Source: Herpetosiphonaceae bacterium
GTDB taxonomy: Bacteria; Chloroflexota; Chloroflexia; Chloroflexales; Kallotenuaceae
Reading direction: 5' to 3'
Length of the DNA: 55,529 nt
Assembly: GCA_036374795.1 (NCBI GenBank)
Contig: DASUTC010000091.1
Location: forward strand, 1 to 55,529
Notes under the pieces: model-generated
The model's database searches: none
Seen by the model: only the letters and a program-made list of their open reading frames with translations
Told to the model about the DNA's origin: nothing
Shown: piece by piece, positions 1 through 55,529 of the stretch
Layout of the letters: each line of letters starts with the position of its first letter
How positions within the stretch are numbered: the first letter of the stretch is position 1
Program-made: the position numbers and the translations under genes

Positions 1-2156
1 GCAGCAAAACGCCGGAGATCATCGGCGGTGGAGACGAGGTTGCCCGTCGCATACACAAACGTCATCGACACGTCGGCGCGGTCGGATGCGCCGATGTAGC
101 CCTCCGCGATAGCGCCGTCAACCGCCTCATCGGGGGTGAAAAACGTATGCCGCAGATCAAGTGGCGTCATGATCCGCTGCCGCATCTCCTCCGCCAGCAG
201 CCTGCCCGTGACCTGCTCGACGAGCAGGCCGAGGATGATATAGTTGGTGCTTGAGTACTTCCAGGCGCCCGCGCTGCCCGGCTCGAAGGCCGCCCCGTAC
301 TGATCGACCATCCCCACCAGCTCACGCGGGGTGTAGGTCCGCTCAGGGTTCTGATACGCTTCGATGAAAAACTCCGAGTCTTCGAGGTAGTCGAAGATGC
401 CGGACCGATGGCTCAACAGGTGCCGCACGGTCGTTCGATCGGCCAGCGGCACGATCTCCGGAAGCCAGGCGCTGATCGGCGTGTCCAGATCGATCCGCCC
501 CTCTTCGGCCAGTTGCAGCACCACAACTGCGGTAAACATCTTGGTGATGCTCGAAATACGGATCAGCGTATCTGCCTCCATTGGCCGACCATCCCGGCGG
601 TCGGCGACGCCGCTCGCGCCGCTCCACGGCGTATATCCGGGGATGCTCACCGCCAGCACCGCGCCGGGACTCGATCCGCTCGTCACGGTGTCGTCAAGGA
701 CCGCCTGCATCTGTGCGATGAGCGCCGGGTCAAGCGGCTGCGGGGCCACGGGAGCCGGAGTGGGGGTCCGGGCAGGTGGCGCTGCCGTCGCCTGCGGATC
801 GGGCTTGGCCGGAGCTGTCGGCAGCGCCACCGTCGTCGACGCTGCGGTGATCCGTCGACTCGCGGTGGTCGGCGGGACAGCGGGGCGTGCCGCGCTGTTC
901 GGGCTGGTGCGTCCGAAGGATGCTACGCCGACCGTCAGCAGCAGGAGGATCGGGACGAGCAGCCGCAGCCGACGGAAATCATCCAGGCCGCGACGCGATC
1001 GTGACAGCCACGCCGCAGACCACGCACCTCGCCAGCCCCACCACCGGCTCCCGTCGTATAGGGGCAGGCCATGACGCACCGGCAGTTCGATCCAGCGATA
1101 CGACAGCTCGACGAGGACCGCCACGATCGCCAGGCGCAGACCAAGCAGGGGCAGGCCAGCGAGCGGCAGATCGATCGTGGGCCGCGTGACCATGAAGACC
1201 GGCCAGTGCCAGAGGTAGAAGCCATACGACCGCAGCCCAATCCAGCGGAGCGGTCGTGAACCTAGCCATCGCGGCACGATCTGTGCGTGCGGATGAGTCA
1301 CGGCGGCGATCAGGAGCGCCGTCAGCAGGTCGATCAGCGCGAAGCCGCCACGGTACAGCAGCGGGTGCCGCTCCGACAGGAAGACGAAACAGACGATCAA
1401 GCCAGCCAGGGCGGCCAGACCGGCGGCGTCCGGCAGCCATCGACCCCGGCGACGTGGTATCGCAGGCGTGGTGAGCGGTGCCCAGACGAGTGCGAGGGCC
1501 GCGCCGACCAGCACGCCACTTGCTCGCGTATCAGTTCCATAGTAGAGCCGGGATGGATCAGCGCCAGGCTGATAGGCGGCAGCCATGAGCGCGGCGCTGC
1601 CGAGGGCGGCGGCCACGATCAGCATGAGCAGGCCCCTGGCGCGCAGCATGCGCATCCCGGCGACGAAGATCAGCGGCCAGAGGATGTAGAACTGCTCCTC
1701 TACCGCCAGCGACCAGAGGTGCTGCACGAGCGAGGGACGCAGGAGCGGATCGAAGTAGGATTGCCCCCTGGCGATCAGGTGCCAGTTCATGACATAGCCC
1801 AATCCTGCCAGCAGGTCGGCGCCCAGGTCGCTGCGCTCACCGCGCAGCAGCAATGCGTCAAGCAGCACGGTGCCAAGCAGCATGACGAGCAGTGCCGGAA
1901 ACAGTCTCCGGGCACGGCGGAGCCAGAAGGCGCGCAGATCGATGCGGCGGTGCTGTCGCCACTCTGCCAGCAGCAGGCCGGTAATAAGAAAGCCACTCAG
2001 CACGAAAAACGACTCGACGCCTAAAAAGCCGCCCTGAACCGGGAGTCCGGCGTGGTAGAGGAGCACAACAATGACGGAGAGCGCCCGCAGGCCGTCAAGG
2101 CCGGGTATGTACGGCAGCCGGTTGCTGTGCGCGGAACATGTCGGCGGTGAGTCCAT
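1..2156 (-). CDS. Membrane acyltransferase (AT3/OafA type) fused to a serine beta-lactamase-like domain, 3' end off window
   Basis: One uninterrupted frame runs from ATG 2156 off the left edge (more than 718 residues). The first ~400 residues are an acyltransferase-3 domain: the opening PGLDGLRALSVIVVLLYH, then GGFLGVESFFVLSGFLIT, the LWSLAVEEQFYILWPL motif near residue 155 and about ten hydrophobic helices. After a last helix (~405-422) comes a Pro/Ala/Thr-rich linker (~425-475), then a class-C beta-lactamase/penicillin-binding-like domain with the SxxK nucleophile motif (SSITK, ~537) and a YSS motif (~635, in place of YSN). In this family the acyltransferase moves acyl groups across the membrane onto envelope polymers. 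OafA/OatA relatives carry a C-terminal extracytoplasmic SGNH domain at this place; here a serine hydrolase replaces it, probably acting outside the cell. AAGGA lies about 8 bases before the start. The function of the fusion is inferred. Confidence 0.82.
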   Translation of the reverse strand, partial: MDSPPTCSAHSNRLPYIPGLDGLRALSVIVVLLYHAGLPVQGGFLGVESFFVLSGFLITGLLLAEWRQHRRIDLRAFWLRRARRLFPALLVMLLGTVLLDALLLRGERSDLGADLLAGLGYVMNWHLIARGQSYFDPLLRPSLVQHLWSLAVEEQFYILWPLIFVAGMRMLRARGLLMLIVAAALGSAALMAAAYQPGADPSRLYYGTDTRASGVLVGAALALVWAPLTTPAIPRRRGRWLPDAAGLAALAGLIVCFVFLSERHPLLYRGGFALIDLLTALLIAAVTHPHAQIVPRWLGSRPLRWIGLRSYGFYLWHWPVFMVTRPTIDLPLAGLPLLGLRLAIVAVLVELSYRWIELPVRHGLPLYDGSRWWGWRGAWSAAWLSRSRRGLDDFRRLRLLVPILLLLTVGVASFGRTSPNSAARPAVPPTTASRRITAASTTVALPTAPAKPDPQATAAPPARTPTPAPVAPQPLDPALIAQMQAVLDDTVTSGSSPGAVLAVSIPGYTPWSGASGVADRRDGRPMEADTLIRISSITKMFTAVVVLQLAEEGRIDLDTPISAWLPEIVPLADRTTVRHLLSHRSGIFDYLEDSEFFIEAYQNPERTYTPRELVGMVDQYGAAFEPGSAGAWKYSSTNYIILGLLVEQVTGRLLAEEMRQRIMTPLDLRHTFFTPDEAVDGAIAEGYIGASDRADVSMTFVYATGNLVSTADDLRRFA

Positions 2157-2259
2157 CTGAAGATCCTTGATCAGTCAATCCTGTTGGCACACGAGCGCAG
2201 ACCGTCGCCGATGGTTTGGCCGCAGCATCCTGAACTCCTTTGCGGTCGTGCCGAGGACA

Positions 2260-2535
2260 GGCATGCGCTCTACGGCGATGCTGCCGTGCGCTGCCGGAGC
2301 GGGTAGCCTCGATGTGAAGCGGCACGACCTTTGCGTGCGCTGCTGCGACCGGCGTGATCGTGCCGCCAGCGGACGTGAGCCGCAGCGCATTTCTGAGCAC
2401 ATTGCCCGGCTCGCGCGGCATCCGCTCCCCATCGGCACTGATGGGCGGCAGATCTGCTAGCGCGGTCATAGCAAGCGTAATGCCTGGCCTTGGCTCCGCG
2501 CCGATCCGCGCCTGCTCTCGCCGCAGCAGGCGCAC
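2260..2535 (-). pseudogene. Remnant of a sensor histidine kinase ATPase domain
   Basis: The minus-strand frame reads LPPISADGERM...GNVLRNALRLTSAGGTIT, close to the N-box and flanking region of HATPase_c domains (typically LPxVxADxxRLxQVLxNLLxNALRxTPAGGxIT). The similarity ends near HIEATRSGS, where DTGxGI would be expected. A different frame just beyond reads SIAVERMP, recalling GIxxExLPxVF, which suggests a frameshift. No HisKA domain, membrane part or G2 box remains. It sits directly upstream of, and partly overlaps in frame, the acyltransferase start. This is recognised from pattern only; chance resemblance in GC-rich DNA is possible but the match covers about 50 residues. Confidence 0.5.
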
Positions 2536-2594
2536 GATACATCCACGCTAGTCTGATCAGATTGCAGGAGACAGAAGCACGACGAGCAGCTTCC

Positions 2595-2621
2595 AGCGCG
2601 CTTGCGCTCAGGGGTTTTTTT
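2595..2621 (+). terminator. Weak terminator-like hairpin with T-tract
   Basis: A 5-bp stem AGCGC/GCGCT with loop GCTT (2595-2608) is followed by CAGGGG and seven T residues on the plus strand. The stem is short and no plus-strand gene ends here, so it may be a relic belonging to a lost gene. Confidence 0.25.
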
Positions 2622-2915
2622 GAACGTTATTTAATCAAGGCACCTCGGTGCTTCAGCTACCACAGCCGGGGAGCCAGCCCGTCCTCGGTTGGGCGATAAA
2701 GGCTACCTGCGGTACGGACGCTTGTGGAGGAGGATGTTGTGTGCCGCCAGCCACGCCTCGCGAGCACTCCTCAGCAGCGCGGCGTTCGACGGCTGTCTGG
2801 AGCAGCCGCACGGTTGTCATGAGGATCTGTAGCCCCAAAGAGCGCGGGTTGCTGCGTACCGCTGTGCGGCGCGGCTTTTCCCATCAGCGGGGGTAGCTCG
2901 CTGGTTCGGCCCCTT

Positions 2916-3449
2916 TCAAATGAGCTTCCAGATCGCCCATAGATCGCAATCTGCATGTTGCTCGTGTGGATAGGCGTGTCGCAGGCGAGCTTGCACCGCA
3001 CGCGCAGCATCAAAATCACGCAGAAGACCGACGTCAGAAAGATCAGCAGGCGTGAACGCCTGATCAAAGCCTCCGCAATTCGTCAGCGCACTGATTCCCG
3101 TTGCTGCTTCAACCAGATCATAGCCGAGAAAGGCAAACTGCGCGTCCGTAAATGCCGCTCGCGGATCCTCCGCTGGTTCACGCATCACCGCCAGGATGTG
3201 GGCTGCTTGATCACCCGTGCGGGCGCGTAGGTAGTTCAGATCGTGGAAAAAGTACGTGTACCAGTCCTGGTGAATGTTGTGCTCCCAATCTTCCGCGATG
3301 AGATCAGGCAGCACATCAGGGCACAGGAGGATGTCCAACGAGATCACTTCGCGGAGGTGTGGGAGGTTGGCCCATGCCAGATAGCTCGTCCACGCCTCAC
3401 CACCAGAAGGATCAAACGGCTTCCGTGCCGTGAACCAAATGTTGGTCAT
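2916..3449 (-). CDS. Conserved hypothetical protein, 177 residues
   Basis: A soluble acidic protein rich in Trp and Asp, with no signal peptide or membrane segment. It begins MTNIWFTARKPFDPSGGEAW and contains a dense aromatic/acidic stretch (EDWEHNIHQDWYTYFFHDL, ~70-90). I recall similar proteins of unknown function but cannot assign a family or activity. The ATG at 3449 is preceded by TGGAG six bases upstream and gives a natural N-terminus. The frame stays open for 52 more codons to a TTG at 3605, so a longer form cannot be excluded. It is transcribed divergently from the M50 gene. Its codon use fits the surrounding GC-rich coding style, and nothing links it to the biosynthetic cluster. Confidence 0.65.
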   Translation of the reverse strand: MTNIWFTARKPFDPSGGEAWTSYLAWANLPHLREVISLDILLCPDVLPDLIAEDWEHNIHQDWYTYFFHDLNYLRARTGDQAAHILAVMREPAEDPRAAFTDAQFAFLGYDLVEAATGISALTNCGGFDQAFTPADLSDVGLLRDFDAARAVQARLRHAYPHEQHADCDLWAIWKLI

Positions 3450-3840
3450 ACACACTCCACAGTGGATTGACCGGTGTCGCACAACGGCCTGGCTCACCTG
3501 CTGCCATAACGCAAGATACTGCGCAATCGCCTGCGCGATACATGCAGGCGACTGTGCTGTTGTATCACGATCGCGATCATACCTGGAGATTAAGGTATCG
3601 TGCAAGCGCCCGCGTGCGAGGCCACGGGATGGCCTAGGAGTTGTTTTCGCTGCTCCATGCTGGGGAGATCAAGTGCAGGTTTGGAAACTCCTTAGGCATC
3701 CCTGGCCCCGGACGATGCAGCCGTTATCCAAGGATGCCCTTCGGGCGGGCAGCCGATCAAACGAGACGACCGCGTCATAGCTGCAACCAGCACCCGCGCG
3801 GCGTCGTATCTCCAGCAGAAAGCAGGAGCGATAGATACAT
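3450..3840. other. Divergent intergenic region
   Basis: This gap (or 3606-3840 if the longer hypothetical protein is real) separates two divergent genes and must hold their promoters, but I see no convincing -35/-10 pair. AGGAG at about 3823-3827 lies 12 bases before the ATG of the M50 gene and is its probable ribosome site. Confidence 0.4.
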
Positions 3841-4608
3841 ATGCGTGAATCACACTATTTCGTCGGCTGGCGGCAGCGCGAGGTGCTGCTTGTCCTCGGC
3901 CTGGCGCTCGCCACGATCGTTGCCTGGCGCATGCCGGTGGTGGGCTGGGTGCTCTATCCCTTTCAGGTCTACGGCACGTTCGTGCATGAGCTGAGCCATG
4001 GCATCGCGGCGATCCTCACGGGTGGCGCATTCCGGCGCTTCGTCGTCAATCCCGATCTATCGGGGACGGCTCTATCTGCGGGCGGCATCGGCTGGATCGT
4101 GGTCAGCGCGGGCTATATCGGCAGCGCGATCTTTGGCGGCATCCTCACGCTCCTCTCTGCGTCGGCTGTTTCCGCGCGGCGTGTGCTGGTCTGGCTGGGG
4201 CTGACGCTTGGGGTGATGTCGCTGCTCTTCGTGCGGAACCTGTTTGGGCTGGTGGCGGGGGTGGCGCTCGCGGCGCTGCTGGTTGTGGCCGGACGGAGGC
4301 TCCGCGAAACCTGGGCCGATGGCCTCCTGCTGTTGCTCGCGGTTCAGATGATGCTCAGCGCGCTCGACAGCGTCGTCGATCTTGTGCAGATCTCGGCCCT
4401 GCGTGGAGCGACACGCACGGATGCTCAGATCATGGCCCAGATGACGGGCATCCCCGCAATCGCGTGGGCCGGGCTGTGGAGCCTGCTCTCGCTGGCGATT
4501 CTGGTGGGAACGCTCCGCCTGGCGTATCGCCGGACCCCGCCAGGGCTGCTGGATGACGAGGCTGGATCGGTCCAGCCTCGTGAGCGACGAGGCTCTGCCA
4601 GCCTGTGA
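3841..4608 (+). CDS. M50-family membrane zinc metalloprotease (M50B-like)
   Basis: A 255-residue integral membrane protein. The zinc-binding HExxH motif is HELSH at residues 49-53, inside an early membrane segment after a short hydrophilic N-terminus, as in site-2-protease-like M50B peptidases. Five or six hydrophobic helices follow (for example ~80-105, 118-150, 158-175, 200-225), with a charged C-terminal tail. Members of this family are usually about 200-260 residues and their substrates are mostly unknown; I could not identify the third zinc ligand with certainty. It is a monocistronic plus-strand gene, convergent with the minus-strand genes beyond 4703. Its role is housekeeping or unknown, with no evident tie to the cluster. 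Confidence 0.82.
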   Translation: MRESHYFVGWRQREVLLVLGLALATIVAWRMPVVGWVLYPFQVYGTFVHELSHGIAAILTGGAFRRFVVNPDLSGTALSAGGIGWIVVSAGYIGSAIFGGILTLLSASAVSARRVLVWLGLTLGVMSLLFVRNLFGLVAGVALAALLVVAGRRLRETWADGLLLLLAVQMMLSALDSVVDLVQISALRGATRTDAQIMAQMTGIPAIAWAGLWSLLSLAILVGTLRLAYRRTPPGLLDDEAGSVQPRERRGSASL

Positions 4609-4702
4609 AGATCGCAGCGCCCCATGCGCGGCGGCAGGCGTGCGGCGCGGTGCTAGCGCCGACGGACGCACATCCTGCCGCTGGACGCACGCCGGGAACC
4701 GT

Positions 4703-4915
4703 CTACGACGCCTGCGGGTCTATCGGCGGATGAGTCGGCTCTCCGCCGTAGTCTTGCTCCCGATAGCTGCCCGTCGCACTGGCGCCGGACTCGTCGCGGT
4801 GCGTCTCGTCGCTCCCGACATCGTGCGGGAGCGGCGCTGGTTGCTGCCGGGCGTCGCGACCGTCGATCGCTTCTCCTGGGGCAGGCTGTGAATCCTGCAT
4901 CTCTCGTGCTGACAT
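4703..4915 (-). CDS. Small hydrophilic protein of unknown function, 70 residues
   Basis: This short ORF (MSAREMQDSQPAPGEAIDGR at its start) is rich in Asp, Glu, Gln, Pro and Gly, has no hydrophobic segment and is probably disordered. The start at 4915 is supported by GAGGAGGA placed five bases upstream, the best ribosome site in the window; an in-frame extension further upstream lacks one. It follows the last megasynthase gene on the same strand after about 150 bases that hold a strong hairpin, so it may be the last gene of the operon or an independent gene. I do not recognise a family. Confidence 0.5.
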   Translation of the reverse strand: MSAREMQDSQPAPGEAIDGRDARQQPAPLPHDVGSDETHRDESGASATGSYREQDYGGEPTHPPIDPQAS

Positions 4916-4920
4916 TGCTA

Positions 4921-4928
4921 TCCTCCTC
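4921..4928 (-). promoter_or_regulatory. Strong Shine-Dalgarno site of the 70-residue ORF
   Basis: GAGGAGGA on the minus strand, five bases before ATG 4915, almost fully complementary to the 16S rRNA tail. It decides the start of the small ORF. Confidence 0.6.
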
Positions 4929-4948
4929 GTCGTGACACGTCCATCCGA

Positions 4949-4984
4949 GATGGGCACCGTCGGCGCACGACGAGGCTGCCCATC
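4949..4984 (-). promoter_or_regulatory. Two-tier hairpin between last megasynthase gene and small ORF
   Basis: An 8-bp outer stem (GATGGGCA 4949-4956 with TGCCCATC 4977-4984) encloses a 5-bp inner stem (4958-4962 with 4968-4972) and a 5-base loop. No T-tract follows on either strand, so this is not a standard intrinsic terminator. It could be an RNA processing or stability element at the 3' end of the long operon, or could modulate the small ORF just downstream. Confidence 0.35.
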
Positions 4985-5062
4985 ATGTAGCCCTGGTAGC
5001 AGCCCGGATGCCAGGAGCATGGCACGCTGCCACAGGCGCGTTGACGCTGCCGCGAAGCTGCG

Positions 5063-8000
5063 CTAAACGATCTGATGCTCCGTCGCATCCGCCTGCTCAA
5101 TCAGCCGACGCATGGCGTCAAGACAGCTCTTCGCCAGCCGCTCAACCGTTGACGCGCGATGAAGTGACGGGCAATAGCACCAGTCGAGGTGCAATTGCTT
5201 CCCCTGAATACTCCCGATCACCTCGAAGAGCCAGGGACGCTGGCATTGCGTGCTGCGCGTCGGGCCGTACGACTCGGGTGCCAGGCCGAAGGAGGACGAC
5301 ATGCTCATGCTCTGGTCGATCCGCCCTAAATAGTTTAAGACGATCTCGGCAGGCGGCAGCGCGCGCATCTGGCGCTTGATGGCATCGTCGCTGAGATTGA
5401 GCAGCCAGTCATAGCCCCAGCCATGATTGGGAATCGCGCGCCATTGGCGCTGAGTCGTCTCCAGCGCGGAGGCGGCAGTTGTAACGCCACGCAGATCAAG
5501 CACGAGCCGGGTCGCGGTTGCCAGCCAGCCGACGGTGCGCGACAGATCAATGCTGTCCAGCCCGATCTGCCGACCATGCCCCTGCACGCAGATCAGGTGC
5601 ACCGGATGCTCCGTCCAGTCTGCTAAGGCCAGTCCGATGCCTGTCAGCACCAGCTCGCGGATCTGAACATTGTAGCTCGCTGCCACCGTCTGCAACAGGG
5701 CTTGCGTCTCCTGGATGCTCAACGACGTACGCAGCGTCCGCGTCGCCCCCTCGATGTTTGCGCTCTGCCCTTCCGGGAAATCAACCGGCAGGCGTCGGAC
5801 CTCCGTCCAGGGCCGTCCCAGCCAGTAGGGCACCTGCTGCGTCAGCGCTGGCGAACGGACATAGTCTACCACGCGCTCGCTCCATGCTTTGAACGAGGCG
5901 GTCTGTGCCGGGAGCGCGATCGTCTCGCCGCGCCGCAACTGCTGGTAGGCGCGCTCAAGATCGTGAAGCAGGATTTGAAACGAGATCCCATCGGCGGCCA
6001 GATGGTGGACGATGATCAGCAAGCGCCCTGGCGCGGTAGAGCCGCACACAAAGGCGGCCACACGCAGAACAGGGCCGTGCTGAAGATCCAGGCTCCTTTG
6101 CAGCTCAGTCGCGGCTGCCGTAATCGCCTGTCCACGAGCTGCGTCCGCGACATCCGAGAGATCGACGACTGAAAACGGCAAATCGCCGGGAGGAGCAATG
6201 AAGGCGCGCCAGCCCTGCGGTGTGTTATGAAAGCGCAGCCGCAGCGCATCATGGTGGGCCATCACGTGCTGCACGGCGCGCCGCATGAGCGCGGGATCGA
6301 TCAGCTCGTTGACTGTGAAGCATGCGGCAACATTCCAGTGATGCGGCGAGTCGAAATTATTCTCAAGCCAGCCCCGCCGCGTCACAGGGATCTCCTCCGC
6401 CACGGCATGGACGCGCTGCTCGGCATCGATCGCTGTGGCTGCGGCTAGCACAGCCTGCTGCGCTGGAGCCGCATGCTGAAGATCGAGCAGCGCATCGTCC
6501 CCTGATCGAAACCCGTGGTCGTCGGTGCTACGCTGCTCCAGCGGCGACAGATGGCGTACGATGTCAGCGAGCACCTGGAGAAAGCTCTGGGCAACCTGCT
6601 CGATGATCGCAACACGCTCCATATACAATAAGCCACACTGGAGCTGTCCTTCGCCGATGTGGGCGCTCACATGCAGCACGCGAGGCACAATATTCTGCTT
6701 GCCGGTCCCTGCTCCGGGGAACGGCAAGAAGCTCCGAATCAACGACCGCTTAGAAAATCTGCGGTACCCCTCACCCGACATAATCCGACCGTGATACAAG
6801 AAAATAATCTCAGGCTGCGGGAGCGCGCGGAGCCGTGTGGAAATGTCCGGGTCCGTATTGAGGTGATGCAAGACATTATGATCAAAGCCCCTGTGAGGAT
6901 TGAGCCGTCCCTGCTCTTTGACCAGCCGCACGGCGTGTCCCAGATCACGAGCATCTCGCAGATCGAAGAGCCTGGGCGTATGCGTCGTGAACCAACCGAC
7001 CGTGCGCGATATATCGAGATCGTCGAAGATGGCCTCTCGTCCATAGTGTGTGACATCAACCAGCAGCACACGCACATCGGTCCACTGCATAAACGCCAGC
7101 GTCAGGGCAGCCAACAGCAGATCCTCGACCTGCAAATCGCCGCTCCGCGCTCCAGCAAGCAAGCGATCGGTTTCCGCACCACCGAGCGACACGCGCCTCT
7201 CAATCCAGCGCTCCGTCTCTACCGGCGGCAGCTCAGGGAGCAATCGGCTAACCTCGCTCCAGGGCAGCCCCAGCCAGTAGGCAGCCTCGTGTCTGAGCGC
7301 CTCGGAGTGCGCATACTCGGTCAGCCGCTCCGCCCACTGTTGCAAGGACGTTGTCTTGGCGGGCAGGCGAACCGGCATGCCCTGGCTCAGGTGCAGGTAG
7401 GCCGTCTGTAAATCTTCGAGCACGATTCGCTGCGAGTGAGCATCCGTGACGAGATGGTGAATCATGAGCAGCAGGCGCTGCGGCGTGACCGGTCCCAGGT
7501 CAAACAGGATCAGGCGGATCAGCGGCCCGTTCGACAGATCCAGCGACACCTCGATCTCAGAGATCGCAGCCTGAAAAGCGGCTTCTTGCTCTTCCTGGCG
7601 GATCGTCGAAAGGTCGATCGTCGAAAATGGCACGGCCTCGTCGACACCCGCGATGTACTGCCGCCAGCCCGACGCTGTTCGCTCGAAGCGCATGCGCAGC
7701 GCGTCGTGGTGGAGGAGCAGGTGTGAGAGCGCCTGCTCCAGCAGTGCGGCATCGACGGCAGACTCCAGCTCCAGCAGCGTCGGTATGAAGTAATGCTGAG
7801 GAACCTGAACCCGCCACCAGTCTTCAAAGAACCAGTGCTGGCGCGGCATAAGCGGCACTGGCCCGGTCACGATCCCCTGGGCTGCTCGCTGCATAAGCGC
7901 GGGATCGATCGGCTTGCCGCACGTGAATGAGGCGGCGGCATCCGACGGGCGTGGCGCATCGTCCGCAGGCTCAAGCCTGCCGCGCCGTGTGGCGGGAATC

Positions 8001-11000
8001 GCTTCTGGCATCGCGATCGAGTCGCCATCGGCGGCAAGGAGCCGATCGCGCGACCCATCGCTCAAAAGCGAGCGAATGATGTCGACAAAATAGCGCGCCA
8101 GCCGCTCGACCGTCGAGCGTCGGTGAAGATTGACGCTATAGGTCCAGCTCACATGGAGCTGCTGCTCAAAGATGTGTCCAACCACCTCAAAGAGCAGGTG
8201 CCGATGATTGTGCGGATCATGGGCCGGGCCGCTTGACTCCGGGGCCGGTCGGTATGGCTGATCCTCAACTCTGGCCTGGTCGATATTTCCCAGGTAGTTA
8301 AAGAGCGCCTCGGTAGGCGGCAGCGTGCGCATCGCGTCGAGAATCTCCGGGTCGTCGCTGACATAGCGCAGCACGTCGTAGCCGAAGCCACGGTTAGGAA
8401 TGCGGCCAAGCTGTTCTTTGATCGCGCGCACCATCTGCTCAGGCGTATCCGCAGGGCTGACGCTCAAGAGCGCCCGCGTGCCGTTCGCGATCCAGCCGAC
8501 GGTGCGCGAGAGATCGATGTCGTCGAAGATTGTCGATCGACCGTGGCCCAGCAGATCGACCACGACGCCAGGAACGCCCGACCAGCGGGTAATAGCTCCC
8601 ACCATGGCGGCGACTAGGACATCTCTGATCCGAGCATCGCAGCCGGGCAACAGCTCCTTGAGCAGGATATGCGTTTCTTCAGCCGTCAGCGACACAACCA
8701 CTGACTGAGTTGAGGCTTCCGTATTCGCCGACCGACCTTCGGGATAATCGACCGGCAGCGGCGTCGCTCGCTCCCACGGCAGCGCGAGCCAGTACTCCTC
8801 CAGCTCGCGTCGCAGCGCTGGCGACTGGGCATACGCAACCAGGCGCTCGGACCAGTGTTTGAACGATGTGGTCTTGGCTGGCAGCGCGATCGCCTCGTCC
8901 CTTAGGAGCTGATGGTAGGCGGTGTAGAAATCCTCCAGCACGATCTGCATTGAGATGCCGTCGCCGACCAAATGGTGCATGATGACCTGGAGGCGCTGCG
9001 GTCGGTCTGGTCCTAGCTCAAAGAGGGCCACCCGGATCATCGGCCCGTCGCACAGGTCCAGCGTCGTGTGCAGATGGGCAGCCGTCTCCTCAATCACGGC
9101 ATGGTGCTCCACCTCCGCTCGTGTCGAGAGGTCGATCACCGTGAGCGGCACGGCCTCATCCGGGGCCGCGATGTACGGCTGCCAGTAGGGCGCGGCGACC
9201 TTGAAGCGCAGGCGAAGCGCATCGTGGTGCAGCAGAAGCTGGCGGAGCACGCGCTGGACCAGCGCCGGATCGAGGCGTCGTGGCGGTATCAGCAGCACGG
9301 CGACGTTCCAATGCTGCGGATGAGCAAAGTTCTGCTCGAAGAACCACCGCTGGATAAAGGGCATCGGGCCGATCACCAGATCTTGCTCAACAGTGGTTGC
9401 GGAGGGGCAGGCCACGCGAGCCAGCTCGGCGATCGTCTGGTGCTCAAGCACCTGCCGGGCGGTTATGTGCAGCCCGGCCTGCGCGGCTTTGGCGACGACC
9501 TGAAACCCGATCAGCGAGTCGCCGCCGAGCGCAAAGAAGTTATCATGGATGCCGACCTGATCGATGCCCAGGAGCGCCTGCCACAGCTCGGCGATCGTGC
9601 GCTCGACGGCGCTGCGGGGCGCAGCATAGCCGGTGGCTAAGGCTGGCCGGGCGTAGCGCGACTCGAAGCTGCTCGGCTGCTGCCCGCCGCTGCTGCCGCG
9701 ACCCGACCGCCGACTGGCCTGCTTGATACGGCGCGGCAGGTCACGCACCGACACCGCGATCTGGGGCAGGCCGCCGCTCGCCAGCACGCGCTGCAAGGTT
9801 TCCATGCCTTCCTGGGGCCTGATACCAGCTTCAGCCAGGGGCGCGTCAGGATGATCTGCGTGGATCGATTCGTCGCCAAACTGCCATCCATCCCAGTTGA
9901 CGCTGATCCAGCGGGCCGGGCTGATCTGACGCTGCTGATGCACAAAGAGATCCATAAAGGCGTTTGCCGCAGCATACGCGGCGAATCCCAGGCCGCCCAG
10001 GATCGACGATAACGAGGACGTGACCAGGCAAAAATCGAGATCTCTTCCGCGCAGGACACGTTCGAGCGTGAGCAGCCCATACACTTTGGGCTGGAATTGC
10101 TCCTCACCGACGCGCCGATCGGTTTGCTCAATCAGGCGCATCGCCCGCTCTCCGACGATGCCAGCCGCATGGATCACGCCATGCAGCGCGCCGTACTGGG
10201 CTTCGATGCGCTCGATGATCGCCTGCATCTGCTCCTGATCGGCCACATCCGCGCCCAGGATCAGCACCTCCGCGCCCAGCGCTTTGAGACGCTGGACCTG
10301 CGGCGTTTGTTCGTGCGCGGCACCAGCAGAGCGGCTGACCAAAATCAGCTTCGCCTGCACGGTCTGAGCCAGATATTCGGCAAGCACCAGGCCGATTGCT
10401 CCGAGGCCGCCCGTGATCAGGTAGACGCCGTGTGGCCGGAGGATGCTCGGATGTGCTAAGTCGCTTCCCGGCTGGATTGGCTCATAGACCTGTACCCAGC
10501 GCTGCTGTCCGCGATACGCCACCACCGGGTACGTCGCAGGCTGCTGCATCTCTCCGATCAGCGCATCGAGCAGGCGCGCCTCCTGCCAGGTGTTCGGCTG
10601 CGGCAGCGCTATATCGATATGTCGACATGCGATGTCGGGGTACTCCTGCGGAATGATCTTACTCAGCCCAAGCGCTGTCGCCTTCTCGGCGGCCAGCGCC
10701 TCGGTGCCCGTCACGGGCTGGCTCTGGTTCGAGACAATCTCGATGCGCGCTGCCAGCTTGCGCGTGCCCAGCGCGCGCGCCAGAAACAGCAGGCTATAAA
10801 AGCCGCGCGCTTGCGCTCGTTTGAAGGATGGCGCGTCGAGCGGCTCGGCGTCGTCCGAGGATGTCAGGCTCCAGAGATGAACGGTCGAGGTTGGCGTGAG
10901 ATCGCGGGCGGCCAGGTGATCCAGCAGCGCCGCGTACTGCTCCGGCTCCGTCGGATCGAGCATGTACGTTCGCGCGCCGGTCTGCGCGAAGCGCTGCCCG

Positions 11001-13876
11001 CAGACCACGGTGATCGGATTGTGACCGAGCTGCTCAAGGCGCTGTACCAGCCGCGCCGCGACGCCAAGCTCATCCGCGAAGACGAGCCAGCAGGCCGGAT
11101 GATCGGCGTTGGATGCCTGCGCGAGGGTCGGCTGCGCCTGCTTCCACACCGGGATATACAGCCACTGATCTGGCGCAAGCCGCTGATCGGTGGCGACGGT
11201 CGGCGCGTCCTCGGCATCGGCTGGCGCTTCCAGCCAGTAGCGGCGGCGCTCGAACGGATAGGTCGGCAGTGCAACGAGCTGGCGACGCTCATGGGCATAG
11301 CCTGCGGCCCAGTCGATCGCCACGTCCGCCAGCCACAGGTGGCCGAGCGTCTGCATCAGCAGCACGCTATCGGGCTGCTGCTCATCTGCGTGCGGCAGCG
11401 ATGAGAAGATCGTGCAGGCCGCAGGAGCAGCCTGCCGAGCCAGGTTGCGCAGCGCGCGCCCAGGACCAACCTCCAGCAGCACCGGCTTCGGTCGTCGCAC
11501 GATCTCCTGCACGCCCGCGCCGAAGCGAACCGGAGCGCGCAGGTGCCGTGCCCAGTAGTCGGGATCTTGCGCCTCGTGCTCGGTGATCCAGGTGCCGGTC
11601 ACATTCGAGATAAACGGAATGCGCGGTACACTGCGCGGTATCTGCCGCACATACTCGGCAAAGACCGCGCAGATCGGCTCGACCATCGGGGAGTGGAAGG
11701 CATGGCTGGTTGACACGGGGCGGCACCGCACGCCGTGCTCCGTCAGTCGTTGGCGCAGCGCCTCGATCGCTGCTGTCTGGCCGGAGATGACGCACTGGGT
11801 CGGGCTATTGATCGCCGCCAGCGACAGGTGCTCGTTCAGTAGCGGCTGTACGGCATCTTCGTCCAGCGCGACCACCAGCATGGCTCCTGCGGGGAGCTGC
11901 TGCATCAGCCGTCCGCGTGTGGCAATCAGCGCGACGCTATCTTCCAGCGAGAAGACTCCGGCCAGACACGCCGCCACGTATTCGCCCAGGCTATGTCCGA
12001 GCATGGCTGCCGGTCGGACGCCCCAATCCAGCCAGAGCTGGGCCAGCGCATAGCTCACGACAAACAAGGCTGGCTGTGCGATGCGCGTCTGGCTTAGCAG
12101 GCTGGCCGCCTCCGCCCGCTGATCGTCTTGCGGATAGAGCACCGCGCGCAGATCCAGGCCGAGGTGCGGCTCGAACAGCCCGGCACAGCGATCGACGCAC
12201 GCTCGGAAGCGGGCCTCGGTGCGGTACAGATCGTGTCCCATCCCGACGTACTGCGATCCCTGCCCCGGAAAGAGCCAGATGACCTCAGGGCTGCCGTCGC
12301 CGTCGACCTGGGCCGTGTCCGCTCCCGCAGGCGGTGATTCCAAACCTGCGATTGCCTCCGCACGATCGCGGCAGACCACGATGCGGCGGTGGGCAAAGCT
12401 GCGCCGTCCAACCTGCAACGTGTAGGCCACATCGGCAAGATTCACGTAGGGCGTGGCCTTGAGCCACGTCCGCAGATTCGCGGTCGCCGCATCAAGCGCC
12501 GTCTCGGTTTTGGCCGAGAGCAGCAGGAGTTGCACGGGCCGCGACGGCCCCGACTCCTCGACCGGCGGCGCTTCTTCGAGGATGACGTGGGCATTCGTGC
12601 CGCCCATGCCAAACGAGCTGACTCCGGCGCGGCGCGGGTGATCGCCGCGGGTCCAGTCCGTCAACGCGGTGCTGACGCGAAACGGTGTTGCGGCAAAATC
12701 GATCTGTGGATTGGGCTGCTGAAAATGTAGGCTCGGCGGAAGCTGCCGGTGCTGGAGCATCAGCGCGGTTTTGATCAGTCCGGCCACGCCCGCGGCTGCG
12801 TCCAGGTGTCCGATATTGGTCTTGACCGATCCCAGGGCGCAGCGTGGGCCGGTGCCGCTGCGCGCTCCAAATGCCAGCGCGAGCGCCTTGACCTCGATCG
12901 GATCGCCGAGCGGCGTGCCCGTGCCGTGCGCCTCGACATAATCGATCGTATCGGGCGTGACATCCGCGAGCGCCAGCGCATCGCGGATCGCCTGCGCCTG
13001 CCCGTGTACGCTGGGCGCGGTAAACCCGACTTTCTGCCCACCGTCGTTGTTGATCGCCGAGCCACGGATCACGGCGTAGATCTGGTCGCGGCTCGTGATG
13101 GCGTCTGCCAGCCGCTTGAGCACCACGACGCCCACGCCGTTGCCGCCGACGGTTCCCTGTGCCTGGGCGTCGAAGGCCCGACAATGCCCGTCCGGTGAGA
13201 GAATGCTGCCATCCTGATAGTGATAGCCGGTCGTCTGTGGCACCTGGATCGCCACACCGCCCGCCAGCGCCAGGTCGCTCTCGCCGTTGAGCAGGCTCTG
13301 GCAGGCCAGATGCACCGCGACCAGCGAGGTCGAGCAGGCGGTTTGTACGGTCATGCTTGGGCCGGTCAGGTGCAGCTTATACGAAACCAGGGTCGACAGA
13401 AAATCTCGATCGTTGCTCAGCGTCGCTTGAATATTAGCAAACGCGGCGTGGCGCTGGGGATGAGCCAGCAGATGGTGCAGCAGGTAGCTGTTGAGCTTCT
13501 CGCCGGCATAGACCGCGATCCGGGTGGCGGCAGGCGCGGCGGAGTAGCCCGATCGCTCAAGCGCTTCCCAGGCGCACTCCAGAAAGAGGCGATGCTGCGG
13601 ATCGGTCAGCTCAGCCTCGCGCGGCGGCATGTCGAAGAAGGCGGCATCGAAGCGGTCGATGTCCGAGAGGAGGCCGCCAGCCGGGACGAAGCTGGGATCG
13701 ACGCGCTGCGCTGGCGAAACGCCCGCCGCATCCAGCTCGGCCTCGGAGAAGCGCGCGATCGACTCGACGCCGCCGCTCAGGTTCTGCCAGAACTGCTCCA
13801 GCGTGGACGCGCCGGGAAACCGGCCAGCCATGCCAATAATCGCAACACCGTAGTCGAAGAGATCGGGCTTATTCAT
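5063..13876 (-). CDS. Terminal PKS module with three tandem epimerization-family domains: KS-AT-KR-ACP-E*-E*-E*
   Basis: A protein of about 2937 residues. KS (~10-430) has TACSTS near 177, EAHGTGTPLGDP and KTNIGH. AT (~530-840) has GHSLGEY (~628) and HAFH (~725), typical of malonyl-CoA selection. KR (~930-1370) has GGLGAIG (~1153) and YAAAN. ACP has LGGDSL (~1452). Three condensation-superfamily domains of epimerase subtype follow: E1 ~1495-1940 (HHLVGDG), E2 ~2000-2430 (HHLVTDA), E3 ~2490-2930 (HHLAADG), each with an E-type SRTVGW motif. The catalytic Glu of the epimerase EGHGRE motif is Leu, Thr and Gln respectively, so canonical epimerization is unlikely. There is no thioesterase or reductase. 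The ATG at 13876 overlaps the preceding stop by 8 bases and has GAGGAG about nine bases upstream; an in-frame extension to 13978 lies inside the previous gene. It adds the last C2 unit as a beta-hydroxy thioester. Confidence 0.9.
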   Translation of the reverse strand: MNKPDLFDYGVAIIGMAGRFPGASTLEQFWQNLSGGVESIARFSEAELDAAGVSPAQRVDPSFVPAGGLLSDIDRFDAAFFDMPPREAELTDPQHRLFLECAWEALERSGYSAAPAATRIAVYAGEKLNSYLLHHLLAHPQRHAAFANIQATLSNDRDFLSTLVSYKLHLTGPSMTVQTACSTSLVAVHLACQSLLNGESDLALAGGVAIQVPQTTGYHYQDGSILSPDGHCRAFDAQAQGTVGGNGVGVVVLKRLADAITSRDQIYAVIRGSAINNDGGQKVGFTAPSVHGQAQAIRDALALADVTPDTIDYVEAHGTGTPLGDPIEVKALALAFGARSGTGPRCALGSVKTNIGHLDAAAGVAGLIKTALMLQHRQLPPSLHFQQPNPQIDFAATPFRVSTALTDWTRGDHPRRAGVSSFGMGGTNAHVILEEAPPVEESGPSRPVQLLLLSAKTETALDAATANLRTWLKATPYVNLADVAYTLQVGRRSFAHRRIVVCRDRAEAIAGLESPPAGADTAQVDGDGSPEVIWLFPGQGSQYVGMGHDLYRTEARFRACVDRCAGLFEPHLGLDLRAVLYPQDDQRAEAASLLSQTRIAQPALFVVSYALAQLWLDWGVRPAAMLGHSLGEYVAACLAGVFSLEDSVALIATRGRLMQQLPAGAMLVVALDEDAVQPLLNEHLSLAAINSPTQCVISGQTAAIEALRQRLTEHGVRCRPVSTSHAFHSPMVEPICAVFAEYVRQIPRSVPRIPFISNVTGTWITEHEAQDPDYWARHLRAPVRFGAGVQEIVRRPKPVLLEVGPGRALRNLARQAAPAACTIFSSLPHADEQQPDSVLLMQTLGHLWLADVAIDWAAGYAHERRQLVALPTYPFERRRYWLEAPADAEDAPTVATDQRLAPDQWLYIPVWKQAQPTLAQASNADHPACWLVFADELGVAARLVQRLEQLGHNPITVVCGQRFAQTGARTYMLDPTEPEQYAALLDHLAARDLTPTSTVHLWSLTSSDDAEPLDAPSFKRAQARGFYSLLFLARALGTRKLAARIEIVSNQSQPVTGTEALAAEKATALGLSKIIPQEYPDIACRHIDIALPQPNTWQEARLLDALIGEMQQPATYPVVAYRGQQRWVQVYEPIQPGSDLAHPSILRPHGVYLITGGLGAIGLVLAEYLAQTVQAKLILVSRSAGAAHEQTPQVQRLKALGAEVLILGADVADQEQMQAIIERIEAQYGALHGVIHAAGIVGERAMRLIEQTDRRVGEEQFQPKVYGLLTLERVLRGRDLDFCLVTSSLSSILGGLGFAAYAAANAFMDLFVHQQRQISPARWISVNWDGWQFGDESIHADHPDAPLAEAGIRPQEGMETLQRVLASGGLPQIAVSVRDLPRRIKQASRRSGRGSSGGQQPSSFESRYARPALATGYAAPRSAVERTIAELWQALLGIDQVGIHDNFFALGGDSLIGFQVVAKAAQAGLHITARQVLEHQTIAELARVACPSATTVEQDLVIGPMPFIQRWFFEQNFAHPQHWNVAVLLIPPRRLDPALVQRVLRQLLLHHDALRLRFKVAAPYWQPYIAAPDEAVPLTVIDLSTRAEVEHHAVIEETAAHLHTTLDLCDGPMIRVALFELGPDRPQRLQVIMHHLVGDGISMQIVLEDFYTAYHQLLRDEAIALPAKTTSFKHWSERLVAYAQSPALRRELEEYWLALPWERATPLPVDYPEGRSANTEASTQSVVVSLTAEETHILLKELLPGCDARIRDVLVAAMVGAITRWSGVPGVVVDLLGHGRSTIFDDIDLSRTVGWIANGTRALLSVSPADTPEQMVRAIKEQLGRIPNRGFGYDVLRYVSDDPEILDAMRTLPPTEALFNYLGNIDQARVEDQPYRPAPESSGPAHDPHNHRHLLFEVVGHIFEQQLHVSWTYSVNLHRRSTVERLARYFVDIIRSLLSDGSRDRLLAADGDSIAMPEAIPATRRGRLEPADDAPRPSDAAASFTCGKPIDPALMQRAAQGIVTGPVPLMPRQHWFFEDWWRVQVPQHYFIPTLLELESAVDAALLEQALSHLLLHHDALRMRFERTASGWRQYIAGVDEAVPFSTIDLSTIRQEEQEAAFQAAISEIEVSLDLSNGPLIRLILFDLGPVTPQRLLLMIHHLVTDAHSQRIVLEDLQTAYLHLSQGMPVRLPAKTTSLQQWAERLTEYAHSEALRHEAAYWLGLPWSEVSRLLPELPPVETERWIERRVSLGGAETDRLLAGARSGDLQVEDLLLAALTLAFMQWTDVRVLLVDVTHYGREAIFDDLDISRTVGWFTTHTPRLFDLRDARDLGHAVRLVKEQGRLNPHRGFDHNVLHHLNTDPDISTRLRALPQPEIIFLYHGRIMSGEGYRRFSKRSLIRSFLPFPGAGTGKQNIVPRVLHVSAHIGEGQLQCGLLYMERVAIIEQVAQSFLQVLADIVRHLSPLEQRSTDDHGFRSGDDALLDLQHAAPAQQAVLAAATAIDAEQRVHAVAEEIPVTRRGWLENNFDSPHHWNVAACFTVNELIDPALMRRAVQHVMAHHDALRLRFHNTPQGWRAFIAPPGDLPFSVVDLSDVADAARGQAITAAATELQRSLDLQHGPVLRVAAFVCGSTAPGRLLIIVHHLAADGISFQILLHDLERAYQQLRRGETIALPAQTASFKAWSERVVDYVRSPALTQQVPYWLGRPWTEVRRLPVDFPEGQSANIEGATRTLRTSLSIQETQALLQTVAASYNVQIRELVLTGIGLALADWTEHPVHLICVQGHGRQIGLDSIDLSRTVGWLATATRLVLDLRGVTTAASALETTQRQWRAIPNHGWGYDWLLNLSDDAIKRQMRALPPAEIVLNYLGRIDQSMSMSSSFGLAPESYGPTRSTQCQRPWLFEVIGSIQGKQLHLDWCYCPSLHRASTVERLAKSCLDAMRRLIEQADATEHQIV
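7866..8030 (-). repeat. Partial duplicate of an E-domain N-terminus in the E1-E2 linker (matches about 6276-6410)
   Basis: The linker between E1 and E2 encodes IPATRRGRLEP...IDPALMQRA. It matches the start of E3, IPVTRRGWLEN...IDPALMRRA, both in protein and in DNA (shared run gcgcgggatcgatc). A second, unrelated-looking E-domain start (PLMPRQHWFFEDWW) follows it. The linker therefore looks like the broken N-terminal end of one E copy left behind by unequal recombination. Confidence 0.6.
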
Positions 13877-16800
13877 GCTTGGACGGCTCCTCATTCCGCG
13901 CTGCCTGGATGCGCTGTCGCTGAAGCTGCTGTCGCTGGCGGGCGGAGCGGATCGACTCGGCGCGCGTGGCGGAGTCACCCGACGGCGCAGCGCTATCCTG
14001 GGGCGGCCTCAGGGACTCGGCAAACGATCGGATCGTTGGATGCTGAAACACGTCGATCATCGACACGGGCTGCGGCAGGGCCGCTTGCAGCCTGCGGTGC
14101 AGATGAACCGCCAGCAGCGATGTGCCGCCCACATCGAAGAAGTTGTCGTCGATGCCCAGCCGCTCAAGCTGAAGCACCTCCTGCCAGATCGCCAGGATCG
14201 TCCGCTCCGTCTCCGTCTGCGGCGCGATGTACGCCGTATCAAGGCGCGGGCGGCTCGTGGTCGGCGCGGGCAGCGCGTGCCGATCGACCTTGCCGCTGGG
14301 CGTCAGGGGCAGCGCCGCAAGCTCGACGATCGTCGAGGGCAGCATGTACTCCGGCAGCTCGGCGCGCATGAGCTGGCGCAGCCGATCCACGGCAAGCTGC
14401 TGCTCCGGCACGAGCACGACATAGGCGACCAGACGCTGCTCGGCGGGCGGATCGTGACGCGCCACGACCACCACCTGCTGAACGGCGGGATGCTGGCTGA
14501 TGACCGTCTCGATCTCCTGCGGCTCGACGCGGAAGCCGCGCAGCTTGACCTGCTGATCGATCCGGCCTAGAAACTCCAGCGTGCCGTCAGCGCGATACCG
14601 ACCCAGGTCGCCCGTCTTGTACAGCCGCGTGCCGGCTGCGCCGAACGGGTTGGGGATGAAGCGCTCGGCGGTCAAGGCGGGCTGGTTGAGGTAGCCACGC
14701 GCCAGACCAATCCCGCCGAGACAGATCTCGCCCGGAGTCCCAAGCGCCACGGGATTGGCGAGGCGGTCGAGCAGGTACACCTGCACGTTGTCGATCGGAC
14801 GGCCAAGCACGGCTCTGCGCGGCGGCGGATCGTAGCGCGCGATCGTGGCGCAGACGGTGCCCTCGGTTGGACCATAGGCATTCAGGAGATGACGGCCAGC
14901 CGACCAGCGCGCGGCCAGATCGGTCGGGCAGACCTCGCCCGCGACGATCAGCGTCTTGAGCGCGGGCAGCGGCTCGTGCGGCAGCAGGGCCAGCACCGAG
15001 GGCGGCAGCGTCGCCGTCGTAATCGCCTGGTCGCGCAAGAGCTGCGCGAGCGCCGGGCCGGGAATCCGACTGTGCGACGGCATCAGCGTGAGCGTCGCGC
15101 CCGCCAGGAGCGCCATGCAGATCTCGGACACTGCCGCGTCGAAGCTGAGCGACGCAAACTGAAGCACGCGGCTGCTCGGCTCGACCCCGAACGCTTGAAT
15201 CTGGGCGGCGGCCAGATTGAAGAGGCCGCGATGCGTCACTTGCACGCCCTTGGGCCTGCCGGTCGAGCCGGAGGTGTAGATCACGTAGGCCAGGTTGTCC
15301 ATCGTTACGGCGCATGGCGGATTCGACGGGCTGTGCTGCGCCAGCGCCGTCTGCGCTCGATCCAGGCAGATGATCCGTGGCCCCTGATCCGGCAGCATCG
15401 CGGCGTGCTGCGTATGAGTCAGGATCAGCGGCAGGCGTGTATCCGCGATCATATGTGCCAGGCGCTGAGCGGGGTAGGTCGGGTCCAGCGGCACGAACGC
15501 GCCGCCAGCTTTGAGCACTGCCAGCACCGCGACGAGCATATCCAGCGACGACTCAAGACAGATGCCAACCAGCGTCTCCGGCCCGATCCCCATCTGGCGC
15601 AGCTCGTGCGCTAGGCGGTTGGCGCGCTGGTTGAGCGTCTGATACGTCAGGCGCTCATCGGCAAACGTCGCGGCAATCGCCTGCGGCTGTCGATCGGCGA
15701 TGGCCTCGAAGACGGACTGGATCACGGTGGTAGCGCGGCCAGCGACATCCGTCGCGTTCCAATCGTACACAAGCTGCCGGTACTCGGCATCGCTCAGGCA
15801 GGCGTAGTCCATGATCGGACGATCGGGATCGCGGAGCACGGAGCGCAGCAGCAGCTCAAGATGCGCGACCATCCCCGCAACGGTGGCCGGATCGAAGAGG
15901 TCCGTATTGTACTCAAGCTCGCCTTGCAGCGCCGTGGCCGTGCGCTCAAGCGACAGGGTTAGATCGAATTTGGCGGGCGAGGTGTCGATCTGCATCGTCC
16001 GCAAGGTCAGATCCGCAACCCGGAGCGTGACGTTCGGAGCATTCTTGATCACCAGCGCGGCCTGAAAGAGCGGGTTGCGGCTCAGATCGCGGGTGGGCTG
16101 GAGCTCCTCAACCAGCCGCTCGAAGGGTAGATCCTGATGGGCATAGGCCTGGAGGCAGACCTCGCGGACGCGACGCAGCAGCGCGCGGAACGTCGGATTG
16201 CCTGACAGGTCGGTGCGCAGCACGAGCATGTTGACGAAGAAGCCGATCAGCGGCTCGAACTCGGCGCGCGTGCGATTCGCGATAGCCGTGCCGACGACAA
16301 TGTCGTCCTGGCGGGTGTAGCGGTGGAGCAGCGTTTGAAACGCCGCGAGGACGACCATAAAGAGCGTCGCGGTTTCCTGCTGTGCCAGCGCGTCGATCGG
16401 GTCGGCGATCGACGCATCGAGCACGACGGGATGCCGCGCGCCGGAGAATGTCTGAATCGCCGGACGCGGACGGTCGGTGGGCAATGCCAGCGTCGGCAGG
16501 GGCGGGCGAAGCTGCTGCCGCCAGTAGTCGAGGTGCTGCTCCAGCACGGCTCCCTGCATGGAGCGCCGCTGCCAGATCGCAAAGTCGGCGTATTGCAGCG
16601 GCAGCGGGGTACTCACCTGGCCCAGCGGCGCGGCCTTCCCGGCGCGCCGTGCCTCGTAGAGCGTTACCAGCTCACGCATGAACACGCCAATCGACCAGCC
16701 ATCGGAGATGATGTGGTGCATCGTCAGCAGCAGCTTATGGTCGTCTGCGGCGAGGCGCAGCAGCACGACACGCAGCAGCGGCCCCTGGGCCAGATCGAAC

Positions 16801-17258
16801 GGGCGCTGCGCTTCCGCGACCGCGTGGCGTCGCACCTGCTCGTCGCGCTGCTCCGCCGGGAAGAGCTGCATATCGATCACCGGCACGTCGATGCTCAGCG
16901 CGGGGCTGATGATCTGCACCGGACGGTTCTCAACAACCGTGAAGGTCGTCCGCAGCGCCTCGTGACGACGGATCACCTCGTCGAGACTCAGGCGAAAGAT
17001 CGTCACGTCGAGCGGGCCTTCGAGATGCGCCGCGACCGGCAGATTGTAGAAGGCCGTCTGCGGCACGAGCTGGTCGAGAAACCACAGGCGGCGCTGCGCA
17101 AACGACAGCTCAATCCCGTTTGGGTCGCGCTCCTGCGGCCCGACGAGCGGTTGCCGGGCGGGCCGCAGGGCCATCAATTGTTGAAACAGCCGCCCGTGCT
17201 CTTCGGGCGACAGATCTGCAATCTGTTTGGAACGATCTGTCATAACCCTGTGACTCAT
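13869..17258 (-). CDS. NRPS module C-A-PCP, predicted aromatic residue (Tyr/Phe-like)
   Basis: A protein of 1129 residues. The C domain (~45-470) is LCL-like, with FAQRRLWFLDQL and HHIISDG (~182). The A domain (~500-985) has YTSGSTGRPKG (~667) and A10 PSGKVDR. Aligning its pocket to GrsA by eye gives D-A-S-T-I-A-A-V-C-K, that is the GrsA phenylalanine code with Trp239 changed to Ser, which enlarges the pocket and fits Tyr or another para-substituted aromatic. The PCP has the slightly unusual VGGTSL (~1044) instead of LGGHSL. GGGGAGG lies two bases before ATG 17258, rather close; a second ATG is five codons in. It lies 28 bases after the preceding NRPS gene and overlaps the next by 8. A short Gln/Arg-rich C-terminal tail may dock to the KS of the terminal protein. 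Confidence 0.9.
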   Translation of the reverse strand: MSHRVMTDRSKQIADLSPEEHGRLFQQLMALRPARQPLVGPQERDPNGIELSFAQRRLWFLDQLVPQTAFYNLPVAAHLEGPLDVTIFRLSLDEVIRRHEALRTTFTVVENRPVQIISPALSIDVPVIDMQLFPAEQRDEQVRRHAVAEAQRPFDLAQGPLLRVVLLRLAADDHKLLLTMHHIISDGWSIGVFMRELVTLYEARRAGKAAPLGQVSTPLPLQYADFAIWQRRSMQGAVLEQHLDYWRQQLRPPLPTLALPTDRPRPAIQTFSGARHPVVLDASIADPIDALAQQETATLFMVVLAAFQTLLHRYTRQDDIVVGTAIANRTRAEFEPLIGFFVNMLVLRTDLSGNPTFRALLRRVREVCLQAYAHQDLPFERLVEELQPTRDLSRNPLFQAALVIKNAPNVTLRVADLTLRTMQIDTSPAKFDLTLSLERTATALQGELEYNTDLFDPATVAGMVAHLELLLRSVLRDPDRPIMDYACLSDAEYRQLVYDWNATDVAGRATTVIQSVFEAIADRQPQAIAATFADERLTYQTLNQRANRLAHELRQMGIGPETLVGICLESSLDMLVAVLAVLKAGGAFVPLDPTYPAQRLAHMIADTRLPLILTHTQHAAMLPDQGPRIICLDRAQTALAQHSPSNPPCAVTMDNLAYVIYTSGSTGRPKGVQVTHRGLFNLAAAQIQAFGVEPSSRVLQFASLSFDAAVSEICMALLAGATLTLMPSHSRIPGPALAQLLRDQAITTATLPPSVLALLPHEPLPALKTLIVAGEVCPTDLAARWSAGRHLLNAYGPTEGTVCATIARYDPPPRRAVLGRPIDNVQVYLLDRLANPVALGTPGEICLGGIGLARGYLNQPALTAERFIPNPFGAAGTRLYKTGDLGRYRADGTLEFLGRIDQQVKLRGFRVEPQEIETVISQHPAVQQVVVVARHDPPAEQRLVAYVVLVPEQQLAVDRLRQLMRAELPEYMLPSTIVELAALPLTPSGKVDRHALPAPTTSRPRLDTAYIAPQTETERTILAIWQEVLQLERLGIDDNFFDVGGTSLLAVHLHRRLQAALPQPVSMIDVFQHPTIRSFAESLRPPQDSAAPSGDSATRAESIRSARQRQQLQRQRIQAARNEEPSKHE

Positions 17259-17286
17259 CGCCTCCCCTGGCTAGGTGCTGAGCGCA

Positions 17287-20200
17287 TTACGGATGATCGA
17301 TCGTCAGACGGGCGGCAGTTTCAGGATCGGCCTGCTCCAGCATGTGCTGCACGACCATCACCGAAAACTCGGCGATGGTCGGAGCCTCGAATAAGCCCCG
17401 CAGCGGCAGCGACACCTGAAATTGCTCAAGCACCCGCGCGTTGATCTGTGTCGTCAGCAGCGAGTGACCGCCCAGCGCAAAGAAATTGTCGTGGATGCCG
17501 ATGCGCTCGACGCCCAGCACCTCTTCCCAGATCGCGGCGACCGCCTGCTCAAGCTCATTGCGTGGCCCGACATACGTCTGTGCCCGATCGCTCAAGGCCA
17601 GATGCGGCACCGGCAGTGCCTGTCGGTCGACTTTTCCGCTGGCGGTCAGGGGGAAGGCGTTGAGCGGCACCACGATCGACGGGATCATATAGTCGGGCAG
17701 CTTGCCGCCCACAAAGCGCTGAAGCTCCTCCACGACGATGCTCTGGTGCGGCTGCGGGATAACATACGCAGTTAAACGCTGGTCGGGGTGCCTGCCCGCG
17801 GGCGCTGCGTCGTCGCGCACCATGACGACGGCATCCTGCACCGCTGGATGCTGCCGCAGCACCGCCTCGATCTGCCCCAGCTCGATCCGAAAGCCGCGCA
17901 GCTTGACCTGATGATCGACCCGCCCCAGGTACTCGATCGTGCCATCGGGCTGGTAGCGCGCCAGATCTCCGGTGCGGTAGAGCCGTGATCCAGGGGCGGC
18001 GCTGAACGGATCGGGGATGAAGCGCTCAGCCGTGAGATCCGCGCGCCGCACATAGCCGCGCGCCAGGCTGACGCCGCCGATGTACAGCTCACCGGCAATG
18101 CCGATCGGCACCGGCTGAAGCGCGCGATCCAGAATATACGCCCGGACGTTCCAGATAGGCCGTCCGATCGGGACAAGCGCCTGATCGGTCTGGCGCTGGC
18201 ACTGCCAGACGATGACCTGGATCGTCGTCTCGGTCGGGCCGTACAGATTGTACAGATCCGCCGGAAGGCGGTCGAAGCAGCGCTGTTGCAGGTCGAGCGC
18301 CAGCGCCTCGCCGCCGCAGAAGACCCGCTTGAGACTGGTGCAGGAGCGGATCAGCGGCTCTTCCAGCAGCAGGTGCAGCATCGCCGGGACGAGCTGCAGG
18401 ATCGTGATCCGGCGCTCGATGACCGTCCTGACCAGATAGGTGCTATCCTGCTGCTTGCCCGGCTCGGCCACGACCAGGCACGCTCCGGCAAGCAGCGGCG
18501 CGTAAAACTCCCAGACGGATGCGTCGAAGCTGCACACGGTCTTCTGCAACACGCGATCATCGGTCGTCAGCGGCAGCTCGGCCTGCATCCAGAGCATGTG
18601 GTTGCACAGCCCGCGATGCGTGATCATCACGCCTTTTGGCACGCCCGTGGAGCCGGAGGTGTAGAGCACATAGGCCAGGTGGTCGGGCGCTCCGGCATGC
18701 TGCGGCGGCGTCGCCTGCTCCCGCGCGATCGTCGTCCAGTCGGCATCGATACGCACAACACGACCGTCGAAGGCCGGGAGTCGCTCGGCGAGGTGCTGCT
18801 GCGTGAGCAGCACGCTGATCGCGGCATTGTCGATCACGAAGGCCAGATACTCCGAGGGATGCGACGGCTCAAGCGGCACGTACGCGCCACCGGCTTTGAG
18901 CGTGCCCAGCAGCGCAATCACCAGATCCAGCGAGCGCTCGACATGGATGCCGACCAGGACATCGGGGCCGACGCCCTGCCGCATCAGGTGGTGCGCGAGC
19001 TGATTAGCGCGGGCATTCAACTCGGCATAGGTCAGGCGCTGGTCGCCATACTCGACGGCGACCGCGTCTGGAGTGCGCGCGGCCTGCGCCTCGAACAGAT
19101 CATGCAGCAGCAAATCAGGCTCCACGTCGACCGTCGTGCGGTTGAAGTCGGAGAGCAGCCGCTGGCGCTCGCTCGCGCCGAGCAGCGCCAGCCGGTCGAT
19201 CAGGAGCTGCGGCGCGTGCAGCGCATGATGCAGGAGCGTCTGGTACTGCTCGGCGAGGACCGCGAGATGCTCCTGATTCAAGAGCCGGGCATCGTAGTGG
19301 AAGTCGCAGACGATCGTATCGGCCTCGCGGCGACAGGCCAGCTTGATCTTGAATTGATGGGTACAGGCTGCGTAGCGCTCCAGGGAGCACGTCACGTCCG
19401 CACCGGACTCACACAGCGCGGCGTCGTCGAACGAGAAGCAGACCGGGAAGAAGGGCGGCTGCTCGCCGTCAGCGGCGTCCGGCAGCACGGTATCCCAGGT
19501 AAAATACTCCTGCCACTCGTTGTGCTCATGCCAGATCCGCCCGACCTCATCCAGCGCCTGTTGAAAGGTCGTGCTCGCGTCTCGCTCAAAGGAAAGCGGC
19601 AGGTCCCTGGCAAACAGCCCGATCGCCTGCTCAAGCTCCTCATACTTGCGCCCGTCGCTGGCGATGCCCAGCGTAAGCCGCGATTGTGGAATATGCCGTC
19701 CCAGCAGCACGATCCAGGCTGTCAGCAGCAGCATCGACGTATCGGCTGGATGCGCGTCAAGCTGCGCGGCGAGCGACTGATCCAGCGTGGAGTGATAGAC
19801 CTGGAGATCGAAGCCGCCCGCCGCGCCCTGCCGACGCTCGAACGCCAGACGCATGCCCGGCAGCGCCTCAAGGTGGGAGCGCTCGCGCCAGAATTGCTTG
19901 CCAACCTCGGCATCGGCGACCTCAAGCAATTCGTTTTGCCACTCGGCAATATCGGCGTACTGGAGCGGCTCGTCGTCGAGCGCGCCGCCCTCGACCGATG
20001 CCGCGTACGAGCGCACGATCTCAGCGACCAGATGGCGGAGCGATGCCAGATCAGCGCACAGCGCCGGGAGGCTGATCACCAGGCAGTGCTTGACGGGCGA
20101 GCATATCACCAGCGTACAGCGCGTCACGGGACCCTGCGCCAGATCGAATGGTCGTTGCAGCAGCTCATCAAAGACCTGCCAGATCTGCCGCGCCTGCGCT

Positions 20201-20487
20201 TCGGGCACGTGCTGCTGGATGTCGATCGCCTCCCAGGTCAGCAGATCCTCGCCAATCACCTGAAGCGGGATCGTCATCCCCGCCAGCGCGCGAAAGGTTG
20301 TCCGCAGGATCTCGAAGCGCTGAACCACGCTGTCGCAGGACTGGCGGAGGCGCGCCCGATCGAGCGGCCCGTCGATCTGTACCGCACACTGGGACCGAAA
20401 GGGCACAGCACGCCCGGCTTGCTGCAACAGCCAGACCTGTTTCTGCTGCGGCGAAACCCGTACACCTGCAATCGAATCAAGGGTCAT
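17287..20487 (-). CDS. NRPS module with degenerate C domain: C*-A-PCP, predicted Gln-like residue
   Basis: A protein of 1066 residues. The N-terminal domain (~10-430) has the condensation fold pattern (QQKQVWLLQQ, FDLAQGPV, LQYADIAEWQ) but the HHxxxDG motif is replaced by LPALCAD (~142), so the catalytic His is absent. The A domain (~460-945) is complete (YTSGSTGVPKG ~612, YGPTETT, ASGKVDR); its pocket by eye is D-A-W-Q-F-G-L-I-Q-K, close to the Gln code DAWQFGLIDK that I recall, with Gln instead of Asp at 331. The PCP has LGGHSL (~1007). The preceding NRPS protein ends in an intact extra C domain that could make the bond this module cannot. The dioxygenase and carbamoyltransferase genes lie immediately upstream, so the degenerate domain may instead be a docking platform. 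AAGGAG lies 11 bases before the ATG. Confidence 0.88.
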   Translation of the reverse strand: MTLDSIAGVRVSPQQKQVWLLQQAGRAVPFRSQCAVQIDGPLDRARLRQSCDSVVQRFEILRTTFRALAGMTIPLQVIGEDLLTWEAIDIQQHVPEAQARQIWQVFDELLQRPFDLAQGPVTRCTLVICSPVKHCLVISLPALCADLASLRHLVAEIVRSYAASVEGGALDDEPLQYADIAEWQNELLEVADAEVGKQFWRERSHLEALPGMRLAFERRQGAAGGFDLQVYHSTLDQSLAAQLDAHPADTSMLLLTAWIVLLGRHIPQSRLTLGIASDGRKYEELEQAIGLFARDLPLSFERDASTTFQQALDEVGRIWHEHNEWQEYFTWDTVLPDAADGEQPPFFPVCFSFDDAALCESGADVTCSLERYAACTHQFKIKLACRREADTIVCDFHYDARLLNQEHLAVLAEQYQTLLHHALHAPQLLIDRLALLGASERQRLLSDFNRTTVDVEPDLLLHDLFEAQAARTPDAVAVEYGDQRLTYAELNARANQLAHHLMRQGVGPDVLVGIHVERSLDLVIALLGTLKAGGAYVPLEPSHPSEYLAFVIDNAAISVLLTQQHLAERLPAFDGRVVRIDADWTTIAREQATPPQHAGAPDHLAYVLYTSGSTGVPKGVMITHRGLCNHMLWMQAELPLTTDDRVLQKTVCSFDASVWEFYAPLLAGACLVVAEPGKQQDSTYLVRTVIERRITILQLVPAMLHLLLEEPLIRSCTSLKRVFCGGEALALDLQQRCFDRLPADLYNLYGPTETTIQVIVWQCQRQTDQALVPIGRPIWNVRAYILDRALQPVPIGIAGELYIGGVSLARGYVRRADLTAERFIPDPFSAAPGSRLYRTGDLARYQPDGTIEYLGRVDHQVKLRGFRIELGQIEAVLRQHPAVQDAVVMVRDDAAPAGRHPDQRLTAYVIPQPHQSIVVEELQRFVGGKLPDYMIPSIVVPLNAFPLTASGKVDRQALPVPHLALSDRAQTYVGPRNELEQAVAAIWEEVLGVERIGIHDNFFALGGHSLLTTQINARVLEQFQVSLPLRGLFEAPTIAEFSVMVVQHMLEQADPETAARLTIDHP

Positions 20488-20564
20488 GTCTACGGTTCTC
20501 CTTCAGTGAGGTCGTGTAGGGCGCGGACGAGCACGGCGCGGCATATGTCGGCACACGCCCCGTG

Positions 20565-22742
20565 CTAGATCAGCGAAATATCGATCTCTTCTTGCCAGGC
20601 GTTGAGCCAGCGCCGGAGCTGCTGCCCGTCGTCTTTCGGTGGAACGTTCGAGCGATGCCAGACCAGGAAGGCCTGTTTGTCGGCACCGACCAGGAAGAGC
20701 GCGTGCATGCCTTTCGAGCGCTTCAGCGTTTGTAGCGCCTGCGCGGGCGTCTGCACGATCGGGCTGCCGACGTTGAGCGACGTGTTGACCGATACCTCGA
20801 CGCCGACGCGCCGCCCCATCGCTTTGAGATAGGCGTAGGCCAGCGGATCGATCTCAGGGCGGACGATCTGCACGCGCGCGGTGCCGTCCTTGTGGACCAC
20901 CGCCGGGATCAGATGCGCGCTTTCTGGTCGCGCCCGCACGGTCAGGACCATGTAGTTGTAGGCGTTGTAGTTATCGCAGGCGGCACCCGGCGATAGCTCA
21001 AACAGGTGATGAGCCGCCTGATAGGTTGCCATCGGCGCCAGCGGTCGCACGGCCTCGCGGAATTTGACGAGCTGATTCAAGATGGTGCGGATCTCCGCGT
21101 TGCAGGGATTGGCAAGGATCGAGCGATGCCCCAGCGCGCGCGGACCCGTCTCGGCCACGCCCTGGAACAGCCCGATCACGCCATTCTTGGAGACGATGTA
21201 GGCCATCAGATCGGCGATCACGCCGCGCCGTCCCACATCCGAGAGATTGCCCAGCCGAAGACAGCCGAGATCGCCGACGCTCTCTAGCGCCTGCTCGATC
21301 GCCGCGCTCGACGCCGGAATGCCGCAGTAGAAGGCATGGCGCAGCGGCTCGCCCGGAGGCGCGCCATTCGCCATCGCAACATGATAGGCCGCGCCCATCG
21401 GCGTCCCCGCATCGCCCGGCGTGGGCGGCACCCACAGATGCAGCCGCGTATTGTTGCATCCCAGGTAGCGCTCGTAGTAGTGCTCGTCGAAGTGCTCAAG
21501 CAGCTTCATGTTGGCAAGGCAGTTGAGCGCGGTGCCGCCGGTCAGCACCAGCTTATTGCTGCCGGTTGTGCGGATCAGATGGCCCACGATATGAAAGAGC
21601 ACATCCTCGAAGAGCATCTGTGTCGCGGCGGCCTTATCCACCCGATCGCGCGTAATCTCGGCATGCTGCACGTCCTCGACATTCAGGATCGCGTCGGGAT
21701 TCCACATATCTTTGCGGGCGATCGGCTCTCCCAGGATCTCCTTGAGCATCGGCGTGTACGGGCGATGCACGCTGCGATGCCAGTTTGCCAGCGCCCGGTT
21801 GAGATAGATCTGCCCGTTATTGCCGAAATAGACCAGTTGCCGGAGCTGGCGATAGTAGGGATTGGTCAGGCGATCGTTGTTGCCCCAGGCTGCCGCGCCC
21901 ATGTAGCGCCCTTCGCTGCTCAGCTCCGTCCAGCCGCCCTGTGTCGAGCTGATACACGAGTAGAGCAGGCCGAGCGAGTCGAACATGCTCCGGTTGTCGT
22001 ACAGCAGCTTGACGCGCCCGTGCTGGGCCATGTACAGCGAGATCGCGTTATCATCGCCAGCGCCGTCGATCACCGTGATGATCACCGGCTCCGCGCTGCG
22101 GGCAAATGGCGAGGCCGCAAGGGAAAAGTACGCATGGTTATCGTGGTGGCGCGCGCCGATGATCGGAAACGGCTTGCTCATGCCGAACTGCTCGCCCAGC
22201 GCCCTGGGACCGCTGAAGAACTTGAGAAAGCGCTGCGTAATCAGATCGCCGTCGCTGTCCTCCTGGGTCAGCAGCAGCGGCAGGCTGGCCGGTCCTTCTT
22301 CCAGAATCGCGCGTGGCGAGCAGCAGCGCACAATATCGAAGGTCGCGATACAGGCATGAATATCAGCAGGACCGATCCCAAGCTGCGCCATCTGCTCGCG
22401 CAGGACCTCGATCGATTGCTCAGGATACTTGGTGTAGTGCTTGACGCCGACAAAGCGCTCTTCCTCGTTGTTGGTAATCAGCCTGACGCCATCTTTGAGC
22501 GAAGCCGAGACGAGGCCAACGCCGCTGTTATGGGTGCAGGACGTAATACCGAGCAGATAGACCTCCGCGCCGCGCTCCAATTGCTGGCGCAGCGTCGCCA
22601 TGCGCTCCTGGGCATATCCGCTGGTCGGTAGATAAAACTGGTGGCGCTCGCCATACCGTTTCATGATCGGAAGCATGATCGCGTCGGCAAGATCGCCAAG
22701 CCACGGTCGCGCTGCCCCATAAACCCCAAACTTGCGTGCCAT
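20565..22742 (-). CDS. O-carbamoyltransferase, NodU/CmcH family
   Basis: About 725 residues, the usual two-part layout: an N-terminal Kae1-like domain with conserved HHDNHAYFS (~200) and GGTALN, and a C-terminal YrdC-like part with ETGPRALGHRSIL and NTSLNV. The family makes carbamoyl adenylate from carbamoyl phosphate and ATP, then carbamoylates a hydroxyl (as in nodulation factor, cephamycin and novobiocin pathways). The acceptor here is probably a hydroxyl made by the neighbouring dioxygenase or the P450, or a beta-hydroxyl from a KR domain. The start is set at ATG 22742, with GGAAGG seven bases upstream; an in-frame GTG at 22763 would overlap the previous stop as GTGA. No sign of truncation or missing motifs. 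Confidence 0.9.
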   Translation of the reverse strand: MARKFGVYGAARPWLGDLADAIMLPIMKRYGERHQFYLPTSGYAQERMATLRQQLERGAEVYLLGITSCTHNSGVGLVSASLKDGVRLITNNEEERFVGVKHYTKYPEQSIEVLREQMAQLGIGPADIHACIATFDIVRCCSPRAILEEGPASLPLLLTQEDSDGDLITQRFLKFFSGPRALGEQFGMSKPFPIIGARHHDNHAYFSLAASPFARSAEPVIITVIDGAGDDNAISLYMAQHGRVKLLYDNRSMFDSLGLLYSCISSTQGGWTELSSEGRYMGAAAWGNNDRLTNPYYRQLRQLVYFGNNGQIYLNRALANWHRSVHRPYTPMLKEILGEPIARKDMWNPDAILNVEDVQHAEITRDRVDKAAATQMLFEDVLFHIVGHLIRTTGSNKLVLTGGTALNCLANMKLLEHFDEHYYERYLGCNNTRLHLWVPPTPGDAGTPMGAAYHVAMANGAPPGEPLRHAFYCGIPASSAAIEQALESVGDLGCLRLGNLSDVGRRGVIADLMAYIVSKNGVIGLFQGVAETGPRALGHRSILANPCNAEIRTILNQLVKFREAVRPLAPMATYQAAHHLFELSPGAACDNYNAYNYMVLTVRARPESAHLIPAVVHKDGTARVQIVRPEIDPLAYAYLKAMGRRVGVEVSVNTSLNVGSPIVQTPAQALQTLKRSKGMHALFLVGADKQAFLVWHRSNVPPKDDGQQLRRWLNAWQEEIDISLI

Positions 22743-22759
22743 TCGCTGCCTTCCACCCC

Positions 22760-23821
22760 TCACGAAATCGCGACATCGTCCCAGCTACAGGGAGCGGACA
22801 TGCCCACAACCACTTTACGCGGGCCGCTATAGGGCGCGCGTCCATGCGCCACCAGCAGGTTATCCAGCATCAGCAGATCGCCCTGCTGCCACGGAAAGGC
22901 GATCGTCTCTTGCTCGTGAATCGCGCGCAGCTCGTCGAGCACCTCAGGCTCGATCGGCGAGCCGTCGCCGTAATAGGTGTTGGTCGGTAGATCATCTTCG
23001 CCATACTCGATCAGCAGCGCCTCGCGGATCGTCGGCTCAAGCGTCGAGATATGGAAGAAGGTCGCGTGGTTGAACCAGACTAGCTCCTGCGTGCGTGGAT
23101 GTTTCGCCACGGCTCGGCAGACCTGCCGCGTGCGCAGGCGGCCCCGCTCGCGCCACTCCACCTGCGTGCCGACCTGCTGGCAGTAGCGCTCGACTTCGGC
23201 TTTATCGGTGGTATGAAAGACCTCCTGCCACGGTAGCCCGAAGCCATCGCCGAAGTTGCGGACCAGCATCCAGCCCTTTTCCATGAACTTCTCGCGAATC
23301 CTGGGATCGAGCCGTTGATAGACCCGGCGCATATCGGCGATCGGCGTTTCTCCCTGCTGCTCGGCTGGCTTCAGGCAGAGAAAGAAAATGTTGGTCGGGA
23401 AGCTATGCCGATACGCCAGCTCGTTGTGCAAGAAAATGCGCTGATAGGCCGGGTAGTCGGTCGAGGTGTAGATGTTGTCGCTCAGCTTCGTACGCGGCGA
23501 TGCGCCCTCATGGTATTCCATCGGCGCGCCGCCGACCGCCGTGATGAACTGGTTGAACTGCTCAAGCGTCTGCATATGGTCGAAACTGCGGAATAAAATA
23601 CCGCCATGCAGCGCGAGCTTGTCCTCGATCAAGGATCGGCTATTCTGAATCCACTCGATCAGGTTCAGCTTGTCGATCGCGGGCTGCACCACGAGCGGAA
23701 GCTGCGACGCGCCGCTCAGCGGCTCCATCCGCACGAGCGATTCGCTCGATGTGGTGATGGTCTTACGCTTGATCGCGCTCAGCGAGCCCAGGCTGCGCTT
23801 TGGATTGCCGGAGTCGGTCAT
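22760..23821 (-). CDS. Fe(II)/2-oxoglutarate dioxygenase, TauD/SyrP-like
   Basis: A 353-residue soluble enzyme. The iron ligands appear as HNE (~130, the H-x-E form common in SyrP-like enzymes) and the distal His in VAHGR (~324), followed by the Arg of PRKVVVG as probable 2-oxoglutarate ligand. WFNHATFFH (~245) and QQGDLLMLDN are also typical of the group. SyrP relatives hydroxylate carrier-bound residues, often at the beta carbon. The ATG overlaps the stop of the preceding NRPS gene as ATGA, so translation is coupled, and it precedes the carbamoyltransferase. The likely pair chemistry is hydroxylation followed by carbamoylation of a residue loaded on a neighbouring module. The exact substrate is not visible from sequence. 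Confidence 0.88.
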   Translation of the reverse strand: MTDSGNPKRSLGSLSAIKRKTITTSSESLVRMEPLSGASQLPLVVQPAIDKLNLIEWIQNSRSLIEDKLALHGGILFRSFDHMQTLEQFNQFITAVGGAPMEYHEGASPRTKLSDNIYTSTDYPAYQRIFLHNELAYRHSFPTNIFFLCLKPAEQQGETPIADMRRVYQRLDPRIREKFMEKGWMLVRNFGDGFGLPWQEVFHTTDKAEVERYCQQVGTQVEWRERGRLRTRQVCRAVAKHPRTQELVWFNHATFFHISTLEPTIREALLIEYGEDDLPTNTYYGDGSPIEPEVLDELRAIHEQETIAFPWQQGDLLMLDNLLVAHGRAPYSGPRKVVVGMSAPCSWDDVAIS

Positions 23822-26800
23822 ACCTCTTCATATCCTTTCGCTGGTGGTTGGTGCGCGCCCTGCTGCCGACGAGCGCGGAGTCGCTGAAGGTTTGCCGAGG
23901 AGAGCGCCTGCCGCGCCTGGCTGCGCTCTTCTGCCACGGCCTGATCCAGCATCGTCGTCAGCGCGCTGACCGTGCTGTCGGGACGAGCCGTGATCGCGGT
24001 GATGACGGTCTGGAAATGATTGAGCAGGCGACGAATGGTGGTGCTCTCGAACAGCTCGGTGCTATATTCAAGCGAGCCCGACAAGGAGCCGTCTCGCGGC
24101 AGGATATTCAGCAGCAGATCGAACTTCGTCGTGGCCGTATCGACGACGAGCGGCTCGGCGGTGATTCCCGCGAGGCTCAACTGGGGCATCGCGGCGGTCT
24201 GGAGCACGATCTTGACCTGGGTCAGCGGCAAGAACGTTGTGTCACGCTTCGGCAGGACTTCCTTGACCAGATACTCGAACGGAAGCTCCTGATGGGCGTA
24301 GGCGCTGAGCATGCTTTCGCGCACGCGCTGCAACAGCTCTCGAAAGGTCGGATCGCCCACGAGGTTAACGCGCAAGACGAGCTGGTTTACAAAAAACCCG
24401 ATCAGGTCTTCCGTCTGCGCCTGGAGCCGGTTGGCGGTGTCGGTGCAGATCGTCAGATCGGAGGAGCGTGTGTGCTGGTGCAGCACGCAGAGCCAGGCTG
24501 CCGTGAGCGTCATAAACAGCGTCGCCTGGCTCTGCTGGCCGAGGCGCGTCAGGGCAGCGCTCAGCTCTGCCGAGATCTCGAATGGTTGCCGCGCGCCCGC
24601 AAAGGTCGGCGCGGATGGTCGCGGTCGATCGCCCGGCAGATCATCGAGCGGCAGCCCGGCCAGCGTTTGTTTCCAGAAGGCCAGATGCGACTCAAGCACG
24701 GCGTCACGCAGCCAGTCGCGCTGCCAGATCGCGAAGTCGGCATACTGGATCAGCAGCGGCGCGAGCGGCAGCGGCGCGTGATCGCGATCGTGATCGAGAA
24801 AATAGTTGTAGAGTGTGGAAAGCTCGCGGGTGAAGACGCTCAACGACCAGCCATCGATGATGATATGGTGAAACGTCAGCAGCAGCACATAGGCCGAGTC
24901 TCCGGGCTGGAGCACCGTGTAGCGCAGCAGCGGGCCGCGCTGGAGATCAAATGGCTGCCGCGCCTCATGCGTCGCGCGGCGGGCTACTTCCGACTCATGC
25001 TGAGCCGCCGGAAGATCGCGGAGGTCGATCAGCGGCACCTCCAGATCGAGGACCGGCGCAATCACCTGATGCGGACGCCCGTGGACGGCGGTAAACGTCG
25101 TTCTCAGCGACTCGTGGCGCTGGATCAGGGCGTTGAGGCTCTGCCGCAGCGCGTCGATCTGGAGCGGCCCCGAAAGCCGCACCGCAAACGGAACGTTATA
25201 CATGGGGTTGCCCGGAAAGAGCTGATCGAGGAACCACAGGCGCTGCTGCGCGTACGACAGCGGCAGATCGCCGTCGCGTGGGAGCGGCACCAGCGCCGGT
25301 GGCAGGTGGCCGCTTTTGGCCTGCTGCGCCGCCTCGACCCGCTGCGTAAACGCGCGCAGGCTCGGAAATTCAAAAAGCGTGCGGACCGGCAGGTCGATCT
25401 TAAAGAGATCGCGCACGCGGGCGATCACCTGCGTCGCCAGGAGCGAGTGGCCGCCTAGCTCAAAGAAGCTAGCCTCGGCGCTGATCGGCGCGACGGAGAG
25501 CACACCCGCCCAGATCGTCGCGATCGTCTCCTCAAGCATCGTAAAGGGTGCCAGCGCCGGGCGCTCCTGCGAACGCGGGCTTCCTTCCAGCGGCGGCAGC
25601 GCGCGGCGGTCAACTTTGCCGTTGGGCGTCAGCGGCAACTGGTCGAGCTGCATCACATGGTTGGGCAGCATGTAGATCGGAAGCCTGGCACGCAGAAACG
25701 ACTGAAGTTCGCCGCCGGTGATCCGCTGCTCGCCGCGCGCGACGATGTAGGCGACCAGCAGCCGATCGCCGCGCTCGTCCTGCCGGATCGCGACCACGCC
25801 GTCCTGTACCGCCGGATGCTGCCGCAGCGCGGCCTCGATCTCGCCCAGCTCGATGCGATAGCCGCGCAGCTTGACCTGCTGATCGGCGCGGCCTAGAAAC
25901 TCGATGCTGCCGTCAGCGCGGTAGCGCGCCAGGTCGCCCGTCCTGTAAAGCCGCGCGCCACCCTGAGGGTCCCCGGTCTGGCTGAACGGATCGGGCACGA
26001 ACTTCTCGGCGGTCAGCGCGGGCTGATTGAGGTAGCCCCGCGCCAGGCCATCGCCGCCAAGATAGAGATCGCCGGGCACGCCGATCGGCACCGGCTGCAT
26101 GTCGGCGGCGAGCACGTGGGCCTGCGTATTGGCGATCGGATAGCCGATCGACGGCTCGCGCGCTGCGTCTCTGGGCAGCAGCGTCCCGGTCGAGTAGGTC
26201 GTGTCCTCAGTCGGGCCATACAGGTTATAGACCCGCTCGATCGTCGGGATGGCATAGAGCTGCCGGACCAGCGTGCTATGCAGCGGCTCGCCCGCGAGAT
26301 TGACCGTGCGTACCGATGCGGGCAGCCGCTCCGTGCGAACCAGCTCGGCAATCGCGGAAGGGACCGTGTTGAGCAGGGTGATCGCGGCGCTTGTCTCAGG
26401 CACGTGCAGCGGCGTCTCCGCGATGATCGCCGTACCGCCGCAGCTCAGCGGGACGAAGAGCTCAAAGACCGAAAGATCGAAGCAGATCGATGTGCCTGCC
26501 AGCACGCCTGCCAGTTCGTGCGGCGAAAAGACGGTCTTGGCCCAGGCCATCAGCGCGACCGCGCTGCGGTGAGTAATCGCGACGCCCTTGGGCCGTCCGG
26601 TGGAGCCCGACGTGTAGATCACATAGGCCAGGTGCGCGGCATCGATCGCAGCCGCAGGGTTGGTCCGAGGATAGGCCGACACGATCTCCTGGCTGGTATC
26701 CAGGCACAGCACAAACACCGCTGTCGCCGACAGCCGCTCCACAAGCGGCTGCTCGGTGATCACCGCCTCGACCTGCGCGTCGTCGAGCATCAGCCGCAGA

Positions 26801-28461
26801 CGCTCCTGGGGATAGGCCGGGTCAAGCGGCACGTACGCGGCACCGGCTTTGAGAATACCAAGCAGGCCCACTACCATGCTCGATGAGCGCTCCATGCAGA
26901 TCCCGACGCGCATGTCGGGAGCGATGCCGCGCTGCCGCAGATACCAGGCAAGCTGGTTGGCGCGCGCATTCAATACATCGTAGGTCAGCCGCTCGTCTCC
27001 GCAGATCACGGCCACGGCGTCGGGCGTGCGCAGCGCCTGCGCCTCGAACAGGTGATGCAGGCAGCAGCGCCGGTCGTAGTCCACGCGCTGCGCGTTCCAC
27101 GCGATGAGCATCTGGTGCCGCTCGGCATCGCTGAGATAGGGGATCTGGGCCAGGCGCTGGTGCGGCTGCGTGGCGATGCCCCGGAGGATCGTCTGGAGCT
27201 GATCGAGCATGCGGGCGACCAGCGCCGCGTCGAACCTGCGCCGATCGTAGACCAGCCGCAGCGAGAGCGCTCCGCCGGGCGTCACGATCAGCGCCAGCGG
27301 ATAGTTCGTCTGCTCATCGAAGCGCAGGTGATCGATGCGGATCGTGCTGCTCGACGGCCAGAGCTCGGCAGCCGCCGGATAGTTCTCGAACGCGATAATG
27401 CTCTCAAAGAGCGATTGTCCTGCCGGTATGCCGTGCCAGCGCTGAATGTCGACGAGCGGCGTGTACTCGTACTGCCGGATCTCCACCTGCCGATGCTGGA
27501 TCTGCTTCAGCCATGGCAGGCAGAGCGCTGCGGCTGGAATACGCACGCGGAACGGCAGCGTGTTGATGAAGACTCCGATCATCGTCTCGACGCCCGGCAG
27601 CGCCGGTGGCCGTCCCGACACGACCATGCCAAAGACACTATCCGCCTCGCCGCTGTAGCGGCTGAGCAGCAGCGCCCACGCGCCCTGGATCAGTGTATTG
27701 AGCGTGACCTGATAGGTCGTGACGAACGACTCAAGCCTGGACAGCACCTCCGGCGACACCTGGAGCTGCTCCGTTGCAAGCGTCGGCTGGCTGGCCGGAG
27801 CGTCCACCGATGGCTGGTCGCCGACGAGCAGCGGGTGAGGCTGGAAGCCCTCTAGCGCCTGCTGCCAGAAGCGCCGCGCGCGCTCCATATCCTGCTGCTG
27901 CAACCAGCCGATGTACGTTCGGTAGGGCTGAATCGGCGGCAGATGCGGCTCGCGGCTGTGACACAGCGCGTCGTAGCAGGCCAGCAGCTCGCGCATGATC
28001 AGCGGCAGGCACCAGCCATCCAGCACCAGATGGTGAAACGACCAGATCAGCTGATAGTCATGCTCGGCCATCCGAATCACGGTCAGGCGCATCAGCGGCG
28101 CGTGCGGCAGCACAAACGGCTGGCTGCGATCCTGCTGCATGACGGCTTCCAGCCGCCGTAGCTGCTCGGCAGCGGGCATGTCTCGCCAGTCGTACTCCTG
28201 CCAGGGCAGCGTGGCCTCCCGCCGTACGATCTGGAGCGGCTGCTTGACGCCTTCCCAGACGAAGACCGTCCGCAGCGCGGCATGACGGTCGAGCACGCGC
28301 TGCCAGGCCAGCCGCAGCCGCGCTGTATCCAGCGCGCCGAACAAGGTGCAGACGAATTGCTCGACATAGATGCTCGACGCTGGCTCGTAGACCGTATGGA
28401 AGAGCATGCCCTGCTGCACCGGCGATAAGGGATAGATGTCTTCGATGTTGTCACGTTTCAT
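23818..28461 (-). CDS. NRPS C-A-PCP-C, predicted Ala, with a C-terminal orphan condensation domain
   Basis: About 1547 residues. C1 (~5-440) opens DIYPLSPVQQGMLFH with HHLVLDG (~143), the DCL/dual-like form expected after the epimerizing module encoded upstream. The A domain (~470-960) has YTSGSTGRPKG (~618); pocket by eye D-L-F-N-N-A-L-T-Y-K, which I recall as an Ala code. The PCP has LGGHSL (~1003). C2 (~1060-1490) is LCL-like with YAQQRLWFLDQL and an intact HHIIIDG (~1202), and has no A domain after it on this chain. It probably condenses onto the residue loaded by the later protein whose own C domain lacks HH. Start: ATG 28461 matches the usual beginning of such proteins. GTG 28470 and TTG 28476 lie closer to an AAGGGG site that overlaps the P450 stop, so the true start may be up to five codons earlier. 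Confidence 0.9.
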   Translation of the reverse strand: MKRDNIEDIYPLSPVQQGMLFHTVYEPASSIYVEQFVCTLFGALDTARLRLAWQRVLDRHAALRTVFVWEGVKQPLQIVRREATLPWQEYDWRDMPAAEQLRRLEAVMQQDRSQPFVLPHAPLMRLTVIRMAEHDYQLIWSFHHLVLDGWCLPLIMRELLACYDALCHSREPHLPPIQPYRTYIGWLQQQDMERARRFWQQALEGFQPHPLLVGDQPSVDAPASQPTLATEQLQVSPEVLSRLESFVTTYQVTLNTLIQGAWALLLSRYSGEADSVFGMVVSGRPPALPGVETMIGVFINTLPFRVRIPAAALCLPWLKQIQHRQVEIRQYEYTPLVDIQRWHGIPAGQSLFESIIAFENYPAAAELWPSSSTIRIDHLRFDEQTNYPLALIVTPGGALSLRLVYDRRRFDAALVARMLDQLQTILRGIATQPHQRLAQIPYLSDAERHQMLIAWNAQRVDYDRRCCLHHLFEAQALRTPDAVAVICGDERLTYDVLNARANQLAWYLRQRGIAPDMRVGICMERSSSMVVGLLGILKAGAAYVPLDPAYPQERLRLMLDDAQVEAVITEQPLVERLSATAVFVLCLDTSQEIVSAYPRTNPAAAIDAAHLAYVIYTSGSTGRPKGVAITHRSAVALMAWAKTVFSPHELAGVLAGTSICFDLSVFELFVPLSCGGTAIIAETPLHVPETSAAITLLNTVPSAIAELVRTERLPASVRTVNLAGEPLHSTLVRQLYAIPTIERVYNLYGPTEDTTYSTGTLLPRDAAREPSIGYPIANTQAHVLAADMQPVPIGVPGDLYLGGDGLARGYLNQPALTAEKFVPDPFSQTGDPQGGARLYRTGDLARYRADGSIEFLGRADQQVKLRGYRIELGEIEAALRQHPAVQDGVVAIRQDERGDRLLVAYIVARGEQRITGGELQSFLRARLPIYMLPNHVMQLDQLPLTPNGKVDRRALPPLEGSPRSQERPALAPFTMLEETIATIWAGVLSVAPISAEASFFELGGHSLLATQVIARVRDLFKIDLPVRTLFEFPSLRAFTQRVEAAQQAKSGHLPPALVPLPRDGDLPLSYAQQRLWFLDQLFPGNPMYNVPFAVRLSGPLQIDALRQSLNALIQRHESLRTTFTAVHGRPHQVIAPVLDLEVPLIDLRDLPAAQHESEVARRATHEARQPFDLQRGPLLRYTVLQPGDSAYVLLLTFHHIIIDGWSLSVFTRELSTLYNYFLDHDRDHAPLPLAPLLIQYADFAIWQRDWLRDAVLESHLAFWKQTLAGLPLDDLPGDRPRPSAPTFAGARQPFEISAELSAALTRLGQQSQATLFMTLTAAWLCVLHQHTRSSDLTICTDTANRLQAQTEDLIGFFVNQLVLRVNLVGDPTFRELLQRVRESMLSAYAHQELPFEYLVKEVLPKRDTTFLPLTQVKIVLQTAAMPQLSLAGITAEPLVVDTATTKFDLLLNILPRDGSLSGSLEYSTELFESTTIRRLLNHFQTVITAITARPDSTVSALTTMLDQAVAEERSQARQALSSANLQRLRARRQQGAHQPPAKGYEEV

Positions 28462-28483
28462 ATGTGTCACGTCCAAGATCCCC

Positions 28484-29701
28484 TTAGATCACAACCGGCA
28501 GCGCGGCAAGCCCACGCAGCGCCAGCGTCTTTTGCCAGACGGCAGCATCAGTCCCCAGGCGCATGGTCGGTAGCCGTTGCAGCAGCGTCGTGAGGACGAT
28601 CTCGCCTTCCAGCCGGGCGAGCCACTGGCCGATACAGCGATGCCGCGCATAGCCGAACGCTAGGTGCGGATTCGGATCGCGGCCAATGTCGAAGCGCTCA
28701 GGCTCGGCAAAGCGCGCCGGATCGTGGTTGGCAGCGCCCAGCATGAGGTACACGAGGTCGCCCTGGCGGATCTGCACACCGTCGACCGGCACGTCTTCCT
28801 GCGCGCGACGGATCACGAGCTGGACCGGGCTTTCATAGCGCAGGCATTCCTCAAGGGCACTCCCGACCAGCGCCGGATCGTCGCGCAGCCGCCGGAGCTG
28901 ATCCGGGTGCTGGAGGAGCAGCCAGATGCTACTGGCAAGGATGCTCGCTGGCGGCCCGTGGCCCGCGTCGAGAAAGAGCTGACATTGCGCGAATAGCTCG
29001 TCCTCGCTAAACGCCCGCACATCCTGGCCGCTCACGAGCATGCCCAGCAGGCTTGGCTGTGGCCGCTGCTGAAGCCGTGCCAGCATCGTCCGAAAGTAGC
29101 CGAGCATCGTGTCGAAGGTCTTGAGCGCCCGATCGAGCTGCGCCTGCGTGATCGACGCGCCCAGCAGGTTGAAGGACTCGTCGTACCACGCTCGAAGCTG
29201 CTGGAGATCCTGAAACGGAATCCCGACCAGTTCGGCGATCACCAGCGCGGGCAGCGGGTCGGCGAGATCGCGGACCAGATCGAGCCTGCCGCCGGATTGC
29301 GATCGGGCGAGGAGCTGGTCGACGATGCTCTGGATACGCTCACGCAGTGCCGCGACCGCCTCCAGCGTAAAGACCGGATTGAGGATGCGGCGGATAACGG
29401 TATGATCGGGCGGATCGAGAAAGGCCAGTTGCCGGGCATTCACCTCGAACAGGCGCCGCAGCGCCGCGCGCTGCTCCGGCGGCATCCGGTCCATCAGCGA
29501 TACCGTGCGATCCGCCGAGATGCGGCGGTCGGGGAGACACGCGACCACATCAGCATAGCGTGTCAGCACCCAGCCGTGCAGGTAGCCATCCCAGTGGATC
29601 GGCGCTTCGGAGCGCAGCCGCTGGTAGAAGCTGTAGGGATTCGCCAGGATCTCTGGCCGGTAAAGGTTGTTGAGGCTGAGCGACGGGCTGCCTGCTTGCA
29701 T
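28484..29701 (-). CDS. Cytochrome P450 with atypical oxygen-activation motif
   Basis: 405 residues, the usual bacterial class I length. Present are EECLR for ExxR, and the heme loop FGYARHRCIG with its Cys ligand (Ala replaces the second Gly of FGxGxHxCxG). The I-helix reads AGHGPPAS where most P450s have (A/G)Gx(D/E)T(T/S), so both the acid and the alcohol used in proton delivery are missing. Possible roles are hydroxylation, cross-linking or another oxidation of the carrier-bound chain; the atypical I-helix makes a less usual reaction conceivable. ATG 29701 is chosen because GAGGA lies seven bases upstream and the N-terminus matches family length. An in-frame ATG at 29794 would overlap the preceding stop by 11 bases. 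No ferredoxin or reductase gene is present in the window. Confidence 0.88.
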   Translation of the reverse strand: MQAGSPSLSLNNLYRPEILANPYSFYQRLRSEAPIHWDGYLHGWVLTRYADVVACLPDRRISADRTVSLMDRMPPEQRAALRRLFEVNARQLAFLDPPDHTVIRRILNPVFTLEAVAALRERIQSIVDQLLARSQSGGRLDLVRDLADPLPALVIAELVGIPFQDLQQLRAWYDESFNLLGASITQAQLDRALKTFDTMLGYFRTMLARLQQRPQPSLLGMLVSGQDVRAFSEDELFAQCQLFLDAGHGPPASILASSIWLLLQHPDQLRRLRDDPALVGSALEECLRYESPVQLVIRRAQEDVPVDGVQIRQGDLVYLMLGAANHDPARFAEPERFDIGRDPNPHLAFGYARHRCIGQWLARLEGEIVLTTLLQRLPTMRLGTDAAVWQKTLALRGLAALPVVI

Positions 29702-29783
29702 GGGTATCCTCGCAATCGCTGGCTGGTACTGGTTGAACGGCTGCGTGCTCCCGACCGGCGTAGCGTCCTCCGTCCGAGGCGCG

Positions 29784-32700
29784 CTACGCTCCATCGAGCA
29801 GATCGGAGAGCGCGGCAAGCTCCTGCATGTCCAGACCTGCCAGCGGAAAGTCGGAGGGCGTGTAGCCTCCGGCAGCCGGCGACAGGCAGTGGGCGATCAG
29901 CGCGCGCAATGCGTCCACAAATCGTTGCGCGAGCGCTTCGATCGTGGCCTGGCGATGGATGCGTGTGCTGTAGGTCCACTCGATCCGCAGCGCGCCGTCG
30001 ATGACGCTGCTGTTGATCTCGATGAGGTAGCGTCGGCGTCCGGCGGGAGCGCGCGACGGCCCGGTTGACTCGGAGGCAAGCGTGAAGCTGCCCGCCAGGA
30101 CCTGATCGAGCTGGCCCATGTAGTTGAAGCTGATCTCGGCCTGCGGAAGCTGAGCAAGCTCCTGGGCGGATGTCCGACAGAGATAGCGCAGCAGGCCGTA
30201 GCCCAGGCCGCGCTGCGGGATCGTCCGAAGCTGCTCCTTGATCGCTTGCAGCGATGCTCCAACGTCGAGCGTCGGATCGAGGCGCAAACAGACGGGAAAG
30301 ATCGTCGTAAACCAGCCGACCGTACGGCTCAGATCGACGCCCTCAAACAGATCTTCACGGCCATGACCTTCGAGATCGAACAGCAAAGTCTGCGCTCCGG
30401 TCCACGGCACACATGCCTGCACCAGCGCCGTCAGCAGCAGATCGTTGATCTGGGTGCGGTACGCCTGTCCGACCTCGTGCAGCAGCGCGTGAGTCGCAGC
30501 GGAGTCGAGCGCGACCGTCACCGTGTGCGCTGAGGCGACCGTGTTCTCGTCCGCGCTGGCTGGAATATCAGTTGGCAGGCGCGGCACCGCCGCCGGGATC
30601 GCCGCGCGCCAGTACGCGAGCTCCTGCTGAACTGCGGGAGTCTGCGTGTAGTCGTCGAGCAGGCGCGCCCACTGGTGAAAGGAGGTGGTTTTTGCGGGCA
30701 GCGCCACTGCCGCGCCCGCGCTGATCTGCTGATAGGCCGTGTTGAAGTCGTCCAGCAGGATGCGCCACGAGATCCCATCGACGGCCAGATGATGAATCAC
30801 GATCAGCAGCCTCGATCCACGCTCCGCGCCAAGCTCAAAGAGCGCGGCGCGCACCAGCGGCCCTGCGGCGATGCTCAGGCTGGCCTGAAGCTCGCCTGCC
30901 ACGCTCGTCAGCCGCGCGTCCTGCTCCGCCGCAGGATAGACCGAGAGATCGATGTGCGTGAGCGGGATCTGCTCACGTGCCGGATCGACCTGCGCCTGGA
31001 TCGTATCGGCCTGCGGCACAAAGCGCAGCCGCAGCGCGTCGTGCTGCACTACGAGTTGCTCAACGACACGCTGCACATACGGCGCATGGAATGGGGCTTG
31101 CGGCTCAAGCAGCACCGCCTGATTCCAGTGATCGGGCTGCGCGAGGCGCTGCTCAAAGAACCAGTGCTGGACCGGCGTGAGCGGCAGCGGCCCGGTATCC
31201 ACTTCGTGCAGCGGGCCGCGCGCGGGCGCTGTCTCGACGATCGCCGCAAGCTCCGCGATCGTCTGATGCTGGAAGATCAGCTTGGGTGTGATGTCGAGGC
31301 CAAGCTGTTTGGCCCGCGCGATAATCTGAATGCTCAAAATCGAGTCGCCGCCAAGCTCAAAGAAGTTATCGTGGACGCCCACCTGCTCAACGCCGAGCAC
31401 CTGCGACCAGATCTCAGCCAACTGCTGCTCGACCTGTGAGCGCGGCGCTAAGAATTCCTGCTCCATGTCCGGTCGAATCTGGTCGGGCGCGGGCAGCGCC
31501 TTGAGGTCGACTTTGCCGTTGGGCGTGAGCGGCAGCGTATCCAGCAGCATCATCGTCGACGGCAGCATGTATTCCGGCAGCACGTCCGCGAGAAACGCGC
31601 GCAGCTCAGGAATGAGCGCCCGCGCCAATCTGCCCCGGAAGGGATGGTTGGTATAGCTCAGCCGATCCTGACGATGGACGGCGGGAGCCGGAAATGCGGC
31701 CAGTGGCAGCGCCTCGCGCTCCTGGTCGGCCTCGCACCGCCGGAAAAGGACATCGTAGCGACCATCCGCGCCGCAGCGTGCCCCGCTGATGTCGATCCGG
31801 TACGGCAGGTGCTCGCCCAGGCTCCAACATTCCTCAGGGTCGATGCCCGGCAGCAGGCCATGCTCGTCCAATGCCTGCCTGAGCGCGCCGACCGTCTCCG
31901 GCGGCTGCTCCTCATCCAGCAGTTGGGACGCGCTCAGCGCATGTTGCAGCCGGGCATTGGGAACGCCGCCGATGCCGAGGCTCTCAGGCGCAGTGTCGCG
32001 GAGGAGCGCGCGGAGATCCGACACGCTGAGCTGCCGCTCCTCCCAATCCAGCCACGCTGCCGCCGGGGCTAAGGCTGGCCTGTCGCCGACGAACAGCACG
32101 GCCTGATAGCGAAAGCGCGACATCTCGTTATGGAACGGGCTGCGCTGGGGCTGGATCTGGACATGGCTGATTTGCGGGAAGCGCTCCGGCAACGACAGGA
32201 AGAATTCGGGAGCGACGGTCAGCTCCTGCTCCTGGGCGATGCGCTTCTGAATCCGCTGCCGAAGCTGAGCCGTGGTCAGCGCGTCGTCTGCCTGGAAGAG
32301 CTGGACCGAGGTGTGAAACGCCTCAAGCAGCCAGAAGTTCCGCACATCGCCGATAAAGATCGCCCCGCCCGCCCCGGCAAGCTCCAGGGCACGCTCTACG
32401 ACCCGCAGCAGGTAGGTGCTGCTTGGGAAATATTGAATGATCGAGTTCAGGATCACCACGTCGAACGGCTGCTCATCGCCGAGCACCACCTCATCCGCCG
32501 CCGCCTGATGGAGTTGGACCTGGGGCAGGTGGTAGGCCGGTAGGCTCATGTGCTGCCGAATATAATCCAGGGCGATCGGGGAAAAATCGGTGGCGACATA
32601 GCGCTCACAGCGCGGCGCGATCTGAAACAGGAGCAGGCCGGTTCCACAGCCGATCTCGTACACCCGGCGTGGCCGCAGCGCCATGATCTGCGCGGTTGTC

Positions 32701-35700
32701 GCGTCGACCCACGCCTGCATCTCGTGGGCGGGGATCGGCAGGCCGGTGTAGCTGCTGTTCCACCCGCTGATGTTGAACGCCGGATTGTCGCTGAGCGACA
32801 CGTCGGAGTAGGCGTTGTCGAACGTGGTCTGCCAGTATGTCACCTGCTCCTGCTGCCAGGTCTGCTCCAATCCCTGGTCGGCGTCGGATTGATACGCCGC
32901 CTCCGGCACGACGTACGCGACCAGCCGCTTCGCCCCAAGAGCACCCGTCTGGAGATCATCGCGCGCGATGACCGTCGCGCTCTGCACTGCCGGATGCTGG
33001 CTGAGGATCGCCTCGATCTCGCTCGGCTCGACCCGAAAGCCGCGCACTTTGACCTGTCGATCGATGCGGCCCAGGAACTCGATCGTGCCGTCAGGCCGAT
33101 AGCGCGCCAGATCGCCGGTGCGGTACAGCCGCGCGCCACCCTGAGGGTACCCGGCCTGACTGAACGGGTGGGGCACGAAGCGCTCCGCCGTGAGCGTCGG
33201 CTGGTGGAGATAGCCCCGCGCCAGGCCGTCGCCGCCGATATACAGCTCGCCCGGCACGCCCACCGGCACCGGCTGCAAGCGCGAGTCGAGCAGGTAGACG
33301 GTGGTGTTCGCGATTGGCCGACCGATCGAGACATCATAGCCGACCTGTTCGGAGGCGGTGATCACATGGCAGCAGGCGAACGTGGTACTTTCGGTCGGGC
33401 CGTAGCCGTTGACCAGACGTTCGGGCTGGACTTCTCGCAGGACCCGCCGCACATGCGCCGGATGCAGCACATCGCCGCCCGCGAGAAGCTGACGGACGGA
33501 CTGGAGGCCGTGAATCTGGCCCTCGACCATCTGGTGGAACAGCCCCGCCGTCAGCCAGAGCGTCGTCACCTGATGCTGCCGTAGCGCCTGGGCTAGCTCA
33601 TCCAGCCCGGTGTGCTGCTCGCCAAACATGACCAGCCGACCGCCGTGGAGGAGACAGCCCCAGATCTCGAATGTCGAGGCATCGAACGCGATCGGCGCGA
33701 ACTGAAGAAAGACCTCGTCTGGCCCAAAGTGCACGAACGAGCTGCCCATCACCAGCCGCACGACGCCGCGATGCGGAATGCACACGCCCTTGGGCACGCC
33801 GGTCGAGCCTGAGGTGTACATCACGTAGGCCAGATGGTCTGCGCAGCCGCTGCTTACCTGGGCCGCTCGCCCATCGTAGGCTTCCTGATCCCAGTCGGCG
33901 TCGAGACACATGATCGCGCCGTGGTAGGCGGGGAGCTTCTGCGCCAGCGATGACGACGTCAGCAGCAGGGCCGGACGAGCATCGTGTAACACAACGCCCA
34001 GGCGCTCTCGCGGATAGCGCAGATCGAGCGGCACATACACGCCGTCCGCTTTCAGAATCGCCAGCAGCGCGACGATCATCGTGACGGAGCGATCGAGATA
34101 CACGCCCACCTGCGTCTCGCCCTGAGGGCACCCGCCGACGCCAAGCGCGCGCAGACGATGCGCCAGCCGGTTGGCCTGGCTGTTCAGCTCGGCATACGTC
34201 AGGCGCTGGTGCTGATCGACGACCGCAACCGCGTCAGGCGTCCGCCGCGCCTGAGCTTCAAACAGATGATGAAGACATGCATCGCGCGGGTAATCGACCT
34301 GCGTCGCGTTCCAGTCGAACAGCAGCCGATCGCGCTCGGCGTTCGAGAGCAGCGGCAGGTCCGCGATCGAGCAGGCCGGATGCTCCGCGACGTACGCCAG
34401 CAGGTGGTGATAGTGCGCCAGGAAGCGCTCGATCGTCGCCGCGTCGAAAAGATCGGTGCGATACTCGGCCACGATCCGCATGCCGTGGGCGTCGGGGATC
34501 GCAAACAGCGTCAGATCGAACTTGGTGGTTCCCGTCTGAACATCGAGCATCTCCAGCGTCAGGCCGGAGAGCCTCAAGGGCGGCAGCGGCGCATTTTCCA
34601 GGCTAAACATTACCTGAAAGATCGGATTGTGGCTCAGGTTCCGTTCGGGCTGAAGCTCCTCGACCAGCCGCTCGAACGGCACATCCTGATGCGCGTATGC
34701 TCCAAGCGCAGCCTCGCGCACCCGCTTGAGCAGCTCGCGGAAGGTCGGATTGCCCGACAGGTCGGTGCGCAGGACCAGCGTGTTGACGAAAAAGCCAATC
34801 AGCCCTTCGATCTCCGCGCGGGTGCGATTGGCGATCGGCGAGCCGACCAGGATGTCGGTCTGGCCGCTGTAGCGCGCAAGTACGATCTTGAAGGCGGTCA
34901 GCAGCGTCATGAACAGCGTAGCACCCTCGCGGCGGCTCAGCTCGTTGAGCGCCTCGATCAGCGCGGCGGGTACGAGGCGCGACACGCGGCTGCCCCAGAC
35001 CGTCTGCACGGTCGGTCGCGGGCGGTCGGTCGGCAGCGCAAGGTAGGCCGGAGTATCCGCGAGCTGACGCTTCCAGTAGGCGAGCTGTTCTTCCAGCAAG
35101 GGGCCTTGCAGGCGCTTCCGCTGCCAGCGCGCAAAGTCGCGATACTGAACCCTCAGCGGAGCCAGCCCCGCCGGTTGTCCGGCGACATGTGCGTCGTAGA
35201 GCGCGGCCAGCTCTTTGACGAGCACGCCGAGCGACCAGAGATCGGCGGCGATATGATGGACGGTGAGCAGCAGGATATGCTCCGTCTCGCCGAGCTGCAG
35301 CATCACAGCGCGCAGCAGCGGCGCGCGATCCAGCGCGAACGGACGCAGCGCCTCCTCGGTCGCCAGACGCTGCACCTGGGCCGCCTGCTGCTCCTGCGGG
35401 CAATCATCCAGCGCGATGATCGGCACCTCGATCGGCTGCGCGCCGTTGATTACCTGAGCCGGCACGCCGCGCTCGCTGATAAAGGTTGTGCGCAGCGCCT
35501 CATGGCGGCGGATGACCTCGTTGATGCTGTGTTCGAGCGCGCCGATGCTCAACGCTCCGCTGAGCCGGACGGCGGCAGCGATGTTATAGAGCGATCCATT
35601 CGGCTCGAACTGTTCGAGGAACCACATGCGCTGCTGCGCAAAAGACAGCGGAAACGATTGTGGTGTATCGATCTCTTTGCGCAGCAGCCGTGCAAGCAGT

Positions 35701-35750
35701 TGGCGTCGCTCGTCCGGTGATAAGTGTGCCAGTTGAGAGTCGTTGAGCAT
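29784..35750 (-). CDS. NRPS module C-A-NMT-PCP-E, predicted N-methyl-D-valine
   Basis: 1988 residues. The C domain (~30-460) has HHIAADL (~165; Leu replaces the Gly of HHxxxDG). The A domain has YTSGSTGVPKG (~648); pocket by eye D-A-F-W-L-G-G-T-F-K, a Val code with one conservative change. An N-methyltransferase is inserted after the A8 region (~950-1380), with the SAM motif EIGCGTG (~1033). The rest of the A domain (LPEYMLPS, NGKVD) follows, then PCP with LGGDSI (~1465), the form usual before E domains. The E domain (~1515-1960) is canonical: HHLAVDGISW (~1651), EGHGRED (~1793) with its catalytic Glu, SRTVGWFT and NYMGQLDQ. The next C domain downstream is of DCL/dual type, which agrees with a D-residue. 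AAGGGTG lies about 11 bases before the ATG, and the gene follows the previous stop by 18 bases. Confidence 0.92.
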   Translation of the reverse strand: MLNDSQLAHLSPDERRQLLARLLRKEIDTPQSFPLSFAQQRMWFLEQFEPNGSLYNIAAAVRLSGALSIGALEHSINEVIRRHEALRTTFISERGVPAQVINGAQPIEVPIIALDDCPQEQQAAQVQRLATEEALRPFALDRAPLLRAVMLQLGETEHILLLTVHHIAADLWSLGVLVKELAALYDAHVAGQPAGLAPLRVQYRDFARWQRKRLQGPLLEEQLAYWKRQLADTPAYLALPTDRPRPTVQTVWGSRVSRLVPAALIEALNELSRREGATLFMTLLTAFKIVLARYSGQTDILVGSPIANRTRAEIEGLIGFFVNTLVLRTDLSGNPTFRELLKRVREAALGAYAHQDVPFERLVEELQPERNLSHNPIFQVMFSLENAPLPPLRLSGLTLEMLDVQTGTTKFDLTLFAIPDAHGMRIVAEYRTDLFDAATIERFLAHYHHLLAYVAEHPACSIADLPLLSNAERDRLLFDWNATQVDYPRDACLHHLFEAQARRTPDAVAVVDQHQRLTYAELNSQANRLAHRLRALGVGGCPQGETQVGVYLDRSVTMIVALLAILKADGVYVPLDLRYPRERLGVVLHDARPALLLTSSSLAQKLPAYHGAIMCLDADWDQEAYDGRAAQVSSGCADHLAYVMYTSGSTGVPKGVCIPHRGVVRLVMGSSFVHFGPDEVFLQFAPIAFDASTFEIWGCLLHGGRLVMFGEQHTGLDELAQALRQHQVTTLWLTAGLFHQMVEGQIHGLQSVRQLLAGGDVLHPAHVRRVLREVQPERLVNGYGPTESTTFACCHVITASEQVGYDVSIGRPIANTTVYLLDSRLQPVPVGVPGELYIGGDGLARGYLHQPTLTAERFVPHPFSQAGYPQGGARLYRTGDLARYRPDGTIEFLGRIDRQVKVRGFRVEPSEIEAILSQHPAVQSATVIARDDLQTGALGAKRLVAYVVPEAAYQSDADQGLEQTWQQEQVTYWQTTFDNAYSDVSLSDNPAFNISGWNSSYTGLPIPAHEMQAWVDATTAQIMALRPRRVYEIGCGTGLLLFQIAPRCERYVATDFSPIALDYIRQHMSLPAYHLPQVQLHQAAADEVVLGDEQPFDVVILNSIIQYFPSSTYLLRVVERALELAGAGGAIFIGDVRNFWLLEAFHTSVQLFQADDALTTAQLRQRIQKRIAQEQELTVAPEFFLSLPERFPQISHVQIQPQRSPFHNEMSRFRYQAVLFVGDRPALAPAAAWLDWEERQLSVSDLRALLRDTAPESLGIGGVPNARLQHALSASQLLDEEQPPETVGALRQALDEHGLLPGIDPEECWSLGEHLPYRIDISGARCGADGRYDVLFRRCEADQEREALPLAAFPAPAVHRQDRLSYTNHPFRGRLARALIPELRAFLADVLPEYMLPSTMMLLDTLPLTPNGKVDLKALPAPDQIRPDMEQEFLAPRSQVEQQLAEIWSQVLGVEQVGVHDNFFELGGDSILSIQIIARAKQLGLDITPKLIFQHQTIAELAAIVETAPARGPLHEVDTGPLPLTPVQHWFFEQRLAQPDHWNQAVLLEPQAPFHAPYVQRVVEQLVVQHDALRLRFVPQADTIQAQVDPAREQIPLTHIDLSVYPAAEQDARLTSVAGELQASLSIAAGPLVRAALFELGAERGSRLLIVIHHLAVDGISWRILLDDFNTAYQQISAGAAVALPAKTTSFHQWARLLDDYTQTPAVQQELAYWRAAIPAAVPRLPTDIPASADENTVASAHTVTVALDSAATHALLHEVGQAYRTQINDLLLTALVQACVPWTGAQTLLFDLEGHGREDLFEGVDLSRTVGWFTTIFPVCLRLDPTLDVGASLQAIKEQLRTIPQRGLGYGLLRYLCRTSAQELAQLPQAEISFNYMGQLDQVLAGSFTLASESTGPSRAPAGRRRYLIEINSSVIDGALRIEWTYSTRIHRQATIEALAQRFVDALRALIAHCLSPAAGGYTPSDFPLAGLDMQELAALSDLLDGA

Positions 35751-35768
35751 AGGGATGGATCACCCTTA

Positions 35769-38700
35769 TTATTTCAAGATCGTATTGAGCCAGTGCGCTA
35801 CTTCTTCATCCGAAAGCTCGTCAAGATTGGTCAGCAGGTGCTCGGCCTGGTCGCGCGCAATGCCTATGTCAGCCTGGATCGCGTCGTCGTGGTCGTCCTG
35901 GGCGCTGCGCTCGATCACCGCCGCCATCGCCGCGACGGTCGGCCCCTCGAAGATCGTCTGCAACGACAGCTCGACCTGAAACGCGGCCCGGACAGCCGAC
36001 ATCATCTGGGTTGCAGAGAGCGAGTGACCGCCCAGGTCGAAGAAGCTGTCGTGGATGCCCACGCGCTCGACCTGAAGCACCTCGGCCCAGATCTGCGCCA
36101 GGCGCGTCTCTGTCGGCGTGCGGGGCGCGACAAAGACCGCTGCGGCATGCGCGTGCTGCTCCGGCTTCGGCAGCGCCTGTCGATCGAGCTTGCCGTTGCG
36201 GTTGAGCGGCAGCCGGTCAAGGAAGATGAAGCTCGACGGCAGCATGTACTCAGGCAGCCTGGCTTTCAGGTAGGCTCGAAGTTCCGAGGCGAGGCCATCA
36301 CCCCCGACCTGCGCTGCGCTCGGCACAACGTACGCCACCAGATGTCGGCTGGTCGTCGTCTCGCCGACCGCTACGACGGCAGCCGCCTGAACCTGCGGAT
36401 GCTGCTCGATCGCCGCCTCGATCTCGCCAAGCTCGATGCGGTAGCCGCGTATTTTGACCTGAAAATCGATCCGGCCCATGAACTCGATCGTGCCGTCGGG
36501 CAGGTAGCGTCCGCGATCACCGCTGGCATACAGGCGCTCGCCGCTTTCGGGGTGATCGATGAAGCTGGCGGCGGTGCGCTCCGCGTCGCGCCAGTAGCCG
36601 CGCGCCAGCCCCGCGCCGCCGATGTAGAGCTGCCCGGGCACCCAGGTTGGACACGGCTGCACGTGTGCATCCAGCACGTGGTAGGCGGCGTTGGTCATGG
36701 GACGGCCATACGGAATCGTCTTCCACTCCGGCGCGACGCTGTCGATCGGGTAGCAAATATCCCAGACCGTGGTTTCTGTGGGACCGCCCAGGCTGATCAC
36801 TCGCGCCTGACGCGCCAGCGCTCGCGCCCGATCGGGCAGGCTGACCGGAATCCAGTCGCCGGAGAGCATGATCAGCCGCAGCGAGGCCGGAAGCCGCTCG
36901 GCACCATCGGGATCGCGCTCCAGGTCATCCACGAACATCTCAAGAAACGCGGGCACCGAGTTCCAGAGCGTGATCTGCTCGCGCCTGATCAGCCGTGACC
37001 ACGCCACCGGATCAAGGATCTGGTCGGCGGCTGGCATAACGATCGCCCCGCCCGCGCAGAGCATGCCGAAGATGTCATAGACCGAAAGATCGTGCTGCAA
37101 TGCCGTCAGCGCAATGGCCCGGTCGTCGGGGCCGACGCCGAAGCGCCGGTTAACATCCAGGACGCGGTTGATCACATTGCGCTGCTCGATCATCACGCCC
37201 TTCGGCTGGCCGGTCGAGCCTGAGGTGTAGAGCACATAGGCGAGATGATCGGGCCGCTGGATCGGCTCAAGCGGGCGGTCGTCGAGCGCGGCACGATCGT
37301 CGGCGTCGACACAGATCCGCTGCACCCGTGCGGGCCATGCCAGGCCCACGTCGATCCACGACTGAGTCAGCACAAGATCGACCTGGCCGTGGTCCAGCAG
37401 ATACCAGATCCGCTCCTGCGGGTAGGCGGGATCGATCGGCAGATAGGCTGCCCCGGCTTGCAGAATCCCCATGACCGCGACAATCTGCTCCCAGCCTTTT
37501 TCCATACACACCGCCACGAGCGTATCGGGCCGTGCGCCAAGCGCGCGCAGCCGACGACCGAGCCGATTCGAGGCGCGGTACAGCTCATCGTAGGATAGGG
37601 TGCGACGGGCGCTGATGATCGCGGGCGCGTGAGGCCGCGCGGCGGCCTGCTCGGCAAAGAGCGTCTGGAGCAATGCCTCGCGGATCGGCGCGTGCGTCAT
37701 GTTGATCGCTGCGCGCTGCTGAAGCTGGTGGAGCGGCGTCAACGCCGGAGGCTCCTGCCACGTATCGTCGCCGGCTGCCAGCCGGTGGAGCAGCGCATGA
37801 TACGCCTCGAACATCACCGGCATCAGGTCGTCGGGGAACAAACCCTGGACATAATCCCAGTCCAACACCAGCGCGCCGTGATGCTCCGCGACCTGTAGAT
37901 CGAGCCAGACCTGCGGCGTTTGTGAGCTCATGTACACCAGCGTGCCGAGCTGCTCAGGCATGGTGATCAGCGTGTCGTTGCCGCGCTGCAAGCCCTGGTA
38001 GAGCATGCTGGTGAAGACGACCGGCATGACCGCGCCGGAGGTTCGACCGCGCAGCCGGGCCAGCTCGCGCAGCACCCAGACGCCGCTGACATGGCTATGC
38101 TCCAGGTCCGACCAGAGCTGCTCCTGAATCCGAGCCGCGCGGCTGCGGAAGGACTCGCGGGCCGTTGCATCGACCTCAAGCAGCGTAAACGAGGCGAACT
38201 GTCCGACCAGATCGTTGATCGCAGGGTGCAGCGGCAGCCGATTGAAGCGCGGAATGTTGATCGTAAAGCGCTTCTCGGCGCTCCACGCTGCCAGCACCTC
38301 GGCGTACACCGCCAGAAGGAGTCCGGCAGGTGTGAGATCGACCTGCGCGGCGCGCTGCTTCAGCACCAGCCACGTCGGCGCATCGAGCGTCGTGCTCAGG
38401 CGATGGAAGCGTGGCTGCTGAAGCGCCGACGGATTCTTGCTCAGCGGCAGGTCGGGCGCTGGCAGCAGGTCGGCCAGACGCTCCTTCCAGTAGCGCACGG
38501 CATTCTGGTACGGCTGGCGCTCACGAAGGGCACGCTCCGCCAGCACGTAGTCGCGGAACGACACCGCGAGCGGCTTCAGCAGCGACTCGCGCTGCTCATA
38601 GAGCACGACCATATCCTGCGCGAGCAGATTTGCGCTCCAGGCATCGGCGATCATGCCGTCGACGCTGATATGAATCCGTATGCGCGTCTCGTCCAGGCGC

Positions 38701-41700
38701 GTCGCGCGAAACTCGAAGAGCGGCCAGCGCTCAAGCGGCAAGACGTGATGCGACATCTCATCCCGAATCGCCTCCAGCGTCGCCGCGATCTCGTCCGGGC
38801 TGTGGCCCCGCAGGTCCAGCACCGCGATCTGGTAGGCGGGAACGTCAGGCAAGATCTGCTGCTGTCCATCGGGCAGCACGATCGCGCGCAGCATGTCGTG
38901 GCGTTCGATCAGGCGCTGGAGGGCTTGATTGAAGCGTGGCAGATCCAGGGTTGCGCTCTCAAGCTCCAGGTAGCCGTGGATCGACACGTTGCCGAGGTCA
39001 AAATCCGCGTTTCTGCCGATCCAGTAGGCTTGCTGAATATCTGTCAGCGGGAATGGCTCATAGCGGTGCTCGATGTCGGGCGTGACCTGCGTGGGCATCT
39101 CGGCGGCATCGATCGCTGGCGGCGCGTGCTCCGTACGCTGCACAATCACGACCGCCAGCTCCGCCACCGTTGGAGCCTGGAAGAGTCCTTGCAGCGGCAG
39201 GCTGACGTGCAGCTCGGCTTGCAGCCGCGCGAGCAGTTGCGTGGCGAGCAGGGAATGACCGCCCAGCTCAAAGAAGTTATCAAAGATGCCGACCTCGTCG
39301 ACGCCGAGCAGCTCTTCCCAGAACCGAGCGATCGTCTGCTCCAGGTCGCTGCGTGGGGCAACATAAGCGACGCTGAGGTTCGGGCGTGGGTGCGACGCCT
39401 GTCGCTCCGGCAGGTGGGCGGCGCGTGCCAGGAGCGCGGGCAGCGAGTAGCTGTGCTTGAGCAGGGCATCTAAGCTCTGCGTCGAGACGATGATCCGGGG
39501 CAGCGGTCGCTGCACAATCCGCATAAACGCTTCGACGCCCTCCTGCGGCTGGATACCGTTCTTGAGCAGCTCGGCGCGCAGCGCCTCAAGCTCCGGCGGC
39601 AGCACGCTGGTAACAGCCATGCCCGTCTCCTGCCAGGTATCCCAGTTGATCGCGACCGTCGGCACGCGGCTGGTCGCGCTGTGCTGCTGCGCAAAGACAT
39701 CGAGAAATGCGTTTGCCGCGCAGTAGTCGACCTGTCCAAACGCGCCGGTAATCGCGTTGATCGACGAGCACAGCACCCAGAAGTCGAGCGGAAGGTCCTT
39801 AAGCGCAGCGGCGAGGGCCAGCGTGCCATAGACTTTTGGCACAAACACCTGCTCGACCATCGCCGGAGACTTGAGCTGGATGATGCCGCCGCCCGCGACG
39901 CCAGCCGCGTGGATCACGCCATGCAGCGCCCCAAAGCGTGCCAGCGCCTGATCGACCGCCTGCGCCATCTGCGTCGGGTCGGCTACGTCGGCGCTGAGCG
40001 CCAGCACCTCACCGCCGAGCGCTTCGATCGCCTGGATCGCGCGGAGCTGCTGGCTGGTACGATCGGTGTCGTCGTGCGTTGCCAGCCACGCGGCCCAAGC
40101 TGCCCGCTCCGGCAGAGCCGAGCGCCCGACGAGCACCAGCCTGGCGCGTACCGTCTGCGCAAGCTGCCGCGCCAGGATCAGGCCGATGCTGCCCAGGCCG
40201 CCGGTGATCAGATACACGCCGTGCTCGCGCAGCCGTGGCGGTGCGGATGCCTCGTCGGCAAGGCGGAGCGCGTCGAACGTCTGCGCCCAGCGGTGCCTGC
40301 CCCGGTAGGCGACGACCGGCTCCGGTGACGCTGCCAGACACTCGGCGAGCAACTGCTCAGCCAGAAGGTCCAGCGCTGCCGCTGTCGGCGGCGGTACGAC
40401 ATCGATGCTGCGGCAGGTGATGTGCGGATACTCCTGGGGGATAACCTTGCACGGACCCAGCAGCAGCGCGCTGGCGGGCGCGAGCGCCTCGTCGCCGGTA
40501 ATATCGTGCATCCGCTCGGAGACAATCTCGATCTGCGTCGGGCTGCGCTCGGCGCGACGACCGAGCGCCTGGGCGATCGAGACGAGACTCAAGAAGCCCA
40601 GCGAATGCACGCGCCGCGTTTGCTCGACTGAGGATGCGCCGCCTGCCTGATCGCCGAGGCCCCACAGGTGAACAATCCGATACGACTCGCACGGATGCGC
40701 CAGCAGCGCGGCACACAGTTCATCGTAGTGCTCTGAAGTCTGCGGCTCGATCGTCAAGCTGTGATCGTCGCTGCGGCTGAACGTCGAGCCCGCGCGCACC
40801 AGGATCGTATGCTGCTGTGCCTGTCTCAGCAGCTCGGCCAGTCGCTCGCCGCAGCCGCGCTCATCGGCAAAGATCAGCCAGCGCTGCGCAGGTACGGCTG
40901 CCGGATCGGTCGGTAGCGGGAGCGGCACCCGCTGCTTCCAGGCCGGAACGTAGAACCAATCGGCAATATCAGGATGCTTGGTCAGCGTCGGCTCGGCGGC
41001 GCGGCCCTGCTCCGGCGGTCGCTGCGGCTCGACCCAGTAGCGCTGGCGCTGGAACGGATAGGTCGGCAGCGGAATACGCCGCCGCTGCTGATCCTGCCAG
41101 AGCGCGTGCCAGTCGATCGGCGCTCCGGCCAGCCAGAGCCGTCCAACGGTGTTGAGTAGAAACGCCAGGTCCGGCCGCTGCTCGAACACGGGCCGCATCG
41201 ACGGCAGGATCACACGGCCTACTGACTGGCCGCTGGCCGGATGCTGCGATGCCAGGCTGCATAGCGTGTAGCCGGGACCGACTTCCAGCAGCATCCAGTC
41301 GGGGTCGCGCAGCAGGTGCTCGATCCCATCGCCGAAGCGCACGGTTCCGCAGAGATGCCTGAGCCAGTAGTCGGGATCGGTTGCCTGCTCCGCCGTGATC
41401 CAGGTGCCGGTCACGTTCGAGAGGTAGGGAATCTGCGGTGCCTTCAGGTCGACGCGCCGAACGACCTCGGCAAAGCGCTCAGCGATCGGCTCCATCAGCC
41501 CTGAGTGGAACGCATGCGCGGCCTGAATGCGTCGGCAGATGATCCCCTGCGCTTCAAGCTGCCGCCCCACCGCATCGATCTGCTCGACCGATCCTGAGAG
41601 GACGCAGAGTGACGGGCCGTTGACCGCTCCGATCGCAAGCTCCGGTCCGAGCAGGGGCTGAAGCTCGGCCTCCGGCAGCGGCACCGCCAGCATCGCGCCC

Positions 41701-43778
41701 GCCGGAAGCTGCTGGATCAGCTTGGCTCGCTCGGCCACCAGCCAGAGCGCGTCCTCAAGCGAGAGCACGCCCGCCAGCGTCGCCGCGACATATTCGCCCA
41801 GGCTGTAGCCGATCAGCGCTTGAGGCTGGATGCCGCACGACCGCCAGACCTGCGCCAGGGCATACGCGATCACAAACTGCGCTGGCTGCGCATAGATCGT
41901 CTGGCTGAGCGGACTTGACCCCGAAGCCGCCGCGTGATTCCCTCGGCCCAGCATCGCGCGCAGGTCAACGCCCTGCGTGTGCGCAGGTGCCGCGTCGTGG
42001 AGCGTGGGATCGGCTGGCGGCGCGGGCGGGAACAGAATCTCACGGAGGTCACGATCGAGATATGGCTGCAGCAGCGCGGCGCAGCGATCGACCTGGCTGC
42101 GAAACGTCGGTACGTACTCGTAGAGCTCCTGGCCCATCCGCTGATAGTGATCGCCCAGGCCGGGGATCATGAACGCCACCGCCCGCGCCGCCGCTGTCGA
42201 CTCGCCGGTCAGCACCCGCTGCGGATCGCGCGACGACAGCGCGGCCTCCAGATCGGCATGATCGCGGCAGATCACAAACCGCCGCTGGCTAAAGCTCCGG
42301 CGTCCGCATTGCAGCGTGTAGGCCACATCCGCTAGCTCAAGCGCCGGGCTGCGCTCCAGATGCGCGAGGAGATCGTCGGACAGCGCTTCGAGGGCAGCGC
42401 CCGTGCGCGCCGAGAGCGGGATGAGCTGCCAGGGCTGCGTGGATGACGAGTGCGGCACGGGCGGCGCTTCTTCGAGCACCAGATGCACATTCGTGCCGCC
42501 GATGCCAAACGAGCTGACGCCTGCGCGTCGCGGCCCGCGCTCGGCGGTCCATTCCCGAAGCCTGGTGTTGACATAAAACGGACTACTGGCAAAGTCGATC
42601 TGTGGATTCGGCTCCTCGCAGTGCAGGCTGGGCGGGATCGCCGCGTGCTTCAGCGCGAGCACGGTCTTGATCAGCCCAGCGATGCCTGCGGCGGTGTCGG
42701 CATGACCGATATTGGTCTTGACCGAGCCGATCGCGCAAAACGCGGTACGCTGCGTGCCAGTGCGAAACGCCTGGGTCAGCGCGGCAATCTCCACCGGGTC
42801 GCCCAGCGCGGTTGCGCTGCCGTGGGCCTCGACGTAGCCGATCGTATCGGGCGCGACCTCGGCGAGCGCCAGCGCTCTGGCGATCACATCGCGCTGACCC
42901 GTCACGCTGGGCGCGGTGTAGCCCACCTTGGCCGCGCCGTCGTTGTTGAGCGCAGCGCCGCGAATCACGGCATCGATCGTATCGCCGTCGTTGAGCGCGT
43001 CCTCAAGCCGCTTGAGGACCACCACGCCGACGCCGCTGCCGAGCACAAAGCCGCCGGCATTGGCATCGAAGGCCCGGCAGTAGCCATCGGGCGAGAGGAC
43101 GCTCGTATCCTGGTGCAGGTACCCGACGTGATGAGGAATCCGGATCGACACGCCACCGGCCACCGCCATATCACACTGGTAGTTGAGCAGCGCCTGGCAT
43201 GCCAGATACACCCCGACCAGCGAGCTTGAGCACGCGGTCTGCACCGAGAAGCTCGGCCCCTTCAGGTCCAGCTTATACGAGACGCGGGTAGGCAGGAAGT
43301 CCTTGTCATTGCCGATCAGGACCTGAAACTCTCCAACCGCGTCGACGATCTCGCGGTTGTGATACACATTCTGGAGCAGGTAGGCGTTCATCCCGACACC
43401 GGCATACACGCCGGTGCGATCGTGGAGATAGCCCGACGCATAGCCCGCCTGTTCGAGCGCCTGCCAGGTACATTCGAGAAACAGCCGATGCTGCGGATCG
43501 GTAACGTCGGCCTCGCGTGGATTGAATCCAAAAAACGCGGCGTCGAACTGGTCGATGGTATCCAGCACGGCGGCGGCTTTGACATAGCGCGGATTCTGGA
43601 TCAGGTTGGCGTCGACACCGGCATCTAACAATTCCTGGTCGGAAAAAAAGGTAATCGAGCTAACGCCATCGCGGAGGTTCTGCCAAAACTGATCGATCGT
43701 GCTCGCGCCAGGAAAGCGGCATGCCATCCCAATGATCGCGATGGCATCGGCCAGGTCGCTGGTTTCTACGCTAGCCAT
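35769..43778 (-). CDS. Hybrid PKS-NRPS: KS-AT-KR-ACP-Cy-A-PCP, malonate extension plus cysteine cyclization
   Basis: 2669 residues. KS (~10-430) with TACSSS (~182). AT (~555-870) with HAFH (~755, malonyl-type), a GYSLGEY active site (~657; Tyr for the usual His before Ser) and GLGDHY instead of GQGSQ, plus an insert of about 35 Pro/Ala-rich residues before LSQT. KR (~960-1420) with GGLGSIG (~1194) and YCAAN. ACP LGGHSL (~1505). Cy (~1560-1990) with DGMIADAWS (~1708), matching the DxxxxDxxS signature of heterocyclization. A (~2040-2520) with pocket by eye D-L-Y-N-M-S-L-V-W-K, a near match to the Cys code DLYNLSLIWK. PCP LGGHSL (~2582). It would add a reduced C2 unit, then Cys, and close a thiazoline. 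No oxidase domain is seen, so the ring probably stays a thiazoline. ATG overlaps the previous stop by 8 bases, with AAAGG seven bases upstream. Confidence 0.92.
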   Translation of the reverse strand: MASVETSDLADAIAIIGMACRFPGASTIDQFWQNLRDGVSSITFFSDQELLDAGVDANLIQNPRYVKAAAVLDTIDQFDAAFFGFNPREADVTDPQHRLFLECTWQALEQAGYASGYLHDRTGVYAGVGMNAYLLQNVYHNREIVDAVGEFQVLIGNDKDFLPTRVSYKLDLKGPSFSVQTACSSSLVGVYLACQALLNYQCDMAVAGGVSIRIPHHVGYLHQDTSVLSPDGYCRAFDANAGGFVLGSGVGVVVLKRLEDALNDGDTIDAVIRGAALNNDGAAKVGYTAPSVTGQRDVIARALALAEVAPDTIGYVEAHGSATALGDPVEIAALTQAFRTGTQRTAFCAIGSVKTNIGHADTAAGIAGLIKTVLALKHAAIPPSLHCEEPNPQIDFASSPFYVNTRLREWTAERGPRRAGVSSFGIGGTNVHLVLEEAPPVPHSSSTQPWQLIPLSARTGAALEALSDDLLAHLERSPALELADVAYTLQCGRRSFSQRRFVICRDHADLEAALSSRDPQRVLTGESTAAARAVAFMIPGLGDHYQRMGQELYEYVPTFRSQVDRCAALLQPYLDRDLREILFPPAPPADPTLHDAAPAHTQGVDLRAMLGRGNHAAASGSSPLSQTIYAQPAQFVIAYALAQVWRSCGIQPQALIGYSLGEYVAATLAGVLSLEDALWLVAERAKLIQQLPAGAMLAVPLPEAELQPLLGPELAIGAVNGPSLCVLSGSVEQIDAVGRQLEAQGIICRRIQAAHAFHSGLMEPIAERFAEVVRRVDLKAPQIPYLSNVTGTWITAEQATDPDYWLRHLCGTVRFGDGIEHLLRDPDWMLLEVGPGYTLCSLASQHPASGQSVGRVILPSMRPVFEQRPDLAFLLNTVGRLWLAGAPIDWHALWQDQQRRRIPLPTYPFQRQRYWVEPQRPPEQGRAAEPTLTKHPDIADWFYVPAWKQRVPLPLPTDPAAVPAQRWLIFADERGCGERLAELLRQAQQHTILVRAGSTFSRSDDHSLTIEPQTSEHYDELCAALLAHPCESYRIVHLWGLGDQAGGASSVEQTRRVHSLGFLSLVSIAQALGRRAERSPTQIEIVSERMHDITGDEALAPASALLLGPCKVIPQEYPHITCRSIDVVPPPTAAALDLLAEQLLAECLAASPEPVVAYRGRHRWAQTFDALRLADEASAPPRLREHGVYLITGGLGSIGLILARQLAQTVRARLVLVGRSALPERAAWAAWLATHDDTDRTSQQLRAIQAIEALGGEVLALSADVADPTQMAQAVDQALARFGALHGVIHAAGVAGGGIIQLKSPAMVEQVFVPKVYGTLALAAALKDLPLDFWVLCSSINAITGAFGQVDYCAANAFLDVFAQQHSATSRVPTVAINWDTWQETGMAVTSVLPPELEALRAELLKNGIQPQEGVEAFMRIVQRPLPRIIVSTQSLDALLKHSYSLPALLARAAHLPERQASHPRPNLSVAYVAPRSDLEQTIARFWEELLGVDEVGIFDNFFELGGHSLLATQLLARLQAELHVSLPLQGLFQAPTVAELAVVIVQRTEHAPPAIDAAEMPTQVTPDIEHRYEPFPLTDIQQAYWIGRNADFDLGNVSIHGYLELESATLDLPRFNQALQRLIERHDMLRAIVLPDGQQQILPDVPAYQIAVLDLRGHSPDEIAATLEAIRDEMSHHVLPLERWPLFEFRATRLDETRIRIHISVDGMIADAWSANLLAQDMVVLYEQRESLLKPLAVSFRDYVLAERALRERQPYQNAVRYWKERLADLLPAPDLPLSKNPSALQQPRFHRLSTTLDAPTWLVLKQRAAQVDLTPAGLLLAVYAEVLAAWSAEKRFTINIPRFNRLPLHPAINDLVGQFASFTLLEVDATARESFRSRAARIQEQLWSDLEHSHVSGVWVLRELARLRGRTSGAVMPVVFTSMLYQGLQRGNDTLITMPEQLGTLVYMSSQTPQVWLDLQVAEHHGALVLDWDYVQGLFPDDLMPVMFEAYHALLHRLAAGDDTWQEPPALTPLHQLQQRAAINMTHAPIREALLQTLFAEQAAARPHAPAIISARRTLSYDELYRASNRLGRRLRALGARPDTLVAVCMEKGWEQIVAVMGILQAGAAYLPIDPAYPQERIWYLLDHGQVDLVLTQSWIDVGLAWPARVQRICVDADDRAALDDRPLEPIQRPDHLAYVLYTSGSTGQPKGVMIEQRNVINRVLDVNRRFGVGPDDRAIALTALQHDLSVYDIFGMLCAGGAIVMPAADQILDPVAWSRLIRREQITLWNSVPAFLEMFVDDLERDPDGAERLPASLRLIMLSGDWIPVSLPDRARALARQARVISLGGPTETTVWDICYPIDSVAPEWKTIPYGRPMTNAAYHVLDAHVQPCPTWVPGQLYIGGAGLARGYWRDAERTAASFIDHPESGERLYASGDRGRYLPDGTIEFMGRIDFQVKIRGYRIELGEIEAAIEQHPQVQAAAVVAVGETTTSRHLVAYVVPSAAQVGGDGLASELRAYLKARLPEYMLPSSFIFLDRLPLNRNGKLDRQALPKPEQHAHAAAVFVAPRTPTETRLAQIWAEVLQVERVGIHDSFFDLGGHSLSATQMMSAVRAAFQVELSLQTIFEGPTVAAMAAVIERSAQDDHDDAIQADIGIARDQAEHLLTNLDELSDEEVAHWLNTILK

Positions 43779-46700
43779 TCTCCGTACCTTTCATCAGACG
43801 TTTGCGCCGCTGGATGCTGGCTTTTTCTTTTTGAGCGAGCCGTTGTACCTCTTCGACATCAACCTGCGCGGGCTCCGTCTGAGCCAGGAATGTGGCGAGC
43901 GCGCTGATGGTTGGGTATTTGAACAGATCGACCATCTGCACAGGTCGGCCAAACGCTTCTTGCAGCCTGCTGCCAACCTGAGCCAGCGTGAGCGAGTGGC
44001 CGCCGAGATCAAAGAAGTTGTCCTCCACGCCGATCGTGTCGATCTGCAACACGTCCTGCCAGATCGCGGTGATCGTGCGCTCTGTCACGGTGCGCGGGCT
44101 GGCGTATCGCGTATCGAGGGCCGGGCGCAGGGTTGTGGGTGCCGGTAGCGCCTGACGGTCGAGCTTGCCGTTGGGCGTCAGCGGCAGCGCATCGAGCAGC
44201 ACAAAGGTCGAAGGAATCATATACTCCGGCAGCCGCTCGTGGAGAAAATCGCGGAGCTGGCTGGTCGTCACGGCGTGCGCGGCGTGGGGCACCACGTAGG
44301 CGACCAGCGCGGGCGGCGCGCCATGATCGCCGCGCGCGAGGATGGCGACCGCCTGCACGTCGGGATGCGCTGCCAGCGCCGCCTCGACTTCGCGCACGGC
44401 GACGCGGAAGCCACGAATTTTGACCTGATCGTCGGCGCGTCCGCAGTACTCAAGGCCGCCGCTCGGCAGAAATCGCCCGCGATCTCCGGTGCGGTACAGC
44501 CGCGCGCCCGGCGGAATACCCGCAGCGCCGCTCAGCGGATGCGGGATGAACTTGCCAGCCGTCAGCGCCGGATCGTTCAGATAGCCGCGCGCCAGGCCGA
44601 TCCCGCCGACGAAGATCTCTCCGACAACGCCGATCGGCACCGGCTGAAGCTGCCGGTCGAGCACATAGATCTGCGTGTTCGCAATCGGACGACCGATCGC
44701 AATGTGCCCGTCGAGCGCGGCATCTGCGCGCGTATCCGACCACGTCACATCGGCGGCGACCTCCGACGAGCCGTACAGGTTGAGCAGCGTACCGTCCGGC
44801 AGACGCTCCCAGAAGCGGCGCGCAAGCTCCAGGGAGAGCGCCTCGCCGCTGGTGATCCACAGCTTCAGCCTGGGCACCCGTCGCGGCAGGTCGGGATCAT
44901 GATCGAGCAGCAGCCGCAGCAGCGACGGCACGAGCACCAGACGGCTGACCTCGGCCTCGGCCAGCAGATCCAGCAGGCGGCTCGGATCTTTGCGGATCGC
45001 CTCAGGCACGATCTCCAGCGCCACTCCCTGAAGGAGCGGCCCGAAGATCTCCCAGACCGAATCGACAAAGTTCAAGGATGTCTTGAGGCAGCAGCGCTCC
45101 GACGGCTGGAAGGGATAGCGCTGCCACATCCAGTTGCAGCGATTCACGGTGGCGCGATGCAGCCCAAGCACGCCTTTCGGCTGCCCGGTCGAGCCTGAGG
45201 TGTAGATCACGTACGCGACGCTGTCTGGCGTGGCGCTGCTGTGGAGCGCATCCGCTGGCTCCCGGTCGATCGTCGTCCACTCGCTGTCGAGGCAGATCGT
45301 GCGGGCCGCGCGTCCGGGCACGGCTCCGAGCAGATGCTCTTGAGTCAGCAGCACCCGAATGCTGGCATCCTTGAGCATATAATCGAGCCGCTCACGCGGA
45401 TAGGCCGGGTCGAGCGGTACATAGGCCGCGTCGGCTTTCAGGATCGCCAGCACGCCGACGACCATCCACAGCGATGGCTCAAGACACACGCCGACGTACG
45501 CCTCCAGCCCTACTCCTTGCCTGCGTAGATAACGCGCCAGCTTATTGGCCCGCCGATCCAGCTCCCGGTAGGTCATCGTCTGCTGCCGGTCGCTGAGCGC
45601 AACGGCATCAGGGGTGCGCGCCGCCTGCGCCTCAAAGAGTTGGTGCAGCGTTGCGGCGCTGGGATAGGCCATCGTTGTCGCCTGCCACTCGGCCAGCATC
45701 AGGCGTCGCTGGGGCTCCGTCACGAGCGGAATGTCGCAGATCGCGACGTGCGGCTCGGCCAGCGCCGTCTGGAGGATCATCCGCAGGCCCTCGGCCATGC
45801 GCGCGATCGTCTCTGCCTCGAAGAGCGCGGTGTTGTATTCGATGACGGCTTCCAGCCCTGCATCGCCTTCGCCGATCGCCAGGGTCAGATCGAACTGGCT
45901 GGCCCGCCGCTCGACGGCAACCGACTCGCAGGACAGCCCGGCGATGCGAAGCTGCGCGCCCGCCTGATTCAGCGCCAGCGGCACGAGATTCGCGCCATCA
46001 GGCAGCGTGAACGCGCTGTGCCAGAGAAACATCACCTGGAAGACCGGCGAGTAGCTCAGGTCGCGCACCGGCTGAAGCTGCGCGACCAGCGAGGCAAATG
46101 GGTAGGCCTGGTGTTCCATCGCCGCCAGCACGCGCTGGCGTGTCTGCGTCAGCAGCGTATGGTACGACATGTCCGCGTCGATGTCGGCGCGAACCACGAC
46201 CGGATTGACGACATAGCCCACCAGATCCATCAGCGACGCGCGATCCCGATTGAGCATGGGCGTTCCAACCAAGATCGTGCGCTGGCTGGTGTAGCGATGG
46301 AGCAGCGCTTGAAATGCGGACAGGACCACGGTAAACGGAGTTGTAGCGGATGACCGGGCATGGGCTTTGATCGGCTGCGTCAGATCGACCAGCGTCAAGG
46401 CGTAGGTCGCTCCCGCATAGGTCTGAATCGACGGGCGCGGGCGGTCGACCGGCAGCTCCAGGATCATGGGTGCGCTGGTGCCCTCTGGGCGAAGCTGGCG
46501 CTGCCAGTATGCCGCAAGCTGCGCGCCCTGCGGCCCTGCGAGCATCTGACGCTGCCACTGGGCATACTCCATATACTGCGGCGGTGTGAGTGGCAGCGCG
46601 CGCTCCGCTGCGCCGGTCGTCTCGGCGCGGTAGAGCTGGTCGAGCTCGCGCAGCACCACGGTCAGCGATTGGAAGTCCGCGATGATATGATGGATGCTGA

Positions 46701-49194
46701 TCAGCAAGACCGACTCATGCGCGGAGCGGGTGAAGAGGTGGATGCGGATCAGCGGTCCGCGCGTCAGATCGAAAGGCTGGTAGGCTGCGCTGTGGAGCTG
46801 CTGCGCGAATATCGCCTCACTCCATGCAGCCGCACCCGTCACCTGCACGATCGCCGGGCCGGTCGGGTGAATGTGCTGCACGGGCTCCGCATGGTGCAGC
46901 GCGAAGGTGGTTCTCAAGCTCGGATGACGCTCGATGATCCTCCCGAAGGCGCGCTGAAGGGCTGATACGTCGACGGGCGCGCAGATTCGCAGCGCCCGCG
47001 CGATGGTATAGGCCGCGCTATCCGGGTCGAGCTGATGAATGATCCAGAGCGCCCGCTGGCCCGGAGACGCGGCATGGGTCACGGGCTGCGTGTCGGGCGC
47101 AGGAAGGATGCGATCCGGCTCGTGAGCGGAGCCTGCGACATCAGCGAGAATCGCAGCCGCAAGCTCAGCGATCGTCGCCGTGCTCAGCACGTGCTCAAGC
47201 GCGACGCACGTCTTGAAGTCAACTTCGATCTGGTGCTTCAGCTCGATCGCCATCAACGAATCGAGGCCCAGCGAGCTGAGCGGCTGATCCGTAGCGATCC
47301 GCTGCGCCGCGCCATGCAGCGAGCGGGCAACCTGGCGCTGAAGATAGGCCTCGATCGACGCCTGCCGTGCCGTCGGGGCAAGATCCTGCCAGTCGGGGGG
47401 CAGCCCTGGCTCGCTCACGGCAGCGTCACGCGCGTCTGGATCGTTCAAGACATCGCGGGCGATCCCCTCCAGCGTGTCGGCCAAAAAACGGGCGCGACAC
47501 AGATGGCGCTGGATCTTGCCGCTTGAGGTTTTGGGGATGCTCCCAGGCATGAGCAGGACGACCGCATACACCTGGAGCTCGTGGTGCTCGGCGACCGCCC
47601 GACGAATCGCGGCGATCATCTCGCCAGGAGGCAGCGCGCGCGCCTGACGTTCGACCTCCTGCACGATCACCAGCCGCTCGGCGGGATCGCCGTCGATCGT
47701 AAAGGCCGCGCCCGCGCCTGCTCGCAGCGCAGGGTGGCTACCCTGGACCGTGTATTCGATATCCTGCGGATAGTGATTGCGTCCCCGGATGATGATCAGA
47801 TCCTTGAGGCGGCCCGTGACAAACAGCCGATCATCGTGCAGAAAGCCCAGGTCGCCGGTCCGCAAGAACGATGCGGCAGCCTGGGTGCTCAGGCGAGCCT
47901 GGAAGGTGTCGCGGGTGTCCTGGGGGCGCTCCCAGTAGCCGGATGCCACGCACGGCCCGGCGAGCCAGATCTCGCCCACCTGATCAGGCCCGTGTGGCGT
48001 CTGTGTCTGCGGATCGACGATCAGGAGGTCCTGCGCGCCGTGGATCTGCCCCGCGCTGACCAGGATCTGCGCATCCTGGGATTCATCCGCCGCCTCGATC
48101 ACCTGATGCCCTTCGAGCGCCGCTTTTTGTGCCCTGTAGAGCATGGGCGCGGGCGATCTGGGGCCTCCGGTGACAAACAAGGTGGCCTCGGCCAGGCCAT
48201 AGCACGGATACCAGGCAGCGTGCCGGAACCCGTACGGCGCGAACGCCGCCGTAAAGCGCTCGATCGTCTCGTGATGAATCGGCTCTGCGCCGTTGAACGC
48301 GACCGCCCAACTGCTGAGATCCAGGCCGACGCGCTGCTCCTCAGGTATCTTGCGCGCGCAGAGATCGTAGGCAAAGTTCGGCCCGCCGCTGGTTGTCGCC
48401 CGGTAGCGGCTGATCGCGTGCAGCCAGCGCATCGGGCGCTGCAAGAAGGCCATCGGCGACATCAAGATACAGCGGGCACCGATGTACAGCGGCTGTAAGA
48501 CGTTTCCGATCAATCCCATGTCATGGTACAGCGGCAGCCAGCCGACGATCACGGATTGCGCGGTGTGCTCAAAGGCGTGAGTAATCAGATGCTCGTTCTG
48601 CATCAGATTCGCGTGACTGACCATCACGCCTTTCGGCGTGGAGGTTGAGCCGGAGGTGTACTGAAGAAAAGCGATGGCCGCATCGCTCAGATGGGGCGCT
48701 TCCCACTGATCAGCCCGGTCATCGGCGATCGTATCGGTCGCAAGACAGCGCATGTCCTTAAAGCTTCGGCTCTGCGCAATCACCGCCTCCATCGTCTTGG
48801 ACATCGCCGATGTGGTTAGCGCAACCAGCGGCCTGGCATTTTCGGCAATGGCTTCCAGACGCGCGACGCTGTGGTGAAGCCGAGCTTGATGGAGTGGATA
48901 GGCAGGGACGGCAATACACGCGGCGTAGAGACACCCAAAGAAGGCCGTAATATACTCAAGGCCGGGCGGATACAGCAGCAGCGCCCGCTCGCCAGGCGCC
49001 TGGATCTGCTGTAATGCGGCGGCAATCGCGCGAGCGTGACGATCGAGCTCACCGTAGGTAAGCATAACCTCGGTCGTCTCTCCATCAAGCAGAAATGTAT
49101 ACGCTGGAGTATCTGTCTGGTGTACAGCACGCCACCGTAGCAGGCTGACCAGATCCCGATGTGGTGTGCTGGCGTTGGCAGAATAATTGCGCAT
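43771..49194 (-). CDS. Lipo-initiation NRPS: FAAL-ACP-C-A-PCP, predicted fatty acyl-beta-alanine
   Basis: 1807 residues. FAAL (~1-590) has YTSGSTSTPKG, GWLPLYHDMGLIG and YGLAEATLFV, typical of fatty acyl-AMP ligases that load free fatty acids onto a carrier. ACP (~605-690) has GLDSL (~646). The C domain (~705-1140) has HHIIADF (~833; Phe for Gly). A (~1155-1650) has YTSGSTGQPKG (~1333). Its pocket by eye is V-D-W-V-I-S-L-A-D-K, which matches the beta-alanine code exactly as I recall it, including Val instead of Asp at position 235, in line with a substrate lacking an alpha-amino group. PCP LGGHSL (~1730) and a Lys/Arg-rich tail follow. This is the natural first gene of the main assembly line: it has its own promoter about 280 bases upstream and the divergent DinB gene beyond. 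GTAGGGA lies about five bases before the ATG. Confidence 0.93.
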   Translation of the reverse strand: MRNYSANASTPHRDLVSLLRWRAVHQTDTPAYTFLLDGETTEVMLTYGELDRHARAIAAALQQIQAPGERALLLYPPGLEYITAFFGCLYAACIAVPAYPLHQARLHHSVARLEAIAENARPLVALTTSAMSKTMEAVIAQSRSFKDMRCLATDTIADDRADQWEAPHLSDAAIAFLQYTSGSTSTPKGVMVSHANLMQNEHLITHAFEHTAQSVIVGWLPLYHDMGLIGNVLQPLYIGARCILMSPMAFLQRPMRWLHAISRYRATTSGGPNFAYDLCARKIPEEQRVGLDLSSWAVAFNGAEPIHHETIERFTAAFAPYGFRHAAWYPCYGLAEATLFVTGGPRSPAPMLYRAQKAALEGHQVIEAADESQDAQILVSAGQIHGAQDLLIVDPQTQTPHGPDQVGEIWLAGPCVASGYWERPQDTRDTFQARLSTQAAASFLRTGDLGFLHDDRLFVTGRLKDLIIIRGRNHYPQDIEYTVQGSHPALRAGAGAAFTIDGDPAERLVIVQEVERQARALPPGEMIAAIRRAVAEHHELQVYAVVLLMPGSIPKTSSGKIQRHLCRARFLADTLEGIARDVLNDPDARDAAVSEPGLPPDWQDLAPTARQASIEAYLQRQVARSLHGAAQRIATDQPLSSLGLDSLMAIELKHQIEVDFKTCVALEHVLSTATIAELAAAILADVAGSAHEPDRILPAPDTQPVTHAASPGQRALWIIHQLDPDSAAYTIARALRICAPVDVSALQRAFGRIIERHPSLRTTFALHHAEPVQHIHPTGPAIVQVTGAAAWSEAIFAQQLHSAAYQPFDLTRGPLIRIHLFTRSAHESVLLISIHHIIADFQSLTVVLRELDQLYRAETTGAAERALPLTPPQYMEYAQWQRQMLAGPQGAQLAAYWQRQLRPEGTSAPMILELPVDRPRPSIQTYAGATYALTLVDLTQPIKAHARSSATTPFTVVLSAFQALLHRYTSQRTILVGTPMLNRDRASLMDLVGYVVNPVVVRADIDADMSYHTLLTQTRQRVLAAMEHQAYPFASLVAQLQPVRDLSYSPVFQVMFLWHSAFTLPDGANLVPLALNQAGAQLRIAGLSCESVAVERRASQFDLTLAIGEGDAGLEAVIEYNTALFEAETIARMAEGLRMILQTALAEPHVAICDIPLVTEPQRRLMLAEWQATTMAYPSAATLHQLFEAQAARTPDAVALSDRQQTMTYRELDRRANKLARYLRRQGVGLEAYVGVCLEPSLWMVVGVLAILKADAAYVPLDPAYPRERLDYMLKDASIRVLLTQEHLLGAVPGRAARTICLDSEWTTIDREPADALHSSATPDSVAYVIYTSGSTGQPKGVLGLHRATVNRCNWMWQRYPFQPSERCCLKTSLNFVDSVWEIFGPLLQGVALEIVPEAIRKDPSRLLDLLAEAEVSRLVLVPSLLRLLLDHDPDLPRRVPRLKLWITSGEALSLELARRFWERLPDGTLLNLYGSSEVAADVTWSDTRADAALDGHIAIGRPIANTQIYVLDRQLQPVPIGVVGEIFVGGIGLARGYLNDPALTAGKFIPHPLSGAAGIPPGARLYRTGDRGRFLPSGGLEYCGRADDQVKIRGFRVAVREVEAALAAHPDVQAVAILARGDHGAPPALVAYVVPHAAHAVTTSQLRDFLHERLPEYMIPSTFVLLDALPLTPNGKLDRQALPAPTTLRPALDTRYASPRTVTERTITAIWQDVLQIDTIGVEDNFFDLGGHSLTLAQVGSRLQEAFGRPVQMVDLFKYPTISALATFLAQTEPAQVDVEEVQRLAQKEKASIQRRKRLMKGTENG

Positions 49195-49700
49195 TTAGTC
49201 CCTACTGGATGAAGGAATACCAGCAACCTCAAAGGCGAGCCATATTCATTATGAACAGCCTGATCGGTAGGGTGTCCTCGCTGATGGAGAACGCCTATTT
49301 GTGGAAGGAGCCGTAGATGAGCTTTCTCTGTTCACTCGTATCGATTTAGAACGTGATCACAGTCCTGTAGGCTGGTACGTAGGTGAGGATCGCACGTATG
49401 AATGGGGCGACCCGTGTTCGTCGCTTTTGCGGCACAAGCACTGTTGACAAGTCCCTAAGGGGATGGTGAAGAGTATAAAATTTAAGTTAACAGATGTCAA
49501 GAAACCATTAGTACTACTCAGGGTTCTGTCAAAGTCAGCATGCTCATGAAGGTCGATCACGTGTGTGCCAATCGGTGCTGCTGCCAGGCATCGAGGCCGG
49601 AATCAAACCTCATCAGGATCGCCTGTACCCGCTATTCCGAGTATACTGCACTCAGCTAGCGCCCCTGGCCGATTCGCTTCTTGAACATCATGGAGGACTC
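49195..49700. other. Divergent intergenic region and ~270-base leader of the main operon
   Basis: AT-richer than the genes around it. The minus-strand promoter at 49472-49500 implies an untranslated leader of roughly 270 bases before ATG 49194. I found no recognisable riboswitch, T-box or attenuator in that leader. The plus strand must hold the DinB promoter; TTGACA at 49444 and TATAAA at 49474 are too far apart (24 bases) to be a convincing pair. Confidence 0.45.
49472..49500 (-). promoter_or_regulatory. Consensus sigma-70 type promoter for the main operon
   Basis: On the minus strand TTGACA (49500-49495), a 17-base A/T-rich spacer and TATACT (49477-49472), a nearly perfect housekeeping promoter in an otherwise GC-rich region. 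It points toward the FAAL gene. No operator-like palindrome overlaps it that I can see. Confidence 0.7.
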
Positions 49701-50204
49701 GTGAACATTCGCGACATTCTGACACTCTACGACTACAATTATTGGGCGACACGACGGATCTTAGCAGCCAGCATGCAGGTAAGCCCGGAGCAGTTTATGG
49801 CCCCAACCGCTCATAGCTTCGGGAGCCTGCGCGGCACATTAGTACATGCGTTAGACGGTGAGTGTGCCTGGCGCATGCTGTGTCACCACCAGACCATCGC
49901 ATTCTTCGGGGCGCTGAAGGAAGATGCGTTCCCGACCTGCGACGTACTGGCGCGGCGCTGGTATGAGGAAGAGCGCGCCATGCGGGAGTATCTCGCGCTC
50001 CTCACCGACGATGATGTGAATGCGTATGTGCGCTACACGACGCCTGAGGGGGAAAAGCGGGAACGGCTGCTGTGGCATTGCTTGCTGCATGTCGTCAACC
50101 ATGGGACGCAGCACCGGAGCGAAGCCGCAGCGATCCTGACAGGGTATGGCTCCTCACCGGGATTGCTCGATTTCACGGCCTTCTTGAACGAGCAGCACGG
50201 ATAG
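49701..50204 (+). CDS. DinB-family protein (putative metal-dependent four-helix bundle enzyme)
   Basis: 167 residues starting at GTG 49701, preceded by GGAGGA; the frame is open further upstream but this start matches the family N-terminus (NIRDILTLYDYNYWATRRIL). The putative metal ligands are His in TLVHALDGE and the paired His of NHGTQHRSE near the C-terminus, the pattern of DinB/YfiT proteins. Relatives include thiol-S-transferases and damage-inducible proteins of uncertain activity. It is on the opposite strand, between the two NRPS transcription units. It may protect against thiol-reactive or electrophilic products, but that is only a guess from position. Confidence 0.8.
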   Translation: MNIRDILTLYDYNYWATRRILAASMQVSPEQFMAPTAHSFGSLRGTLVHALDGECAWRMLCHHQTIAFFGALKEDAFPTCDVLARRWYEEERAMREYLALLTDDDVNAYVRYTTPEGEKRERLLWHCLLHVVNHGTQHRSEAAAILTGYGSSPGLLDFTAFLNEQHG

Positions 50205-50296
50205 ATGCGGCGCAAACTGGTCGCCCGCCGACACCCGGAGCGTCTTTGTTGTAAATCGTGTGTACCCTATGCGAGCCACAGGGCGCGATGTGGGAG

Positions 50297-50316
50297 GAGC
50301 ACGGTACATCGTGCTC
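50297..50316. terminator. Hairpin between convergent DinB gene and NRPS gene
   Basis: GAGCACG (50297-50303) and CGTGCTC (50310-50316) form a perfect 7-bp stem with a 6-base loop, in the 208-base gap between the DinB stop and the stop of the convergent NRPS gene. There is no clear T-tract, so a bidirectional terminator is possible but not proven. Confidence 0.35.
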
Positions 50317-50412
50317 ACCAACGACCGTTCCGAGAAGGCGTGCAACCATCGCCGGATATGCACGACCGAAGGCTGAGCCGCAATCGAGACGAGCATCAGC
50401 AGGGCAGAGGGA

Positions 50413-53400
50413 TTAAAAGCGCAGGAGCACCTCGATCCGCTGCTCAGGCCCGCGTGCGATGGCGTCTAAGAGCGCCTGAAAGCGTTGCAGCATCCGGCTG
50501 ATCGTGGCATCGTCGAAACAGGGCCGGTGGTACGACATACTCACCACGATCGCAGGCCCCGGAAATACGTCGATCCTCAAGGGGTACTCCATCTGGGCAA
50601 AGAATAGGCGGGTCGGATTTTGAACAACGCCCAGATTCTGGAAAATCAGGTAGCTATCGAAGAGCAGCCCATCGTGCGGAAGCTCCAGCCACTCCCGCAG
50701 CTTGCGCATCGGCGTGTACTCGTACTGGCTCATCGTGACGTGATGCTCGCGAAGGTGCTGGAGCAACGTCAGTAACGCGCTGGCTCGCGGTACCTGCACC
50801 CGCAGCGGCAAGATATTTAAGGTCGGGCCGACAATCGCATCAGCGCCTGCCAGCTCGGTGGGGCGACCGCTGACGACCACGCCAAAAACAACGTCTTCTG
50901 CGCCGGTATAGTCGCTCACGAGCAGCGCCCACGCGGCCTGGACGAGCGTGTTCAGGGTGATCCGATGCGCCCGCGCGATCGTTTGCAGCATGTCGGTTGT
51001 GTCGGCGTGCAGCGTGCGGTGCTGCCGGGTAAAGCCTTCCGCCTGGCCTGGTCTATTCCCCGGTACGGACTGGATCAGCGACGGAGCGGGGCACATGCCG
51101 CTCAAGGCTGTTTTCCAGAATCGCTCGGCCTTTTGAAGATCCTGCTGTTGCACCCAGGCAATATAGTCCGCGTACGCTTGCGTCGGCGCGAGCTCGACCT
51201 CCCGATGTGTGGCGTAGGCGGCATAGAGCGTTGAAAATTCATTCAGCAGCAGGCCCAGGCTCCATCCATCGAGACACATATAATTGAAGCTAAAGATCAC
51301 CTGCCAGGCATCGTCCGCAACCTGTGCGAGGCAGACACGGATTGGAGTCGGCTGCCTCAGCTCGATACCGCGCTGGCGGTCGGCGTCAAGATAGGCCATC
51401 AGGCGCTCCTGCTGCTCGACGGCAGGAACGCCGCGCCAGTCCTGATACGCCAGCGGTAACGACGTGTGTGTATGCACCACCTGAAGCGGCTGCGGTTCCT
51501 GCTCCCAGCTAAACGAGGTTCGTAATATCGCATGCCGCGCCGCAAGCTGCTGCCAGGCGCGCTCAAAGGCCGCTCGATCCAGCGGCCCCGGCATCGCATC
51601 GACACGCTGCACGAGGTAGAGGCCCGGCTGCGGCGCGGCCAGGTATTGCGACAGAAGATGATCCTGAAGCGGCCCCAGCGGATACACGTCCTCGATGTCG
51701 CCGCCCTGGCCGCTCATGCGATCGATGTCGTGCTGCGTACGGCGGATGAGGGTAGCATCATCGGGCGCTGATCCGTCTGCCACGCTCGGCTGTCCCGGCG
51801 AAACCATGCCTGGTGCTGCATCCCGCTCGGCCCCGGAAGCTGGCAGCGCATCCACGGCTGCTGCCAGCTCGGCGATCGTCTGATGCTGAAACAGGTGCCT
51901 GGGCGTGAGCAAGAGTCCGGCGCGATTGGCTTTAAAGACCACCTGAATACTGTGGATCGAATCGCCGCCCAGCGCGAAGAAGTTGCTGGTGATCGATACC
52001 TGCTCCAGGCCCAGCACATCGCACCAGATGGCGGCGAGCATCTGCTCGGTCGGCGTGCGTGGCGCGAGATCGTCCGAATCAAGATCGATGACCATCGGGA
52101 TCGGCGCAGGCAGCGCCGAGCGGTCCAGCTTGCCGTTTGGCGTTAACGGCAGCGCGTCGAGCAGCACGATCGCCGAGGGCACCATATGCTCCGGCAGACG
52201 CTCCTTGAGGTAGCTGCGCAGCGCCGGAACGATCCGCCGCTCCAGCTTGCTGTGCAGCGGATTGTTCGCGTAGGTGCTCCACGGGCGCTGGATCGAATCC
52301 GCTGCTGGAGCTGCCACGGCTCCCGCCTCCGGTCCTGCCTGGCGCGAGAGCAGCAGATCAAAGCTGCCGAGCGGGCCGGAGCCAGACCAGCCGAGTGTGG
52401 TGGTATAGCCGAGCTGCTCGCCCACCGACCAGGCATCCTCCGGGTCGACGGCGGGCGCTTCCCTGACCGACGCCACGGCGGATCGAAGCTCGCCCGTGGT
52501 CGCTGGCCGATCCGGACGCGCCAGGGCTGCCGCGATCTGGAGATCGCCGCTGAGGCGGGCATTGGGCACGCCCGTGATCAGCAGGCGCTCCGGCTCGGTC
52601 GCCGCGATGTGCCGCCGGAGATCTGCGATCGTCAACGCCTGCTCACGCCAGTCGAGACGCGGCACGTCTTCGCAGATCGGCTCCGCTGAGCCAACGCGCA
52701 GGACGGCATCGTAGCGGAATTTCGTCAGCTCATTGTGGCTGGTGCCGCGCTTGAGTTGCAGATCGAGATGGCTGATGCCTGGCAGATGCCGGGCCAGGGC
52801 GTGGAAGAAGGCGGGATCGATCGCCAACTCCTGCTCCTGGGCCAGGCCGCGCCGGATGCGCTGGTGCAGCCGAAGAGTCGGCAGCGTGTCGGGCGCGCGG
52901 AAAAACTCCACCGAGGTATGAAACAGCTCCAGGAGCGGGAGGCTCCGCAGATCGCCGACAAAGACGTGCCCGCCGGGCGCGACCAGCCGCGTGGCTGCTT
53001 CCAGCACGCGCAGCAGGTAGCCAACGCTGGGGAAATACTGCACGACCGAGTTGAGAATCACCGTGTCGAACGTGCCCGGCTGAAGCTCGCCAAGCTGATC
53101 CGCCGCGCGGTGGACCAGCGCGACCTGGGAGAGATCCAGCGCCGATAGCTGGGCCTGGATGTGCTCAAGCGCGGCCTGCGAGAGGTCGGTTCCCACATAG
53201 CGCTCACACGACGGCGCGATACGGAAGAGCAGCAGCCCGGTTCCACAGCCGATCTCCAGGACTCGTCGGGGTCGCAGCGCTGCGATCCGCGCAACGGTCT
53301 GATCGACCCAGGCGCGCATCTCCGCCTCCGGGATCGGCGCTCCCGTATAGCTGCTGGTCCAGCCGCTCAGGTTAAGCGTGGGCTGCGTCGCCGGGCTCGC

Positions 53401-53489
53401 CCGCCGATAAGTATCGTCGAAGACCTGCTGCCAGCTCGTCACCTGCTCAGCCGTTAGCGTTTCGAGTTCTGAATTTTGAGTTGAGGCCC

Positions 53490-53493
<4 letters not shown>
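50413..53493 (-). CDS. NRPS fragment NMT-A(C-terminal part)-PCP-C*, second half of a split module
   Basis: 1026 residues from GTG 53493, which overlaps the stop of the upstream NRPS ORF as GTGA. It begins with an N-methyltransferase (EIGCGTGLLLF, ~95) very like the one inside the C-A-NMT-PCP-E protein of the main operon, then the C-terminal A subdomain (LPEHMVPS, NGKLDR), PCP with LGGDSI (~510), and a C domain opening DVYPLGPLQ. This C domain reads NYMCLDG where HHxxxDG is expected, so both His residues, including the catalytic one, are missing. No A domain follows. By itself the ORF cannot activate an amino acid; it must pair with the upstream ORF. It is the last gene of the upstream transcription unit and converges with the DinB gene. 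Confidence 0.85.

Positions 53494-55529
<2,036 letters not shown>

Follow-up and report, generated by a model that had tools for sequence, protein, structure and literature searches.

The window, that is, the whole 55,529-nucleotide stretch analysed from a Herpetosiphonaceae bacterium (contig DASUTC010000091.1), carries a hybrid FAAL/NRPS/PKS assembly line whose last protein is a 2971 aa open reading frame with zero internal stops in the ORF listing and translation. An ATG at 13876 (MNKPDLFDYGVAIIG) is its likelier start, since a start at the listed GTG would run 110 bp into the upstream gene. Pfam reads along this protein, in order, KS, AT, KR, PP-binding, and then PF00668 three times. The features, from the likely start of the line to its end, are as follows, with the basis of each in parentheses.

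43771 to 49194, reverse strand: FAAL-ACP-C-A-T, likely start of the line (domain search)
35769 to 43778, reverse strand: KS-AT-KR-T-C-A-T (domain search)
29784 to 35750, reverse strand: NRPS C-A-MT-T-E, with canonical E (EGHGRED) and TPSDF tail (domains, motifs, tail)
28484 to 29818, reverse strand: cytochrome P450 (domain search)
23818 to 28476, reverse strand: NRPS C(DCL)-A-T-C (domain search, C-type classification)
22760 to 23821, reverse strand: TauD-family dioxygenase (domain search)
20565 to 22763, reverse strand: NodU-type carbamoyltransferase (Pfam)
17287 to 20487, reverse strand: NRPS module C-A-T, divergent C domain without HHxxxDG (Pfam, motifs, C-type classification)
13869 to 17258, reverse strand: NRPS module C-A-T, LCL-type C, directly upstream in the line (Pfam, C-type classification)
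5063 to 13978, reverse strand: terminal protein KS-AT-KR-T-E1-E2-E3, likely start ATG 13876 (ORF, translation, Pfam)
12719 to 13846, reverse strand: ketosynthase (KS), active-site TACS present (PF00109/PF02801 and sequence)
11447 to 12277, reverse strand: acyltransferase (AT), HAFH motif, malonate-type (PF00698 and motif)
9884 to 10429, reverse strand: ketoreductase (KR) core (PF08659)
9401 to 9646, reverse strand: carrier domain with LGGDSL, E-preceding type (PF00550, D/H statistics, PvdL PCP-E match)
8024 to 9400, reverse strand: E1, epimerization-family, HHLVGDG, LGHGRS (Glu to Leu, codon 8549-8551) (Pfam, TIGR01720, motifs, alignment)
7868 to 8005, reverse strand: E1-E2 linker scar, 46 residues alignable to the E3 N-terminus, remnant start of another E (alignment)
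6524 to 7861, reverse strand: E2, HHLVTDA, THYGRE (Glu to Thr, 7049-7051; His to Tyr), FLYHG (motifs, alignment, model)
5066 to 6403, reverse strand: E3, HHLAADG, QGHGRQ (Glu to Gln, 5582-5584), without TPSDF docking tail (motifs, alignment, model)

E domains normally flip amino-acid stereochemistry. The sequence-only reading had recognised three tandem E-family domains closing this PKS protein, all of them without the epimerase Glu, and this proved correct. Besides the three PF00668 matches, the E-associated model TIGR01720 matches three times (E1 above the curated cut-off, E2 and E3 below), and the trio keeps SRTVGW and the second His of HHxxxDG expected of an E domain. Motif reading and alignment agree that the catalytic Glu of EGHGRE, equally expected, is replaced by Leu, Thr, and Gln in E1, E2, and E3, and the genuine E of the same cluster (29784-35750) reads EGHGRED, as had been reported. 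No acidic residue stands at that column in the trio when aligned to 89 canonical E rows, and no substitute Glu, which the earlier reading had named as a finding that would speak against it, was found there. E2 additionally lacks the EGHGRE His (Tyr) and the FNYLG Asn (Leu), and E3 retains 35 of 57 conserved E columns.

The tree, also proposed earlier as a test, gave a mixed answer: all three domains fall inside the E clade, where E1 and E3 pair as sisters (support 100/98). The neighbour of E2, at weak support (93/62), is not an active PCP-E domain but the line-terminal E of contig C153, which is residue-depleted. The E2 model (pLDDT 83) matches PDB E domains at Z 34-40 and the E3 model (pLDDT 91) at Z 37-44, against at most 32 for C domains. 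By TIGR01720, E-clade position, and best structural match of the E2 and E3 models, the trio is therefore E-family in sequence type and fold. Once E structures are set aside, the dehydrating C domain AmbE-CmodAA (Z 30.6 and 31.7) comes first or close to first, in a ranking that shows fold, not function, and where rows within Z 1 are tied. This rank, and a KR that should leave a β-hydroxyl on the substrate, are what favour β-carbon chemistry, with the His as a base for dehydrating or epimerizing the β-hydroxyacyl chain; we hold this very improbable, given that no acid is seen in place of the lost Glu and that the two other PKS-E modules of the same genome already contain a DH domain.

The module ahead of E1 bears on what the trio could epimerize. 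The earlier description of a PKS module followed by domains that keep the condensation-type His holds, and the module bears a KR and a malonate-type AT: because the AT motif is HAFH, the α carbon is a CH2 and the trio has no α stereocentre to act upon. α-Epimerization, which takes an α-chiral aminoacyl or peptidyl carrier, is thus not expected behind KS-AT(HAFH)-KR, as far as the sequence tells. What had been called an ACP must be corrected, since this carrier bears LGGDS, the signature of E-preceding carriers; at its D/H site, D occurs in 84 of 85 E-preceding carriers and H in 46 of 55 C-preceding ones.

No further tandem E-E junction was found among about 1,200 sampled genomes, a sample that left out Actinomycetota, Myxococcota, and most Bacillota, and where 2-5 candidates were scored per genome in the large sets. 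Profile A2, which covers the E-E junction, scored 497 and 447 bits at the window junctions; outside the window its maxima, read as E-C or single E, were 338 bits for the same order (60 genomes), 310 for cyanobacteria (386 genomes), and 303 for Pseudomonadota (398 genomes). The full trio as query against 400 same-phylum genomes and 72,556 plasmid records returned just E-C or single E, as did a pattern scan of a collection of genome contigs, which reached exact peptide seeds only. Nothing on tandem epimerization domains was found in the literature covered, most subscription journals lying outside that coverage.

An assembly repeat as the source of the trio was rejected, the copies being just 34-44% identical to each other. 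Frameshift decay, which the sequence-only reading had named as a possible objection, was likewise rejected, with no frameshift or stop in the region. The codon-position GC of E1, E2, and E3 (0.66-0.70/0.41-0.47/0.73-0.75) matches that of the canonical E of the cluster (0.72/0.46/0.79), and so all three are coding. It is nevertheless conceivable, if unlikely, that they are relics: recombination would have multiplied and scarred an idle T-E unit, whose copies are tolerated without having a function. The linker remnant between E1 and E2 would fit this (alignment score 107 against a shuffle maximum of 40; next best E start 58), together with the 22 of 57 conserved columns gone from E3, the different Glu replacement in each copy, and the absence of a second tandem array from the sample. 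Against it stand 4.3 kb free of stops with normal codon bias at such low identity, which argues for long retention of the trio, as well as the E3 model still reaching pLDDT 91 and the purifying selection on PKS-linked relatives described below. Part of the array may nonetheless be drifting, to judge from the E3 columns.

After the trio there is no docking tail, no C domain, and no TE; the window holds no PF00975 at all, despite the many in the genome. Five other lines of the same genome (contigs C153, C135, C319, C316, and C241) likewise end in a tail-less E without a TE, and the Glu is altered in the terminal E of C153 and C135 too. These facts, with the HH retained in all three copies, favour a catalytic trio in which at least one domain stands in for the missing thioesterase and frees the chain, by hydrolysis or by forming an ester or amide with a nucleophile. 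We nevertheless consider such release improbable, as the models fit E structures over acyl-transferring C domains, the Glu is intact in the other three of the five line-terminal E domains, C153 has lost the second His, so that the line-terminal domains have no common set of the residues that release would need, and an unlinked TE acting in trans is simpler. Somewhat more doubtful still is that E1-E3 jointly run a new terminal reaction on the β-hydroxyacyl chain (release, esterification, or stepwise oligomerization); if true, E domains, like C domains, would have turned into chain-terminating enzymes.

Release by a SurE-like, PBP-type thioesterase in trans was considered as well, given that a beta-lactamase-fold domain (PF00144, carrying SITK) is found at 3-704, 2.9 kb downstream, and that SurE-type lines have a terminal E and no TE. 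This candidate was rejected and is the least probable of all, because SurE requires a D-residue made by a working E, the PF00144 domain is fused to a membrane acyltransferase, with an oppositely oriented peptidase gene between it and the trio, and PF00144 occurs on none of the five contigs of the other E-terminal lines.

The trio belongs with a wider class of PKS-linked E domains with altered EGHGRE, which is new in the present analysis. Our set of eleven comprises the window trio, two further modules of the same genome, and six cyanobacterial domains, and the motif is altered in all of them: Glu and His are both intact in 0/11, against 90/101 NRPS-linked E domains (18/28 in the own genome, 72/73 elsewhere; Fisher p 1.3e-9, with rows that are not independent). 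Five of the six cyanobacterial proteins share the HAFH malonate AT of the window protein, and their E domains retain 45-54 of the 57 conserved columns, with the EGHGRE His changed to Asn in 6/6 and the FNYLG Asn to Leu in 5/6. These cyanobacterial domains are under purifying selection, with dN/dS of 0.12-0.24, similar to the adjoining KR (the two least saturated pairs giving 0.19 and 0.24), figures that describe these relatives, the trio itself having no close relative for such a test. In all eight single PKS-E cases, a DCL-type C domain, the kind normally found downstream of an E domain, opens the next protein (margins +156 to +203 bits; classifier correct in 116/122 cross-validated cases). 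The change in EGHGRE is most simply read as epimerase function dropped where none is possible, and the best reading of the PKS-linked E domains is as pseudo-epimerase adaptors retained for architecture. With this class the trio shares KS-AT-KR-(DH)-T-E in one protein and the altered EGHGRE; it lacks the TPSDF tail and the subsequent DCL-type C domain, the sole protein-opening DCL C found in the window (23818-28476) coming after the canonical E.

The reading we prefer, in which our confidence is evenly balanced, is that the trio consists of stacked pseudo-epimerase domains serving as a non-epimerizing adaptor or platform. An NRPS T-E unit would first have been joined behind a KS-AT-KR module, as the carrier type, DCL partners, and sequence suggest. 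On the PKS module, where a malonate-derived α carbon has no stereocentre, the E, whose epimerase motifs have changed, would have become idle. It would then have been kept as an adaptor that does not epimerize but presents the carrier, loaded with the polyketide, to a DCL-type C or docks it there, a role suggested by selection and partner type in the relatives, not in the trio. In the window, the domain is multiplied, one further copy is represented by a remnant of its start, and there is no docking tail. The last and weakest step is that, at this TE-less line end, the stack may form a carrier-binding platform recruiting trans-acting release or tailoring enzymes, by analogy with the recruitment of P450s by glycopeptide X domains, and would not itself catalyse stereochemistry. 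The adaptor role of the relatives cannot be that of the trio as such, which has neither the tail nor a DCL C behind it. Also against this preferred reading, HHxxxD is kept in all three copies, which is needless for a pure scaffold, and an AU test (p 0.124) neither establishes nor rejects that the PKS-linked E domains all descend from one ancestor. Of the roles listed in the sequence-only reading, scaffolding fits best, whereas new catalysis by the trio, be it release, esterification, oligomerization, or dehydration, is unsupported or unproven, the altered motif being general to the PKS-linked E domains found (11 of 11). The trio itself may act as a terminal platform, may release the chain, or may do neither.

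It is easy to annotate PKS-linked E domains as epimerases, or to overlook them, and the 0/11 count means that no stereochemical instruction should be taken from them. That they pair with DCL-type C domains suggests a whole T-E/C interface moving as one unit in PKS/NRPS recombination, something of use in the engineering of hybrid lines. The trio offers a testable case for the role of an E-derived array at a TE-less line end. A T-E unit behind KS-AT-KR also occurs elsewhere in the same genome and in cyanobacteria.

Among known systems, NRPS E domains (TycA-E 2xhg, GrsA PCP-E 5isx, and PvdL-E 9lcp) have in common with the trio the fold, TIGR01720, HHxxxD, SRTVGW, and the E-type carrier upstream; the trio differs in lacking the Glu in 3/3, in having a PKS module in place of the A domain, in its tandem arrangement, and in having no partner C or tail. 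Glycopeptide X domains, whose motif is of the HRxxxDD type, are likewise C-superfamily members near the line end with no condensation or epimerase role, but they stand before a TE and recruit P450s; with HHxxxD kept and no TE, the trio is not an X domain. Fungal CT domains are also C-superfamily domains that end a line without a TE, but they are C-domain members and cyclize, and TIGR01720, tree, and structure rule out a CT assignment for the trio. In the inactive E domain of LgrA the residue is a glycine. Closest in layout are the Nostoc-type PKS-linked E domains (e.g., WP_067777007.1, annotated only as a type I PKS), which share KS-AT-KR-T-E, the malonate AT, and an altered EGHGRE, but are single, have a TPSDF tail and a DCL C next, and show the characteristic changes of His to Asn and of Asn to Leu. 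LgrA module 2 provides the precedent of an inactive E kept in line without epimerizing (PMC8150014), although that domain is single and NRPS-linked. The trio is the extreme case of a class of PKS-adjacent, E-derived domains seemingly repurposed as structural adaptors.

The window (65% GC) is an entire contig, C91, of a 7.75 Mb genome that is rich in NRPS genes and gives 112 condensation-family matches. It carries one BGC on the minus strand, whose proteins follow one another in this order:

FAAL-ACP-C-A-T, minus strand
KS-AT-KR-T-C-A-T, minus strand
C-A-MT-T-E, minus strand
P450, minus strand
C-A-T-C, minus strand
TauD, minus strand
Carbamoyltransferase, minus strand
C-A-T, then again C-A-T, minus strand
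5063-13978, minus strand, KS-AT-KR-T-E1-E2-E3, the last protein

Beyond the last protein lie an M50B peptidase gene in the opposite orientation and then the contig end. The three tandem E domains are real, since the motifs described for them in the sequence-only reading were all found again as written, and the frameshift decay that it named as a possible refuter is countered by a frame open across the 4.3 kb of E domains, with the codon-position GC shown by the cluster's canonical E. An assembly repeat was ruled out because the copies are only 34-44% identical to one another. AlphaFold2 models of E2 and E3 (pLDDT 83 and 91) match solved E domains with Z of 34-44, and other condensation-family domains at most with 30.6 and 32.0. 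TIGR01720 matches number 39 in this genome and stand in tandem only in E1-E2-E3.

Between E1 and E2, 46 residues of the linker align gap-free to residues 1-46 of E3 (score 107, against a maximum of 40 in 5000 shuffles and 58 for the next best E start). This stretch can be read as the opening of another E domain, cut off where E2 begins. In the tree, E1 and E3 are sisters (bootstrap/SH-aLRT 100/98), and E2 has a weak grouping (93/62) with two others, the residue-depleted E that ends the line on contig C153 and an E from another genome of the phylum; all five stand together at 86/83, and monophyly of the three window copies was not rejected (p 0.236). An E-E junction profile, with the window's own rows included in building it, gave 497 and 447 bits here and at most 338 elsewhere. 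The tandem array is thus unique within what was sampled, namely 60 same-order, 386 cyanobacterial and 398 Pseudomonadota genomes, with 2-5 candidates per genome scored in the large sets and with Actinomycetota, Myxococcota and most Bacillota outside the sample.

These domains belong to a wider class of E domains placed behind PKS modules. Two more modules of the same genome, on contigs C33 and C122, close with a single E (KS-AT-KR-DH-T-E), and a KR-T-E query retrieved KS-AT-KR-T-E proteins in the cyanobacteria Nostoc sp. NIES-3756 (WP_067777007.1) and Nostoc sp. UHCC 0926, and at 4 loci in 2 further genomes. The Glu or His of EGHGRE is altered in 11/11 of them:

Equivalents of EGHGRE in PKS-linked E domains
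Window: E1 LGHGRS; E2 THYGRE; E3 QGHGRQ
Same genome: C33 QGRGRD; C122 HADGRD
Cyanobacteria: EGNGRD; EGNGRE; EENGRE; RGNCRK; EGNGRD; EGNSRE

NRPS-linked E domains, in contrast, keep both residues in 18/28 cases in this genome and in 72/73 elsewhere (Fisher p 1.3e-9, which ignores kinship among rows and overstates independence because the rows are related). The PKS-linked domains fall in three tree groups, these being the window copies, C33 with C122 beside E domains of MT modules (98/97), and the cyanobacterial ones (99/94); a single origin was not rejected (p 0.124).

A likely reason for the loss of the motif lies in the substrate. HAFH, the malonate signature, marks the AT domains found in the window as well as those of 5/6 cyanobacterial proteins, and therefore the carrier-bound chain would have a CH2 alpha carbon, with nothing to epimerize. 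The domains themselves are nevertheless kept: the cyanobacterial ones retain 45-54 of 57 conserved E positions, and their dN/dS is 0.12-0.24, like that of the KR of the same proteins, with dS saturated in most pairs and the two least saturated giving 0.19 and 0.24. The carriers have the E-type signature LGGDS, a TPSDF-type docking tail closes the single-E proteins (IPSDF in one of them), and the next protein opens in 8/8 single cases with a C domain of the DCL type, which normally receives its substrate from an E. It therefore seems that the carrier, the E, the tail and the partner C have been kept as one interface, and the best-supported function of the class, as judged from sequence, would be that of an adaptor and not of an epimerase.

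The trio lacks the docking tail, and the window yielded no unpaired DCL C domain. Other lines of the same genome also close with a tail-less E and without a TE (contigs C153, C135, C319, C316 and C241), that of C153 being followed by an MFS transporter; a TE is present in many other lines. Of release, recruitment and simple persistence as candidate roles of terminal E domains, we favour for the trio a recruiting or holding platform because terminal E domains share no common catalytic residues, which also weighs against the trio releasing the chain, although release stays a serious rival given that all three window copies keep HHxxxD.

As for the surroundings, a fusion of a PF01757 membrane acyltransferase with a beta-lactamase-fold domain carrying SITK (window 3-2156) is cut by the contig end. 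At 53490-53493, a 4-base overlap of two ORFs splits a C-A-MT-T-C protein within its A domain, either by an assembly frameshift or as a split gene, and this protein possibly belongs to the last part of an adjacent BGC that the contig edge truncates. A divergent C domain, without HHxxxDG in the window copy, opens a module at 17287-20487 and at two further loci (L145 and L183), shortly after TauD and a C-A-T-C protein; the order is similar in the window and in the Nostoc clusters with PKS-linked E domains, whose products maybe form a related family.

Elsewhere in the genome, last proteins of the type ...MT-T-E-C recur (L136, L138, L139, L141 and L142, on C242, C250, C189, C332 and C241), mostly preceded by a KS-AT-T protein; in the 4 with a full E, the second His of HHxxxDG and the EGHGRE residues are altered. 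The C domain that closes these lines shares 42-45% identity with the one terminating window 50413-53493 and possibly represents a terminal C class for release. A PF04738 lantibiotic-dehydratase-like gene (L137:5424-7994) adjoins an E-terminal NRPS line without a TE, and PEARL-type enzymes are named for comparison (PMC11212132). Paired loss of both catalytic residues (HALxxDG, RGHGRE) is found in the sister E domains of two C-A-x-T-E modules (L128 on C181, where x is an FkbM-type methyltransferase, and L131 on C238). In the inactive E domain of LgrA, the altered residue is glycine. That domain, located after the second module, has been described as inactive (PMC8150014), and it provides a precedent for a non-epimerizing E in an assembly line.

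Follow-up and report, generated by a model that had tools for sequence, protein, structure and literature searches.

What does a condensation-type domain that has lost its catalytic histidine do at the start of a nonribosomal peptide synthetase (NRPS) protein, when the preceding protein ends in an intact condensation (C) domain and the genes of a dioxygenase and a carbamoyltransferase lie between the two? This question is raised by a Chloroflexota NRPS/PKS cluster in the window, the whole stretch of 55,529 nucleotides analysed here. Two kinds of condensation-type domains are known to recruit tailoring enzymes. X domains of glycopeptide NRPSs have a condensation fold and recruit P450s in the terminal module. 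Interface domains are condensation-superfamily domains without the catalytic histidine that position a beta-hydroxylase; with these features Reitz and colleagues reportedly described them in 2019, together with SyrP/TauD beta-hydroxylases, in siderophore NRPSs. Our data indicate that the degenerate domain, called C* in the following, is very probably an interface (I) domain, a condensation fold without catalytic histidine that serves as a docking platform for the TauD dioxygenase.

Organization of the locus

All genes concerned lie on the minus strand, in the order C-A-T-C / TauD / NodU / C*-A-T. P0004 (23818-28476, C-A-T-C) ends in the orphan C domain, at approximately 23941..25281 and hence reaching beyond position 24900, where the first-pass annotation had stopped. 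The domain was recognized in the translation, as Pfam Condensation in two stretches and in the motif alignment, and its HHIIIDG motif is indeed intact. It is followed by P0003 (22760..23821), a TauD/SyrP-type Fe(II)/2-oxoglutarate dioxygenase (PF02668, E 1.8e-48), and by P0002 (20565..22763), a NodU-type O-carbamoyltransferase; the P0004 and TauD genes overlap by ATGA, the TauD and NodU genes by GTGA. Coordinates and Pfam domains confirm that both tailoring genes separate the orphan-C protein from P0001 (17287-20487, C*-A-T). In P0001, C* occupies residues 1-450 (19138..20487; PF00668, E 4.4e-46), directly ahead of the adenylation domain (17614..19107; PF00501/PF13193) and the thiolation (carrier) domain (17362..17547; PF00550), the carrier motif of which is GGHSL. 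The pocket code is DAWQFGLIQK, which we take to match Gln, with the pocket positions assumed from GrsA, and on this code the earlier label of a Gln-type module holds. The next protein in line, P0009 (13869..17258, minus strand, canonical C-A-T), would take over the modified residue.

C* has thus the layout of an interface domain, directly N-terminal to an A domain and with a separate C domain before it; hydroxylation and activity of the orphan C domain are predicted from this layout.

A condensation fold without the catalytic histidine

The degenerate motif LPALCAD (codons at 20050..20070, minus strand, located by motif search) had been set against the whole active-site motif in the first-pass annotation. 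The degeneration is real, but the register had to be corrected: in an alignment with 331 canonical C domains it is PALCAD, not LPALCAD, that takes the place of HHxxxD, so that the catalytic second histidine is lost and the aspartate kept. Among the C* domains aligned, the second histidine was absent in 143 of 143, as against its presence in 318 of the 331 canonical ones. The aspartate was retained in all 143, and the catalytic position was occupied by Ala, Ser, Thr, Pro, Gly or Val in every one of them.

LPALCAD occurred four times in the window's own genome and the reversed pattern not once; all four matches sit in NRPS genes. This, and the recurrence of the C*/TauD arrangement across several phyla, argues against a chance motif. 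A motif scan of 400 genomes yielded 61 raw matches, including these four. Judged by eye, 29 others comprised 5 in C domains and 24 that were not; domain annotation of 20 stretches (those 5 and 15 more matches) found no NRPS domain in 5 of the 20, and 13 of the 61 matches entered neither reading. No C* relatives were found in viral contigs with patterns drawn from the window's sequence alone.

The predicted model of C* had a mean pLDDT of 93, and a structure search with it gave 50 listed matches with Z scores of 34.4-41.6, mostly C domains. Together with the PF00668 match, this places C* in the condensation superfamily; C, Cy, X and dehydrating C domains all scored Z 34-42, and the fold search does not separate the subtypes. 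The glycopeptide X domain 4tx2, for instance, matched with Z 36.0 and 3.3 A over 419 residues (the other X-domain structure was 6m7l). We nevertheless reject an X domain, since C* lies between an upstream C and an A domain and next to a TauD, and not in a terminal module with a P450.

Association with TauD across related loci

The neighbourhood was surveyed in 87 loci, which are the nearest relatives of C* (best 80 of 569 confirmed relatives kept) and not a census. A match required 60 bits to a profile built from Chloroflexota C* domains, window included, and plus-strand frames only were read, stop to stop. Eight of the loci are on plasmids; they come from different organisms and were taken from the top 13 rows of the plasmid search. 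Two rows of one locus (L112) represent a single C* split by a frame break.

In these nearest relatives C* started its protein in 119/119 matches. A TauD gene or a C-TauD fusion directly preceded 85 of the 104 C* with readable upstream sequence in these nearest-relative loci. Of these TauDs, 32 were counted as fusions and 53 as separate genes, although L138 among the latter is a fusion interrupted by a frame break. Counted per locus, TauD adjoined C* in 63 of 78 readable loci of this set. Fisher values for the association are descriptive, because loci may hold several C* and some are near-duplicates. Seen from the other side, C* came next after 87 of 91 TauDs, and 2 of the other 4 lay at an edge. 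As a control, canonical N-terminal C domains followed a TauD in 0/83 cases and a T- or E-ending protein in 76/83. The first-pass annotation had named a general lack of tailoring genes beside LPALCAD-type domains as speaking against its reading; for TauD, the opposite was found. Its expectation of an orphan C domain ahead of the degenerate one was borne out as well: beyond any TauD, the upstream protein ended in a C domain or was a C-TauD fusion in 92 of 96 readable cases among the nearest relatives (best 80 of 569), where it would have to be for condensation in trans.

Several observations count against hydroxylase docking. C* was without an adjoining TauD in 15 of the 78 readable nearest-relative loci. 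TauD, at E <= 1e-60 to P0003, was absent from 5 of 13 genomes searched, all from loci without an adjoining TauD; these five include three Binatus/Deltaproteobacteria loci, all with the code DARHMGVIDK. For one further C* of the window's genome (C238) no TauD was found on its 22-kb contig, and at another (C312) the protein ahead of TauD ends in a carrier and not in a C domain.

Among the adenylation codes, DxTK codes, presumably of Asp/Asn type, were found in 86 of 117 C* modules versus 11 of 224 other modules. The His-like code DSALIAEVWK was equally common outside and inside C* modules (11 and 11), which speaks against the docking of a hydroxylase by C*.

Phylogeny, co-divergence and competing explanations

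In a tree of 171 sequences, 58 C* domains formed one clade with a support of 0.993 and with no other C type inside. They comprise 55 drawn at random from 142 C*, the window and three siderophore-type domains (58 distinct). C* therefore groups with siderophore-type interface domains, these being from three plasmid loci chosen by layout and profile and not from Reitz's own list. Dictyobacter arantiisoli and Ktedonobacter robiniae were recorded twice, and the codes, both trees and the motif alignment may hold some repeats.

Co-divergence was followed in 60 quads, from which one duplicate was dropped. The distances of TauD and C* correlated with 0.71, and with a partial correlation of 0.48 (permutation 0.001) that was 0.49 within Asp/Asn codes only; the partial correlation of TauD with the orphan C domain was 0.01. 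TauD also co-diverged with the A domain (partial correlation 0.30 over all quads, 0.45 where TauD is a separate gene and 0.61 where it is fused), and part of the TauD-C* signal is therefore due to joint inheritance of the module. Taken alone, the 21 fusions gave a TauD-C* partial correlation of 0.19 (permutation 0.111) and a C-TauD one of 0.34, which counts against docking. On the whole, gene order, tree and co-divergence back the proposed tie between C* and the dioxygenase.

C* might instead be a subunit-docking domain that binds the upstream orphan C across the protein break, TauD being there for other reasons. We consider this unlikely, although C* is always N-terminal, a terminal-C protein generally lies upstream, in 16 cases of the nearest-relative set (best 80 of 569) even without TauD, and the C-C* partial correlation was small but above zero (0.13, bootstrap 0.06-0.27). 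C* follows TauD (0.48) more closely than the orphan C, if not clearly among the 21 fusions. Moreover, the canonical N-terminal C domains mostly follow T- or E-ending proteins, never a TauD, and mere docking would not require an enrichment of Asp/Asn codes. On the distance correlations, docking to the orphan C is hence not favoured as the chief function of C*, though a slight C-C* correlation is left and the fusions taken by themselves do not settle the matter. That C* is a functionless relic of a replaced condensation domain is highly improbable: its catalytic histidine is gone and an intact C domain stands upstream, but it has been kept in several phyla as one supported clade, has conserved positions peculiar to it in an alignment of 55 sequences, and shows a confidently predicted intact fold and an invariant aspartate. 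Equally hard to believe is a C* that still condenses through a residue other than histidine while the orphan C stays idle, since, even if 13 of 331 other C domains also lack the second histidine, the orphan C is intact and the catalytic position of C* always holds one of the six residues named above.

The dioxygenase and the carbamoyltransferase

The first ligand histidine and the glutamate (HxE) were kept in 117/117 relatives of P0003, and the distal histidine in 115/115 with a letter at that position; we take these residues to be the metal ligands, as in TauD enzymes. P0003 is sister (support 0.959) to a TauD (of L129) that adjoins another Gln-coded C* module, and it may well be the beta-hydroxylase of the Gln residue. 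T-type (TbetaH) hydroxylase systems are not known to have an interface domain, and the TauDs in the six-member clade of the Tistrella T-type enzyme have no C* next to them. P0003 lies between the orphan C and C* and outside this clade (support 0.999), as expected of a cognate SyrP/TauD partner of an interface domain. A T-type system was rejected on this ground, on the presence of C* and on the carrier motif, GGHSL and not of the GGDSI type found in such systems (PMC10391617).

P0002 carries both domains of NodU/CmcH O-carbamoyltransferases (PF02543 and PF16861), and the solved relatives found for it were GdmN, TobZ, a decarbamoylnovobiocin carbamoyltransferase and one structure whose title says no more than carbamoyltransferase. 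The suggestion that C* recruits this enzyme as well did not find support and was rejected for want of association: besides the window, NodU lay near C* in 1 of 87 nearest-relative loci (best 80 of 569), as a distant homologue with 27% identity (L092), in a search whose profile came from P0002 alone and may miss distant NodU genes. The window's genome also has a truncated NodU copy, at a distance of about 19 kb from a different C*. Searched genome-wide, five of six C* genomes held NodU homologues of 30-39% identity, and among 82 genomes of the order only one (G000) had a match at E <= 1e-60. The closest plasmid homologue, of Rhizobium lusitanum, was 49.5% identical, and profile annotation found no NRPS domain in a stretch of 32 kb surrounding it. 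From its gene position, the enzyme probably transfers its carbamoyl group to one of the product's hydroxyls, which may be the beta-OH of Gln. There is no sign that this step requires C*; beta-O-carbamoyl-Gln is a possible product.

Comparison with known systems

Siderophore interface systems share with the window the C-superfamily domain without catalytic histidine directly before A, the intact C upstream and the adjacent or fused TauD, and three siderophore-type loci fall in the clade of the window's C*. The window differs by its Gln-type code instead of Asp/His, its Chloroflexota NRPS/PKS cluster, LPALCAD and the interposed NodU gene. For cyanochelin B, beta-OH-Asp is described at residues 4 and 6 (PMC12628792), and in the cluster of Leptolyngbya sp. 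NIES-3755 we found two C* modules, each with TauD before it: one, with LPALCAD, has the layout C-TauD / C*-A-T, and the other, with LPSLCAD, the layout C / TauD / C*-A-T-E. Unlike the window, it concerns Asp and a siderophore, and profiles showed no NodU in the two annotated stretches. For variochelin, a TauD embedded in VarG has been described (PMC10999976); a Variovorax locus of similar layout has C-TauD / C*-A. Potashchelin, with beta-OH-Asp, is outlined as FAAL-ACP-C-TauD-C-A(Asp) (PMC7100376), a siderophore with the C-TauD-C-A order of the window, likened by description and not by sequence. The heinamides of the laxaphycin family, again likened by description, contain a carbamoylated homoserine, not Gln; a homoserine that is thought to be 3-hydroxylated is also described, and the cluster has no assigned carbamoyltransferase (PMC8471579). 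Laxaphycins were compared because they hold OH-Asn; cupin-8 hydroxylases are proposed for them, and the word TauD is absent from the sections at hand (PMC7524897). In the portions of the open-access PMC literature consulted, no interface domain was found to be linked with hydroxyglutamine or with carbamoylation.

Proposed mechanism and conclusions

Gene order, loss of the catalytic histidine, clade membership, TauD association and co-divergence were observed, and the last three, together with the cyanochelin B parallel, make recruitment of the hydroxylase by C*, with condensation by the orphan C, a well-supported prediction from sequence. The P0001 carrier would be charged with Gln by the A domain, and TauD, docked on C*, would hydroxylate the beta carbon of the carrier-bound Gln. 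Next, the C-terminal orphan C of P0004 would form the peptide bond in trans to beta-hydroxy-Gln, and the chain would pass to P0009. Physical docking, the timing of events, Gln hydroxylation and carbamoylation are what we infer from these observations. More tentatively, and with considerable doubt, the protein break that separates the orphan C from the interface domain might be a conserved plug-in site, with TauD as the default and with second-step enzymes (methyltransferases, asparagine-synthase-like and radical-SAM-like enzymes, the window's carbamoyltransferase) added, by which 3-O-carbamoyl-glutamine would be built while carrier-bound.

Hydroxylase-docking interface domains are known already from siderophore NRPSs; here a probable one is accompanied by an extra carbamoyl-adding gene. 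If our reading is right, the docking question could be approached with a small Gln-specific set of three proteins, and the protein break would be a natural point for engineering hydroxylation. Wherever a protein opens with a degenerate C domain and its predecessor ends in an orphan C, one could then read 'residue beta-hydroxylated', with the A-domain code naming the residue. This rule would extend beyond siderophores, to cyanobacteria, Chloroflexota, Acidobacteria and others, and would make the predicted structures more precise for many peptide clusters that are still uncharacterised.

Results

Four genes on the minus strand follow one another in the window: P0004 (23818-28476), a C-A-T-C protein with an intact terminal C domain (the orphan C); P0003 (22760-23821), a TauD dioxygenase; P0002 (20565-22763), a NodU-type carbamoyltransferase; and P0001 (17287-20487), a C*-A-T protein, C* being a condensation-superfamily domain devoid of the catalytic His. 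Four-base overlaps at the P0004/P0003 (ATGA) and P0003/P0002 (GTGA) junctions suggest translational coupling; a gap, closed by a ribosome-binding-site-like AAGGAG, precedes the start of P0001. The A-domain pocket code of P0001 is DAWQFGLIQK, which we take to be of the Gln type.

The first-pass annotation had rightly described LPALCAD as a degenerate HHxxxDG motif. An alignment to 331 canonical C domains puts PALCAD in the register of HHxxxD. The second His, present in 318 of the canonical domains, was absent from all 143 C* domains. The motif Asp was retained in 143/143, and three had a His at the first position. Judging from its predicted structure, C* is not decayed, since the AlphaFold model (input, a 55-sequence alignment) had a mean pLDDT of 93 and fitted condensation domains in a fold search (best Z 41.6, 2.5 Å over 420 residues). 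A tree built on 171 C-superfamily domains placed every one of the 58 C*, among them that of the window and three siderophore-type ones, in one clade (support 0.993) with no other C type inside; the siderophore-type ones grouped beside the other 55 (0.911).

Other proteins of the window showed unusual features as well. The terminal C of P0011 (50413-53493, minus) carries FNYMCLDG in place of HHxxxDG; its catalytic His is gone, yet it is not of the C* type. In the same region (50413-55529, minus), read by eye, P0012 terminates with a repetitive EQRTKSKEQRAKNKEQRTG tail; P0011 opens with a methyltransferase-like stretch and the remaining part of an A domain, as if a repeat had split one A-MT module. 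P0010 (5063-13978, minus), the last PKS protein, has three tandem epimerization-like domains at its C-terminal end (HHLVGDG, HHLVTDA, HHLAADG), an unusual arrangement downstream of a PKS carrier. Near the cluster end (3-2156, minus), an acyltransferase-like region is fused to a beta-lactamase/CubicO-like domain (by eye); as no thioesterase was noticed in the cluster, this fusion could be an unusual release enzyme.

A five-sequence C* alignment, run against named genomes, gave at least 569 confirmed relatives, the best 80 of which (79 loci) were kept; eight further loci came from a plasmid protein search. The resulting 87 loci, picked by likeness to C* and not to TauD, include cyanobacteria, Acidobacteria, Deltaproteobacteria, Binatus, Ktedonobacteria, Herpetosiphon, KSB1 and Methylocystis. 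Their scanned strand held 119 C* matches, none internal after another domain: 8 at an edge, 7 without upstream annotation and 104 readable. Because the loci share ancestry, the counts, taken on these best of at least 569 relatives, are descriptive: TauD directly preceded 85 of the 104 readable C*, as a separate gene in 53 and fused to the upstream terminal C in 32; 16 had a terminal C but no TauD before them, and three had another neighbour, among them a C* that a frame break divides in two. C* came next after 87 of the 91 TauDs, the others lying at an edge (two), before a KS or before another TauD. As a control, the same loci held 83 canonical C domains at a protein's N terminus whose upstream side could be read; none came after TauD (54 were preceded by T, 22 by E). 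The hydroxylase half of the first-pass reading, in which C* recruits the hydroxylase and/or the carbamoyltransferase, is well supported and of a known kind, an interface domain with its beta-hydroxylase. The expected co-occurrence held for TauD (63 of 78 readable loci), but not for NodU (one in 87 loci).

In the remaining 15 readable loci of this set, no TauD adjoined C*. The genomes of 13 were searched (L112 and L160 were left out): eight contain a TauD that matches P0003 at E ≤ 1e-60, and none at this threshold was found in five. Several of these genomes are MAGs, so absence may reflect incompleteness. Three of the five (L103, L110, L114) are related Binatus/Deltaproteobacteria clusters sharing one layout (FAAL, PKS, single C, C*-A-T-C-A-T) and the code DARHMGVIDK.

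The window's genome has four occurrences of the exact motif. At three, the window included, TauD sits between a C-ending protein and the C* protein; on contig C238, the fourth site, no TauD was found. A fifth, C*-like domain on contig C312 comes after TauD, without a terminal C upstream; for the C*-like protein that follows TauD at L058:6328-15159, the protein upstream ends in a carrier domain, hence no orphan C was seen there. A chain at L059:3470-10718 has tandem C domains before A, the second weak (LHQLITD), and adjoins a C-TauD fusion which is then followed by a canonical C module.

Codes of the form DxTK, presumably Asp or Asn type, occurred in 86 of 117 C* modules versus 11 of 224 other modules of this data set. 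The His-like DSALI[AS]EVWK was found in 12 C* modules (its A form also 11 times in other modules), DAWQFGLI[DEQ]K in five, including the window, and in no other module; Glu-like codes were among the remainder. Judged by these codes, the residues of most C* modules are thus known substrates of SyrP-type hydroxylases. Two C* proteins with Glu-like codes (L005:5777-11245, L006:7094-12616) carry degenerate epimerization-like domains at the end (THALAVD, THALAFD).

Discussion

Known siderophore clusters offer a comparison. According to PMC12628792, Leptolyngbya sp. NIES-3755 produces cyanochelin B, with beta-OH-Asp at residues 4 and 6 by NMR and MS and both threo forms by Marfey analysis, their placement at each residue resting partly on bioinformatics. 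The paper assigns residue 4 to module CcsI, which the fused hydroxylase CcsFGH precedes; for residue 6 it names CcsL (BAU16061), preceded by CcsK, a stand-alone hydroxylase. We found BAU16061 to be C*(LPSLCAD)-A-T-E, preceded by TauD, and the protein next to the fused C-TauD to be C*(LPALCAD)-A-T, which by position we took for CcsI. No third C* was found in two stretches spanning the published cluster coordinates. This cluster resembles the window in its TauD before a C*-A-T module and in the LPALCAD motif. The variochelin hydroxylase is embedded in VarG (PMC10999976); a Variovorax plasmid locus of similar layout reads KS..C-TauD, then C*-A with DLTKVGHVGK.

Among 117 TauDs placed in a tree, that of Tistrella, classed as T-type in PMC10391617, formed a clade with five others (support 0.999), and no C* comes next after any of its members. 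The window TauD was sister to that of L129 (0.959), which precedes a module with code DAWQFGLIDK; the deeper placement of this pair had support 0.0.

Alternatively, C* could serve only as a dock to which the orphan C binds. In 60 sets, each with an orphan C, a TauD, a C* and an A domain, distances correlated at 0.71 (TauD-C*), 0.28 (TauD-orphan C) and 0.34 (orphan C-C*); the partial correlations were 0.47, 0.01 and 0.13, respectively. The TauD-C* value was 0.48 (permutation 0.001) with one duplicate removed and 0.49 within Asp/Asn codes. In the 21 fusions it was weak (0.19, permutation 0.111), and C-TauD, at 0.34, was higher than overall. The A domain, too, co-varied with TauD (partial 0.30, and 0.61 for the fusions); joint inheritance of the whole module therefore accounts for part of the signal. 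On balance this evidence, though indirect, favours C* as hydroxylase partner over a role as dock alone.

P0002 contains the two carbamoyltransferase domains and is similar to GdmN, TobZ and a decarbamoylnovobiocin carbamoyltransferase. The 87 loci yielded one NodU, a distant homologue (27%) situated behind C*-A(DLTKIGEVGK)-T in L092. In the window's genome, contig C242 holds a second TauD and a NodU without the C-terminal domain, about 1.4 kb apart (L072:7001-8785, L007:218-1426) and about 19 kb from the C* of that contig. This NodU shares 61% identity over P0002 residues 7-535, and its remainder was not found. The closeness of the two hints that these genes travel together; together they probably represent a degraded copy of the pair in the window. 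At other loci, too, extra genes lie directly before C*: methyltransferases (L080, L081, L083, L115, L133, also L136 and L157), asparagine-synthase-like genes (L135, L151, L157), an aminotransferase-like gene (L121), a radical-SAM-like protein (L145) and an HD-type protein (L107), two of the names being annotated and the others read from sequence by eye. The NodU of the window fits the pattern of this slot, and P0002 may carbamoylate beta-OH-Gln, perhaps on the assembly line.

Profiles for the interface domain and the beta-hydroxylase are part of antiSMASH 8. Our searches of open-access papers turned up no statement that C and C* are always separated by the protein break, though the paper that defined interface domains, Reitz 2019, may contain one. 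As far as we have seen, the Gln-type use, the NodU neighbour and a survey in which this break always lies between C and C* are new.
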